From Tomocerus qinae (taxonomy: Eukaryota; Arthropoda; Collembola; Entomobryomorpha; Tomoceridae): a stretch of 64,000 bases of DNA. The notes under the pieces are model-generated. The model made no database searches. It was not told where the DNA came from and worked only from the letters and a program-made list of their open reading frames with translations. Shown piece by piece: positions 1 to 64,000 of the stretch (the first letter of the stretch is position 1; every line of letters begins with the position of its first letter). The stretch spans positions 62,930,001 through 62,994,000 of the forward strand of contig CM034546.1 of the NCBI GenBank assembly GCA_020055645.1, read 5' to 3'. Made by a program: the position numbers and the translations under genes.

Positions 1-207
1 ATTTGATATTTAAAAAACGTAGGTACATAAAATTTAGCAACTGATAGTTATAACTCTGTAAAATACAATTCAAACGGCAAGGAATACTACTGGTCATGGC
101 AGAAAACGTGCAGGATTAAATTATTCCTTTCCATTAGAAGTATTGTTATTTACTTAATATATAAAATTTAGTTACTACACTAAATCCGTTACTAAATTTT
201 TGCCTCT

Positions 208-1328
208 GTTTGTAACCTAACCTAATATAAGACAAACAGCCAAACATTTATTATCTGTATATTTTAATTCTTTGGTCAAAAAGAAAGCAAACAAAATGAT
301 GTGTGAATAGAAAGTTACTATATTGCTGAAAACTGAGGTATATGTTCTAGTTAGCAATGGCTCTGTAAGATTTGCAACGGCAATTTTAATAGGTGACGTT
401 GGACTTTTGCGATCCCTTTTCCTGCATACCAACCGTGGGTTTGAACACGGAAATGTTTAGCCTGGCCATGCAAAGGTGTCGCCGTTATTTAGATTCAATG
501 CAAATCAATAATCAATCAATACCTAACATATATCAAGGCTACATTTATTTGCTATCACTGACTACAATAAGTTTCTCCATCCGAAAATTGACTATAAAGT
601 TTTCTATTTTCTATATCACAAATAGTATAAACCAAGTATGTGTATTAAATTTCACAAAAAGCCATACAGTGGGATTAAAATCAGGGCATGTAAAACCCAA
701 ACCCCGGGTTTTTGGGTAGCAAACAGCAAAATCCCAGAGTTTTTGCTCAAAAACCCAAAAAACCAGGGTTTTTGGGTTGGGTTTTTCTCATCAAAAGCAA
801 AAACCCATTAGTTTTTCATGACCTGATTAAAATAAAGCGATATTATAATTTAAATACAGTTATTGTACGATTGTTATAGTTATTATAGCTATCTATAAAA
901 TGTAAATCCATCGCAAGGAATACCACTATGTATTATACACTACTCATAGCAAAAAACGTGCTGAACTAAATATCCATTTCCATTAGAAGCATTGATATTT
1001 GTATTTACATGTAGCTTCCATATTATGTTCGTCATTTCCCTGCAAACAGTTATAAGGTTAAGGCTGCCTCGGTAAGTAAAAAATGCCGAAACAAAAATGT
1101 AGTATGCAAATGCAATGAAATGTTTTGATGCATGGCATATTTTCTCTTTTTTGTGCATAGTGTATTGTTGGCGAAATTCTTCGACCAAAAATCATCACTA
1201 AAGTTCGTAATATTATGATATAATATTTTGATTTCATTTGAGTACATGAAAGGAATGTATATTATAATAATATGGTGTTGTTATTCTGCTAGTTAACTAT
1301 CACATAAGTACACGAGTACTTAAAAAGA
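208..1328. repeat. Segmental duplication, copy A
   Basis: This block is repeated in the same orientation at about 9788-11265. Shared landmarks in the same order are a CCTAACCTA stretch, an ACAAAATGATGTGTG stretch, TTGCTGAAAACTGAGG, a GGTTTGAACAC segment, AATCAATAATCAATCAATACC and CAAGGAATRCCACTATG. They end at a shared AAGTACAYGAGTACTTAAAA. No convincing gene lies in it; the short open frames have no recognisable product. Copy A alone carries a small inverted-repeat insertion at 680-827. Confidence 0.8.
680..827. mobile_element. 148-bp MITE with TIRs and TAAA target duplication
   Basis: The ends are imperfect inverted repeats of about 17 bp (ATCAGGGCATGTAAAAC and the complement of GTTTTTCATGACCTGAT), flanked by TAAA on both sides. 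The duplicated block at 10.74 kb reads GGGAATAAAATAAAG with a single TAAA, so it is the empty site. The interior has repeated AAACCC/GGGTTT runs and no coding capacity. The superfamily was not identified. Confidence 0.75.
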
Positions 1329-2094
1329 GTAAACGTAAATCCGAAGAAAACTAATAATATTATTTATAAATCAGAGTTCACCGTCTATGACAAAATTTAA
1401 AAATACCATGGTTACTGTGCCAAAACCATTTTAAAGCCACGCTTTGGGCAATCTGTCATACAAAAAACGTTAATGGACATTTTGATTTGAAAACAAGTTT
1501 AATGTAATGATTTCCTAAAGCAAAGCCTTTTATAGACTCTTTTTTTGACCTATAAATTTATAAGATTTGTACCCCTTTGTGGAAACGATTAGATTTAGGT
1601 TTGTGTTTGATAAGGAGCAAGAACAAGTTTAAAGACAGTAAAATAAATATTTTGTTTTCTGCTTTCCAGATCTGCACATTGTTATACGAAATGCGAAGCC
1701 TTCTTTATTGTGATGGCAAGAAACATCTACACTCACTTGATGAAAACTATAATTACATATTGTACAAACATCAAATCAAACAGCAGATATACTAAAGGTC
1801 AATACTAACGGCGATTTCCCAATAAATAAATAATAATATTTCAGAAAAACTTATTGATTATGACCCAAAACCAAGGATACGAGTCTAAAGGTTACTAAAT
1901 TAAGTATTATTATGTTTTGATACAAGTTACAGCTTAGCATAATATTTTAATAAATTTTGCTGCTCAAAATATTCTGAACGTGCATTTTAAGTCTGAACAC
2001 AACTCCAACTATTTAAGACGTGTATATGAAATAAATTTTTAACGGTAACGTAAATAAAATCTAATGTATTTTAACCATAATCTTGTTTTAGTTT
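1329..2094. other. AT-rich intergenic stretch, nothing recognised
   Basis: No open frame with a recognisable product, no clear repeat and no RNA gene was seen here. Short open frames are at chance level for this composition. Confidence 0.5.
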
Positions 2095-2099
2095 CTTTA

Positions 2100-2670
2100 T
2101 CATTTAGTTACTAATATGGTGACCCGTCCTATGGACGGGATTAATAACATGGTGCTTGAAATTTCAAAAAAATGAAAAGAAAGGAGATCAAGGGAAATGT
2201 CTAGAAACTTTGCCTAAAAATTTGGTCATGGGCCGATAAACGAAATTGAACCAAAATTTAACCAGGCTTAGATCATCCTTTTAAAAAGCATATGTGATTT
2301 TCTCAGAATTTTGCTATTTTTTGTTTCGGAGATATTGGGGTCGCAATGAACAGTGTTTTCCCATTTGAAATGCATTGCATGCATATTCAGATAAAGAAAT
2401 GGCCACCGGCCGATAAACCTAGAGCCTTGAAAATGATACCACACTTAAATTGGCTATTCTTGAACATTTGGTATTTTTTTTAGAATTTTGCTATTTTTTG
2501 TTTGTGATTTATAGAATTTCGAAAAAAAAAATTGATTTTGAAAAGCCTATGCTTATAATATAATGCAGGTATAGCAAGCTACTACACCACAAGTCTCGTA
2601 GTACGATATGACCGCACGTTATCGTTACTAAGGCATACTAGTAATGCGGCCCGTCCTACGGATGGGTTCG
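2100..2670. repeat. Unclassified dispersed repeat with repeated CCCGTCC hairpins
   Basis: A CCCGTCCTATGGACGGG hairpin near 2125 and a near copy, CCCGTCCTACGGATGGG, near 2650 sit about 530 bp apart in direct orientation. Between them TTTTGCTATTTTTTGTTT also occurs twice. This suggests a degenerate non-coding repeat or two overlapping copies. No protein is encoded. Confidence 0.4.
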
Positions 2671-3560
2671 TAACAGAGCTCGTTGTATATTACTGTAAGT
2701 CATAGATTTAGATAGATACGACATCTCCATTCATTTAATGTATTGCATTTTTATGATCTGCGAAGGACAGACTTCAGAGTGCATTGGTTAAAAAGCGGGA
2801 TAATTTAAAAGCTCAATTGATTTGTTTAACAACATTGAGATTGTGATTGAATTAGGCAAGCGGCATTTTTTGTATTTTGCCTCGGTTTAAACAAATTCCA
2901 AATGTAAACAAAGTTCAATCATGTGACCGTATGTCGTATCTAGATCTACAGTGTATTAGTTTCATAATCTAAGCTACAAGTATACTTATACTACAGAGAT
3001 GTGCGAAAGTAACTGGGCCATGGGAGATTATACATTGTCGGTAACCAATATAACTTGGGTTCGGAGTACCAGTGATCATAACAATGCTAACAATCCTTGG
3101 ATTGTATTTTACTGTATTTTTGGACACTGCTGTACATAAACCCAAACCCAATGGCTCAGTTACTTTTGCACATCTCTGCATACTACCATTGCTCGTTGAC
3201 CAACCGGTTAAAATGGCCACCCGGTGGGTCAAAACATTTGTTAGCCAGTGACTAAAAGGGTCAAATGGGGTTCTTTGAATTGAAAACACCATTCTTGTTT
3301 GGTGGGAAATTCAATAAATGACGATTGTTAGTTATTTTAGCTAATTTAGTCAACTGGGTGGCCAAAATCATTTTAGCAGGCTAAAATGGAACAGTGTTTA
3401 ACAATGTGGCTCATATATGGCGCGCTAACCTAATAAAACATTTCTTGCTACATGTATGTCACATTTTCATGGGTGTGGATATTGGAGATAATGACCTCAG
3501 TTTTGTTGTATGCATTTACTATAACACTTCAAAAAACATTGACCAGTTTTGAAAAATTGC
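2671..3560. other. Intergenic; imperfect inverted repeat at about 3208-3380
   Basis: Around 3210 the sequence GGTTAAAATGGCCACCCGG is mirrored near 3352-3378 by CTGGGTGGCCAAAATCATTTTAG. This is a possible old inverted-repeat element of about 170 bp. Nothing else was recognised. Confidence 0.35.
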
Positions 3561-4936
3561 GAATCGAAAATTCGAAATTAGTCGAAGAAATTCGAAATCA
3601 GTCGAATAAATTCGAAATTAGTCGAAGAAATTCGAAATTAGTCGAAGAAATTCGAAATTAGTCGAAGAAATTCGAAATTAGTCGAAGAAATTCGAAATTA
3701 GTCGAAGAAATTCGAAATTAGTCGAAGAAATTCGAAATTAGTCGAAGAAATTCGAAATTAGTCGAAGAAATTCGAAATTAGTCGAAGAAATTCGAAATAA
3801 GTCGAAGAAATACAAAATTAGTCGAAGAAATTCGAAATTAGTCGAAGAAATTCGAAATTAGTCGAAGAAATTCGAAATTAGTCGAAGAAATTCGAAATTA
3901 GTCGAAGAAATTCGAAATTAGTCGAAGAAATTCGAAATTAGTCGAAGAAATTCGAAATTAGTCGAAGAAATTCGAAATTAGTCGAAGAAATTCGAAATTA
4001 GTCGAAGAAATTCGAAATTAGTCGAAGAAATTCGAAATAAGTCGAAGAAATACAAAATTAGTCGAAGAAATACGAAATTAGTCGAAGAAATTCGAAATTA
4101 GTCGAAGAAATTCGAAATTAGTCGAAGAAATTCGAAATTAGTCGAAGAAATTCGAAATTAGTCGAAGAAATTCGAAATTAGTCGAAGAAATTCGAAATTA
4201 GTCGAAGAAATTCGAAATTAGTCGAAGAAATTCGAAATAAGTCGAAGAAATGCAAAATTAGTCGAAGAAATACAAAATTAGTCGAAGAAATACAAAATTA
4301 GTCGAAGAAATACGAAATTAGTCGAAGAAATTCGAAATTAGTCGAAGAAATTCGAAATTAGTCGAAGAAATACGAAATTAGTCGAAGAAATTCGAAATTA
4401 GTCGAAGAAATTGGAAATTAGTCGAAGAAATTCGAAATTAGTCGAAGAAATACGAAATTAGTCGAAGAAATTCGAAATTAGTCGAAGAAATACGAAATTA
4501 GTCGAAGAAATTCGAAATTAGTCGAAGAAATACAAAATTAGTCGAAGAAATACGAAATTAGTCGAAGAAATTCGAAATTAGTCGAAGAAATACGAAATTA
4601 GTCGAAGAAATTCGAAATTAGTCGAAGAAATACGAAATTAGTCGAAGAAATTCGAAATTAGTCGAAGAAATACGAAATTAGTCGAAGAAATTCGAAATTA
4701 GTCGAAGAAATACAAAATTAGTCGAAGAAATACGAAATTAGTCGAAGAAATTCGAAATTAGTCGAAGAAATACGAAATTAGTCGAAGAAATTCGAAATTA
4801 GTCGAAGAAATTCGAAATTAGTCGAAGAAATTGGAAATTAGTCGAAGAAATTCGAAATTAGTCGAAGAGATTCGAAATTAGTCGAAGAGATTCGAAATTA
4901 GTCGAAGAGATTCGAAATTAGTCGAAGAGATTCGAA
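3561..4936. repeat. Satellite array of 20-bp units (about 68 copies)
   Basis: Head-to-tail copies of TTCGAAATTAGTCGAAGAAA run without interruption for about 1.38 kb. Variants are confined to one position block: TTCG, TACG, TACA or TGCA after GAAA, and AATAAG in place of AATTAG. The last four copies share GAAGAGA instead of GAAGAAA. Variant order repeats at larger spacing, indicating local higher-order copying. The unit contains TAG and is not a multiple of three, so it is not coding. Confidence 0.97.
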
Positions 4937-5129
4937 ACCAATCAGAAATACTTTAAATATTGGAAAAGGGGGAATTGCCAGACTTTTTTAAATTCGAAAT
5001 TAGCTAAAAAATAAAGTTCTGCTCTTAAGTCAGGCAAATTAAATTGTTACATACATGTCCTATCTTTCGGCAAAAGCGCGTCAGCTCGACTATTCTTGCC
5101 CCATGCAGACTATAATTTTTCGTCGCTAA

Positions 5130-5218
5130 TAATCTCTTTTTGATGGTAACTGGCCCCTTAACTTTTCACGATAACTGGCTTCTTAACTTTTGACGATAAC
5201 TGGCCCCTTAACTGTAGC
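5130..5218. repeat. Three tandem copies of a ~29-bp unit
   Basis: GATGGTAACTGGCCCCTTAAC, a variant with GGCTTCTTAAC and a third GGCCCCTTAAC copy follow each other at about 29 bp. Non-coding minisatellite. Confidence 0.7.
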
Positions 5219-5494
5219 TTTCCGAAATCCTGAAATTGTGAGTTGCTACGGGTAAAATTATTAAAAATGACGTCATTTATGCAGGCCATATTGCAAATCA
5301 TTGAAATTGGTCTGATTTAGCCGAAGTTACTATTCTTACACGATAAGATTCTTTTTTTAAATTTGAAAACTAATTTAAAACAAACTTCAAAAATTTATTA
5401 TTTACAAAATGTTTTAAATTTTATTTTTAGTTGTAAATAACAAACCCTTCAACTTAACTCCATACCTGTGCGTTTACTAAGTTTAGAAATTTGG

Positions 5495-5752
5495 ATTGAA
5501 GTCTCCCACCCATGCTACACTTTTTAGGAATATGAGTTGGAAATCTCCTACTTATGCTACACCTTTTAGGAAGATAAGTTGGAAGTCTCCTACCCATGCT
5601 ACATCAGTTAGGAATATGAGTTGGAAGTCTCCCACCCATGCTACACTTTAGGAATGAGTTGGAAATCTCCCACTTATGCTACACCTTTAGTGAATTGTAG
5701 TTGGAAGTGGCCCAATTATGCTATACTTTTTAGAAATAAGTTGGTCAAGCCA
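5495..5752. repeat. Degenerate ~50-bp minisatellite, 5-6 copies
   Basis: The motif GTTGGAAGTCTCCCACCCAT followed by GCTACAC and TTTTAGGAATATGA recurs five to six times with substitutions and small length changes. It is non-coding. Confidence 0.85.
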
Positions 5753-7604
5753 AGAATATAATATTATTTATCTTCGTTTGTGTGTCGAGAGCCTGGATTT
5801 GTTTGTAACATTCCAACGCCACTGAGCCAAATTCAGGCTCTCAAATAATAGCACACCGACTTACATGAACACACGATCCAAACTTATAAGATAGGATGAT
5901 TACTTCCCATGCAACACTTACCCAACGTATTTTATTAGTTAATCGTTTAAACTATGAATCTTAGACATTAAATTCAAAAGATGAATCTAACGAAGTTACT
6001 GTATAATATTTATAAGTTTATAATAAAGTCCAGGTTAGTAAGAGTAATTCCCTTGATAGAGGGTTTTGAATACCAATATTAATACTAGGATTTCAGTATA
6101 GTATATAATTTATAACACTAATACAATACGGCATATTATTATGTTTACAAATTCGGTTAAGAAATGTAGTTTCCGATGCATAATTTATAAACTGAAGATA
6201 GTTATGTGTAAACAAACTCTAACTCTAACTGGAATAAAATATTTGTTTTACTCTACTAAACGGCCCAACAGAATCATTTCAAGCCACTAGTTAGTAGTCC
6301 TCATTTCAAATTCGATTTTTTACTATTTAATACTAATATGGGTAAGGAAACCTGAATATAGAATTATAATGGGTTTAAAAATTTTTGATTTGGAAGTGCC
6401 TGTTAAAAAATTGAGAAAGCTGTTGATTTTTTTCCATTTCATAAAAGTATATTACAATACAACAGTCTGCACGAATCCGAAAGGTAATAATTTAGTTTTA
6501 GTTTGAGGATTGCCTTAAGTCTAAACAACATCGTTGGTATGGCAACACTTAAGTTGACATGGTTCTGAGTTAGGAAGTATGTATCTAAATAATTCCGTGT
6601 TTGCTGCTTCTGTAATGCAGTTTAGTATCGTGCCTGTATTAAAGTAGCCTTTCTTATAGAAAATAAACGTATACAAAATTAAATTGCTGAAAGTTATAGC
6701 TTAATAAAATACTAATCCAAAAGCACGGAATACTATTGGGCAGAGTGATAAATGTTTAAATTACTCGTCCTTTCCATTAGAAGTATTGGCATTTCCTTAT
6801 ATGTAATTTACGTAAGTTGTTTTTCTCCTTAAACAGTTAATTTTCCTATACCTTGATTTACTGAGAAAGCAATACTGCGTCATATATTATGGTGATAAGT
6901 GTATAGACTAAATAAATTGGTTAGCTAGACTAGACGGTCTCTGTCTCTTGCTATACTAACAGTTTACCTGCATTGCTTTAGTTTATAGCCATACGTAAGT
7001 GGAATTGAAATGATTGTAAGTGATAATATGGGATAGGTATTTATGTTTTCTATTGCTTCCAGAATTTACTTGGATTTAATGCAAAGCAAAACATTGTTTT
7101 ATACCTATATGCAAGGTAAGCTTATATAGTTATATGAAATAAACAACTATCCGTATGGAAAATATATAATTGTGGATTCTAAAAATAATAGCTCTATAAC
7201 ATAACAAAAGGAACGCTGGTGCAAAAGCTTTGCCGAATAAATTCTTTTCTCTTTTCCATTGGAAGTATGTATACTTATTGTACTTACTTACACCTTACGT
7301 AAATTGTTATTTCGCTTTAAACAATTTTACTGTGTCTTGTATTTATTGAGTAGCCAATGAATAATAAAACACATATGTGAGCCAACAACATTCGATGTCT
7401 TCTACATTTAAACACTTTAAGTAGAACTGCAGAAAAAATCACATCACTTCTACTTTATGAACCGTGTCAGTAAGACCGAAATTATAATAAAATAAAAATA
7501 TAATTCTCTGTCCTTATTGTCGTTTTAAATTGATAAATTAGATTGACGGGCAAAGGAAACTACTTTTGGCGGATTATAGAGATCCGTTCTATTATGTAGC
7601 TATA
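5753..7604. promoter_or_regulatory. Upstream region of the chemoreceptor gene with two copies of a recurrent TTTCCATTRGAAG block
   Basis: No gene was recognised. Two versions of a recurrent block occur here, centred on 6768-6789 and 7250-7269. Core TTTCCATTAGAAGTATT is preceded 50-60 bp earlier by a GGAATACTA-type sequence. Other copies lie at 125-144, 975-994 and 10908-10926, inside or beside the duplicated blocks. The 7250 copy lies about 350 bp before the chemoreceptor start codon, so the block may be its ancestral 5' flank. A regulatory role is inference. Confidence 0.4.
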
Positions 7605-8970
7605 ATGGCTTCCAAAAAAGAACAAAAGAAAAGGATATGGTCAATACCAGAGGAGGCTTTTGACCAATTTGGGGGTATCTTTAGGGTAGGATATTTGTTA
7701 GGAATATCTCCTTATTATTGGATCAAAAGAGACCATGCTCTCAAGAAAGGAAACAAAAAGATCAGAATTATCACAACTGCAGTTCTTTTTATACACGCTC
7801 TAGTACTTTTTCTATCTTCCATATATTTCACAGTTCAGATGATAAGATATTCAACGAATGAAAACGAAAAATTGTCGTATATTTTCGGCATGATTATGGG
7901 CGGAGCTTGCTTCGGCTTTTTCGTGCTGGACCTTTTGTGGATTGAATATTCATGCGACATGGCTGCAATGGTAACCGATGGGCTGCATATCCTTGCTGAA
8001 TTTGAAGGTATGTAATTTATAATTAGTCTTTGGAGCAGTTAATTAAATTGGACTGTTTTTTGTCTAGGCAACTTTATACACAAAAAGGAAACAAAGCAGA
8101 AACAATTACTGGTTAAAATACTGAAAATAATGAAAGTATGTCCTTTCGTATTTCCCTGGATTGTTGTAATATTCTACCTCAGTTTGTACAGAAAACCAGT
8201 ATTTCTTTATGTGGAACTACCTGCCGAATATCAGCATTTCTCGTTCGTGATTTTCGTTGCCATGTTACTGTTTTGCATGAGCGCAACATCTGTCTGCATT
8301 ATTGTCTTCTTAATGGAAGTGCTGTTGGTTACATGTTTAATAATAGGCGGTTTGGCACAGGAGGTGAAGTAAGTTTTATGATTTCATCAAACACGTTTAT
8401 TTGTATATCATGCGAGTCCGGGGATATTTCTAACTTATTTGACATTCATTACAGAAATTTAATGATAATAGTAGTTTCATATTAGTGTAATATTTAAACA
8501 GGTTGGGAGAACAAAACTACAGATCAGATGACGTCGTTCGCCAGGCACCACATATAATAACAAAATATTGTAACATTTGCAGATATTACATACAATATCT
8601 TCAAGAGATGATCTGTTTCATACTCACACCCATTCAGTCGATGGTCACAAGAATGATAATAGTTAATATATTCATAGTTGTAATGTACACAAATGTTTTG
8701 CACCCTATGATTCTATTTGGGCTCTGTTGTATTTCCTCTTCCGTTTTTATTATCTAGTTTTCAGTTTTAGCTACCTTGCACAAAATTGCACAGATGTACA
8801 ACGACATTTTAAAAAGCCACTCAAAGATGTATACGTCACAAAGCACATACAATGTTAAATACATGAAAAGGTTCCTGCGTTCACAAAAGGAGATGCACTT
8901 CAGAATAGGGTTAGAAGACCCAATAGTGAACAGTGGTTCAAAGCGGTCCTCGTTTTGCAATGAGTATTAG
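7605..8970 (+). pseudogene. Seven-transmembrane chemoreceptor-like gene (gustatory/odorant receptor type), in-frame TAG
   Basis: Three exons fit together by GT-AG sites and phase: 7605-8007, 8068-8368 and 8502-8970. The frame encodes about 389 residues, typical for arthropod gustatory/odorant receptors. Hydrophobic segments lie in exon 1 (after the KIRIITTAVLF start, and around the GMIMGG stretch), exon 2 (PFVFPWIVVIFY and the long VIFVAMLLF to LIIGG stretch) and exon 3 (MIIVNIFIVVMYTNVLHPMI onward). After the stretch ending SSVFII the frame meets TAG at 8755-8757, then continues in the same frame into a cytosolic loop-like part containing KYMKRFLRSQKEMHFRIG, the sort of segment that precedes the last helix in these receptors. 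No final helix follows before the next stop. The start is the first good ATG; the frame is open further upstream, so an earlier 5' exon is possible. It is a recent pseudogene, a readthrough gene, or an assembly error. AATAAA lies at 9125-9130. Confidence 0.65.
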
Positions 8971-9787
8971 CAGGGGGATAGTCAAATTGCTGATGTCTAC
9001 AGGGAATGTTGGAGACGTAGTTGATGCAAACTAATTGCCTAGTTTATATTTCGGGTTTCACGACGTTATTATGGAAAGATAAAACCGTGATTGCATTTAT
9101 ATGTAAAACAAAGTCGAAAATGAAAATAAAATTCTTCATTTGTAATTATTGAAATAATATTTCTATAATTCGGAAAATGAACACCTTTATTTTAACGTAC
9201 TATTAATTTGAAAAGTGAAAATGATATCTTTGAACTTTGTCTTGTGAAACCTGTGCTATAAGCTAGGCATATGCGTTTGTAACTCAGGCATACCAAATTT
9301 TCCGAAATTCAGCAGTCAGTTGGCCCCGAAAATTGCATATTGCTTCGCCCCCAAAGTTAGCTGAGTTTAAAGATTGTCAAAAATCGAAAACGTTGCAAAT
9401 TCGAAATGGCTGAGTAATAATATGAAAAAATAATAGTAAATAGATAATCATGTTTTGCTCAGGCATATGCCCGTCTTTGCAAAAGAAGTTTAAGAAACTC
9501 TTTCATAATTTTTTTACTGACTGGCATTATCGTTGCTTTTTAGCTATCCTTCTTATCTGCACTCCTTCTGTCTCTCTATTTTCTTTTCCATTAATATTTT
9601 GTGTTGGATACAATTACCTTGCTTAGGTGGCGTAGTTGAAACTAGCTATTAGGTGGTGGATTTGGTTTGGTCAGCGCAGGTAAAAGGGCTCCGCTCAAGG
9701 TAGTATAGTCTCACCACTCCACTGCTATAATTTACCGGTTGCAGGAATTTCGGCCCGGTTGCTACGCAACACTGAATTCACTATTTT
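8971..9787. other. Intergenic, 3' flank of the chemoreceptor
   Basis: It holds a likely poly(A) signal at 9125-9130 and otherwise AT-rich sequence with fragments resembling dispersed repeats. No gene was recognised. Confidence 0.5.
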
Positions 9788-11265
9788 TTGTGACCTAACC
9801 TATTAAAATGCAAACAGCCTTTTTATTTGTTCAAAAAAGAAGCACACAAAATGATGTGTGGATAGAAAGTTTACTATATTGCTGAAAACTGAGGTTATTA
9901 TTTTCTGCTGTTACATGCAGCCGCTCTGTAGTAAGCTTTGCAACTTGCAACCGGTAATTTTAATAGGCGACGTTGGACTTTTGCGACCCCTTTTGCTGCA
10001 AACCAACCGTAGGTTTGAACACAGGATTGTTTAGCCTGGCCGTGCAAAGGTGCTGCAGACGAATACTCTTTACAAGTGCAGTGATAAACGGACTTACCGA
10101 TAAACGTATTATGGGCCACTGCACTGAGTTCGTCGAAGTAAGACTCGACTGGGATGATTTAACCTTAACCCATTAAAATTTACATTACAGACTACATAAA
10201 AATGAAGTTCATCAATGGTTGAGTTTCTTATTATAAGTCTCTGGTGGATGGGCGACCTAAGGAATAATTCATCGTTATTGTGCTCGATAGATGTCCCACC
10301 ACTGCATTTGACTGTACATGCACGTTACCTTCAGTGCAGTGGTGGGGCATCTATCGAGCGCAATAACGATGATTATTCCTTAGTGAGGTCGCGCATCCAC
10401 CAGAGACTTATAATAAGAAACTCAACCATTCTCAATTAGTTTCTAGTTTTAAAATTTTGTAAAAACTAACATTAGTATATGGTAAGACATGTTTTTGAGT
10501 AGCAAGAGTTGGTTGAAAAATAATTACATGCCTTGTGCTTCTGTAAAGCAGTTTAGAGTTAAAGCAGCTTTTATTTATTTGAATCACTGCAAATCAATAA
10601 TCAATCAATACCTAACATGTATCAAGGTAAGGTTACATTTGCTATCACTTACTTAAGTTTCTCCATCCGAAAATGGACTATGAAGTTTTCTATATTACAG
10701 TTAGTATATCATGTGTATTAAATGCCACAAGAAGCCATACAGCGGGAATAAAATAAAGCAATATTATACTTTAGTTACAGTTACGTATAGTTATAGTTAT
10801 TATAGCTATCTAGTTATAGTTATTATAATCCAACTGCAAGGAATGCCACTATGTAATATTAACTACTAATAGTCATAGCAAAAAACGTGCTGAATTAAAT
10901 TATAAATCCATTTCCATTGGTATTTGTGTTTACTTTTAGCTTCCATATTTATGTTTGTCATTTCCCTGCAAACAGTTAAGGTTAATGCTGCCTGGGTTAG
11001 TAAAAAATGCTGAAACAAAAATGTAGTATGTAAATGCAATAAGATGTTTTAATACATGTTATATTTCTCTTTTTTGTGTATAGAAATATTTGGTATTATA
11101 AGTGAAATTCTTCGAAAATCAATCATCACTAAAATTCGTAATATTATATTATTATTATATTGATTTAATTTTCCGTACATGAAAGGAATGTATATTATAA
11201 CATGGCGCTATTCTGCTAGTTAACTATCACAAAGTACATGAGTACTTAAAAAGAGAAGGTCCCTT
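9788..11265. repeat. Segmental duplication, copy B, interrupted by an insertion
   Basis: This is the partner of 208-1328. Homology is broken at about 10060-10540 by sequence absent from copy A, which includes the hairpin at 10214-10430. It also provides the empty site for the MITE at 680-827. No gene was recognised. Confidence 0.8.
10214..10430. repeat. Near-perfect hairpin, ~95-bp arms
   Basis: The left arm 10214-10306 begins AATGGTTGAGTTTCTTATTA and ends CCACCACTGCA. The right arm 10335-10430 is its reverse complement with a few mismatches and a 4-base insertion. The loop is 28 bases. Transcription would give a long stem-loop, so it could be a foldback MITE or a small-RNA source. An open frame across it is an accident of the repeat. 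No clear target duplication was found. Confidence 0.9.
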
Positions 11266-11964
11266 TGGCGAGAGTATTTACATGTGAGTTGGTGATATGG
11301 ACTGAATATGAGGAGTAAAATCATAATATAATCTATTCATATCTGAAAGTTTTGTAATTAATGCACATGTAGCTCTGGATGTTTCTTTACCTGGATCAGA
11401 TTATATCTCGTATTGTATCTCAATCTTATCTTGACTACCTAGCTTATGTGTAACCTTGGCAGTTGAAAGCTGGAAATGTACGTCATGAAAAATCATTCCT
11501 ATAACCTTTAGCCCAATATCCTCACATTCACATAAGATAAAAAATGTATGATGCCCGTTTTTATCTAAAATGAGTAAAGAATAGCTAAAACTCTAATATA
11601 TAAGTAAGAGCGACTGTTTTTGGTATTTTGGGTTATCATTTATTTCTAGGAATGTCTATTTTGTCTTCCTAATGTTTAGAGACTGCCTTTTTAGCTATAC
11701 TAGAGCCTCCTAAATACATGCATGTTTATTGTGGTGTATTGACCGATTACAACTCACAAGGTAAACCAATCGGAAATGCTTGTCGTTTTTAAATATAGAT
11801 AAATAAGTGATTGGTGTGGAACTGGCATTCACCAACTTGCAGTCGTCTTTTCAAGTTGTCAGAGCTCTCAATATATTTAAGAAATTAATTTTAACCAATA
11901 GGAATTTCAGTGTTATTAGAATTTTTAACAAGAAACACTTAAGATATTAAATAACTACCCATTC
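11266..11964. other. Upstream region of the three-module gene
   Basis: AT-rich, with no other gene recognised. It should hold the promoter of the plus-strand gene starting at 11965. AT-rich TATA-like sequences occur near 11790-11810, but none is decisive. Confidence 0.4.
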
Positions 11965-14900
11965 ATGGAAAATGTGGAGGATTCGAAGGCGAAGGTGAGT
12001 AAACTGTTTTGCATTCAACTTTGGACAGTTCGACACTATTTATTACTATAATTTGTGATTTCTAGTGCTCTGCGATATTTAAAGAAAATTATAGCCATGA
12101 ATGGTGTTTTGCGGCGCTCACTGCAAGGAATCTCGGGGATCAGTTGGCAGCTTGTAAAGAACTAAATCTTAAATTACGTAATTCATTTCGATTTCACAAC
12201 GGAATTTTGCGTCACTTACGTAACGTGGGGTAAACAATGCACGAAATTAATCTCCAATACAATTCTCATAGGCAAAATACATTTATTTGTGAATTAAAAG
12301 TATAAATATAGTGGTTAATCGTTTAAGTTTGAGAACTCATACATAATTCCTCAGTCAATCATTTAATTTTGGTGTTTCTGCTGGTATTTAATTTTTGAAT
12401 TCTGAATTATTTTACAGCCACTCTATAATCAATGATGATTGTACATTTTCCGTGTCATTTGGACTATTCGAAAGCGATGGCTATCTTTTCGATGAATTTA
12501 GGCGCTTTAAAATTGTGGATGTAAAACATTTCTTTGTATTTACAGACGGAACACGCTATTGTAAATCATTTTTCATAAGAATCGGTTAGTTTTTTAAATT
12601 TATGGCTAGAGTTTTAATAGTAAGTCTTTTTTAGGCTGGGATATTGTACAGGATGAGGAAAAAAGAATTGAATTGAAGAATTACTTCGCAAGACAAAGAG
12701 CTGGAATGTCTTGCGAATTGGAATATCTTTATCATAGTTCCAGTTCATTCTTGTGTGACAAAAACGGATGCAAAATCGAATCCGAAAACACAGCCAAAAC
12801 TATAACAGATTATTTCTGGAAACACAAGGACCGTATCTATGACTTTTACCACGAATTTGAAATTTCTTATCGATGTAAGTTATTATGAAACACAAATATA
12901 TTTTTTGTTATAATTATTATGATTGCTAATTATTATTTATAGGTTATTTAACTCCACCACCAATTGCCGTAGAGGTGGAACGTCCAATGGTAGCGACAGT
13001 TAAGACTGATGTATCAGAGAATGGGCCAAAGGTAAATGAAATTTCGGTATTTAAATATCCAAAGTAATTTTAATTTTTGTTTCTAGTTTTGTCAGTATGG
13101 GCATAAATTGTCATGGGTATTGGAGTGCAGCGATGGAAAAACTCTGGATGAACTAGGCAGAAACAGTCGATTAGCTCTTCATCAGGGAGTGCAATTTTTA
13201 TTTGGAATACTGAAAACCACCCCTCATCAATTGTAAGTCGAATATTTACTTATCAATACTATATGGCTAATTGGACAATAATAGGTATAATTTTACGCCT
13301 TTTCATTATGAATTAGGGATGCAGTTTTCAATACAGAAACATGCGAGTATTCTCTGACTTTGTGGTTAAGCAGAGACAATAGAATCTTTCAAGAAAAAGA
13401 TGGATTTCGAAACTGTATAATTTTAGACGTAAAATTGTTCGCGTTGTTCGAAAATGGAAATCTGCGCTACAGTAAGCACTTTTTTTTAACTCTATTAAAT
13501 TATTATTTGCCATGTGTTTTCAATTAGGGAATTTTATTTGTAATAATTTCTTTAAGGTTTAAATGAGATACAGGATGCAGAATCAAAAACCAAATACGAA
13601 GAGTATGTCGGTAGGAAAACTGGGAAACCGTACGAAACTGAGTATTTCTTTCATAGTTCAAGTTCTGTTTTGTGTGGGGACAACTTCAACAACTCTGTTG
13701 AAGTTGGGAGTGAAGAGATTCCAAGAACAATGACAGACTACTTAAAAATTCATAAAAAGAATATCAGTCGTCTGTCTTTTGAGTTTGACATTACATATCT
13801 GCTTCGTAAGTTTAAATATCGTCATTAGAAAGTAAATATTAAATCATAATGGGATGTTTTATATTATAATGTTGTTTATATACAGACAACAATGTGGAAT
13901 TGCCTCCATGTATAGTTACTAATGGCGATAGTGCAACAGAGAATAGTGTAAAGTCCAATACAGATGATCTTGGTAAGGTTTTTAAATCATACTTTTATTA
14001 CAAAATATTATTTGCATTTACTGTATATAATTATGTGAATATATATTCAAAACTGGAAGCATCTTTTAATCAAAACTAATTTACTCAGCATTATAAAGAT
14101 ATTACATAATATTGTTTTTACCTACACAGAGAACAGCTCCCCAGGAATGGTTACAGTGATTAATTGCGAAAATGTTAACGAGAAAGTATTGAAGCCAGTT
14201 ACATTGAAAGAAACCAAGGTGAATCAATACTAAATAAATACTATTCAGACAGACACTTAGTCACATAATATACTGATTTAATTGAATGCCAATTTGTACC
14301 ACTTTTTTATAGTTTCGTCAAGAGAAATTAGTATTTCCCTGGAAATTGAAATACAATAACCTTGAAGAGTTTTGTGCCTACCACCGAAACAAAACAACGC
14401 TTACACGGACGTATGATATAAGTCAAGCTCCGTATGGAATTCTGGAATCAATCCCTCATGAAATGTAAATACATGTAAATATTTATTAATTACTGGCAGT
14501 TACCTGACCATTCTTGTGCTTTTGTATATGTGTATATATGTAATAAATTCGTCAAATATGCAAAAAAGTACCCCAATATGTACAGCAGAATAGAATAAGC
14601 CCTCAAGTTGCGTACAGCAACTAAAAAACTAAAAAAACTAATTTTGTGATATTAATTGTGTATTAACAGAATTAGCTGCCTCGACATCGTAAACTTTGAC
14701 TTTACCGTGGCTTTTCGATTCAGCAAAGTCAAACGAATCTTCCAAGATAAAACTGGGTTTGGGAACTGCAAAATTTTGGATCTGAAGCTGTCCATTTTTT
14801 TCAAACCACAAAATCTACGATACTGTAAGATCCATTTCTAGAGCCTCAAAGTTCTAAATTGAATGTTGATATATCTATTTTTTGTTTGCATTTATAGTCT

Positions 14901-15452
14901 TCCAAGACACGCTGAAGAATTCAGAATTGAGAAACAATACAAAATTTAAGCAAATGCACGAACACAAATGCATAAGCAAAGGATCGACTGAAAAGTCATA
15001 CGACACAGAGTATTTCTTCCACAGCTCGTGTTCATTCTTGTGCGACAACAATTATTCCCGGATTAATAAGGTTGATGATGGAGAGACCCCAGGAACTGTA
15101 ACGGACTATTTGAGGATTCATAAGAAGAACATTCAAGAACTCTCCTTCATAACTGAAATTACATATCTTGCGGGTACGTCAAACTATTTTATTACAATTT
15201 AATTTTATATTAGTATATCAATAAGGTTAATCAACAAAGTATCGACTTTTTATACGCTCTGAAGATGACAACGACGAGCTTCCCAATCTTATACAATCTG
15301 AAAAGTCTCCTCAGTGCCAAACTTCGATCAGATCTCCTCCAGCAATCAAAATACAAACTGAAAGCGATTCTTCAGCATCTGCATACCAAACTCCTGATAG
15401 ACCTCCTCCAAGACTCACCTGCCGAACTCCAGTTAAACCTCCTCCCATGTAA
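11965..15452 (+). CDS. 14-exon gene for a 720-aa protein with three tandem copies of an unrecognised module
   Basis: Exons with GT-AG borders: 11965-11994, 12066-12229, 12418-12560, 12635-12874, 12943-13031, 13087-13232, 13317-13471, 13557-13805, 13886-13972, 14130-14218, 14313-14464, 14670-14824, 14898-15173 and 15265-15452. Every junction keeps the frame, total 2163 nt. Each module uses three exons with phases 0-2, 2-1 and 1-1: the first with a conserved W near its start and ending in GIL-type residues (GILKTTPHQ, GILESIPHE), the second with NCKILDLK/NCIILDVK-like strands, the third with EYFFHSSSSVLC, then TDYLKIHKKNI and a hydrophobic strand. Modules lie at 12066-12874, 13087-13805 and 14313-15173, joined by linker exons. 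The tail is proline-rich (KPPPM). There is no signal peptide or membrane segment, so it is probably intracellular. AATAAA lies at 15473-15478. The domain family was not recognised; a MATH/TRAF-like beta sandwich is only a guess. Confidence 0.9.
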
Positions 15453-15472
15453 CCATAATGATAGATATCCAA

Positions 15473-15478
15473 AATAAA
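15473..15478 (+). terminator. Poly(A) signal of the three-module gene
   Basis: AATAAA begins 21 bases after the TAA stop, at a plausible distance for cleavage. Confidence 0.6.
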
Positions 15479-16486
15479 ATATCTTTAAATTCACATGCTG
15501 CTGATGAACTTGAATGAATATTTACACATCTTAAGTAAAATACCAACAACTAAAACATTATTTTGATTTTCTATAGTCAATTTCATTCAAGCAATTTATA
15601 CATTTTTTTGTATTCCTGAAGTATTATAGGTTAGTCGATTCCGAAAGGGATTTTTAAAAGTTTTTTCTTTAGAAAACATTACGTACTTCCTAATTAAAGC
15701 GTTAGTAGATACATTTGGCAATGTGTTATAACATAGCTATGGTTTATAAATATATTGTACATTGTACTCTTCAATGTGAAAGTGAAAGTAGTGATTTAAC
15801 AAATGTTTCTGTGATTGAAATTATGGATTTCGAAATAGCGTATTTCCATTTAAGAAAATAGGATAAATAGTTACCAAATTAAATTGCAATTATATGTAAT
15901 TAAGTAATGCGTTTGATATTATTTTGCGTGAACGATCAAATGTAAAACGTCGTTCAACTGGCTTGCCAAATTAATAATATGGCAATTTTTATTTTTGCCT
16001 CGATTTGTATTGTAAATGTCGAAAAAAATTCAATAAAATATTCACAGCGGCAGCAAAGAATAAATCTTCATTTTTCTTGACCTAAATTTGCATTTATATT
16101 CAGTATAATATATTATTATTTTACAATAGAAAAGTGGAATTTTTAAAAATAAAAATCAACCATCCGGATATAATAGCATACCTAATTAAAATACTTCCCA
16201 TATTTGCTAAGCATGTTAGGTGACTTAGTAGTCGTAGAACAAACCCGACGTGAGAGTTTCCAAAAATTCAATATTTCATTTCTAGTGGTCATTTATAAAA
16301 AATGTCCAGTAATCTATAATCCCCTAATTTACATAACTTGGTACATAGGTAGAAGTTAATTGTTAAGATTAGTTTGTGTTAACATGGTACCGGTCAGTTT
16401 ATTTCACTTAATTTCATTTACAGCGGCTTGTCTCTTTGTTTTAATAAATACCATTTACGTATGGAAAATATACTTATTATACAGTA
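15479..16486. other. Intergenic between convergent genes
   Basis: AT-rich with no open frame of note. A minus-strand AATAAA at 16398-16403 probably serves the receptor ending at 16487. Confidence 0.5.
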
Positions 16487-18865
16487 CTAGAGACATTTTC
16501 TAAGGCCGGGAATGAAACTTCCAAACCAGTGACACAATATTAAAAAACGTTTTCCAACCTTGATACAAACAATTGAGACAAACTTAAGAAAAATAGAAGC
16601 TGCTCGAAACAGAACGGCATGATTCTCGAATAACATTGCTATAAATGTAATGCCGATGCCAATTAGGTAAACAAATAATAATACAGTTATATTTGACTTT
16701 AAACCAATTGCCTTTATCCTCGGATGGTATCTAGGAATAAGTCCACCTTTATTTATAATCCATTGTCTATTAATAAAATGTTCCCAAATTGGTATCATTC
16801 CAGATTGAATGATAGAGTGCATTTTAGTATTTAAAAGACTCGAAAATATTTCATTATACAAAATCATATAATCCACTTGTGGCAGCAGATATTCCGTTCC
16901 TTCATAAAATTGTAAAAGGGCATGGGAAATATTTGATGGCCATGCAGATTTGACATAGAATCTGTCAAGATGGGAAGTTTCGTCTACAAAGGCCACTTTG
17001 TCACAAGTTGCCATGGCCATTTGAAATGTCACATGTGGGTAGCCTACTGGGACATTAATGTGGTCTAAATACCTACTGCGATTATTGTAAAAACTATTAC
17101 CACTACTACCGTTGTTTTTAATTTGAGTACCAAATCTAGTATCTTCATCAAGAATAAAATTATCTCCTTTAGAATTCAAAGGCTTCATCATTTTATAGTC
17201 GTAACTGAGTCTATTTTCACTAAGGAACGATGTGAGTGGAGAGTAATATGTAAAATTTCTTTCTAGCAGATCTTGAAAATTTTCAAGTTTAGTGACCGAT
17301 TTAAACGTCATGTAATTAGTGATTAGTCCTTTGTACCCATTTGTGACAATGATACCCATAAGAATGAATGAACCGATGAAAATATTGAATGCTCTCGATT
17401 TTTGTAATTTTTTATGTGGCTCCAAAGATATCTCGAGCAAATATGCATATAACAGTAGAACTGACATCGTGTAGTCTTTGCATTGTGTATGATAAATGAG
17501 AAAACACATCCATGCAAAATTGCTGATCAAGAAAACAATTATAGCCCACCACAAGTCAATCTCAAATGGACGTATGAAAACGTGAAATGTTAATTCTTCT
17601 GACATTCCATCGCAGGTTATGAAACTGACACTATCTTCTTTCACAGGGAAAAGCGATCCACGAAATGTTGCCACATCTGGACGGGAAGAGATTTCTATTC
17701 CCAGTTGCTTAATATTGCATTCAGAAAATTTAGAAGGTGTGCCAATAATTGTATCATTAAATCCTGAAAATAATATCGAAGCCACAATGTAAGGGACAGA
17801 ATACCGTTTTGTTATTTTCATGAAAGATTCTCTCTGCAATGCTTTTCCTCCAAGAATAGAAGGCCCCATGTGAATACATGTCTTTATGGGATGAATTTTT
17901 TCGTAGAAAAGTATTTTGTTCCTTCTTTCGATTTTGAAATCCACTATTGTCTTGTGTTGTAGTGGTACAATGTAATTTTGCTGGATGTTCTGACGCAAGT
18001 TGTAAAGCCTAGGTCTGATAGTTGGATAAATTCCTTGTATTTTCAGATCCTGACTGTTGTCTTTAGAAAACGAATAAATGTACGAATTTTCAGGCAAAAA
18101 GTGTATATTGTATCGAGATATTACAAATGGAATTTTGAAAACATTATCCAAACAAGCAAATTCAGTTTCTCCGTCCTTTGATGATATCTCAAATTGGTAA
18201 AAGTATGTTCTGTCATAATATGTAAAACTTGAGTATTGAGTAACCGTTTTAAAAAATTTATTGTGTTCACTTTCCTCCAATCCTTTAACGAAAGCTGATT
18301 TCAAAAATGCAGAGGCTAAATAAGGATCGGCCTGATTTAAAGCCTTGTATTTCTTCTCGGGATAAAAAAGAAAATATGATAGGCAATTTAAGTGTTTGTA
18401 AGCTAAATTCATTGTTGGCACTTTTTTGTAAAATATGTCAACAAAAAAATTTTGAAGATGTTTGAAATATTCATATGGTGGGTTTGCTATCATTTCTTCA
18501 TATATCTCATTCCAGTTCATTGCTAAGCCTAATTTCTTACTCATAAAATGTTCTATTTTTGCCCAATATTTAATTTGATCTTTAAAATGGTGTGAACTTG
18601 TATTGAAAAGTTCATAATAATCTTCTGGAAATGATTTCAACACAGTAGCTGCTCGAACGAGAATAAATGGTTGGTCAATAGACGAAAGATTTAGATTCTC
18701 TCCTTCGGATGTATTAAATAGAAATATGTAAAGCCTACAATTGCAATGTACTGTATTTGTTAAAGTAGATAAAACTTCATCTGAGTAGATTTGAATATTG
18801 GATGCTGTTATTTCCCTATTGCCACTGAATATTATTATAACTAAATAAAACGAAAACTGAAACAT
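16487..18865 (-). CDS. Divergent ionotropic receptor, intact, intronless (792 aa)
   Basis: A single open frame encodes a putative ligand-gated cation channel of the arthropod ionotropic receptor class, used in chemosensation at the dendrite membrane. The N terminus is a signal peptide (MFQFSFYLVIIIFSG). A long divergent extracellular part follows, then the channel block: TM1 after RPFEIDLWW (about residue 435), a pore-like stretch around LLYAYLLEISLEPHKK, and TM2 with GSFILMGIIVTNGYKG followed by ITNYMTF, where other IRs and glutamate receptors carry the gate. The second ligand lobe follows, then TM3 (ITVLLFVYLIGIGITF) near residue 735. It is closely related to the receptors at 37091-39466 and 50283-52694. 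Two motifs shared with those loci lie 229 and 481 bp upstream. The ligand cannot be inferred. Confidence 0.88.
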   Translation of the reverse strand: MFQFSFYLVIIIFSGNREITASNIQIYSDEVLSTLTNTVHCNCRLYIFLFNTSEGENLNLSSIDQPFILVRAATVLKSFPEDYYELFNTSSHHFKDQIKYWAKIEHFMSKKLGLAMNWNEIYEEMIANPPYEYFKHLQNFFVDIFYKKVPTMNLAYKHLNCLSYFLFYPEKKYKALNQADPYLASAFLKSAFVKGLEESEHNKFFKTVTQYSSFTYYDRTYFYQFEISSKDGETEFACLDNVFKIPFVISRYNIHFLPENSYIYSFSKDNSQDLKIQGIYPTIRPRLYNLRQNIQQNYIVPLQHKTIVDFKIERRNKILFYEKIHPIKTCIHMGPSILGGKALQRESFMKITKRYSVPYIVASILFSGFNDTIIGTPSKFSECNIKQLGIEISSRPDVATFRGSLFPVKEDSVSFITCDGMSEELTFHVFIRPFEIDLWWAIIVFLISNFAWMCFLIYHTQCKDYTMSVLLLYAYLLEISLEPHKKLQKSRAFNIFIGSFILMGIIVTNGYKGLITNYMTFKSVTKLENFQDLLERNFTYYSPLTSFLSENRLSYDYKMMKPLNSKGDNFILDEDTRFGTQIKNNGSSGNSFYNNRSRYLDHINVPVGYPHVTFQMAMATCDKVAFVDETSHLDRFYVKSAWPSNISHALLQFYEGTEYLLPQVDYMILYNEIFSSLLNTKMHSIIQSGMIPIWEHFINRQWIINKGGLIPRYHPRIKAIGLKSNITVLLFVYLIGIGITFIAMLFENHAVLFRAASIFLKFVSIVCIKVGKRFLILCHWFGSFIPGLRKCL

Positions 18866-19093
18866 TTTTCAAGGAAAAGTTTCTTCAGACTGTTATGAAT
18901 ATACTTTTCTCCCTAAATTTGTTCAAGTATTCACAGACAATCCTATTTAAATTTATTTAATATGAGTGATTTGAATTTTCAATAGAAAGTAGTATTTATA
19001 ATACTTATTGCCTAAATCCAACACTCTTAGAAAATCCTATTCGATATCGCTTTTTATACTCTATCAAGTTGTGCATGTTAACTTTTTCCAAAA

Positions 19094-19111
19094 GCGGAAA
19101 TCCTTATTTCC
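19094..19111 (-). promoter_or_regulatory. Dyad motif upstream of IR locus 1 (proximal type)
   Basis: GCGGAAATCCTTATTTCC contains the inverted repeat GGAAAT-CCTT-ATTTCC and sits 229 bp before the start codon. Equivalents lie at 39718-39735 (252 bp), 52942-52960 (248 bp), 43020-43037 and 23013-23030. Common descent of the flanks explains part of the match; the symmetry suggests a binding site, which is inference. Confidence 0.5.
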
Positions 19112-19345
19112 TGTATTTTACTTCCTCTTAGTTTAACTTCTGTTATACCTATTACTTACTAATGCCACACTATATACCAAATAAACGACAAGGAAATGGT
19201 CTAAGAGTTTAATTTATTGATATCTATCTATTTATCATTATAGTATATAAGATATAAGAACCAGATATATAAAACACACAGGAACTAGGAAGTAGTTCTA
19301 ATTAGGAAATATTCAAAAAAAGGTATACCAATGTCAAAAGCAATT

Positions 19346-19377
19346 ATTTCCGTAAAAATATAGGAAGCGGATTAATG
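19346..19377 (-). promoter_or_regulatory. Dyad motif upstream of IR locus 1 (distal type)
   Basis: A TTCCG-spacer-GGAAG inverted arrangement followed by GGATTAATG. Equivalents with ACTTCC-N11-GGAAGT and GATTAATG occur at 39858-39889, 43169-43200 and 53596-53627, with a decayed version at 23158-23188. Each follows a GTCAAAA sequence. Confidence 0.45.
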
Positions 19378-19550
19378 ATATTCAAATTTTATAACCGGCA
19401 ACAAAACTGTCAATTAAATAGCCAGTAGATTTCCTATAACGCAATATGCCCCCAAAGTTGGGAATGAAATGAAGGTTAAGGGATTAAAGAAAATAAAAAT
19501 AATGAGTGTCTTTATTATCTTTCTTTTTTATACAAATAGCATTATAAATT

Positions 19551-19940
19551 ATGACGTTACACACTACAGTATTTATGGGCTGCTATTATTATTACGCCGT
19601 CACAGTTCTCCTATTGTATTCGACAGACAATGAATCATATGTTGCAATACAAAAGGCTCAACTTCAGCTCAAACTTCGAGTCGAGGAAATGAACGTGGGA
19701 GGTCTAACTACACTATTCCACTACGAGTCTATTGGGGAACAACTCATAACCGAAACCCGACAATATTTCCCGAACGACGAATGTCAGTTTGCAGTAAGCA
19801 AAATGTTAATGACAACATTACTAAATGTGATTGACTACTTGACTACATATGCGATTGACTACAAATACGACTGCGATGGATTACATATACGGATGAGATT
19901 GACTACATGTTATACGAATGCAATTAAAGATATGAAATAA
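19551..19940 (+). CDS. Hypothetical 129-aa frame in the inverted-repeat arm
   Basis: It starts with MTLHTTVFMGCYYYYAVTVL, which could pass for a signal peptide or membrane anchor, and continues with a charged part containing QKAQLQLKLRVEEMN and ETRQYFPNDECQF. Repeated TTGACTACA-type units near the end give the IDYLTTYAIDYKYD stretch, so the 3' part is repeat-derived. No family was recognised. It may be a captured gene fragment inside a foldback element, or chance. Confidence 0.25.
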   Translation: MTLHTTVFMGCYYYYAVTVLLLYSTDNESYVAIQKAQLQLKLRVEEMNVGGLTTLFHYESIGEQLITETRQYFPNDECQFAVSKMLMTTLLNVIDYLTTYAIDYKYDCDGLHIRMRLTTCYTNAIKDMK

Positions 19941-20096
19941 ACAAATAGTACTTTCAATTATTATTATTTATAAATTATATTATATTTACATATTTTGAAA
20001 TACAAAATAGCCGAATTCCAAGTTGGAAGGCAACCGACACCTAACAAAGAGTCAACGTTGAATCTTTTATAATGGTACTATTTAATATAATATGCC
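19584..20096. repeat. Left arm of a long inverted repeat
   Basis: 513 bp that recur in reverse complement at 20864-21342 with about 767 bp between. The arm carries an open frame (19551-19940, 129 codons, plus strand) with no recognised product. The right arm lacks 21 bases of it, between repeated GAG triplets, which keeps the reading frame. Confidence 0.9.
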
Positions 20097-20863
20097 TAAT
20101 TGTTCAATTAATTGCAAATAAACAGTAAAATGTTAACATAATCTAGTCATTCGCCTTATGATATAATTAATAACATGTAAAACATATATCTAATTCACAC
20201 TTCCACCGAAAATGTGCACTCTGTTCCCATTAGTCAAGCAAGCTTCTGTTACGGCTTGCCGTAGGTTTTCTCTTTTGATAACATTTTAGTTTTATTTCCA
20301 GCGTTGTTTTTGGGATTCTAAACCCATATCATACTATTCGGTTTGGTATTCGGCTCATACCGAATAGCCGAATAATCAAAATATAGTTGTTGCCGAATAT
20401 TTCCTGCATCACTAAATTGGTATTCGTACATGCAGTCAATCGCATTCGGCAATGTTGCCATTCAGATTTAGCTTAATATGTGAATTAACATTCATCGGTC
20501 GGGAAATATTATTGGGTTGGAAATTTTGATTTTTAGACTACATTTTACATAAAACTTCTTAATTAATTTGGCACAAAGTTGCAGTGAAAGCGAAAATTTT
20601 TATTTTTATTCCTATTTTTCGAAAAATTGGATTTTTTTGTTTTAGCCCACTGTACATACGTTTTAATTTTGAAATTGCGTATTGTTTAACTGTGCATCTT
20701 GACCGTGGCCTTTTTTAGGTAGGGGGAGGTCATCCTTTGGAGGTCATTATGTAGAGTAAGGTTTGGAGCGTGAGAATATTGACACCCACCATGCATTTAG
20801 CCTCCGTTCTTATCTAGTGCCCGTGTACATGAGACTGCTTGGTTACATGTCCATTATATGAAC
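20097..20863. other. Loop of the long inverted repeat
   Basis: It holds a third, diverged copy of part of the arm near 20400-20510 (the ATTCGGCAATGTTGCCATTC region). It also holds about 45 bp near 20215-20258 that match, in reverse complement, the region just upstream of the nanos-like gene (about 23423-23470). No gene was recognised. Confidence 0.5.
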
Positions 20864-21342
20864 GGCATATTATATTAAATAGTACCATTATAAAAGATTC
20901 AACGTTGACTCTTTGTTAGGTGTCGGTTGCCTTCCAACTTGTAATTCGGCTATTTTGTATTTCAAAATATGTAAATATAATATAATTTATAAATAATAAT
21001 AATTGAAAGTACTTTTTTATTAATTGCATTCGTATAATATGTAGTCAATCTCAGTCGTATATGTAGTCCATCACAGTCGTATTTGTAGTCAATCGCATTC
21101 GTATATGTAGTCAATCACATTTAGTAATGTTGTCATAAACATTTTGCTTACTATGTAAACTGACATTCGTCGTTCGGGAAATATTGTCGGGTTTCGGTTA
21201 TGAGTTGTTCCCCAATAGACTCGTGGTGGAATAGTATAGTTAGACCTCGAAGTTTGAGCTGAAGTTGAGCCTTTTGTATTGCAACATATGATTCATTGTC
21301 TGTCGAATACAATAGGAGAACTGTGACGGCGTAATAATAATA
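20864..21342. repeat. Right arm of the long inverted repeat
   Basis: Reverse complement of 19584-20096 with scattered substitutions and small indels, including the 21-base in-frame difference. A transcript across the unit would fold into a hairpin of nearly 500 bp. Confidence 0.9.
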
Positions 21343-21404
21343 TATACATTGCTGTTAATTACATATTATCAATAAGTTCAGTTTTTAAAGATCTTCAAAT
21401 AATT

Positions 21405-21632
21405 ATGCATTTGTAAAGTAAAACAATCGTCTGGTAATGATTTCATCACAGTAGATAATCAAGCAAAAACAAACGGTTGTTTAATTGATTGAAAATGTAA
21501 ATTCCCTCCTTTAGAAGTTAAATAGAAACATGTTAAGCCAACAATCGTCATGTTCTAATTTTGCTAAGGTAGAAAAAAACTTCTTCTGAGTAGACTTGAC
21601 TATTTCTTGCTATTGCTTCATAATTACATTAA
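21405..21632 (-). pseudogene. Relic of the N-terminal part of an ionotropic receptor
   Basis: Read on the minus strand, this aligns over about 220 bp with the first part of the IR genes at 37091-39466 and 50283-52694: the start-proximal segment, the part matching SDEVFSTL, the NTS-type stretch and the VMKSLPED region. It carries stops and indels. Only this 5' scrap remains; the expected upstream motifs lie beyond later insertions at about 23013 and 23158. Confidence 0.75.
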
Positions 21633-21689
21633 GGAGCATTCTGCAAAACTACAAAATTAGCCGAAAATTTGAACATACTTTCACAAGAA

Positions 21690-21850
21690 ATTCAATGTCT
21701 GGTAGGAGAGCCCAGGGAATCTGCATATATTACATAACGTAAAACCCCCTTTCCCTCAGTGTAACGCAAATGCTGACGTAAAATACTTTTGGGCATCGCA
21801 TCCTCCCATCAACTCCTTAAATTAAAGGAGACGCTACGCTGCCCTAAGTC
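21690..21850. repeat. Dispersed repeat shared with 53104-53290
   Basis: Both places begin ATGTCTGGTAGGAGAGCC and run through TAACG-CAAA and AATGCTGAC segments to CTCCCATCAACTCC or CTCCCATCAACTGC. They are probably remnants of one mobile-element family. Not coding in this form. Confidence 0.65.
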
Positions 21851-21917
21851 ATAGAAACAATTTCACAAGAGACCAAAAATTGCTAACATTTTCGAATATT
21901 TTTTATCGATGCAGTTT

Positions 21918-22620
21918 AATTCGGTCCAATAAAGTCCAATTCGGTCCAATAAAGTCCAATTCGGTCCAATAAAGTCCAATTCGGTCCAATAAAGTCCAAT
22001 TCGGTCAAATAAAGTCCAATTCGGTCAAATAAAGTCCAATTCGGTCCAATTCGGTCAAATAAAGTCCAATTCGATCCAATAAAGTCCAATTCGGTCCAAT
22101 AAAGTCCAATTCGATCCAATAAAGTCCAATTCGGTCCAATAAAGTCCAATTCGATCCAATAAAGTCCAATTCGGTCCAATAAAGTCCAATTCGATCCAAT
22201 AAAGTCCAATTCGGTCCAATAAAGTCTAATTCGATCCAATAAAGTCGACCCGGTCCAATAAAGTCCAATTCGATTGGCAATAAAGTCCAATTCGGTCCAA
22301 TAAAGTCTAATTCGATCCAATAAAGTCCAATTCGGTCCAATAAAGTCTAATTCGATCCAATAAAGTCCAATTCGGTCCAATAAAGTCTAATTCGATCCAA
22401 TAAAGTCCAATTCGGTCCAATAAAGTCCAATTCGATCCAATAAAGTCCAATTCGGTCCAATAAAGTCCAATTCGATCCAATAAAGTCCAATTCGATCCAA
22501 TAAAGTCCAATTCGGTCCAATAAAGTCCAATTCGATCCAATAAAGTCCAATTCGATCCAATAAAGTCCAATTCGGTCCAATAAAGTCTAATTCGATCCAA
22601 TAAAGTCCAATTCGGTCCAA
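21918..22620. repeat. Second satellite array: 20-bp units, mostly alternating G/A dimers
   Basis: About 35 copies of AATTCGGTCCAATAAAGTCC, many alternating with AATTCGATCCAATAAAGTCC so that the effective unit is 40 bp. An interruption near 22245-22285 (GTCGACCCGG, then GATTGGCAATAAAG) shifts the register. On the minus strand the unit has no stop codon in any frame, so long repetitive open frames appear; these are artefacts, not genes. Confidence 0.97.
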
Positions 22621-22639
22621 ATAGTAAATTCTTTTACAT

Positions 22640-22905
22640 TAAAGTTCAGGGCATAAGCAGTACCGTATTTAGAAGTCGATTTCGGAGGGGGCAACGATGT
22701 CATACACTTATATCTATTAGGCATTATCGCGCAAAGCGCGAAAAATTTTGGCTTATTTTAGCTAAAATGAGTCAAAAATAGCCTTCGCGCGAAGCGCGAA
22801 ATTTTTTGGTATTTTGAGAAAAAATTTCCTCTTTTCTTGGATTTCGGGGGGGGGCATTTGCCCCCAATGCCCCCCCCTCAATACAGCCTTGGGCATAAGT
22901 GATAG
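22640..22905. mobile_element. GC-rich palindromic dispersed element
   Basis: It contains GCGCAAAGCGCGAAAAATTTT and a second CGCGCGAAGCGCGAAATTTT about 50 bp on, then a run of G followed by CCCCAATGCCCCCCCC. A similar arrangement (GGGGGCGGGTGCGCAGCGCCC, then TCGCGCTTCTCGCGAA and CCCCCCTTG) lies at 35525-35700. This looks like a non-autonomous repeat family of unknown class. Confidence 0.5.
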
Positions 22906-23006
22906 ATTCTTTCAACATATTTAACTATAGATCTAGTATTTATTAAACAGGTAAGATATTATTTTATCAGCTCTCTTTTTATTTTACAAAGGTATGTTTT
23001 TTATTT

Positions 23007-23190
23007 CCGAAAGCGGAAATCCTTAGTTCGATATGACTGCTTCCGCTTGGTTTCTGAGTGCACTATATCTACTATTATGTCAACCAATAAACATAAAATC
23101 GACAAGGACAAGGAAATGGTTAAAGACTTTATATATTGATCAAAATGTCAAAAAAAATTTCTTCTGTACAATATAGTAAGTGAATTAAAT
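23007..23190 (-). promoter_or_regulatory. Orphan IR upstream region
   Basis: AAGCGGAAATCCTTAGTTCG at 23011-23030 and a decayed distal motif at 23158-23188, separated by ACAAGGAAATGGT-type sequence also seen upstream of the IR at 18865. It is the 5' flank of the relic at 21405-21632, displaced by the satellite and the GC-rich element. Confidence 0.5.
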
Positions 23191-23585
23191 GATGTCCATA
23201 ATATTTCACAACTAGTAAAGTAATGAATCTGAATAGCCATTTCCTTCAACACAGAGCTACTTTAACCAACGTCAGAAATTTTTACGATTTACCAAAACGA
23301 TTCAACAAAGCTCTTTTCATAAAACAAGATAGGAAATAAATAATTTGATAGAAAATTAAATTTTAGCATGCTTATTATGAAGGATTTCAGTTTTGTTTAT
23401 ATATTGTTTTTGTAATACTTACAGCAAGCCGTAACAGAAGCTCGCCTGACTAAAGGAGACCGTGTGCACTGGCAGAGACGCATGCCCTATATTGTAGCTG
23501 GTAAAAGGAGAAAGCAGGCAAGAAAGGCTGATAGTTTCTCCAGCCGGTTAAGAGGTTTGCATCCCTTAGTATAAGCCTCAGTGGG

Positions 23586-23594
23586 TATAAAAGG
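23586..23594 (+). promoter_or_regulatory. TATA box of the nanos-like gene
   Basis: TATAAAAGG, a strong TATA consensus. Transcription would start about 25-30 bp downstream, near 23615-23625, in a pyrimidine-rich stretch. A spliced leader with GT-AG sites follows, which supports a real promoter. Confidence 0.65.
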
Positions 23595-23617
23595 AGGCTT
23601 TTTTCTGAAGCTTCCTC

Positions 23618-25382
23618 ATTTCCACTCGTGACGAGCTCCCAGAAGGTCCTTCACTTCTCCAGCCTGCATTTGGAAGAAAGTCTCTTGAACTACAGCCTGC
23701 TTAACTACTTCCCTAACGGAGCATCTCTCTACAAGGACACATTACCAGGAAAATCCTCTGAACAAAGTAAGCACAATTTCTATTTTCTCCATAAATAGTC
23801 CTAGGTATATTTATTTGAAGTAATACGCGCCGTTTTCCAATTACTTTGTGTTTAATTTATGAAAACGTATTAATTAATGGTCTCTCTTTCAGGATAATTG
23901 TTCCAGTCCCAGCTATATTCGTTATACTGATCGCTGGAGGGAAAATTTGACATATTTCAAACAGGTAATTATAATATTGTTTATTGTATAGAATAAAACG
24001 TATTCAATGGTAGTTTATTTTAAGATGAAAAATTAGTAGTAGCTTTTGATTTTTTATTACTTTGCGTCCCTAGCCTGAAAATGTCGATCACAATTTACAC
24101 AAAACGCAAGTTCGTCCCTGAGAGAGAAATGTAAAGTCTACTTGTCATCGTTCGGAGGAAGCAACCATGAAAAGCTAGAAGAAAGACAAACAACTGCTAA
24201 GACCTCTCCTCCTACCTCTTTCAAAGAACGGAAATTCTCAAGACTTTCTTCTCCACTACCAGTACAAAAAGCTGCACTTTTTCACAAATGGCCAGCCAAT
24301 CCTGACAGCCGCGACCACACGATCCTTCCATCTATGATACTCAGATGTCCAACCAGCGCAGATTTGATTCCCATCTACAAGAAAGTAGATTGCTCACCTT
24401 ACTTTGTCATTCCTGTCGACGGGCCCGTGGAAGGAGTTCCTATCATGGAAGACCCTAAGGAAGTCCTGAAGCAAATAAGCGAAAAGCAACGTGCCATTTT
24501 CCATAGTTTGTGAAAACCCTGGCTCTTCATTATCAAACGGAGGATTATGAAGCCAGTAGCTCATCAGGAGGAAAATCCTCGACGTTATTGTCATCTCGCC
24601 CTTCGCCGGATTCCGAGAACAAAGGAAATTATGCTGCAGGGAATACTTTATCGCCATCTACTCCATCGAAAGAAGATTCCGAAGACAATGAAAATTCACT
24701 CATGGAAGATGTCTATTTTGAACCTGCTCTATTTTTGGAGGATTCCGGGGACAATTCAAACTTAACTGAGGGGGATGCTGAATCTTCAACTGCTCCATGG
24801 ACGACGAATTTCAAGAGCACCGACACTTCATTTGGGGAAGATGCCGGAGCTACTTCGTCTTCATCAGCCCAATACATTAATAAAGCTGTACAAAATTCAT
24901 CTTTCTTACCGTCTACAATTCAGTATCCATTCTTCTATGAAAATCCAGCGATGATTTATTTCCCTGAAGGTTGGAGACCGGAATTCGTTGAATGGAAATC
25001 GGATAATTTGAACTGATGTAAGTAAATAATTCTCTTGCCAGTGAACTGTCGTATTTAAAATGAAATGTGCTAAATCATTATTGTTTTATTTTGACTTAGA
25101 TGGAAATGCCACTGCAGAAAATCCAACTCCATTTGCCGTCCAGAAATTTCCAATATTCAAAGCCTGTTCATTTTGCCGGACCAATATGGGGAAAGTGAGA
25201 AAGTTGTCTACAGCCACCACCTGAAAACTAATAAGAATCAAGTGACCTGTCCTTACCTCAGGAAATACGTCTGTCCAGTGTGCAACGCAACAGGAAAAAA
25301 GTCTCACACCATCAAATATTGTCCAAAACGTCAAAGACAAGAAAGAGAGAACGATAGAGCCAACCTGCAATTGGGGGATTAG
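23618..25382 (+). pseudogene. nanos-like gene (CCHC Nanos zinc finger) with two frame breaks and one in-frame stop
   Basis: Nanos represses translation with Pumilio in the germ line. Leader exons about 23618-23766 and 23893-23964 lack ATG; a third exon starts after the AG at 24072. Two open stretches, 24142-24510 and 24510-25013, are serine-rich and acidic, as is usual for the poorly conserved Nanos N-terminal half; they meet in different frames at about 24510. The second frame hits TGA at 25014-25016, one base before a consensus donor (25018). The spliced phase matches the next exon at 25101, which encodes the first zinc-finger pair (CSFC). At about 25190 a one-base shift is needed to enter the remainder (25191-25382): YSHHL, VTCPYLRKYVCPVCNATG and KSHTIKYCP. 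All eight zinc ligands are present. Multiple lesions argue for a recent pseudogene or indel errors in the sequence. How the short frame at the first ATG (24081) joins on is unclear. Confidence 0.75.
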
Positions 25383-27135
25383 TGCACCGCAATTATTAAC
25401 AATTATTAGTCAATTCCACATGAAATGCTTTATAATAAGTTGCAATATCTAAATTTTCAAAGTATAGTTTGGTAGATCGCATAATTTATTATACATTTTA
25501 GTAGATTTATATACGTATTTTAATGACTCTTATTATCTTAACTCATCTTTATTGAATTGGTATACCTATTAAGAGTATATTTTTGTAGTATGAATTAATT
25601 TGGAAAACTATGTTTTAATTATAGAAATTAGTAGCAGTTGTAAATTATAGTTTTGGTGTACCTTGTATAGTCATAATATAATGATAAATTGATAATGTAT
25701 AATATCGTTATTGCTGTCCTACTATTTATAGGCATGTTTACAATATTCACAAATTAAAATTGACGATATTTTTGGAAAACTTGGATCTAGTCCGAGAATA
25801 AATTGTTATTAAATACTGGCTGAAATATAAAACCAGTGGCAGTAGATAAAATAATAGAAATTAGATAAATTCAATAAGCAGAAGATATAACGTTTGAGTT
25901 GGTTAATGCCTTTATTTTTACGAGTAGTATTATACAGAGTAGTTGTAAGTTTATAGGTATACGGATACTTAATTAATAAACAAATTAACATTTTAATAAA
26001 CAATAATTAAAATGAAATACAATATGTAGCGGCCTTTGTATTCCATATTGTCTGGTTGTTGCTGTGAGAGAGAGAGGTGCATGTGCTTCTGAGTTCTGAC
26101 AAGAAACTGAAAAAAATTGCTGGGTAAAAGTGACATTTGAGTAGTGAAAGTGACACCAAAATGATCATCTGGAGGAGAGGGTTCCAAGAAAATCATCAGT
26201 TTTCAATAAATGTGACTTCTTTTTATAAAATTTCGACGTTTTCGTGATTTGCCATGCCGTCTTTTCGGGAGAATAAGTTCGTAACGAAACAACGACCATG
26301 AGTTGGAAGTCAAGATAGTCAAATTTATTTATGCAGATTCGGCCCCGTCATATAGTACAGCATAAAACTTCAGCTCATGCACTCTCTCATACAGTACTAC
26401 AAAATAGCCGAGAAGTAAGCACAACAACCAGACTCCCTCATCCAATTGCATTTGGGTTGGGTACATAAGAAACAGCTAAGGTATTCAATATTCATGTAAG
26501 CAAAAATTTTCATTATCTCCAACTGATGTATTGTATATACCTATACTGATCAAAGTATGTAACTGCGTATACTATAACTATAACTGTACAGATATAGAGT
26601 AGTAGGTACGATTAGTAGTAACAATTTTTACTTAAAATGTGCTAGTTAAAAACTCCGCAAAAGATTAAATGTATGGCTAAGGGGGAAAATGTGGAATTAG
26701 TAAACTGGGGTTCAGTAACTTGTAATTCGAAAATTCTGCAACCAAAATGTCTAGTAAATTGTAACAGGCAGAATTAGTAGATAAGCAGTACTTTACTTTA
26801 CGAAAATCGCCCGAAAATCTGTGAAGTATCAGAATAGTAAAGTGTATAAGAAAATGTGCTTACCTTATAGTAATGTATGATTATTCACTATGAGATAAAT
26901 GAGATTAATGTAAGATTATTTTGAGCTGTAGTTGGATGTCAAATTGAAATGTTGATCTAAATTTTTGTTAATGTAATTTGAAATGATAAACCTGTATTAT
27001 TTTTGTCTTTAGTTTATGACCATCAATGCGAATCTTTTTGTGAAAAAATATGTAACTTGATTTTGACATGTGCTATGGGCTACTTGCCCGCAGAGTACAT
27101 CAATAAAAATATAATGAATGAATGAATGAATGTAT
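25383..27135. other. 3' flank of the nanos-like gene and retroposon tail
   Basis: Probable poly(A) signal AATAAA at 25797-25802. From about 26640 the sequence ends in GTACATCAATAAAAATATAATGAATGAATGAATG (27088-27131 region). A unique body followed by an AATAAA and a simple (GAAT)n run is the usual 3' end of a LINE or SINE retroposon on the plus strand. No protein was recognised. Confidence 0.5.
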
Positions 27136-28367
27136 TCCATATTTAGACACTTTTTGACATTGAATACATGTTCACACAAACAAATGTTGAAAATGGCAAA
27201 GAATCCATGTGTGGGTTACAATGCATTTGTCATCACACAGCGGCTGGTAATTGTAGGCGGTATTTACATTCGATTTCAATATAACCTCTGGAAAATAACT
27301 GCCATTATGCAATAGATTTAAGGAACGCATGTATAGAAATCCATTTAATTTTGCCTATTCAATTGTCAAAGTAATTAATGGTCCCCATACGAAATGAAAT
27401 GCTGTTGAACAATTTCATTAATAAATATTGCCAACTAAACTCTTGATTTCAATAATATTCTAGTATTCTCTTGGAACTATTTGAATTTTTCATTATTTAA
27501 TTGCAATGATAAACCAAATGCTGTTTATGGAAATTCTGATAAAGATATTTTCGATTGAAGCACTGTTTTCCATGGAGGTGAAACATCCACCAAGTTAAGA
27601 ATGATTTGAATTTTGCATTTCAGGATACACTGGTAACCACTGTATCCTGAGATGTGGTTTGTTACTTTGTCGCAGTCATGATAAAATGGCTTGTTACATT
27701 GTAACATTAAGCAGACACTTCTAAGGCAAGTAAAACAATATTAAGAAATATTGTCCAACATTGGCACAAAACAAGAAGGAGATCAAGAACAAGAAAGTTC
27801 TTGTTCATTGCCACCCATCAATACAATGGTAGTGTAAAATATTAATGGAATTAGTGAAATTTAGATTCAGCTTGAACAAAATCAGAATTACTTTGTTCAT
27901 CTTTGGAATCAGTGTATGACAATAAAAGCTTGATTGATTGATTGATTTTATATTTGATTGGTTTGTATTTTATGATAAAGGCATTCATTTTTTTCATTGC
28001 CACCCATCAATAGCAGTGTAAAAATATTAATGGCATTAGTGAAAGTTTTTGGAAAAGTTATGTAGATTCAGCTTTTGAAGTAAAGCATCTGCTGTCCTTC
28101 AAATGCAATTTCCATGCTTTTGTTAAAGTGATTAATGTGAAGTGAAATTAAATACCCTTGGGGAATTTCATTCACAAGCAATGCCAACTATTACTTTTAT
28201 ACTAGTTTTTGTTATAGTTTGGAGCTGCTGCAGTATGATTTATATATTCTTGTTGAAATTGCGGTTATAGTCAATGAATTGAAAAGGTAGAAATTACAAA
28301 TAATCTTTTTTTGTATCTTAATGCTATTAATAATTTTTTTTCATTACAAGGTTTCATTAATATATAA
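27136..28367. repeat. Intergenic with old mobile-element fragments
   Basis: At about 27650-27715 the sequence TGGTTTGTTACTTTG...CATGATAAAATGG resembles the right end of the inverted-repeat element at 54704-54877. Near 27920 CAATAAAAGCTTGATTGATT is followed by a short GATT run, as in a retroposon tail. The ACCCATCAATA/AATATTAATGG phrase occurs twice (about 27800 and 28000). No gene was recognised. Confidence 0.45.
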
Positions 28368-31300
28368 ATGGATCCACAAGTTCTCATGTTTGTAATTCTT
28401 CTTTGCCACTGTCCAGGTACATCAATTGCTATTATTTAAATAGTTTTATGTAGTGCTGAATGAAAAAATTTGTCGGGGATTGGTAATGGTGATTGGTAAA
28501 TGATCCCCAAAAGTTCAAATCATTCATTAAATGTGGAATTAATACTCAAGCACGTATCCAGAGTTAAGCTCTACGTCCTCCAAAATTGAGCGGACGGAAA
28601 AATGGAGGAGTTGTTTTTTTAAAAGAGGCCACAATTTGCAAAAAATGATTAAGTAGAAAACTTTTGCAATCAATTGTTCCTTGCCCCTTTCAAATATCTA
28701 AATAAGTGCTTACTAACGTATATAATTGCTTTTCTGTAAATCTTTCTAATAAAACGTTCTTGGAGATCATACAATGTTGATTTTAAAATCTTACTTTTCA
28801 ATTAACATCGAAAGAGGAATAAATAGCGTACGAAATTTTGGTTATTTTTAGGCCGATTTGGCTTGTCTTTAATTGCAATAAGTTATAATGTCGAGGATCA
28901 GAAATTAGATGATAGATTGTTTGGATTTCCCGAAACGTTCACAGCAAGGCTTACGTATCTACAGACAGAATCCACTAACTGCTTTTGTGGCACCAATTCG
29001 TTTTTAATTAACATTGAAATAAGGCAGAGAATGCAGAAATACCTATCAGTTGGTTTAATTAGGTTAGGTCCCTCGAATGCGGGTCGTGGTATATTGCCTG
29101 TGTATTTAATGCCACGATTTTTAAAATGTGCAACCTCAATTTTACTTTAACCTGAACTTCTTTTTAAAGAATGACTATAATTTGCCAATATTTTTATGCT
29201 TAGGTTTTAAAAATATACAGTTATTTTGGTAGCTACGAAATGGTTAGAATATTGTTGTAAATGTTTTCTTACCTATTGGTTAATACTCATGTTGACTGAC
29301 TGTGTAGCTTTTGGTGACAAGATCAGCATCAAAGAGGAAGAGCTAAATGGTAAGGTATTATTATTATTTCAATCTCAGATATAAATTTAAATTTCAACTT
29401 CTTTCATAGGATGGACAGCGGTTTCATCAAACTCATCCTCTTAAAGCTTTATACCCAATTATAAAATACTGTAGCAAAAGAACCAATTTAGCAATCATAG
29501 AAATTATAGAAATTTGTACACTGATTCGGGTTAAGCTTCAAGAGGATATGTAGTGATTGTAGTGTTTGTGATGCAAATGGTGTCAAGGATAATTAATATT
29601 ACTGGCTTGGCATCGGGCATGAAGGAACCAGAAAGAAAGTTTTTTAATTTATTTATTTCTGCTTTAGATACAGACGACCTAGTATATCATGATTACGCAA
29701 ATGCAAGTCATCACAGGATTGGTATGTGTTAGTTATATTTCTCCTTTGTAGTATACTAGAGATTCAATGAATAGTTATTTTGATAAACGGCGACAACAAT
29801 TCAATGAATATTATATTTTTTAAGGGTGGGTTTATTGTTCGCAAATTCCAGATTCAGAGAGAACGGCAAAGAGTATAGTAATAAAATTGACACTTTTGAA
29901 ATCTACGCATATTTCTCTATCGAACCTGAAGGCCAAAATTTCAAAAACATTTTTCGAAAGCTGAAAATTTGAATTTAATTTGAGTAGGAGAAATGCATTG
30001 CAGAAATGTATTTACATTTTTATTTACTGTTTAAATGATGAAAACTGAAAAAAGCGGCTTCAGGTTCGATAGCTATTTTGATCGTCTTTTTTTTGAAATT
30101 TATTTCACCTCTGCACAATGTCCTAAAGTTTCGCAATTTGGAAAATGCGATTTTCCATGTAAAATTTTTGATAATTACTGCGAAAAATTTTGTGGGAAGA
30201 ACAAGGAGACGTCCACAAACAATTTCTTTACAAACAAAAGCTCCGCAACCATCAAAACAACTCAACAACTCGCAGCAATTCCTTCTCATCCACAATTTGC
30301 GCGCACACCCTATTTTTTTAAGTCTTGTCGCAGACTATAGATTCCGCTATGAAACAATGAACCCCACCTTAAGGCTAAGTATTTTGTTTCACAAAGTGAA
30401 ACATTATTTTATAACTTAATGTTAACTTATTGTTTCATTATTACCATTTAATGGCATTGGAAGTTAAAAATTATTAATTACAATTTATCTTTTTTGTTTG
30501 GTACAGGAAAAGCATATATCCACAGGCTTGTTAGTGGATTTACCCCATTTACTGCACCAAACAAAAAATGGATATAGGCTTTTTCTTGTACCAAACAAAA
30601 AATGGAGATTGGCTTTTCCTTCCTTAAAGGACTATACTTGTGTTGGTACATACATGTATAATTCATTCTTTTTCTCAAAACAAATAGTACGGGCTTTTGA
30701 CATTGAAAACAAATGCGGAACCTTCACTCAAGTCAGTTTGAGAGAAAGTAAAATGACTGTATCATTATCGACAACAAAGAAAAAAGTAAGTTTTAGAGGC
30801 ACACAATGATTTTTGCAGCATCACAATGGTGAAGATTGAATGTAAAATGTCACTACTAACGCTGGGTAAAATAAGGGATGTTTGGGCTTGTTATAGATTA
30901 AAAATGACTTTAGAACTAATTTTTAATTATCGGCTATTCCCTTCGGCATTTAAATTGAAAGGTCAATATCTCTGTCAAAGGTCAACACAGGGGCTTGAAA
31001 TTTGCATAGTTAGAAATGTCTTATGAAAATCTTTCGAATGACATATGTCATGTCATGCATAGGAATTAAATGAAAATGGACTGAGAGAAAATAAAAAAGT
31101 AGTAAATCATGGTAAACTTTGACCTTCAATAATTCGGAAAAGACAAATTTGGGGCCAATATGCTACAGATATATTTCTATACAGCCCCACTAAACGTTAG
31201 CCTGGTCAGAGAGCGGATTCCATGGGAGAAATCAATGTCGAAGTATTCTCATTATACTAAAAATTTCTTTGCCAGTAGTATACGAGGTAGTAGTCTAGAT

Positions 31301-34300
31301 CTAGAACATGTAATTCCAACTTAAACTGAGCAATCCTTAAGTGACAATTTTTGCTACCATACTTTAACAACTGCCTCTCGGCCATTAAAGATATTTAAAG
31401 CAGACGTATTTCTAAATAATAACATTTCTTATGCTTACATTAATGGTGTCATAACAGATGAGCAAACCGTTTCAATCCGATACAATGGTCTAGTAAGAGT
31501 CCGGAAAAGTAGTAAGGCTAGTAGTTACTAAGGCCTAAAAGTAAGTTAATAGTAATAGCTTTACTACTATTTTGCCTTTTACCATCTTGTACCGGATTAA
31601 AACGGTTCGCTCACTGCATACAGTTTGAAACGGTGCATGCAGTTGTAAGCATGCAACAATACCTGGCAAATCATGTGGGTGTTGAACTATTAGAGGGAAA
31701 TGAACTTTGTACAGATCAGGGTAGAAAATAGGAATAGAGTTAATGTAAATTAGCTCTTTTGCTTGCTGGCCATTTAGGAAAAAGATAGAATGCAATAAAA
31801 TTGGATTCTCTCAGCCGTTTTTGACGTATCGAGTTAATTATACACATGGACACCCAGAAATGTACATTCTCCACTTTGCGTTTATATTGAAACTAGATCC
31901 TACATTGCTAATGCAGAATTTCAAAATGATTAGGCATATTAACAATGTTTAATTTTCGAAATAAGCTATAATGTTCGCTCATATTGGACTTCCTTGTTTT
32001 ATGAAATATGCATTGTATATACAAGCATATTATTATGCATTGTAACAAAAACCTGCATCGTCCATGGCATAGATAGATAGAAACAAACGACACATGTATA
32101 CACAACTTTATTATAATATAGTGATGATGATAACTCTTTATGCACTTACACTATTAAGGTAAAAAACCAAATTTTCCACATTTAACCCTAGGAGTCATTC
32201 TTAATTTCAGTGGCGGTGGGTGCACCAGGTATTTTTGCCGGAAATTTTATCCAAAAGCGGTTGGAGACAAAAAATTAATTTAAATGATTATGTAAGAAAA
32301 ATAGAAAGCAGCAAACGGTTGCCATATAGAGCAGCTACCATAATAATTTGGCGTACAGGTCAGTCTAGTGGTCTAAACAGCCGCTTCTCAGGCTGAGGTC
32401 TGGAGTTCGAATCTCTGGAGCGCCTCAGGTCTAAAATGTAGTAGTCTGGAGCTGGGAGAAGCTGTCATATTCGTTATCAGCATTGATTTGCCTATCTTTA
32501 TCTATCTTTATCCTTTTCTTTTGCTTACAATACTACACAAACCTATAGTAGCCTTTTAAGCTAACTAACTTTAAAATATGCATTTTCTTGCCACCCCAAA
32601 AGAGCATTTTATTTTGTACTGTATACATCAATATACTTTTGGTTTTTAGTTGACTTGGTACGAAGCCGTTTGCTGCTGCGCCGCAAGGAATCTCCATGTG
32701 TTGGCTCCAAAAACACACGCTGATCTAGTAGCACTACATAGAGATATGTGGTTACAATTAAAATTGGTTAAATGTATTGGAGATTGTCCAAATAACGAAT
32801 TCGGTTGGAGTGGCTTTAACAATTATCAAGGCAGAGGTTTTCTTGATTTAAATGGTAACCCTTTCCACCCAGACGCTCTGATAGAGTTGGAAGACTTTGA
32901 TACACGATTGAAACGGCAGTTTAATGAAAATCCGTCTTGTATGGACTTTACAACAGTCAGAAAGAATCTTGTACCGAATTTTGGATCCTTGCCACGTAAC
33001 CAAGTAAAAATATCTATAAGAAGTCGCCCTTGTACAGATACATCAGAAGCTAGAATATGGTGTGTGAGTAGAGAGGAACAGTTAAGGAAAGATTCTAGAA
33101 GCTCAAATGGGAGGTCTAATAAAGTACGCTCTGCGAAGGGACGGCATACTAAACAACGCCCTGCAAATAAGCGACAGTCTTCTAATCCCATTGAACTAAA
33201 TCCTGGTAAAACTTTTGTTTTTATATTCTCGCTAGCAAATTTTTACCCTGTTACCGGGGCACGTTCCCGCCCCGAAATCGAGAAAGTTGAAGAAAATTTT
33301 GTCTAAAAACGTAAAAAAGCGCTTAAAATAAAGCAAAATGATATTTTTCTCAGTGCCCCCCGCCCCTTCGAAATTTTTTTCTGGCCGCGACTCTGAGTCG
33401 ATTACAAAATATTTTAAAATAATGATGTTTTAATATCCCCACGACAAACATCAACATGAAATAGTATGGCATCTAGGCTAACAAGGTGTTCGGGTCTTAA
33501 CATTATAGAACGTAACGTAAATAAATTAAGTTCTTTATCCGAAACCATTTGAGAGCCGTCCTCTTTAATCCAATACAATGATCTAGGAAGAGTCCAGAAT
33601 AGTAATAGGGCTTGTAGTAAGGAATGGCGTTACTATGCTCTTACGTTGCCGTTGTATTGAATTGTTATGATCATGGCACATTTTAGTTTTCTGTGTCGGT
33701 GAAGTTCTACAATCTGATAGTCGTCAATGCAGAGTATATCACAGGTCGCTGTGTCCACTTTTTTGTTCAATTTGTGCCAGTCCCAAAAATGGTTTTGTGA
33801 TTAGGTGAGAGTCCTTTTAAAAAACAAAGAAATGTCTAAAACCTCGGGGTTTAAAATGATATATACGATTTTGAGTACCTCAAGAAGTTGCATAAAACTA
33901 TCACTGACCTTAAAAACGGTTTATATGGGATTTACCATAAAGATTTTCATAGAATTTTTAATCTGTGAAACTCTATAGTACAGGGGCACCTTTTTTATAC
34001 CCAAAGTACATGTGCTCGTTAAGATTTTTACGATTGAAATAATTTTCACCGAAATTTATCTGTGGCTGAGATTCATTAGCTTAAAAGTTGTTTTCTCCTA
34101 ATTTTGACCTCGTCAAACTCAGCAGTAGGACACCTTTATCTTTTATTTATTGAAAAAATTCTTAAGGCTAAGTGTCGTAAAATATTGAAATATTGCATCT
34201 GTCGGCTTCAGGCTAACATGTTTAAAAAATCAATGAATTTCATCACTTCATTCAGTTTTACAATACCCTTTTGTCAAAAAATGATTACGAAAGTGGACAC

Positions 34301-36085
34301 AGTGAGGTTGTGAAAAGGTTTCCTGCTGATCTTCATATTATCACATCACCATATATTCGATTCGCTGCCAGATCCGATTAGCATCGAAAAAGACCTTCCA
34401 ATATCGCAAAAAAATTCCACAACAGAACAAAATAAATAAGGACTCAGTCGAATCAATCATCATGAAAAATATCGATTTAGGGCATCTAGCCCCGTTGCGC
34501 GCACTGACCTCTGACGTCAAGAACTGACTTTCCCATTTCGGACACAGTATTGCTACTACGCAGACCACAGCAAAGTCAAGCCAGCTTCCTCTGGCCGCTA
34601 ATCTGCGAATAATTCATTACATATAAGTAACAATTACAATTGGATACCCACTAAAGCTAAAGGATCAATAGGCCTAATATCCGTCTTTATAAAATGTTAA
34701 AAATGTCATAACATTGATAGATGTATTATTTAACCCACATCGGGCTGGTCCAAATGTGGTGTTAAAATCCACCAACCTTTTGTTTTCCAGGAGACTGTGC
34801 TCAGTTTGCAGGTCAATGTATTAAACGCGAAGTCCATGAATATACTAAAACCGGAATCTGTCCACCAAAAAGTAAGTCACTCCTGTCATAGTATTCCACC
34901 TCAACACATACATAGTTTCCAAATTAAGGGAGGTTTTCGGTTTGCAATCAGTCGATATTTTTAATGTCGTTTTAACTTCTTCAGCCTCACTTACATTACA
35001 TGCCTCCAAGATTTGGGTAGTTATTTTTTCTTCCCACAGTTCCCCAAAATTTTACATATAAAATCGCTTTTCCCAAAAGACTTTGGAAATATTTTTTGAA
35101 TAAAATCTCAAAAGCTGTTGGACGAATCTTCTACCGAATCCGAGGCCGTAAATTTTTAAAAAAAACATCAATCTTAAAACAAAAGTTGATATGCAATTTC
35201 CAATGAGTATTTTTTATTTCTACACCAAAAATTTTAAAATTTTGAGCATTTGGACCATATACATGGAACTTGAAGTATTTCTCAGAAATAAATAGTAAAA
35301 AAACTCCCAATTTCTTTTAAATTTTTTTAACGAAACGTTAAAAATTTTCGTGCCTGTACCTTGTAGTTCCACAACCGGATCTCTCATTTTCATTGGCATT
35401 AAATCGAAACTCCACTAGGAAACAATTGTATTTACTTTTACTTTTTGGGGTATTTGTTAAAAGCTTAGAAAATTTATGAGGTAAAAGTTAAAAGTGTTAT
35501 TATTATTATACAATTGAAATACCCAAGCACGTGTCCAGTAGGGGGCGGGTGCGCAGCGCCCCGCCTAAATCTGAGAAAAAGAAAAAAAGTTTTTCCTCAA
35601 AAATGGGCAAAAATTTTTTCGCGCTTCTCGCGAATATGTCTTACTTTTCCCATTATTTTAGGTTTAGTCCCCCCTTGAACAAATTTCTACAATTACAATA
35701 CGTGCCTTGATCACCTAAAACAACTTTCAAAATGCATATCATCGATTTATATTATAACTATTTTACAACAGACGACCCAACAACAACAACAACAGCAACA
35801 ACAACAACTACAACAACAGCAACAACAACTAAAACAACAACAACTACTACTCCTACAACGGCAGGAAACCCAGGAGGTGGATCGGGAGGTGGATCGGGAG
35901 GTGGCTCTGGAGGTGGCTCGGAAGGTGGTTCGGGAGGTGGCTCGGGAGGTGGTGGTCAGACATCTTGTGGACCTAATTTCTTCGGCGGCTGTGGCTGTCC
36001 ATGTACGTCATACCTTTACTATAGAATAAGCGGAAGTTGGGACATGGGCTGGGATAATGCCATCGGTATTTATGCTTGTACTTAA
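28368..36085 (+). CDS. Multi-exon secreted protein: possible lectin-like region, Thr-rich tract, GGGS linker, Cys-rich end
   Basis: Well-supported 3' exons: 30507-30785 (phase 0-0), 32650-33205, 34791-34871 and 35772-36085, all joined in frame by GT-AG introns. Likely 5' exons: 28368-28416 (signal peptide MDPQVLMFVILLCHCP), 29308-29349 and 29668-29721, all phase 1. One exon between 29722 and 30507 is missing from the model, since phase must change from 1 to 0. Exons 30507-33205 carry CGTF, then LTWYEAVCCCAARNLHVLA and a later IWCVSRE, spaced roughly like the start and end of a C-type lectin fold; the lectin call is tentative and no sugar-binding triplet was seen. A basic Arg/Lys/Ser stretch follows. 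The last exon encodes about 30 mostly threonine residues (mucin-like), then five to six GGGS-type repeats, then CGPNFFGGCGCPC and a short end. Expected secreted or cell-surface. The 1.9-kb intron after 30785 holds a SINE. Confidence 0.65.
30786..32649. other. Large intron of the secreted protein gene
   Basis: It contains a tRNA-derived SINE at about 32350-32520. An imperfectly repeated TAGTAAGAGTCCGGAAAAGTA (about 31490) also has a relative in the next intron (about 33585). No independent gene was recognised. Confidence 0.5.
32350..32520 (+). mobile_element. tRNA-derived SINE
   Basis: A tRNA-like head at 32350-32425 begins GGCGTAC, has an A-box-like CAGTCTAGTGG and a B-box GAGTTCGAATCTC, and ends GGAGCGCC, able to pair with the start. 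An unrelated body of about 90 bp and a TATCTTTATC-repeat tail follow. The imperfect acceptor stem and attached body argue for a SINE rather than a functional tRNA. Confidence 0.6.
33206..35771. other. Introns of the secreted protein gene (around exon 34791-34871)
   Basis: AT-rich intron sequence. A C-rich fragment near 33345 (CCCCCCGCCCC) and a larger one at 35525-35700 belong to the GC-rich palindromic repeat type also seen at 22640-22905. Confidence 0.45.
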
Positions 36086-37090
36086 GAAGGTCTCCGTGCC
36101 AAACAAACCTCTACGTTTGAAAAAGGAAAAGGAATGGTCTACGTTATGAACGCTATGAATATTATTACTAGGCCGCCGAATATTATTAAAATCCCTAAAT
36201 TTTAAGTCTTAAAAAATATTCTTATTTCCCACCCCACTTTGTTCGATATCCGGGAAATTGTGGGTATAATAGTCAAAACATTGAATTATGGCGCAATGTC
36301 GCTCTAATTCTAACATTTCCTACTCTATTTTGATGCCCACATCTCGTAGTGGGAAATTTCCCTAAAGGGATATTTATTAGTCGAGACTTAGTTTTGTAAC
36401 CATAGCAAAGTGGCAATCTCTTATTTGAATAGTAAGTTCCGTCAATATAAAAGTGTTAATATATTTGATTATTTATGGTGATTCTATGGATTTTTTGTTT
36501 CCGCAGGGTGGGCAAGGATGTTTGGTTAGCTGGCCACGTTTATTGATATTAAAAGAAGCTACTCAAAATCAACGTTTCCATACCTAAAATTATATGCTTA
36601 AACAATGTATATGTACAATACAAACTATCTTTAATTTTCTACAATTGTCAATTTAGTTAATGTTATTGTTGTAATAAAAAAACATGCAAAACCTGATGCT
36701 ACTCAACAAAAATAAATTGCGAAATAAAATAATTGGGTGCTTGTTCTATTATTATTATATTCTTTTATTCTAGTTCTGTTTCTATAGTTATATCATTATT
36801 ATTATTCTATATCCACTTTTCATTTGTAAAGTAATAGATCCAGTTGAGAGAAATCTTGTACCGTATTAATCGAATTATTTCACCGTATTAAATAGTTCGC
36901 CCTGGCTAACTATTACGATTTTTATCGTTTTCAAGAGCCTTTGAGATATAATTCTCCATATCGAAATAATTTCCCATCCAAATCTAACTTTCAGTAAATA
37001 GGTCAGGTCATATAGTAGGCATATATGAGTGCACGATCTAGTCTAAGAATAATTCCAGCGACAGATCAAATCAGTCGTTAGTCCATATAC
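36086..37090. other. Intergenic between convergent genes
   Basis: AT-rich, with possible poly(A) signals for the plus-strand gene (AATAAA near 36672). No gene was recognised. Confidence 0.5.
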
Positions 37091-39466
37091 TTAAGAGGGA
37101 AATATTTGGATTCTACAGCACAAAAAATTCCTTCTAAGGAAAGTAATAAAACCTCGAGGCAAGTAAAACAATATTAAGAAATATTGGCCAACATTAATAC
37201 AAAAAACGAAGGATAATTTTAAGAAACTGCAAGCTACTCGAAAAAAGGGCTTATAATTCTCGCATAAAAGTGACATAACTGCAATGCCGATTCCAATCAT
37301 GTAAACAAATAGGATTACGGTGATATTTGACTCTAAACCTATTGGTTTTATCCTTCGAGGATGTCTAGAAACGAGTCCTCCTTTATTAATTATCCATTGT
37401 CTATTTATAAAATGTTCCCAAACTGGTATCATTCCGGATTGTATAATAGAGTGCATTTTCTCATTCAAAATATCAGAAAATATTTCATTATACAGGTTCA
37501 TATACTCCACTTGTGGCAAAAATAGTTCCGTTCCTTCATACAACTGAGAAATGACGTTAGAAATATTTGAGGGCCATGCGGATTTGACATAGAATCTGTC
37601 AAGATGGGAAGTTTTGTCAACAAAGGCCACTTTGTCACACGTAGACATGGCCATTTGAAGTGTCACATGTGGGTAGCCAAACGGTATTTCGATACGTTGT
37701 AAATATCTGCCGTTTTTATAATAATTGCTACCATTGTTTACCATTTGAAGTCCGAAGATAGTATCTGCATTGAAGTGTCTGAGAGCAACCATACGCTTCA
37801 TTGTGTTGTAATCATATCTGAGTTTATGATCTATTTGTTCCGATATGGTTGGAGAAAAATATGTAAAATTTCTTTCTAGTAGATCTTGAAAGTTTTCATG
37901 CTTAGTCACTGATTTAAAAGTCATGTAATTAGTGATTAGTCCTTTGTATCCATTTGTGACAATAATGCCCATCAGAATGAATGAACCGATGAAAATATTG
38001 AATGCTCTCGATTTTTGTAACTTTTTATGTGGCTCCAAAGATATCTCGAGCAAATATGCATATAACAGTAGAACTGACATCGTGTAGTCTTTGCATTTCG
38101 TATGATAAATGAGAAAACACAGCCATGCAAAATTGCTGATCAAGAAAACAATTATAGTCCACCACAAGTCAATCTCAAATGGACGGATGAAAACATGAAA
38201 CGTCAATTCCTCTACCATCCCATCACATGTTATGAAACTAACACTGTTTTCTTTTATTGGGAAAAGCGTTCCACGAAAGACATTCGCTTTAGGAACTGGA
38301 GTGGGTTCTACTCCCAGTAGTTTTATTTGGCAATTATAATATTTATTTGGATTGTACAAGCCTAAATTTGTATCATTAAATCTTGAAAATAATATCGAAG
38401 CCACAATATAAGTGACAGAGTATTGTTTCGATATTTTTCTGAAGGATTCTCTTTGCAATGCTTTCCCTCCGAGAACATCTGGTCCCATGTAGATGCATGT
38501 TGGTGTAGGAAGTATTTTTTCGTAGAAAAGTATTTTGTTTTTTCTTTCGATTTCAAAATCCACAATTACTTTGTGCTGTAACGGTACAATGTAATGTTTC
38601 TGAATGCTCTGCCCCAATTTGGACGCTATATCGTTTAAACTTGGATATAGCCCTTGAATTATAAGACTGCTTTCTGTAGGAAATGAATAAACGTAAGAGT
38701 TTTCAGGCAGAAAGTCTGTCCTATGTGGTGACAATTTATATTGTACTTTGTAGATATTATCTAAACCAGGCAATTCGGCTACTCTGTTTTCCTGTGATAA
38801 TTCAAATCTGTAAAAGTATGTACGATCGTAATATGTTAAAGTTGAATATTGGTTCGCCACCTTAATCATATTATCCTCGGTTTTTACTAATCCAACAATA
38901 AAAGCTGATTTCAGAAATCCAGAAGCTAAATAAGGATCGGGCTGATCATACAGATTATAATTCTTTTCAGGAAAGAGAAGAAAATATGTCAGGCATTTTA
39001 AATGTCTGTAAGCAATATTCATTAATGGAACTTTTTCATAGAATAAATTAACAAAAGTAGTCTGAAGATACTTTATGTACCAATCCGGTGGTGTTTTAAC
39101 ATAAATTGAATACCACTTATTCCAAGTTAATTTAGGAACTAAAAATGCATGAACAAACGAACTTAAAAATTCCTTTACTTTATTATTAAAATGGTACGAG
39201 CTTGTATTGTAAAGTTCACGATAATCTTCTGGTAGTGATTTCATCACAGTAGATGCTCTAACAAGAACAAATGGCTGTTCAATTGACTTTAGATCGACAT
39301 TCTCTCCTTTGGAGGTGTTAAATAGAAATACGTATAGCCTACAATTACAATGAACTGAATTTGTTAAAGTAGAGAAGACTTCATCAGAGTAGATTTGTCT
39401 ATTTCTTGCTATTGCTTCAGAATGATACACAAAAAATAATGTAATTACTAAATGAGCAGAAAACAT
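37091..39466 (-). CDS. Divergent ionotropic receptor, intact, intronless (791 aa)
   Basis: Same family and layout as 16487-18865: signal peptide (MFSAHLVITLFFVYHSEA), divergent ligand-binding part, TM1 after RPFEIDLWW, pore-like LLLYAYLLEISLEPHKK, TM2 with SFILMGIIVTNGYKG, a second ligand lobe, and TM3 around ITVILFVYMIGIGIAV near the C terminus. The block from TM1 through TM2 is almost identical to the other two receptors, while both ligand-lobe regions vary more, as expected for duplicated receptors with diverging ligands. The 5' end and upstream flank were duplicated into 42164-43200. Two dyad motifs lie 252 and about 390 bp upstream. Confidence 0.88.
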   Translation of the reverse strand: MFSAHLVITLFFVYHSEAIARNRQIYSDEVFSTLTNSVHCNCRLYVFLFNTSKGENVDLKSIEQPFVLVRASTVMKSLPEDYRELYNTSSYHFNNKVKEFLSSFVHAFLVPKLTWNKWYSIYVKTPPDWYIKYLQTTFVNLFYEKVPLMNIAYRHLKCLTYFLLFPEKNYNLYDQPDPYLASGFLKSAFIVGLVKTEDNMIKVANQYSTLTYYDRTYFYRFELSQENRVAELPGLDNIYKVQYKLSPHRTDFLPENSYVYSFPTESSLIIQGLYPSLNDIASKLGQSIQKHYIVPLQHKVIVDFEIERKNKILFYEKILPTPTCIYMGPDVLGGKALQRESFRKISKQYSVTYIVASILFSRFNDTNLGLYNPNKYYNCQIKLLGVEPTPVPKANVFRGTLFPIKENSVSFITCDGMVEELTFHVFIRPFEIDLWWTIIVFLISNFAWLCFLIYHTKCKDYTMSVLLLYAYLLEISLEPHKKLQKSRAFNIFIGSFILMGIIVTNGYKGLITNYMTFKSVTKHENFQDLLERNFTYFSPTISEQIDHKLRYDYNTMKRMVALRHFNADTIFGLQMVNNGSNYYKNGRYLQRIEIPFGYPHVTLQMAMSTCDKVAFVDKTSHLDRFYVKSAWPSNISNVISQLYEGTELFLPQVEYMNLYNEIFSDILNEKMHSIIQSGMIPVWEHFINRQWIINKGGLVSRHPRRIKPIGLESNITVILFVYMIGIGIAVMSLLCENYKPFFRVACSFLKLSFVFCINVGQYFLILFYLPRGFITFLRRNFLCCRIQIFPS

Positions 39467-39717
39467 TTTATCGCAATAAAACTTTTTGCCGTTTTTTGAA
39501 TACCTTTTTAGCCAGATACTTGTTGGCTATTAACCCATAAAGGCTTGTGCTTGAGACAATACTTAATATATTTAGTATAGGACTTTCAATTTTTAAGGGT
39601 AAGTAGTAGTACTAATATTATTTTAATTGCCTTCCATTACAGAAAGCTTAAAACAAACTATATCCAATATTAATTTTGCTAATCTCTTTTTATTTCATCA
39701 AGGTATTAATTCCAAAA

Positions 39718-39735
39718 GCGGAAATTCTTATTTCC
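39718..39735 (-). promoter_or_regulatory. Proximal dyad motif upstream of IR locus 2
   Basis: GCGGAAATTCTTATTTCC, 252 bp before the start codon, preceded by a TTTCATCAAGG phrase shared with the duplicate at 42990. One substitution relative to locus 1 keeps the GGAAAT/ATTTCC arms. Confidence 0.5.
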
Positions 39736-39857
39736 AGACTTTATTACTTCCTTGTTTTCTATACTAATGCCAGGCGGAAGAACAAAATGTCGACAAGGAA
39801 ATGCTTTAAGACCCAAGAAGTATTTTTCATTGGCACTAACTGCCGATGTCAAAAACA

Positions 39858-39889
39858 ACTTCCGTACAAATGTAGAAAGTAGGTTAATG
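39858..39889 (-). promoter_or_regulatory. Distal dyad motif upstream of IR locus 2
   Basis: ACTTCC-GTACAAATGTA-GAAAGT followed by AGGTTAATG; the right arm has one change relative to the copies at 43169 and 53596. Confidence 0.45.
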
Positions 39890-40273
39890 TATTCATATTC
39901 CATATCCGGTATATATTCAAATGGATTAAGTAGCCCTTGTCATTAGATTTAATACATCGCAAAATGTGCCCCATGTCATGTCAGAACTATCTCATTTACT
40001 AGAATTCCATTTCATTGGACGAAATCTATACCGTAATTCGTAATGAACATAATTTCTAATATCATGATTTGACGCGTTTTGTATCTTCGCCAATAGAATC
40101 TATGTCAATAATGCATAAAGATGAGAATTATGTGGAATTACATTTATTTGTTCATTATTTGCTGTACATGAAGCTCTTGTTGTGGGAACAGTTAAAATTT
40201 CTTACTTAGTGACTTCCACTATTGTACAATTCTATAATCTTTATTTATTACTTGTTTCTTCTATCCGGTAATT

Positions 40274-41309
40274 CTACTGATGATTGTCTCCTTGTTCTCC
40301 CTCTTGGCCATTTTCACCTTTTCCCCCTTTTTTGTCCTTTTTTTCTTTTTTGTCCTTTTTATCCTTTTTATCCTTTTTTTCTTTTTTGTCCTTTTTTCCT
40401 TTTTTGTCCTTTTTATCCTTTTTGTCTTTTTTGTCCTTTTTGCCGTTTTCACCCTTTTCTTCTGATGAAGCATCATCACCACCTTTTAATGGTTCCGAAA
40501 CAACTGAAAACATAAGCCAATATCGTTGTATACTATTTAACAGTTTAGAAATTTTATTTAATAATTTCTTCCGAATTTCACTTTACAATTTTAAAAGCAA
40601 AATATAATATTAATTTATTAGTAGTTATATATAACTAATTAAGTTTACAAACCTCCATATGAAGTCAAAGCGTCAGTTTCATCGGTCAAAGGGCTAGCCT
40701 GAAAAGTAAAGAAAATCAATGTAAAGATTTTCATTGAGCGTAAGTGGGGAATTTGTTAACGCGTGTTAATACTTATTCTTTAATGTCTATAGCTGCTTAT
40801 ACATAGGCTATTAAACAATGACATTGAAAAATTAAGAACTTTGGTTTCTAGGGTCACAAAGGATTTGTCAAGATCTTATCAAATCACAAATGCAACAGCG
40901 CTCAACATTTAATTTAAATTTTCATTCTGAGCAAAACAATGACTGATGGAGCACTTTTAGTATTGGTTTTATATACGTCGGTGCTTTGACAAGTATTTGA
41001 AATGGCCACAAAATCTACTTCGTTTTTCCTTGGTCAAATGGTCTATTGAGTTTTCTAAAGTTAGTAAGTGCAAAAAGATGCACGTTGAATTTATTGTTAT
41101 TATCTTAAAATTTAATATTTTATTTCTAATTCTTTTTGCCATGTCGTCTGATTGGAGGTTGATAATTATAATGGTCGAGTGGAAATCCTGAGTACAAATA
41201 AGGGGTAATTATTTAATTAGTAATTAATATTTTTTTATTTATATGGTACCTTAATTTGGACGATAGCAATGAGAGCTAAAGTCACAAAAATAACCAAAGC
41301 AATCTTCAT
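40274..41309 (-). CDS. Small secreted Lys/Asp-rich protein, copy 1 (111 aa, 3 exons)
   Basis: Minus-strand exons 41309-41250 (signal peptide MKIALVIFVTLALIAIVQIK), 40698-40653 (ASPLTDETDALTSYG) and 40503-40274 join in frame (phases 0 and 1, GT-AG). The mature protein ends in a long run of KKD and KKE units followed by KGGKGENGQEGEQGD, so it is highly charged and probably disordered. Function unknown. A TATA-like TATAAATAG lies at 41412-41404, about 95 bp before the start codon, and is conserved in copy 2. No cysteines were seen, so a classic antimicrobial fold is unlikely. The run makes long open frames on other strands, which are shadows. Confidence 0.8.
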
Positions 41310-41403
41310 TTTGATAATTTTTTGATTTTTAGATACTGGTAAATATATCGGTTGTTTGATAGCTTGATAAAAACTGATGACGAATGTTGGAATCCAAATA
41401 CAG

Positions 41404-41412
41404 CTATTTATA
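41404..41412 (-). promoter_or_regulatory. TATA box, Lys-rich gene copy 1
   Basis: TATAAATAG on the minus strand, 95 bp before the ATG, with the identical element at the same relative place in copy 2. Confidence 0.5.
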
Positions 41413-41643
41413 GTAGATATTTGTCAATTGCTTTTATGCGTGATGCTAAGTATATACATTTTGTACATTAGGATCATACAACAATATCTATTCTAATCCA
41501 ATCATGCAACAAATTACGCCGTCAAAACGTATTGTTGAACAATGACGAAATAATAACGCAATGGTTACAAATATTCCCATCTCCCACTTAATTTTGTTGT
41601 ATGTGTACGTCGGGGAAAAATTATAAAAATTAATAACTATGTA

Positions 41644-41751
41644 CAGTCCGGTTAAAATAGAAATGAACTTGATACGCCAAAAACGACCGTCTTACCGTAA
41701 GACGGCGGTTTATGTCGGGAGTATGAGTTCATTTCTATTTTAACTGGACAG
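41644..41751. mobile_element. Palindromic MITE (108 bp) flanked by TA
   Basis: The ends CAGTCCGGTTAAAATAG and CTGTCCAGTTAAAATAG (on opposite strands) are flanked by TA on both sides, the target of Tc1/mariner transposases. The inner part AAGACGGC/GTCTTACC forms a second stem. The duplicate block carries the same element at 44928-45029, so insertion came before the block duplicated. Confidence 0.7.
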
Positions 41752-41759
41752 TACGCTAT

Positions 41760-42163
41760 CTTGTCGATTTTTGAGCCTAACACCGTTTCAATTTTTCATT
41801 TCCTCATTCTCACCCTTATAAACTTTCCGTTTCCCACTGGAAAATTTTAATTTTACACTCCTTCCAATCTCACTAGAAACCATGGTAGTAAAACATTATG
41901 TATTTATTAGTATTACGTTGACCTCAATAAAAACACGTGTACATGCATGAAAAATATGGACATGACAATTCAATTTATATTTTTTTTGGCCTGGTGTTTT
42001 CAATTATAAACTTGATAAAGTTATAACATAATACTTAAAGTACTAGTGGTACATTGAGTATAAATTGCCGTATAAATAACAGCATCTAACTTTAGCTAAC
42101 AGGATAACTCATCATCGACCAAGAACAGCTTCATTTTGGGGGTCAAAGATTAAAACCGAACTA
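41760..42163. other. Distal flank of Lys-rich copy 1; end of duplication unit 1
   Basis: Matches 45040-45403 closely (shared ACGTTGACNTCAATAAAAAC, GTGTACATGCATG and AACAGGATAACTCATC). Homology stops at about 42115. A short unmatched filler follows before the IR scrap. Confidence 0.6.
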
Positions 42164-42228
42164 AACTATTTCTTGCTATTCCTTCAGAGTACAAAAAAGG
42201 ATGTAATTACTAAATGAGCAGAAAACAT
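42164..42228 (-). pseudogene. 5' scrap of an ionotropic receptor gene at the duplication joint
   Basis: On the minus strand it starts ATGTTTTCTGCTCATTTAGT as in the receptor at 39466, but a frame break gives a stop soon after and homology ends after about 65 bases. Beyond the start codon the upstream flank also matches (42229-42356). It marks where the duplicated segment began inside the IR gene. Confidence 0.8.
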
Positions 42229-42356
42229 TTTGTCACAATAAATTCTGTTGCCGGTTTTTGAAAACATTTTTAGTCAGATATTTGTTGGTTAGAACCCAGA
42301 CAGGCTTATGATTAAAAAATATATATTTAGTATGGGGTTTACGAGTTTTAAGGCTC

Positions 42357-42941
42357 AACGTGTGCGTCGTTACGTTAGTGGTTCCTTTTACATGTATTTC
42401 CCACACCATTGTTTCGTGAATTACTCCCCCAAGTTATGGTCAATTTGGACATATTATGAGGCCTTATGATGGAGAAATTCTAACCAGCTCGGACTTGTTA
42501 TGGCATATTTTACAATTTTGACATAAAGGTCACACCACTGACTTAAAACATTCTTTTTCAATTTTGGCGGGTTGTCTTTAGACTAGGATGTTAGGGCAAT
42601 TAGTGGGTGTTATGGGAAAGTCGGGACGACAAGCTCGAGCAGAAAATGAGATAGATCTTTAGGAAAAAACCGGAAATTTTTCAGTGTACTCGTTTTAGAA
42701 TTACGACCGAAATGGTCGAAAAATAAAATTTGAATTTCAAGTATAGTACACACCTTAGGAGAACGACAGAGCTGAAAAGTCATGTGAATTTTCGTTCTCT
42801 CACAGGTACATTATCTCACTTGCTGCACAAACAACGCACTATTTCTGCCCTGATTACCTTCGTTCTTATTCCTGTAGAAATTTCGTACTTCGAAGGAATT
42901 CCGCTAGTTACTTAGCTTAGTAGTAGCCAACGACGCACGTT
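42357..42941. mobile_element. ~585-bp inverted-repeat element inserted in the duplicated flank
   Basis: AACGTGTGCGTCGTTACG at the left and AACGACGCACGTT at the right are inverted copies. The whole stretch is absent from the matching place in unit 1 (near 39590), which serves as the empty site. It has no transposase; class and target duplication are uncertain. Confidence 0.55.
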
Positions 42942-43019
42942 AAAACGAGGTATCATCCAATATTGAGTTTATAAATTAGTCTCTTTTTATTTCATCAAGG
43001 TGTGTTTATTAATTCCAAA

Positions 43020-43200
43020 GCGGAAATCCTTATTTTCTGACTTTAGCTTTCTCATTATTTATACTAATGCCAGACGGAAGATGAAAATATCGGAAATCCT
43101 TAGTATTTGAGACCCAAATAAAACCCAAGAAGTATTTTCCATTTAGCACACTGCCCATGTCAAAAACAACTTCCGTACAAATATAGGAAGTAGATTAATG
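43020..43200 (-). promoter_or_regulatory. Orphan copy of the IR upstream motifs in duplication unit 2
   Basis: GCGGAAATCCTTATTTTC at 43020-43037 and ACTTCC-GTACAAATATA-GGAAGT with AGATTAATG at 43169-43200. The receptor they served was reduced to the scrap at 42164-42228. Confidence 0.5.
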
Positions 43201-43601
43201 TATTCCATATACGGTAATAAAACTGTGGATTTAGCCATTGTCATTCTCATTAAATTTAATGCATCGGAAAATATGCTCCAAGTGAGAACTGCTATTGTCA
43301 TTTATTAGAATACCATTTACTTGGATTTAATCTGTCTATAAATACCGTAATTTCCAATGATTATAATATAATTATCGTGATTTGACATTTTGTATCTTCG
43401 CCAATAGGGTCTATGTCAATAATGCATGAATATGACGGATGATGTGGATTTAAATTTCAATGCTTAAGGTTTTATTATTAGGTACTTGTTCATTATTTTA
43501 TTGCTGATTAAGTTCTTGTTAAAGCACAATTAAAATTTGTTGATTAGTATTTTACATCATACAACTTCGCAACGTTTATTAATTTGCTGCTTCGGGTTAT
43601 T

Positions 43602-44633
43602 CTACTGCTCGTTTTCCCCTTGATCATCTTCACCCTTTTTTCCCTTTCCTCCCTTTTTCCCCTTCTTTTCTTTCTTTCCTTCCTTTTTTCCCTTTTTATC
43701 TGATTTAGCATCATTACCACCATCATCACCTTTTAATGGTTCTGAAACACCTAAAACCACAAACCAAAATAATTGTATATAACAGTTTGGCACCTTTATT
43801 AAACAATTTCTAACCAAATAATGCCACTTTTAAAAATTGTTAAAGCAAAATATATTACTTTCTGCCAAGTTATAACTAATTAATTTTGCAAACCTCCATA
43901 TGAAGCCAAAGCGTCAGTTTCTTCGGTCAAAGGGCTGGACTGAAAATATTGTAATATTAGTTTAAATTAATATTCTCAACACAACCACATGCAGCTAAAA
44001 ATCAATGAAAAGATTTTGATTAACCGTAAGTAAAGGCTAGAATTTCTTAATATGCTGTAATCTTATTCTTTAGTATATGGATAGTTTTCACTATTACATA
44101 GAATGTTAAGCAATAAAAATGAACAAAATTGAAGACAATGGCTTCCAGATAAACAAGCTGTCAAGAACTTGTCAAATCAAATATTCTAATCTATTTAAAC
44201 AGCGCTCTAAATTTTAGTTAAACTTAAATTCGGAGGAAAAAATCAATTTCGGACCACTTTTTGTATTGTTTTTAATTACGTCGGTAATTTGACAAGTCTT
44301 TGAAGTGGCCACAAAATCTATTTCGTTCTTTTTTCCGTCAAAATGGTCCATTGAGTTCACTAAAGTTAGTAAGTGCAAAAATATTCTCAAAACTTAAAAA
44401 TATATTAGATTAAAATTTTTAGAAGCAATATTAATTCTTATAATTCTTTCCGTCATGTCTTCTCATTGGACATTGATAATTATATAATTGATAATAATAT
44501 AGTCGAGTAGAAATCCTGAGTTGGAATATGGAACTTAATTAAGTTATTAGTAATTGGTTTATTTATACGTTACCTTAACTTGGATGATAGCAATTAAGGC
44601 TAAAGTCACAAAAATAACCAAAGCAATCTTCAT
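43602..44633 (-). CDS. Small secreted Lys-rich protein, copy 2 (84 aa, 3 exons)
   Basis: Paralogue of the gene at 40274-41309 with the same structure: exons 44633-44574 (signal peptide MKIALVIFVTLALIAIIQVK), 43939-43894 (SSPLTEETDALASYG) and 43750-43602. The third exon encodes VSEPLKGDDGGNDAKSDKKG followed by KKE/KKG units and an acidic end, shorter than the KKD run of copy 1. Splice sites and the TATA element (44725-44717) are conserved, so both copies look functional. The repeated tail has changed length most between copies. Confidence 0.8.
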
Positions 44634-44716
44634 TTTGATTTTTAGATTCAGCTAAATATATCGGTTATTTGATAGCTTGATAAAAACTGATGACGAATGT
44701 TAGAATCCAAATACAG

Positions 44717-44725
44717 CTATTTATA
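44717..44725 (-). promoter_or_regulatory. TATA box, Lys-rich gene copy 2
   Basis: TATAAATAG on the minus strand, at nearly the same distance from the ATG as in copy 1. Confidence 0.5.
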
Positions 44726-44927
44726 GTGAAAAATTTGGTCAATTGCTTTTATATACATTAGGATCATACAAGAAATCTATTCCACATCCATTCATGCAAC
44801 AAATTATGCCGTCAAAACGTATTGTTGAACAATAACGATATTATAACGCAATAGGTACAAATATTCCCATTTTTTGTATGTGTACGTCTACGTCGGGGAA
44901 AATTAGAAAAATTAAAAACTGTGCACA

Positions 44928-45029
44928 CAGTCCGGTTAAAATAGAAATGAACTTGATAAAAAAGACCGTCTCACCTAAAGACGGCCATTTTTGTCGTATC
45001 AAGTTCATTACTATTTTCACTGCGGACTG
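44928..45029. mobile_element. Second copy of the palindromic MITE
   Basis: Duplicated together with its flank from the element at 41644-41751. The ends begin CAGTCCGG on both strands; the flanking TA has been lost. Confidence 0.65.
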
Positions 45030-45403
45030 AACCCTATCTTCTCGATTTTTATGCCTATTCTCCAGTTTAATTTTTCATTTCCTCATTTCCACTCATAAAA
45101 ACTTTCCGCTTCCCACTGGGAAATTTAAATTTTTCACTCCTTTCAATCTCACTGTAAACCATGGTAACAAAACACTATTTATTTATAAGTATATTACGTT
45201 GACATCAATAAAAACACGTGTACATGCATGAAAAATATGGACATGACAATCCAATTTATGAATTTTATTGCCTGATATTTTCAATTATAAAATTGATAAA
45301 GTTATATAATCATTAATTTACTAGTGGTACATTGGGTATAAATAGATCACCGTATAAATAACAGCATCCAACTTTAGCTAACAACAACAGGATAACTCAT
45401 CGG

Positions 45404-46251
45404 GATCATGCGTAAATAAAATATAATTGGTTTTAATCTTATCCGATGACAAAGACATTATCCCACTGCCTAAGTTTAAAGGGATATAGCTATTCTCTTT
45501 GAACTTAAAATAATAATTAATTAAAACTAATTTATTTCAACTTTCTCACATACGTATGGGATTTTTGTTGCCTTTTCAAAATGAACAATTAAATGTTAAA
45601 CAAATTTGTACTGAAAAATTAAAACTCAAAGTGTAACAATTATTAGTGCATAGTGTCGTCATAGTCTGTAATTCTATTTGCATGCATCACTGTATAAATT
45701 GAAAGCCATCACGCCTGATAAAAATAAGAGGAAATTCTATCAGAATCTATTTAATCTGCATGAACCTTTTACAAACCGGCCTTGAATGGAATGTACCTTT
45801 TGTGGAACGGTAAATAATTACATACAATGTACGTAATACAATTATAGGAAGTAGATTGTAGGGTATGCGATTACTAGAATAAAAGTGGCAATGATTTAAT
45901 AACATCACGCTAATAATAGAATTTAAAAAAAAATTTCTTGTTTAACCATAACGATGAATAAATTGAATACTCAATACAGATAATAAGCCAAGCTGTACTG
46001 ATATCATAATTCCCCAATCGAATTAAATATATTTGCGGGTCTTAGATTTTGTCATATTCATATTTATTGTAGTGCCAATAATATAGTTCAAATCACGCAG
46101 AAAGAAATTTGTGAATAGCAAAGCACCCAGAAGGCCAGACAGCCAGGCATATAATTACCTTAAATACTCCTTCAATCAAAACCAATTCGTACCCAAATCT
46201 AATACTATTGTCACAACATTGTTGTATAAATGCACGCAATACATTTCATAA
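45404..46251. other. Intergenic, nothing recognised
   Basis: AT-rich sequence after the end of duplication unit 2. A TATAGGAAGTAGATTG fragment near 45851 resembles the distal IR upstream motif, but without the rest. Confidence 0.4.
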
Positions 46252-46605
46252 CCCCATTAAAAGTCGTCCTGCAGAGGTCTGCAGTCTTTGCACTGCAAGC
46301 GAACTGCAGAAAATTGGCCAAAATATCGACTTTATTTTAGTGGCAGAAAATTATCTGTCAGAAGTTTGCAGCGGCAACTAAGCTGCAGCATAATCTCTGC
46401 ATCAAAGAAAATGAACAGATGTCTACTGCTAACTGCAGTTTTGAACGCGCAGAATATTGGCCAAAACATCTGAAGTAAACAATTGCTGATAGTTTTCTGC
46501 AGTTAGAAAACCGCATTAAAAAGGAAAGATGCAAAAGTTATAGCACTTACTTCTTATGCTTTATTGCAGTTTCCTCTCTGCAGCTATTCATCGTCTCGCT
46601 TTTTG

Positions 46606-46725
46606 TTTAGGTGCCTAGGCTAGGTTTCGAACTTACGACCTCATTTATTGTATGTGTATTGATATGCTTACTGCCAGATTGCATTGCCACTGTACTAGTT
46701 TGTCTCTCCTATCCGTTGAGAGAAA
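46606..46725 (-). mobile_element. tRNA-derived SINE fragment
   Basis: On the minus strand an A-box-like TAGTACAGTGG (46697-46687) and a B-box-like AAGTTCGAAACC (about 46634-46623) lie at roughly tRNA spacing. The acceptor stem is not clean, so this is a retroposon relic, not a tRNA. Confidence 0.4.
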
Positions 46726-47397
46726 TAAGGGACTACAAATGCACACATATGCTATATTCTGCATACCAGAAACTTTTAACTACCTCTATTCTATTGTTCT
46801 AGGAAAACGGCATAATGTCACTGTCGAATACTGTTTATTTTCATATTTATTTTGCATAACAAATTATAAAATGATAATAACAATGAAATTCGCATGCCGA
46901 ATAACTTACAAAGGCTCAGTACTTTCTGCCTTTTATTCCCTCAAATTTTATTTAGCAAGTTGGAAGATAACATGGATTGACTCCTAGGAGGGAATCTCTT
47001 TATATAAACTTTATTTCTATTGGGCACCTAATGCCAGTTAATACCATGTTGAATGCGGCTTCTTCGTACAATTATGTACAATTATAACTAGTATTAAAGA
47101 TATTGGAATTGGAAATAAAATTGATTAGTAAATTAAGTGATGAGTTACAAATAAAATGTTGTTTAAAGGAAAACTCTATAGGAGTAAAGTCTTTAATAAG
47201 TAAATTCCTCGTAGGTGGACACCGGCAAAAGCATTGGCTTGAAGTTGGGTGGGGTGGATTTTTGATATTAGTTAGGTTATCTAGGATTATTAATAAGTGA
47301 AAATTTTACCCGATTTTTTGTCAAAAATGTCAGCATGTGTACACACAGACACGACCCAACTTCGTTGGTAAAAGGCAGGTAAAATGCACTTATAAGC

Positions 47398-47661
47398 CCA
47401 GTTCCTTTAAATTTGGAAATCTGTGATGACTATCAAAATACATGTAAAAATTGCTTTACAACACTTTGAATTCTGTCCAAAGTTCTTACCCGATTTTCTT
47501 ACGTGGTACATTTTTGGAATCCTGGATATATTGTAGACCCCCTCATTGTACAAAATATCCACTATATTTACTCATTAATATATCTTATTGTGATTATAAT
47601 TTTGGAAACGACAAAATCTGCTAGAAAATTTAAATATCGTATCCAAATTTAAAGGAACTGG
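47398..47661. mobile_element. 264-bp MITE with 20-bp perfect TIRs
   Basis: CCAGTTCCTTTAAATTTGGA at 47398-47417 is repeated exactly in reverse complement at 47642-47661; weaker symmetry extends outward. No coding capacity. It is nested in the larger element. Confidence 0.75.
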
Positions 47662-49500
47662 ACTTTTAATGGTAAAAATGCATTTAATTGCAAAAATGGT
47701 AAATTTTAGCGATTTATTAGGAAGCTCAGGACTTTTCCTAAAATATAGGTTTTGAAACTTTGTTTTCTATACAACATTTCCAATTAGCCCCTTAGTTAAT
47801 CAAATTAATCCAATTTATTTGATTGTTCACCGAAAGTTATAAAATATGCTACTAAAACCAAGACTAATGCATTTAGCATCGCCAATTTAAAATTGATATG
47901 AATGTGTCAATTTAATTGCAATTAAATTCTCAATCGGCAAATATGGGCCGTTAGTGTCCCTATTGGTTGAATCCAAGTCTGAGTGAAACAGTTATCAATT
48001 TTTGACAACAATCATCGGCTGCTTAGCTATTTCATACTTAGGCACCTAATTTTATTCAAAATTTAAACACAAAATTTAAATGAGACCATTTATACCATAT
48101 AAGCCATTTAATACCAATTACCACTACTTTTTAGGTAATGGTATTTAACATTAAAAACCATGCACTTACCACTGGTAAGTGGTACATGGTATTTTGTACA
48201 CTGTTCCGACCATGTGTACTACATTACATATTCCGGCAAGTAATTCGGACAAAATACCAAAATGTGCAAAGAGAGATTAATGAGTAGTCATTTCCTTTGC
48301 GAATTATTCCAATGTGTCATTGCTTTTATGATCATTGTATCACAGTTCAGTGATACAGTATTCGATCCCATGCCATGGTTAGTGATTACGTCCTAAGGAA
48401 TAGCTGTAGCTATGCATTCAAAGACGTATTGAAGGCGGCTTTACGGGCAGAAGCCACCACAAAATCCAAGAAAAAATAACTTGTTTCTAAAAACCAGCAA
48501 AAAGTTTTGCGCTCCCCGAGATTTTTACGCTAATTTTGACTCATTTTCTTTAAAAAATGGCAAAATTTAATGTATAATTAATACATATTATCTATGAAAT
48601 CTACGTGAAAACCAGTAGCAAAGACATACTATCTTTATACTATACTTGACCAGTAGTACATCCAAATTCCCTGTCCTCTTGGGAATGGGCAAATTTGAAG
48701 ATTCTGCAGATTGCTTTGCTATGGGCACATATTTACTCTATTCAAAATTAAAAAATTTAGTGTAGACATTTTGTTACTTGTTTGTTGCTCTACTGTCGAG
48801 TGCCGATTCTGTGTGGTTGTGTGATTTGCTTGCATTTTTGTATTATCTGCAGTTAGTTTGTGTCTTAGTAGAGCTATGGGTTTCGTCTACCATTCATTAG
48901 AATCATATTTTTATTTGAGTTTAGAAATGTTTTGAAATTTCGAATTTCAAAAAATAGAGAACATTTAATTAATGCACATAATTTTCTGTCGGCCCTGTTT
49001 TAAGTGGACATACATGTGTAGGTGTATATTATGTACAATAATAACTGAGAACTTTTTATTATTTAAGAACCTGCTGTCTCAATATGACCTCAAATAAAAA
49101 ATAAAATACTTACTGCATGCAGACAACACATTGGTTACCAATATTATGCAAATTAGTTTCAAAATTTAATGTTAGAGATATCAGGTTCTTGTATATGACC
49201 ATTATATTGTAAATGAAACATGAAATTAATAATGCGTTGTGTTTACCTACATGCAAGTTATAAGTTGTAAGTTATTTAAGTGCAGTAAATTAACTGCAAG
49301 AATTTATCAGCACTTTGCCTGCAGATATTCTGCCACTATTGGCAGTTCCTAAACTGCAGACGGCTATCCCGCACGTATTTCCCGGTTGGGAATTGCAGAA
49401 TGATATCTGCTAGTAAACTGCAGTTCCCTGCAGTTGGAAAACTGCTAAAACACAATTGGACGAATTAACTGCAGGACTCTGCAGGACGCTATCAATGGGG

Positions 49501-50282
49501 AACAAATACAATAGTAAAGGCAAACGCGTCATAAAAGATCAAGGACCTTAATTTCTCGTTTGGCTTTAAAACCATAACAATCTCATTAGTTTAAAACCGA
49601 TTTTGTCCAAAAATTGTTTAAAGTATACTGTACGTATTTGGTGTAATGTATAATAGTAATATAATATAACGGATAAAGTACCCTGATGTATCTGAACAAC
49701 AGTAAAGGGTACTGCAAAACGGTTAATGCCAATTTAGCATTTAGCACATAACTCAAAAATTAAAATTGATGGAAAAATACCAAACCAAATTGTATATAAT
49801 AATAGGCAGGTCATCAATAATAGAATGCATATGATATTAGCATGTTTAAAATGATTAAGTCATACTACTTCTTGGTTACATAATTATTTATTTTTGACGT
49901 TGCATGCTGTACATGTATGTGTAGAGTACGTGTTACTTGATAGAGTGGGGAGTGGAGAAGCTTTACAATTCCGAAGTTGGTATCTTTTGCGTACAGAGGA
50001 CAAATTTAGTGACAGTCACCTCTATCTGCTTGTAGATCTAGCTATACCTACAGTTCTCTATAATCCCAATTACTATGAAACTATACATGTTTATGGAGAA
50101 CCATATCTACGCGGAGAACAATAAATTGAATTGTTGTCCAACAGGCAAGAAAATGACTTTTTAAGTGCAAACTAATACGGTAATGGTTGACATAACACCT
50201 TGAAATGTCCTAACATTAATTCAGCCGAAGAAAAACTCGGAGCGGAGGATAGTTCATTTCACTTGACTTATAATACAATAGC
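49501..50282. other. Intergenic, 3' side of IR locus 3
   Basis: A 76-codon open frame at 49894-50124 has no recognised product and is probably chance. Nothing else was recognised. Confidence 0.4.
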
Positions 50283-52694
50283 CTATTTCATGTCCATAAA
50301 CCTTTGAAAAAATGTATTTATTGTACAAAACGAAAAACTCCACCTAAAACTTATAGTAAATCTTTGAAACCAGAGAAATAACAGTATACAACAATTTCTA
50401 ACATTGGTACCTAACAACGAGACCAACTTTATCAAACTGCAAGCAGCTAGAAAAAGAAGTTTATAATTCTCGACTAAAAGTGCCGAAACTGCAATGCCGA
50501 TTCCAATCATGTAAACAAACAGCATTACGGTAATATTTGATTCTAATCCAATTGGCTTTATCCTCGGATGATGTCTAGAAATGAGTCCACCTTCATTAAT
50601 AATCCATTGTCTATTTATAAAATGTTCCCAAACTGGTATCATTCCCGATTGTATAATAGAGTGCATTTTCTTATTCAAAATATCGGAAAATATTTCATTA
50701 TGCAAAACCATATACTCCACTTGCGGCAAAAACAACTCTGTTCCTACGTAAAATTTTGAAAGGGTATGGGAAATATTTGAGGGCCATCTAGATTTGACAT
50801 AGAACCTGTCAAGTTGAGAAGTTTTGTCAACATAGGCCACTTTGCCACAAGTGGCCATGACCATTTGAAATGTCACATTTGGGTAGCCATAAGGAACTTT
50901 GATGTAATTTAAATAGCTACTATTTTTTTGGAAAGTTCCAGTACCATTGTTGTGAATTTGAAGACCAAATACAGTGTCTGAATCAAATACAGAAATATCA
51001 TCGTAATTCTGAGGTATCACTGCATCATAAATCCGTCGGAGTCTCTTTTCACTAAGTGACGATGTGGCTGGAGAAAAATATGTGAAATTTCTTTCTAGCA
51101 GATCTTGGAAGTTTTCAAGCTTAGTCACTGATTTAAAAGTCATGTAATTGGTAATTAGTCCTTTGTATCCATTTGTGACAATGATGCCCATCAGAATGAA
51201 TGCACCGATGAAAATATTGAATGCTCTCGATTTTTGTAACTTCTTATGTGGCTCCAAAGATATCTCGAGCAAATAAGCATATAACAATAGGACAGATAGT
51301 AAGTAGTCTTTGCATTTCGTATAATAAATTAGAAAACACAGCCATGCAACGTTGCTGATCAAGAAAACAATTATAGTCCACCACAAGTCAATCTAAAATG
51401 GACGGATGAAAACGTGAAACGTCAATTCTTCTACCATCCCATCGCATGTTATAAAATTAAGACTGTCTTCTTTTATTGGGAATAGCGACCCACGAAAAGT
51501 TTTTACATCTGGGAGTGAAAAGACTTCTATTCCCAGTTGCTTTAGTAAACATTTACCACCGTCGTATGAACCAAAATATGTATCATTAAAACCTGAAAAC
51601 AATATAGAAGCCACAATATAAGGGACAGAATATCGTTTTGTTATTTTCATGAAGGATTCTCTCTGCATTGCTTTCCCTCCGAGGATGTCAGGTTCCATAG
51701 AAATGCATGTCTGTTGAGGGAGGACTTTTTCATAGAAATGTATTTTATTCCTTCTTTCGATTTCGAAGTCCACAATTATCTTATGTTGTAGTAGTACGAT
51801 GTAATTTTGCTGGACGTTCTGACTCAATTCGTAATACCTATAATATAAAGTTGGATAAATTCCTTGAATTATAAGATCGCGATAGCTTTCTGTAGGAAAC
51901 GAATAAATGTACGAGTTTTCAGGCAGAAATTGTGCGTCAGATTGAGATAATTGACATTGTACTTTGAAGACATTATCCAAACCAACCAAATCCGTCCTTC
52001 TGTCATCATGTGATAATTCAAATAGGTAAAAGTATGTTCGGTCATAATATGTAAACGTTGAATATCGGTTTGTTGTTTTATAGATTTCATCTGAGTCAAT
52101 ATCTGCTAGTCCATTAATGAAAGCTGATTTTAAAAATCCAGATGCTAAGTATGGATCAGCCTGATCAAAAGCATTGTATCTTTTTTCGGGAAAAAGTAGA
52201 AAATATGACAAGCATTTTACGTGTTTGTAAGCTATATTCATTGTTGGTACTTTTTTGTAAAATAAATTAACGAAGGTAATCTGAATGTACTTTAAGTACC
52301 AATCCGGTGGATCTGCTACATACATTGCATGCATTCTATTCCACTCCAATGATATATTAGTCTTTTCTTCAAAAACAAAGTCATTTTCATGTATATCTTC
52401 TATCATTTTATCCTTAAAAGATTGCGAACTAGTATTGTAATGTTCAAGATAATCTTCTGGCAATGATTTAATGATAGTAGATGCTTGAACGAGAACAAAT
52501 GGCTGTTCAATTGACTGAAGATCAACATTCTCTCCTTCGGAGGTGTTAAATAGAAATACGTATAGCCTACAATTGCAATGTACTGAATTTGATAGTGTAG
52601 AAAAAACTTCATCCGTGTAGACTTGATTATGTCTCGCTACTATTTCGGTGTTATAGACAAATAGTAATGTTATGAATAAATCTACAAAAAACAT
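50283..52694 (-). pseudogene. Divergent ionotropic receptor with a single in-frame TAG (802 aa otherwise)
   Basis: Signal peptide (MFFVDLFITLLFVYNTE), ligand part, then the conserved block up to HVFIRPF. There TAG at 51395-51393 replaces the GAG that encodes E in the RPFEIDLWW of both intact paralogues. The frame then continues unbroken with IDLWW, the pore-like stretch, TM2 (ILMGIIVTNGYKG), the second lobe and TM3. The one base change is the only defect seen over 2.4 kb, so the gene is either very recently dead, read through, or miscalled at one base. A truncated product would lack all channel segments. The proximal dyad motif lies 248 bp upstream; the distal one is displaced by an insertion. 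Confidence 0.85.
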
Positions 52695-52941
52695 TTTTTA
52701 CACAAAAATTATTCCGTTGTGTTTAAAACTTAATTTATAATATATTTTTGTCTACATAATTATTTTATGTGTATACTCAGACAGGTTTGTGATTTAAAGG
52801 CTATTCAATATTTCAATAGTAGGTGGTAATATTTAATATACTTATTGAGTTACTTACAAACAGACTCAGAATAAAACCTTACCGGACATCATTGTGTTGC
52901 TCTCTGTTATTTCATCAAGATATAATTAATTATTTAAAAAA

Positions 52942-52960
52942 GCGGAAAAAGCTTATTTCC
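52942..52960 (-). promoter_or_regulatory. Proximal dyad motif upstream of IR locus 3
   Basis: GCGGAAAAAGCTTATTTCC, 248 bp before the start codon. The spacer differs and is one base longer, but the GGAAA/ATTTCC arms remain. Confidence 0.45.
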
Positions 52961-53103
52961 TGTAGATTGCTTCCTCTTGATTTGGCCTGCAATATCTAAT
53001 AATGTTACACTTATACAAATAAGGAATTGATTTGATACGGTAATCTCTATATTATAACCACAGACTGAGATAAACCAATAAATTTACCAACCTAACTATA
53101 TAT

Positions 53104-53290
53104 CTATGTCTGGTAGGAGAGCCTGGGTGACCTGCATTTATTGTGTAACGCAAAACCCCTTCCCCATCTGTAACGTAAATGCTGACTGTGACACTTTTAG
53201 GTACCTCCTCCTCCCATCAACTGCACACGTAATATGTGCACGTTCCTGCACACGTAATATGTGCACGTTCCTTAAAGGCAAAATAACAAA
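53104..53290. mobile_element. Insertion in the IR locus 3 flank; copy of the repeat at 21690
   Basis: ATGTCTGGTAGGAGAGCC to CTCCCATCAACTGC matches 21690-21850. It is followed by an exact tandem repeat of TGCACACGTAATATGTGCAC plus GTTCC (about 53221-53272), itself palindromic around GTAATATG. It lies between the two IR upstream motifs and accounts for part of the larger spacing. Confidence 0.55.
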
Positions 53291-53595
53291 TGCGCATGCC
53301 CACTTCCTCTTCCATCGAAATGAGTTACCTCTAATTGACTCTAATTGTCAACTATCTTATCTGCGTAAAAAGTGTTCTGTTATGTGACAAGTGGTGGAAT
53401 TTTTGCAATTATTTATAAATTCTGCTAATGGTTGCTGGACGCCTACCTTTCTAAATTTGCCAAAGTTTACTGGGAGCCTAGTTCTTTATATATACTTAAG
53501 TTTTATTAATTTGTATGTACAAACTAGGTATAACGACGCCGGAAGTAGTTTTCAATATGAAGCAACTGTCAATGTCATTGTCAAAAATAATAATG

Positions 53596-53627
53596 ACTTC
53601 CGTGCAAATATAGGAAGTAGATTAATG
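53596..53627 (-). promoter_or_regulatory. Distal dyad motif upstream of IR locus 3
   Basis: ACTTCC-GTGCAAATATA-GGAAGT followed by AGATTAATG, about 900 bp before the start codon because of the insertion. Confidence 0.45.
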
Positions 53628-55257
53628 GTATCCATTTCCTATCTGGTAATAAAACTGGATTTAGTGCTATTAGAATAAATGTTTACCTGTTCATCATTTT
53701 TATATATGCACTACTATTTTTTTTCTCACAAACTGATTTAATGAAGTTGGGCTTATATTTATATTTTTTGAACATATACTTTATTTTTATTTGCCAAAAA
53801 AATTGTACAAAGAATAAAAATGATGGAATGACGTATTAATACCTTAGTAACAATGTAAACATGGTTTTATCATTTAAACGTTTACAACCTAGGTACAATC
53901 ATCGTTATTGAAATACTGATAATTGAATGATTAGCGAAAGACGACATTTTGTAATATGCGTAGTAATTGGATCAGCTATGTCGGCAAACTATAGACGTGG
54001 TGCTACTTTATATTGCCCCATGATTCCATTGTACCAGTTTGCACATTTTTTGTAGAATTACAATATTAGTACTAGGGCTACTAGAATTATTATAGTTATA
54101 ATATATCTAAATAATCAATATTTGCTCAGTTATGCTATTATAATATTCCGTTGTTGAATTCAAGTTCAAAAGTCCATTTCTGTCCCAAATTACTTATTTA
54201 AGTCACCATCGCTCGTCTGTAGCCTACTACTCTTTTAATATTCCTCAGCAAATCATGCAAATGTAGTGTAGTTAAATATTCACGGCATTGTTTGGCCTAC
54301 TGTACTTGTGTTCATTTCGAGAAATGAAGTGAAACATTAATAATAAACAAAGGTTAGACGAAGAATTCACGCAACAATCTTTAGCTGCTGCATGTAAGAC
54401 GAATATTAAACACAAACTAAGCTAAAGATTAAGACTAAGCTAAATAATTAATAGCCTAGCTTTAGCTTCTGTTGGTATGGATGTCCGCGAGCTAAAGTAG
54501 GCTTCGGATTAATGTTAAAAGATTGAAATTCTTGGTAAATGTATATAACCTTATCATATCGTGCTCTTAGGATAAGAAATCATCTATTATGAATGTCATA
54601 ATATAATATGTAATCTATTAAAATTTAAAGGACGGAGAAATAATTGATTACTATGTCCCACATATCGTTTGCTTAACAATAACAATGTGAAATATTAAAT
54701 TGTGGCCGCTTCAAAGTAACAAACCATTTTGCATGACCACTACAAAATGTAACAAGCCACATTATTAAAAAAATTGGAAATTTTGGCGCCACAACTGGTA
54801 GCGGTTTAAAAAAACATTTTGGCCATTTTTTTAAATGAGGCTTGTCATGCAAAATGGTTTGTTACTTTGAAGCCGCCATGATAATTTGGTATGTCACATG
54901 TAATGTTAATCAGACGATATTATTCTACTTTTAAGTCACAATTTCTAGGTTGTATTTAAGCCTGCGAAAGTATAATATATTATTATATCAACGCTATCAT
55001 TAGACCACAGTGCAGGTAGGAAATTTCTGATGAGTATAACACACACTACGTAATGCAATACGAAGTTGGTGAATAAAAATCACGGATGCATTACTGCCTT
55101 AATAATTTCAACTTCGTAAACTACAAAATATTTTAAGTAATAGCAGCAGGCTTTGTCAACCTTGAAATTATCTTGAATCTTGCTCTAAATAAAAGTGGAA
55201 CTTTTCTCCCCTCTTTGAAAACTAATTTTTATAGTCATATTTTGTACATCTTTCAAT
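53628..55257. other. Intergenic, with one MITE
   Basis: Region between two divergently transcribed receptor genes. Apart from the inverted-repeat element at 54704-54877, no feature was recognised. Confidence 0.5.
54704..54877. mobile_element. ~174-bp MITE with ~34-bp TIRs
   Basis: The left end begins GGCCGCTTCAAAGTAACAAA and continues to GCATGAC. The right end is its reverse complement, with one base different near the tip. The centre is AT-rich with TTTTGGCGCCACAAC. An older relative is suspected at 27650-27715. Confidence 0.75.
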
Positions 55258-57677
55258 ATGATTCAAGTGAAAATGAATCAAATGTTTTGGATACTCTCAT
55301 TCACTGGATTTTGTTTCAGCTGGAAATTGAAAGACGTTGCGAATTTAGAAAAAGATTGTTACGTCAATCTTATTTTCCAGGAAAACTCTTTTACTCCAAC
55401 CTGGGAGGTTTCTTTGAAAAATCAATTGCAAGAAATTGATATTCCTTTCGCATTTACAAATCTGAAAACCATTGGAAAAGTAAGATGTCCTTTATGGGCC
55501 ACAAAAAATATTTATCTTCATATAAGCTGCGATGCTGCTAAAGACGATGAACGCTTATATACTACTTCCCCAAGACCTTTAAGTCGTTTTGTTTGTATAA
55601 CACATATACTAGTCAACTTCCATCCAGCAGAAATTAATGAAATCCTGCAAATTAATTACATCAGTGAAACGATTTTGAAACAAGACGAATATATAATTGA
55701 ATTTAACAAGAATCAAAATCACATTAATAGTTACAATTTTGAAGAACATACTTCTGTTTATGTTCTCGTGATAAATAGCATTTTAGAGTTAGCCAAATCA
55801 GGTCACAACTTCCTTATTGCCAACCAAGTTACAATGATCAAAGAAGAGGGCCATGGCAGTTTCGATGTTACAAATGTATATCGTCTATTCTACTTTAAAC
55901 CGTGGTTTATATTGTCTTTGGAGGATAATGAAGATCGCTTTGTGTATTTTATTTGTCCACATGTAGTATCAAAATATTTTGACGTTTTTCAATATACTAT
56001 TATCCCTATGTGTAAACTTAACAATTGTTTCAACCAATCGCCCCGTCAACTGGCGACAAAAACTTTCCTTACAAAAAGCAATATTCTACAAACAGCCCGT
56101 TTGCAAATTTATAATGGTGATCATTGGAATAGAAGAAACAAGGTATTCAAAATTAAACCCCAACATCAGAAAATGTCATTTAGAAATGACTATTTTGAAG
56201 AAGAGGTAATTGCAGCCATTCCAATATCTTCAATGATGTTTCAAAGCTTTCCAAATATTACTTTTAGGATTGTTTATCAAAGGGATGACAGTTTATATAA
56301 TATTATAGATTTTAAGTTCCAAATGCAGTCTGATTGGGAGTATGGTGGACCTCACTACACAATAGTTCCAACAATGGAAGATTCAATTAATTTTATTTCC
56401 TGTGTCGTTTTGGAAGACGAGAGTCTCTCTTTCTATGGATACATCAGACCCTTTCACTTCTATGCATGGATAGGGCTTTTGAGTTCAGTCGTTCTAGTAA
56501 CTGTTTTTGTTCATGGCGTATTGATTTATAAAAATATCAACAATAGTCCATTTATTCTGATTTGCTGGGCGTATATATTAGAAGTCAGTTATCCGTTATC
56601 TACACAAGCTAATAAAACTTTTTGGATCAAATTGGTAATTGGTCCGTTGATGCTAATGACTATTGTATTGACAAACGGGTACAAGAGAATTGTCATTACG
56701 GATTTAGTGGAGCCACGACCAGTGAAACAAATTGAATCGATGGAACATTTACTTAATTTAACTAGTATTAAAACTCTTGGTGAGATGAAGGGACACAGTG
56801 AATACGATCCATTGTCGTTTACCTCAAGGATGAAACGTTTATTAAGGAATGTGCAATCTGGTATCTGCCAACAATTAGGAAGGAGGGACTGTAATGATAT
56901 TTTAAGAGGAAATATATCCCAAGTGGACCAAGATAGATATATTGAATTAATTAACAACTATGACAATGGATCAATGGTGAAGCCAGAATTTAAACTGCTT
57001 ATATTCTTCAAATGGATTCTCTGGAACAAACAGATTATCAGCGACAAAAGGTCACATTTTATAAACGCAATTAACAATAGGATTCGATTTCCTGTTGGAA
57101 TATTTAACACTAGTCCTCAAAAGTGGATTTCGCAGTGTAATAACTCTGCATTCATTATCAGAAGTTCACGTTTGCATCGAACTTTTGACGACTCTCATTG
57201 GAATCCACTCAGAGGAGGAGTTAAACCAGTCAAGACATTATATCAAGGAAATGGAGATAATCCTACTATGACTATGACCGTTCGCACTATACTTTTTTAA
57301 ATAGAAATATTCCCTTGTTCACTTCATTTCTGAGAGGAAAGCTCTTTAGTGTTATTCATTCGGGACTTTTCCAAAGATGGTTAGATCATTTCAAGTATCG
57401 TAATTATACAAGATGTAGATCATGTTGGGACAGACGTCCTCCTCGACCTTTAACTTTATATAATTCAAATATTGTCACAATATTTTACATTACTTTAAGC
57501 ATTTCTTCTACTTTTGCTGTTGTATTTTTTTGGGACATACGTAACATTTTGAAAACCAAAATGATACAGTTTTACTACTTTAGTGTCAACTATGTGCAAA
57601 CAAAAACTCATATTGCTTTCGAGTTCATTCACAATTTATTTGTGAGAACTCGAACTCCAGTTCAAATTTTTGAGTAA
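55258..57677 (+). pseudogene. Ionotropic receptor of a second subfamily, one frameshift near the 3' end
   Basis: The open frame 55258-57300 encodes a signal peptide (MNQMFWILSFTGFCFSW; start possibly at 55273), a long extracellular part, TM1 at about residue 400 (FYAWIGLLSSVVLVTVF), a pore-like segment (ILICWAYILEVSYP), TM2 (GPLMLMTIVLTNGYKR) and most of the second lobe. A stop then falls in a T-run near 57290. The lost C-terminal part continues in another frame from about 57315 to 57677 and includes LRGKLFSVIHSGLFQRWLDH and TM3 (IVTIFYITLSISSTFAVV). Against the paralogue at 63236-64000 the run is one base shorter, so a single-base deletion explains the break. It shares the TNGYK gate-like region with the other IRs but differs elsewhere. 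Confidence 0.85.
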
Positions 57678-58170
57678 TTCCTCTGAATTGATACACTTTA
57701 CCAAGAAATATCAAAAATTATTATTGCTGAACATATAGAGTATAGTGATGCTCATAATATTTTATCATAATAGTAGTTCATAATTCAATGATACCAATGA
57801 TATTAACAAGTTAAATTTATTTAGTAGTAAGCATAATTATCAGATGTTGGATATAAAGTTAATGTTTCCGATGAGTGTTATTATTTATACTAACGCATAT
57901 CTTTATGTTGTTCATTGATGTAAACTATTTATAAACGTCCGCTTTAAGTGTAAACAATACATTATTATACTGGATATATAAACTAGGTAATATAACTAAT
58001 GAAATCAGTCAGAGAACTCAATTGATATCTTCTAACTCTCTACTATGAATTCTACTACGGCTCATTCATCGTTCCAGATCATCATATAACTCTGCTTTCG
58101 CAGGTTACCTTTCTTGGCTCACTTGATGCACCTGGTCTAATGGTTTCATCGTTTAGTTATAAAATTTATT
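57678..58170. other. 3' flank of the plus-strand receptor
   Basis: AT-rich, with no feature recognised, up to the target duplication of the retrotransposon. Confidence 0.5.
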
Positions 58171-58175
58171 ACTCC

Positions 58176-58718
58176 TGTTGGGGAACGAATTATCTACCCG
58201 ATAACCGTACCAACGGCTGCATCTAAAAAACTATGACGAGTTTACTAATAATTGAAAGATGGTAAAGTTTATGTAGTATTTTGGAGTTAGTCAAGTTCTT
58301 ATGGATCACTATATTGTATAAGCTGCCAAAATGACCAGTAGAATTTCGATCTAAAATTATGTCCAATAAAGTGACTGGTGACTCTCAAACCAAAGTGAAT
58401 TTTGACAACTAACATTTACTCAATTTAAATGTGTTAACACAATGTCAAAATCTCATATCTATCAAATCAATCAATCAAATCTGAATAATTACATTACAAA
58501 ATTATGGGGCCTAATTATTAACCAATTCATTCTCCCCAAGCCAATCTGAGAGCACACTTCTTCGTACGTTAAATCGTACCTCCACTGACTCCAAAACGCA
58601 GTTACCTAAAATCACACTAGGTTTCGCACACAGTCACATTTTATAATACATAGCAAATGATTCAGCATAAAACATGAAATAAATATAACAAACATAAATT
58701 ATAAGGTCACAATCACCA
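58176..58718 (-). repeat. 3' LTR
   Basis: 543 bp, bounded by TGTTG on the plus strand and by CACCA at the inner edge (one base changed from CAACA). It has about 20 extra bases near 58450-58480 compared with the 5' LTR. Confidence 0.93.
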
Positions 58719-58738
58719 TTTTCTCCCACCTTTCTTTT
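58719..58738 (-). promoter_or_regulatory. Polypurine tract
   Basis: AAAAGAAAGGTGGGAGAAAA on the minus strand, directly next to the 3' LTR; one T interrupts the purines. It is the expected primer for plus-strand DNA synthesis. Confidence 0.8.
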
Positions 58739-58785
58739 GTGGGAGCAAAAGAAAACAAAACAAATAAAACTTTAAAATCAATAGT

Positions 58786-60936
58786 CTAATCTTGATATCT
58801 CTTAGGAATTTTTATGAAACGTCCGAGCCTCGTCATAACTTTAGGCGTTCTTTCAGGAAAATTGTTGTCGGAGACTACCTCCCACCACAAAAATCGCAGG
58901 TAATCCCGATCATCTTCTTTAATTGCAATCATCAGAAAGGCCTTTCTTATATCCGAAGTCACTCCAATTTTCCCTTCTCGAAATCGCATCATGATAGAAG
59001 GTATGACATCTAAAAGATTGGGTCCTTTCTCCAGGCAGTCGTTAAGAGACGGATTACGTCCAGACTTACACGAGGCATCGAAGACGGGTCTTATCGGAGT
59101 AGTTGCACTTTCTGGTTTGAAAACTGCCCTATGTGGTAAATAGTGGCCAGAATTTCCTATTTCACTCTCCGGAACCTCCTCAATAATGCCCTCCTGTAAC
59201 CATGTTAGAAAAATATTGTCATAATCATTATACTTATTTAATGAAATCAATTTTGCTGTTGTTGAGTTCAGCCTCTTCTCCGCAATATTTCTATTATTTG
59301 GAATCTTTTGTTTTCCATCAATCCAGGGCAGACACACAGTATAACGTCCATCATCAGACTGCGACACCGTTTCCAGGAAATGATCTTTCACAGCCTGCTC
59401 CTTTTCTTCTTTGGACTTAATTTCCCCTGAATCGCGAATTCCAATTGTTTCCAAATTCCACAGCTGTTCCACTGATGCGTCTAAACCTTGCATAGCTGTA
59501 ACAGTCATTGACACACTTGATGATTCATCATTGAATCTAGTCGGCGACTTTCCCATCAGTGTCCATCCAATGTATGTTTCAATAGCAACCAGACCATCTT
59601 GAATTTGCTCCATTTTTCCAGTAAGAAGATTAGCGAGATCTTTTGCCCCAATCAGAAGTTCGATCCTAGAATTTCCTGCAGCCAGATCACTGATAAAAAT
59701 TCTTTTTTCCTTTAATCTCTGCATCCAGGGACCCTTTTGAATCTTTGGCAGATCACCACATATCTCATCTTTATCAAGAGCTTCAATACTTAACACTCCA
59801 CCCGCACAGTTAACTAACTTAACTTGATGCCTTTTGTGGGTCTTCGTATCCACTTGAACTCCCCCGAATAAAGTATGTCGTATTCTTTCTTCTCCTATTT
59901 TTGGCAATCCAATCTCCTCAGCAACTTCTTTACTTATGTAGGATCTTTGGGAGCCATCATCTAGAATTGCTCTTATTGTTTTCTTCCCCTTGTTGCCGAC
60001 AACAGTCACCATCAAAATCTTCAGCACGGTTTCAGCAGAACAAGCGAGATTATTAGCCAAACTAGCAATTCCACCTAGCGGAGACTGACCTTCATTAGAC
60101 ACACCTTTCTCCTTATGGCACGGTAGTTCAGGACACATTACGAGAAAATGCCTCCTAGTACAAAACTGACACTTAACAGTACATTTACATGACTGTGAAA
60201 AATGTTTTGAACTGAAGCAAATAAAACAAACCTTTTTCTGTTTGATCAAATTCTTTTTGACAACTAAAGTTAGCGTTTGAGCTTTCCAGCAGTCTTTGCT
60301 CTCGTGGTTCTTGTCACAAAATACACATTTTGCTCTATCTCCAACAAATAGACCAGCAACCGTAGGAACATTTTCATCCCCTTCCCTTTTCTGCTTTGCT
60401 GAGACTTTCGTTTTTGACTGATATGTTGGTCCATTGGTTACGTACGACAAGCGCTCCTCACCTTTCACCTCTTGACGTAAAAACTTCATCAGCTGATCTA
60501 GTCTCTCATCTGCCGGCTTATCTTCATTTCCTTCTCCATAACCGGAAATGGGACTTCGCTGCCACACTCTAATTACGTCCATAGGCAAACTTGACTCTAC
60601 CATGGGGTAGAGAAAAATAGCACTTGTGTTTGTAGATACACCCAAGGTTTCCAATGCCCTCAAATGTGATTCCAGTTCGTCGTACATATTACATAAAGAC
60701 GATGACTTAGCCAGGTCGGTGTTGACAAACTTCAATAATTCCCGAACGTAAAACTCCGACAGTAACACTTTGTCTCCAAACCTATCTTTCAGCGCTGCGA
60801 TGACCTTTGGGTAATTGGCAGCCGTCTGTGGATAACTATTCACCAGTTTACTTGCCCTCGTCCCTTCTGTCACGGCCTGCGACAGGTACTGAAATTTGTC
60901 ACTGTCGTGCAGTTTCATCGTCGTGGACCTTTTCAA
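58786..60936 (-). CDS. BEL/Pao gag-pol remainder: gag C-part, zinc knuckles, protease, start of RT fused to integrase tail
   Basis: A 716-codon frame. It opens with the DUF1759-like gag part (LHDSDKFQYLSQAV). Cysteine-rich stretches follow (CVFCDKNHESKDC; CFICFSSKHFSQSC; CQFCTRRHFLVMC). Next comes a BEL-type aspartyl protease (AILDDGSQRSYIS, later LLIGAKDLANLL), then the beginning of reverse transcriptase (PHRAVFKPES, RPVFDASCKSG, TSDIRKAFLMIAI). After the YLRFLWW motif the frame jumps without a break to a basic end (MTRLGRFIKIPKRYQD), which resembles the extreme C terminus of BEL/Pao integrase. The YVDD catalytic box, RNase H and integrase core are absent. It overlaps the upstream gag frame in another register, which points to a frameshift near 60915. 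Confidence 0.9.
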   Translation of the reverse strand: MKRSTTMKLHDSDKFQYLSQAVTEGTRASKLVNSYPQTAANYPKVIAALKDRFGDKVLLSEFYVRELLKFVNTDLAKSSSLCNMYDELESHLRALETLGVSTNTSAIFLYPMVESSLPMDVIRVWQRSPISGYGEGNEDKPADERLDQLMKFLRQEVKGEERLSYVTNGPTYQSKTKVSAKQKREGDENVPTVAGLFVGDRAKCVFCDKNHESKDCWKAQTLTLVVKKNLIKQKKVCFICFSSKHFSQSCKCTVKCQFCTRRHFLVMCPELPCHKEKGVSNEGQSPLGGIASLANNLACSAETVLKILMVTVVGNKGKKTIRAILDDGSQRSYISKEVAEEIGLPKIGEERIRHTLFGGVQVDTKTHKRHQVKLVNCAGGVLSIEALDKDEICGDLPKIQKGPWMQRLKEKRIFISDLAAGNSRIELLIGAKDLANLLTGKMEQIQDGLVAIETYIGWTLMGKSPTRFNDESSSVSMTVTAMQGLDASVEQLWNLETIGIRDSGEIKSKEEKEQAVKDHFLETVSQSDDGRYTVCLPWIDGKQKIPNNRNIAEKRLNSTTAKLISLNKYNDYDNIFLTWLQEGIIEEVPESEIGNSGHYLPHRAVFKPESATTPIRPVFDASCKSGRNPSLNDCLEKGPNLLDVIPSIMMRFREGKIGVTSDIRKAFLMIAIKEDDRDYLRFLWWEVVSDNNFPERTPKVMTRLGRFIKIPKRYQD

Positions 60937-61378
60937 ACTGTGACCAAAAACTAAGCCAATTCTTTAATTCTCCATAAAACTTTTTGATTTCAATCTTTGG
61001 AAATTTATATGCACGTTTCTGATTTAAACCTGATACAGCTGATCCGAAATCACTTGGCGTAGGACTTGTGGGTCGCACAACTGTTTTTCCAAGAACTTCA
61101 TTAATATTCAAAAGAGATTCCTTAATTTTGTCTTTGTAATGCTCGATGGCCAGACTTTCAGCTTCATAATCATCTTCTGAACAGTCTTCATCTAAAAGTA
61201 GATCCAAAATTTTACGGTCAAGTTCCTCCAGTTCCAACGCCTTCTCTTCCAATTTCTTCAATTTCAGACGAAGGACTTTATTATTGGCAGGTACGGTCGT
61301 CAGTTCCGCTTCTACTTCGTTAATTGTTTTGGTAATGGAACTACGCACCGGGGCACGAGCTTTCCTTAGCCGATCCAT
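60899..61378 (-). CDS. BEL/Pao gag N-terminal part, frame-broken
   Basis: It starts at the ATG giving MDRLRKARAPVRSSITKTIN, with a coiled-coil-like KLKKLEEKALELEELDRK segment, then the beginning of the DUF1759 region (KIEIKKFYGELKNWLSFWSQ). It ends shortly after at a TGA at 60899, while the continuation lies in the other frame. A one- or two-base change accounts for the break. Confidence 0.85.
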   Translation of the reverse strand: MDRLRKARAPVRSSITKTINEVEAELTTVPANNKVLRLKLKKLEEKALELEELDRKILDLLLDEDCSEDDYEAESLAIEHYKDKIKESLLNINEVLGKTVVRPTSPTPSDFGSAVSGLNQKRAYKFPKIEIKKFYGELKNWLSFWSQFEKVHDDETARQ

Positions 61379-61462
61379 TTCAAAAAATACAGTTCTCAAT
61401 TAAAAGTTAACTTGTCAGTAAAAACTGATAAATTTCGTCAATTCGATCACTGATTAAACACT

Positions 61463-61481
61463 GATCACGTCGGGGTCACCA
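61463..61481 (-). promoter_or_regulatory. tRNA primer binding site
   Basis: The minus strand reads TGGTGACCCCGACGTGATC, five bases inside the 5' LTR. Its complement matches the CCA-tailed 3' end of eukaryotic tRNA-Trp except at one outer base. Confidence 0.85.
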
Positions 61482-61486
61482 TTAGA

Positions 61487-62008
61487 TGTTGGGGAACGAA
61501 TTATCTACCCGATAACCGTACCAACGGCTGCATCTAAAAAACTATGACGAGTTTACTAATAATTGAAAGATGGTAAAGTTTATGTAGTATTTTGGAGTTA
61601 GTCAAGTTCTTATGGATCACTATATTGTATAAACTGCCAAAATGACCTGTAGAATTTCGATCTAAAATTATGTCCAATAAAGTGACTGGTGACTCTCAAA
61701 CCAAAGTGAATTTTGACAACTAACATTTACTCAATTTAAATGTGTTAACACAATGTCAAAATCTCTTAATTCCAATAATTAAATTACAAAATTATGGGGC
61801 CTAATTATTAACCAATTCAGTCTCCCCAAGCCAATCTGAGAGCACACTTCTTCGTACGTTAAATCGTACCTCCACTGACTCCAAAACGCAGTTACCTAAA
61901 ATGACACTAGGTTTCGCACACAGTCACATTTTATAATACATAGCAAATGATTCAGCATAAAACATGAAATAAATATAACAAACATAAATTATAAGGTCAC
62001 AATCAACA
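61487..62008 (-). repeat. 5' LTR
   Basis: 522 bp with ends TGTTG and CAACA, flanked outside by the ACTCC target duplication. It should hold the element's promoter. Confidence 0.93.
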
Positions 62009-62013
62009 ACTCC

Positions 62014-63235
62014 CATATGATATTGCATGAGTTTTTAAGTCAATAACTGATTTATAAGTATTTATTATAATGAATGAATAATGATAAAGAAAGTAAAAAT
62101 AAAATCTGAATCAGTAGACATTAGTACTAAATACTAAGTCATTTATTGCTTTCTAACCCATTAATAACGCTTTTTTCTGCAATGGCAGATAAGGAAATGT
62201 GGGGCCCTATCCAGTTTTAACAGATTTACAGTGGGACTTAACACTACTAATCTTCCTTTCTAAGACGATAACGAACATAATAATTATTCAGTTTTACTGG
62301 TAGCTTATTGTCCAGATAAGCATTTCAAAATCTCACATTTCATGCCTTTGGAATTGTTGTTCTACTGCATATTATTATCAATAATGTGTGTTTTCTATTA
62401 AATTTAGATATAATTATACTCCCCACACAATAGACTTTCTTTGGAGGATGCTTCATGGATGAATTTTTAAAAATAAAACACCCTTTCCTATCAGCGAATG
62501 GGCGGTAATCGAATCGATTTAATGGATCGGCTAAAGACATGAAATTGGTCAACCCAAAAAGAAGCAAGGAATGAGCCCCCAACACCAGGCGGCCAGACTA
62601 AAAGGGCCCCTGCTAGTTTGGAGCGCCCCTCCAGCCCACCAGTTAGGTTTGTAGGGTTTGTAGTTGTTTGTTAAGAACCCAGTAAACCCAAGGTTTTTTA
62701 AGTGAAACGGGATGAGTTAAGACTCCAACCCATAAAAAACCATAATCCTGGTAGAGTGTGGGCCATAGATGTAAACATCCCATCCATTGCGGGATGATTA
62801 TCCACAACTTTATGATGTGCGGGCTTCATCCGAGGATGCCACCTAACAAACGGACGAACAACAAAAGAAAATTACTTTTTCACATTTCATTCTATGACAA
62901 ACAAGAAAGTAAAAAAGAATCAAATCGTTTGGGCGATTTGAGTATTCGGTGTATAAGTGGAGAACCTGTCCTATAAAATCAAATACTGCAGCTTTTCGGA
63001 TGGCTTTAAACCAATATTAATCTGAAAAATGTGAAAGATATGAGGTACGAGAATTTTTTATGGTACTGCATGTAAATTATGTAATCTGAAAACATATGGT
63101 AAGTATTAGTTTGACAGTGACATTTCACTAGTAAAAGTTTTTATTTTTATTAATTTTGAAAAACCATTCAACATTCATTATTTTTCCATTATAATAATTA
63201 CTTATCAGCTACATAAAATCTAACTTACATTAAAG
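62014..63235. other. Intergenic, nothing gene-like
   Basis: A C/G-rich fragment at about 62575-62640 (GGCCCCTGCTAG, GCGCCCCTCCAG) and a GGGTTT/AACCC-rich stretch at 62640-62760 resemble dispersed repeats. A 72-codon frame at 62758-62976 has no recognised product. Confidence 0.4.
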
Positions 63236-64000
63236 CTAGCTTTCATTAAAAGTTTGGACGGGGGTTCGGGTTGTTACAAATAAATGGTGGATGAATTGCA
63301 AAGCAGTATGAGTTTTTGCATGCGCATAATTATAAACTCTGCAGAAATACGTCGGTTTTCGTTTAATTAAAATATGACTATTCTTAATAAATGTTATGGG
63401 GAAAACGAATAAATGGTGGAAAATTTTGTCACAAATGTTCGTGTTATGTAATGATAAAATTAGAAAGAGGACTCTACTACGGCATTTTAAAAGAGTCTTA
63501 ATGCTAAAGTGGTAAAACTGAACCATTTTGTTTTTCAAAATGTTTCGTATGTCCCAAACAAATACAACAGCAAAAGTAGAAGAAATGCTTAAAGTAATGT
63601 AAAATATTGTGACAATATTTGAATTATATAATGTTAAAGGTCGAGGAGGACGTCTGTCCCAACATGATCTACATCTTGTATAATTACGGTACTTGAAATG
63701 GTCTAACCATCTTTGGAAAAGTCCTGAATGAATCACACTAAATAGCTTTCCTCTCAGAAATGTACTGAACAGGAGAATTTCTTTATTAAAAAAAGAAGTG
63801 TGTACGGTCACAGTCATAGTAGGATTTTTTCCGTTTCCTTGATATAATGTCTTGGCTGGTTTAACTCCCCCTTTGAGCGGATTCCAGTTAGAATCGTCAA
63901 AAGTTCGATGCAAACGTGAACTTCTGATAATGAATGCAGTGTTATTACACTCCGAAATCCACTTTTGAATACTGTTGTTACCTAGTCCAAGTGGAAACCG
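63236..64000 (-). CDS. C-terminal part of an ionotropic receptor (paralogue of 55258-57677), cut by the window edge
   Basis: The frame is open from the right edge of the window to the stop at 63236. It begins inside the second ligand lobe (KWISECNN, then SSRLHRTFDDSNWNPLKGG). It runs unbroken through the place where the plus-strand paralogue is frameshifted (TVHTSFFNKEILLFS), then LRGKLFSVIHSGLFQRWLDH, TM3 (IVTIFYITLSISSTFAVV) and a cytosolic tail. The tail has about 54 residues that the paralogue lacks. This extra piece carries HHLFVFPIT, resembling HHLFVTTRTP further on, so it may come from a local duplication. Confidence 0.85.
   Translation of the reverse strand, partial: RFPLGLGNNSIQKWISECNNTAFIIRSSRLHRTFDDSNWNPLKGGVKPAKTLYQGNGKNPTMTVTVHTSFFNKEILLFSTFLRGKLFSVIHSGLFQRWLDHFKYRNYTRCRSCWDRRPPRPLTLYNSNIVTIFYITLSISSTFAVVFVWDIRNILKNKMVQFYHFSIKTLLKCRSRVLFLILSLHNTNICDKIFHHLFVFPITFIKNSHILIKRKPTYFCRVYNYAHAKTHTALQFIHHLFVTTRTPVQTFNES

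Follow-up and report, generated by a model that had tools for sequence, protein, structure and literature searches.

Scaffold proteins whose tandem repeats arose through exon duplication are a known general class. Two further systems offer themselves for comparison with the gene described here, i.e. the MATH domain (PF00917), as in SPOP and USP7, and the TRAF-like domain of SINA/SIAH proteins. The SIAH1 domain has the same fold as the MATH/TRAF domains, and MATH domains carry an early F/Y-x-W-x-I strand.

The gene lies in a 64-kb stretch (the window, C1:62930001-62994000) of the 334-Mb genome of Tomocerus qinae. Rebuilt from sequence, it has 14 exons and 13 GT-AG introns on the plus strand at window positions 11965-15452. 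A single open frame runs from the ATG at 11965 to the TAA at 15452, with no stop across the 2187 nt of joined exons, and the product is 728 aa in length. The original prediction of 14 exons with consensus splice sites and no frame conflict therefore holds; its figure of 720 aa was 8 residues short. The exons are as follows, with the phases at which each begins and ends.

11965-11994, plus strand: exon 1, with the ATG, encoding MENVEDSKAK and ending in phase 0
12066-12229, plus strand: exon 2, first exon of module 1, phase 0 to 2
12418-12584, plus strand: exon 3, second exon of module 1, phase 2 to 1
12635-12874, plus strand: exon 4, third exon of module 1, phase 1 to 1, with HSSSSFLC and TDYFWKHKDRI
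12943-13031, plus strand: exon 5, linker with Pro, phase 1 to 0
13087-13232, plus strand: exon 6, first exon of module 2, phase 0 to 2, with GILKTTPHQ close to the exon end
13317-13471, plus strand: exon 7, second exon of module 2, phase 2 to 1, with NCIILDVK; poorer acceptor
13557-13805, plus strand: exon 8, third exon of module 2, phase 1 to 1, with HSSSSVLC and TDYLKIHKKNI
13886-13972, plus strand: exon 9, linker, phase 1 to 1
14130-14218, plus strand: exon 10, linker, phase 1 to 0
14313-14464, plus strand: exon 11, first exon of module 3, phase 0 to 2
14670-14824, plus strand: exon 12, second exon of module 3, phase 2 to 1, with NCKILDLK
14898-15173, plus strand: exon 13, third exon of module 3, phase 1 to 1, with HSSCSFLC and TDYLRIHKKNI
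15265-15452, plus strand: exon 14, tail rich in Ser and Pro, with the stop; weak acceptor

T-rich tracts precede most acceptors, and the pyrimidine tracts are poorer (last 15 bases) at exons 7 and 14. An AATAAA follows exon 14 at 15473-15478, which carries little weight since the DNA is AT-rich.

The product contains three homologous modules, of 190, 183 and 194 aa, which come from exons 2-4, 6-8 and 11-13, respectively. The phases 0-2, 2-1 and 1-1 recur exactly in the three triplets, as had been predicted, and each module has its two internal introns at alignment columns 55 and 115. Pairwise local alignment gives identities of 34.9% (59/169), 37.5% (48/128) and 44.4% (64/144), and in each of the three pairs the real score is reached by 0 of 2000 shuffles. 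At the level of single exons, none of 1000 shuffles attains the score of pair 3/7, 7/12, 4/8, 4/13 or 8/13, and 93 of 1000 attain that of pair 3/12. Conservation is much lower in the first exons: pair 6/11 is matched by 3 of 1000 shuffles, 2/6 by 27 and 2/11 by 528, so that the last is not above chance. In all six pairings among second or third exons, codon position 3 is the most divergent (0.51-0.63 vs 0.28-0.50), the pattern that selection on a protein would leave. The first exons show it in 2/11, tie in 2/6 and do not show it in 6/11. No further copies of the module were seen within the 64-kb window, where the best non-self match has an E of 0.33.

A second gene with a single module is found about 112 kb away, on the minus strand at C1:63057137-63058369. 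It has five exons, four introns that are all GT-AG, and a product of 218 aa that includes one module of 181 aa. As in the three-module gene, the first exon is short, holds the ATG and ends in phase 0; the triplet follows with phases 0-2, 2-1 and 1-1, and a tail exon is entered in phase 1. The module of this paralogue (module 4) matches a profile of the other three with 99.3% probability and an E of 4.1e-20. It is identical to modules 1, 2 and 3 at 59/169, 62/163 and 53/170 positions, respectively, and none of 2000 shuffles attains any of the three scores. The genome was searched with modules 1, 2, 3 and 4 and the best candidates were scored, which yields at least two genes and at least four modules. 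Among the matches listed, the places found are the exons of the window gene, the paralogue and one place at chance level. The latter, C1:51584076-51584471 (22% match, E 1.34), was dropped; its set of open reading frames resembles, by eye, a multi-pass membrane protein. The small family of a three-module and a single-module gene is thus real, and because a single-module gene with the same phases is present in the same genome, the module is a unit that duplicates.

The splice sites of the gene model were picked by hand and the acceptors of exons 7 and 14 are weak, which might be taken to mean that the model strings exons together by chance or describes a pseudogene. This is very hard to credit in view of the phases and intron columns shared by three modules, the absence of stops and the codon-position signature of the second and third exons. 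The separate gene with the same phases speaks against it as well, and its layout lends independent support to the model. The three-module gene is a genuine protein-coding gene, and the earlier observation is confirmed.

The original prediction also held that a whole exon triplet had been duplicated. This is supported, and the single-module gene, which shares the phases, strengthens it, but the triplet cannot be the whole of the copied unit. It opens in phase 0 and closes in phase 1, which makes an in-frame copy of the triplet alone impossible; once exon 5, or the pair of exons 9 and 10, is added as linker, it runs from phase 0 to phase 0. The exon phases thus imply that the copied unit was the triplet plus its linker. 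The probable origin of the three-module gene is that this phase 0-to-0 unit was copied in frame more than once, in an ancestor that resembled the five-exon single-module gene. A length of 89 nt is common to exon 5, exon 10 and the tail exon of the paralogue. A common ancestry of linker exons 5, 9, 10 and 14 and the paralogue tail exon is unsupported by shuffles (best pair 9/14, 23 of 1000). The locus offers a clean example of protein growth by the copying of a multi-exon domain unit, and with a one-module relative surviving 112 kb away, the one-module and three-module states can be compared within one genome.

The alignment of the four modules has 19 invariant columns: G-I-L; I-x-D-x-K; F; R; Y; H; S; T-x-T-x-Y-x3-H-K-x2-I; and I-x-Y. 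Sixteen of these lie within or past the I-x-D-x-K stretch, and 12 are D, K, R, Y, H, S or T. The landmarks named in the original prediction are retained in part when the paralogue is included. GIL is present in all four modules, but NCxILDxK is found as written in two of four, and the part common to all is I-x-D-x-K. HSSxSxLC occurs in three of four, the fourth retaining the H and one S, and TDYxxxHKxxI also in three of four, the fourth having TEY. Perhaps the conserved polar set (I-x-D-x-K, H, S and T-x-T-[DE]-Y-x3-H-K) forms part of a binding surface or takes part in core hydrogen bonding.

The domain had been described as one that could not be placed, and at the level of sequence it is unplaced by Pfam, NCBIfam, PHROGs and PDB sequences. 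Pfam searches at E<=10 with the whole protein, the three window modules and the paralogue gave chance-level matches at most; Sushi (E 1.1), DUF507 (E 0.07) and Major_capside (E 0.14) were taken as such. The three window modules have no match in NCBIfam, and their three matches in PHROGs (E 0.1-0.26) were also taken as chance. A three-module profile matches no PDB sequence; module 2 matches two circumsporozoite-fusion chains (E 0.25 and 0.42), again taken as chance. Viral and prokaryote contigs have no relative within reach of the pattern pre-filters, as expected of an animal gene, and nothing on the three-module gene was found in the open-licence papers of PubMed Central. Among eukaryotic genomes and proteomes, the searches covered the genome of the window itself. 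It is common for genes this divergent to have orthologues elsewhere in their order or class. There is about an even chance that the gene simply belongs to some uncharacterised orthogroup of arthropods in public protein databases, its domain possibly recognisable from closer relatives. The curated libraries searched (Pfam, NCBIfam and PHROGs) have no matching model.

The MATH/TRAF class was named at the outset as the known domain that the modules might turn out to be. Strand order and module length appear MATH-like by eye, an [ED]-I-[ST]-Y strand closes the modules, and modules 1-3 have an early W; the fourth module has no such W. In BLASTP, module 2 aligns collinearly with the TRAF-like domain of SIAH1 over 75 columns with 28% identity (E 3.5), a match ranked second, below one of six residues. 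A MATH match is absent from Pfam at E<=10, and profile-profile probabilities are 0.1-6.7% in local and <0.1% in global mode. The three-module profile gives local probabilities of 0.1-0.6% (global <0.1%) against SPOP, against SPOP+USP7+TRAF2+TRAF6 and against SIAH1. With the four-module profile the values are 6.7% for SPOP, 0.14% for SPOP+USP7+TRAF2+TRAF6 and 0.35% for SIAH1; the 6.7% match to SPOP covers 19 columns and aligns the early W of the modules with the second W of SPOP. SIAH1 against the module profiles gives 0.2-0.35% in hhalign local mode. Shuffles reach the score against the three-module profile in 26 of 150 cases for SIAH1 and in 112 of 150 for SPOP, and the alignment with SINA, suggestive by eye, does no better than shuffles. 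As positive controls, each of SPOP, USP7, TRAF2 and TRAF6 matches the other three at 51-98%, and module 4 matches modules 1-3 at 99%.

MATH membership by sequence was therefore rejected, given neither a Pfam match nor profile-profile support, and a canonical MATH identity of the modules is not supported by the sequence comparisons. It should be pointed out that SIAH1 itself scores 0.09% against SPOP, USP7, TRAF2 and TRAF6, and a TRAF pair 0.29% against SIAH1. The profile method thus misses SIAH1 vs TRAF, so that the test would overlook a TRAF-type fold as remote as that of SIAH and the negative result is not decisive. The fold, called unrecognised in the original prediction, may yet be a known one, and the domain is unplaced rather than demonstrably new. 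Pfam finds no BTB domain in the 728 aa protein or the 218-aa paralogue, and no RING or SIAH-type zinc fingers in the 728 aa protein. The modules could be strongly diverged TRAF-type beta-sandwiches of the MATH or SINA class, and the protein an adaptor that lacks BTB and RING and binds substrates or receptors through its three recognition domains, a reading that we regard as possible but doubtful. If the fold is a TRAF sandwich, it would show fold drift beyond the reach of profile searches.

The architecture itself is plain from the exon structure, the homology of the modules and the layout that the second gene shares. A beta-rich domain is probable: a crude propensity estimate, of little weight, gives 36% strand and 17% helix, compared with 34% and 29% for the SPOP control. 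The N-terminus of either gene is by eye unlike a signal peptide, and the three-module protein would therefore be intracellular. Its architecture suggests the role of a scaffold, and by analogy with repeat scaffolds, the three copies might bind a partner or partners with avidity. The reading that we prefer, with an evenly balanced chance of being correct, is of three tandem domains of ~185 residues with short Pro/Ser linkers, produced by phase 0-to-0 copying, which together make an intracellular multivalent binding scaffold of a diverging beta-rich domain.

Could the modules instead be enzymes or metal-binding domains, the invariant D, K, H, S, T, Y and H-K being catalytic or ligand residues? 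A conserved polar cluster is equally compatible with an active site, and polar residues of this kind (R included) occupy 12 of the 19 invariant columns. However, the modules match no enzyme or receptor family in Pfam or NCBIfam, and the fourth module has no HSSxSxLC. Three copies kept in one chain are also more typical of binding repeats, and an enzyme or metal-binding role appears improbable. A further reading, also unlikely, is that the domain is restricted to one lineage and its fold is new or strongly remodelled; it would belong to a two-gene family in a chemoreceptor-rich region, in which triplet duplication made a single-domain protein trivalent. Such a fold, if indeed new, would have been invented within the lineage.

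An array of intronless open reading frames that look like ionotropic receptors by eye is present in the window at 16487-18868 (minus), 37091-39526 (minus), 50283-52697 (minus), 55219-57677 (plus) and 63236-64000 (minus). The frame at 50283-52697 has one in-frame stop, and that at 55219-57677 a frame break. Pfam gives no receptor match for 16487-18865, 37091-39526 or 55219-57300, and a sub-threshold match to Calsequestrin for 16487-18865 (E 4.8e-4). An exon-like open reading frame at 7542-8012 (plus) matches the 7tm_7 gustatory/chemosensory receptors below the curated cut-off (E 2e-4). The frame at 58786-60963 (minus) is of retroelement type, with DUF1759 (E 5.7e-12) and an aspartyl protease (E 2.2e-5) in Pfam, and is presumably BEL/Pao-like. 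Repetitive open reading frames at 21916-22386 (minus) come from a tandem repeat (LDRIGLYWIELDFIGPNW-like) with two frames open. The paralogue adjoins a pair of open reading frames, ionotropic-receptor-like by eye and split over two frames, at L008 1686-3898 (6004-8216 of the reverse complement).

With respect to described systems, the modules resemble the MATH domain in length class, in being beta-rich by crude propensity and in the early W of three of the four modules, but they differ in that there is no Pfam match, no profile support and no BTB or protease domain. The likeness to the SINA/SIAH TRAF-like domain is the collinear but insignificant 28% identity over 75 columns, obtained by BLASTP with module 2 as the one module compared. 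Here the differences are that the three-module profile does not rise above shuffles, that zinc-finger and RING matches are absent, and that the modules run ~80 residues past the matched stretch. Tandem-repeat scaffold proteins made by exon duplication share with this gene the duplication of whole-module exons with phases kept, although the module here matches no repeat domain catalogued in Pfam.
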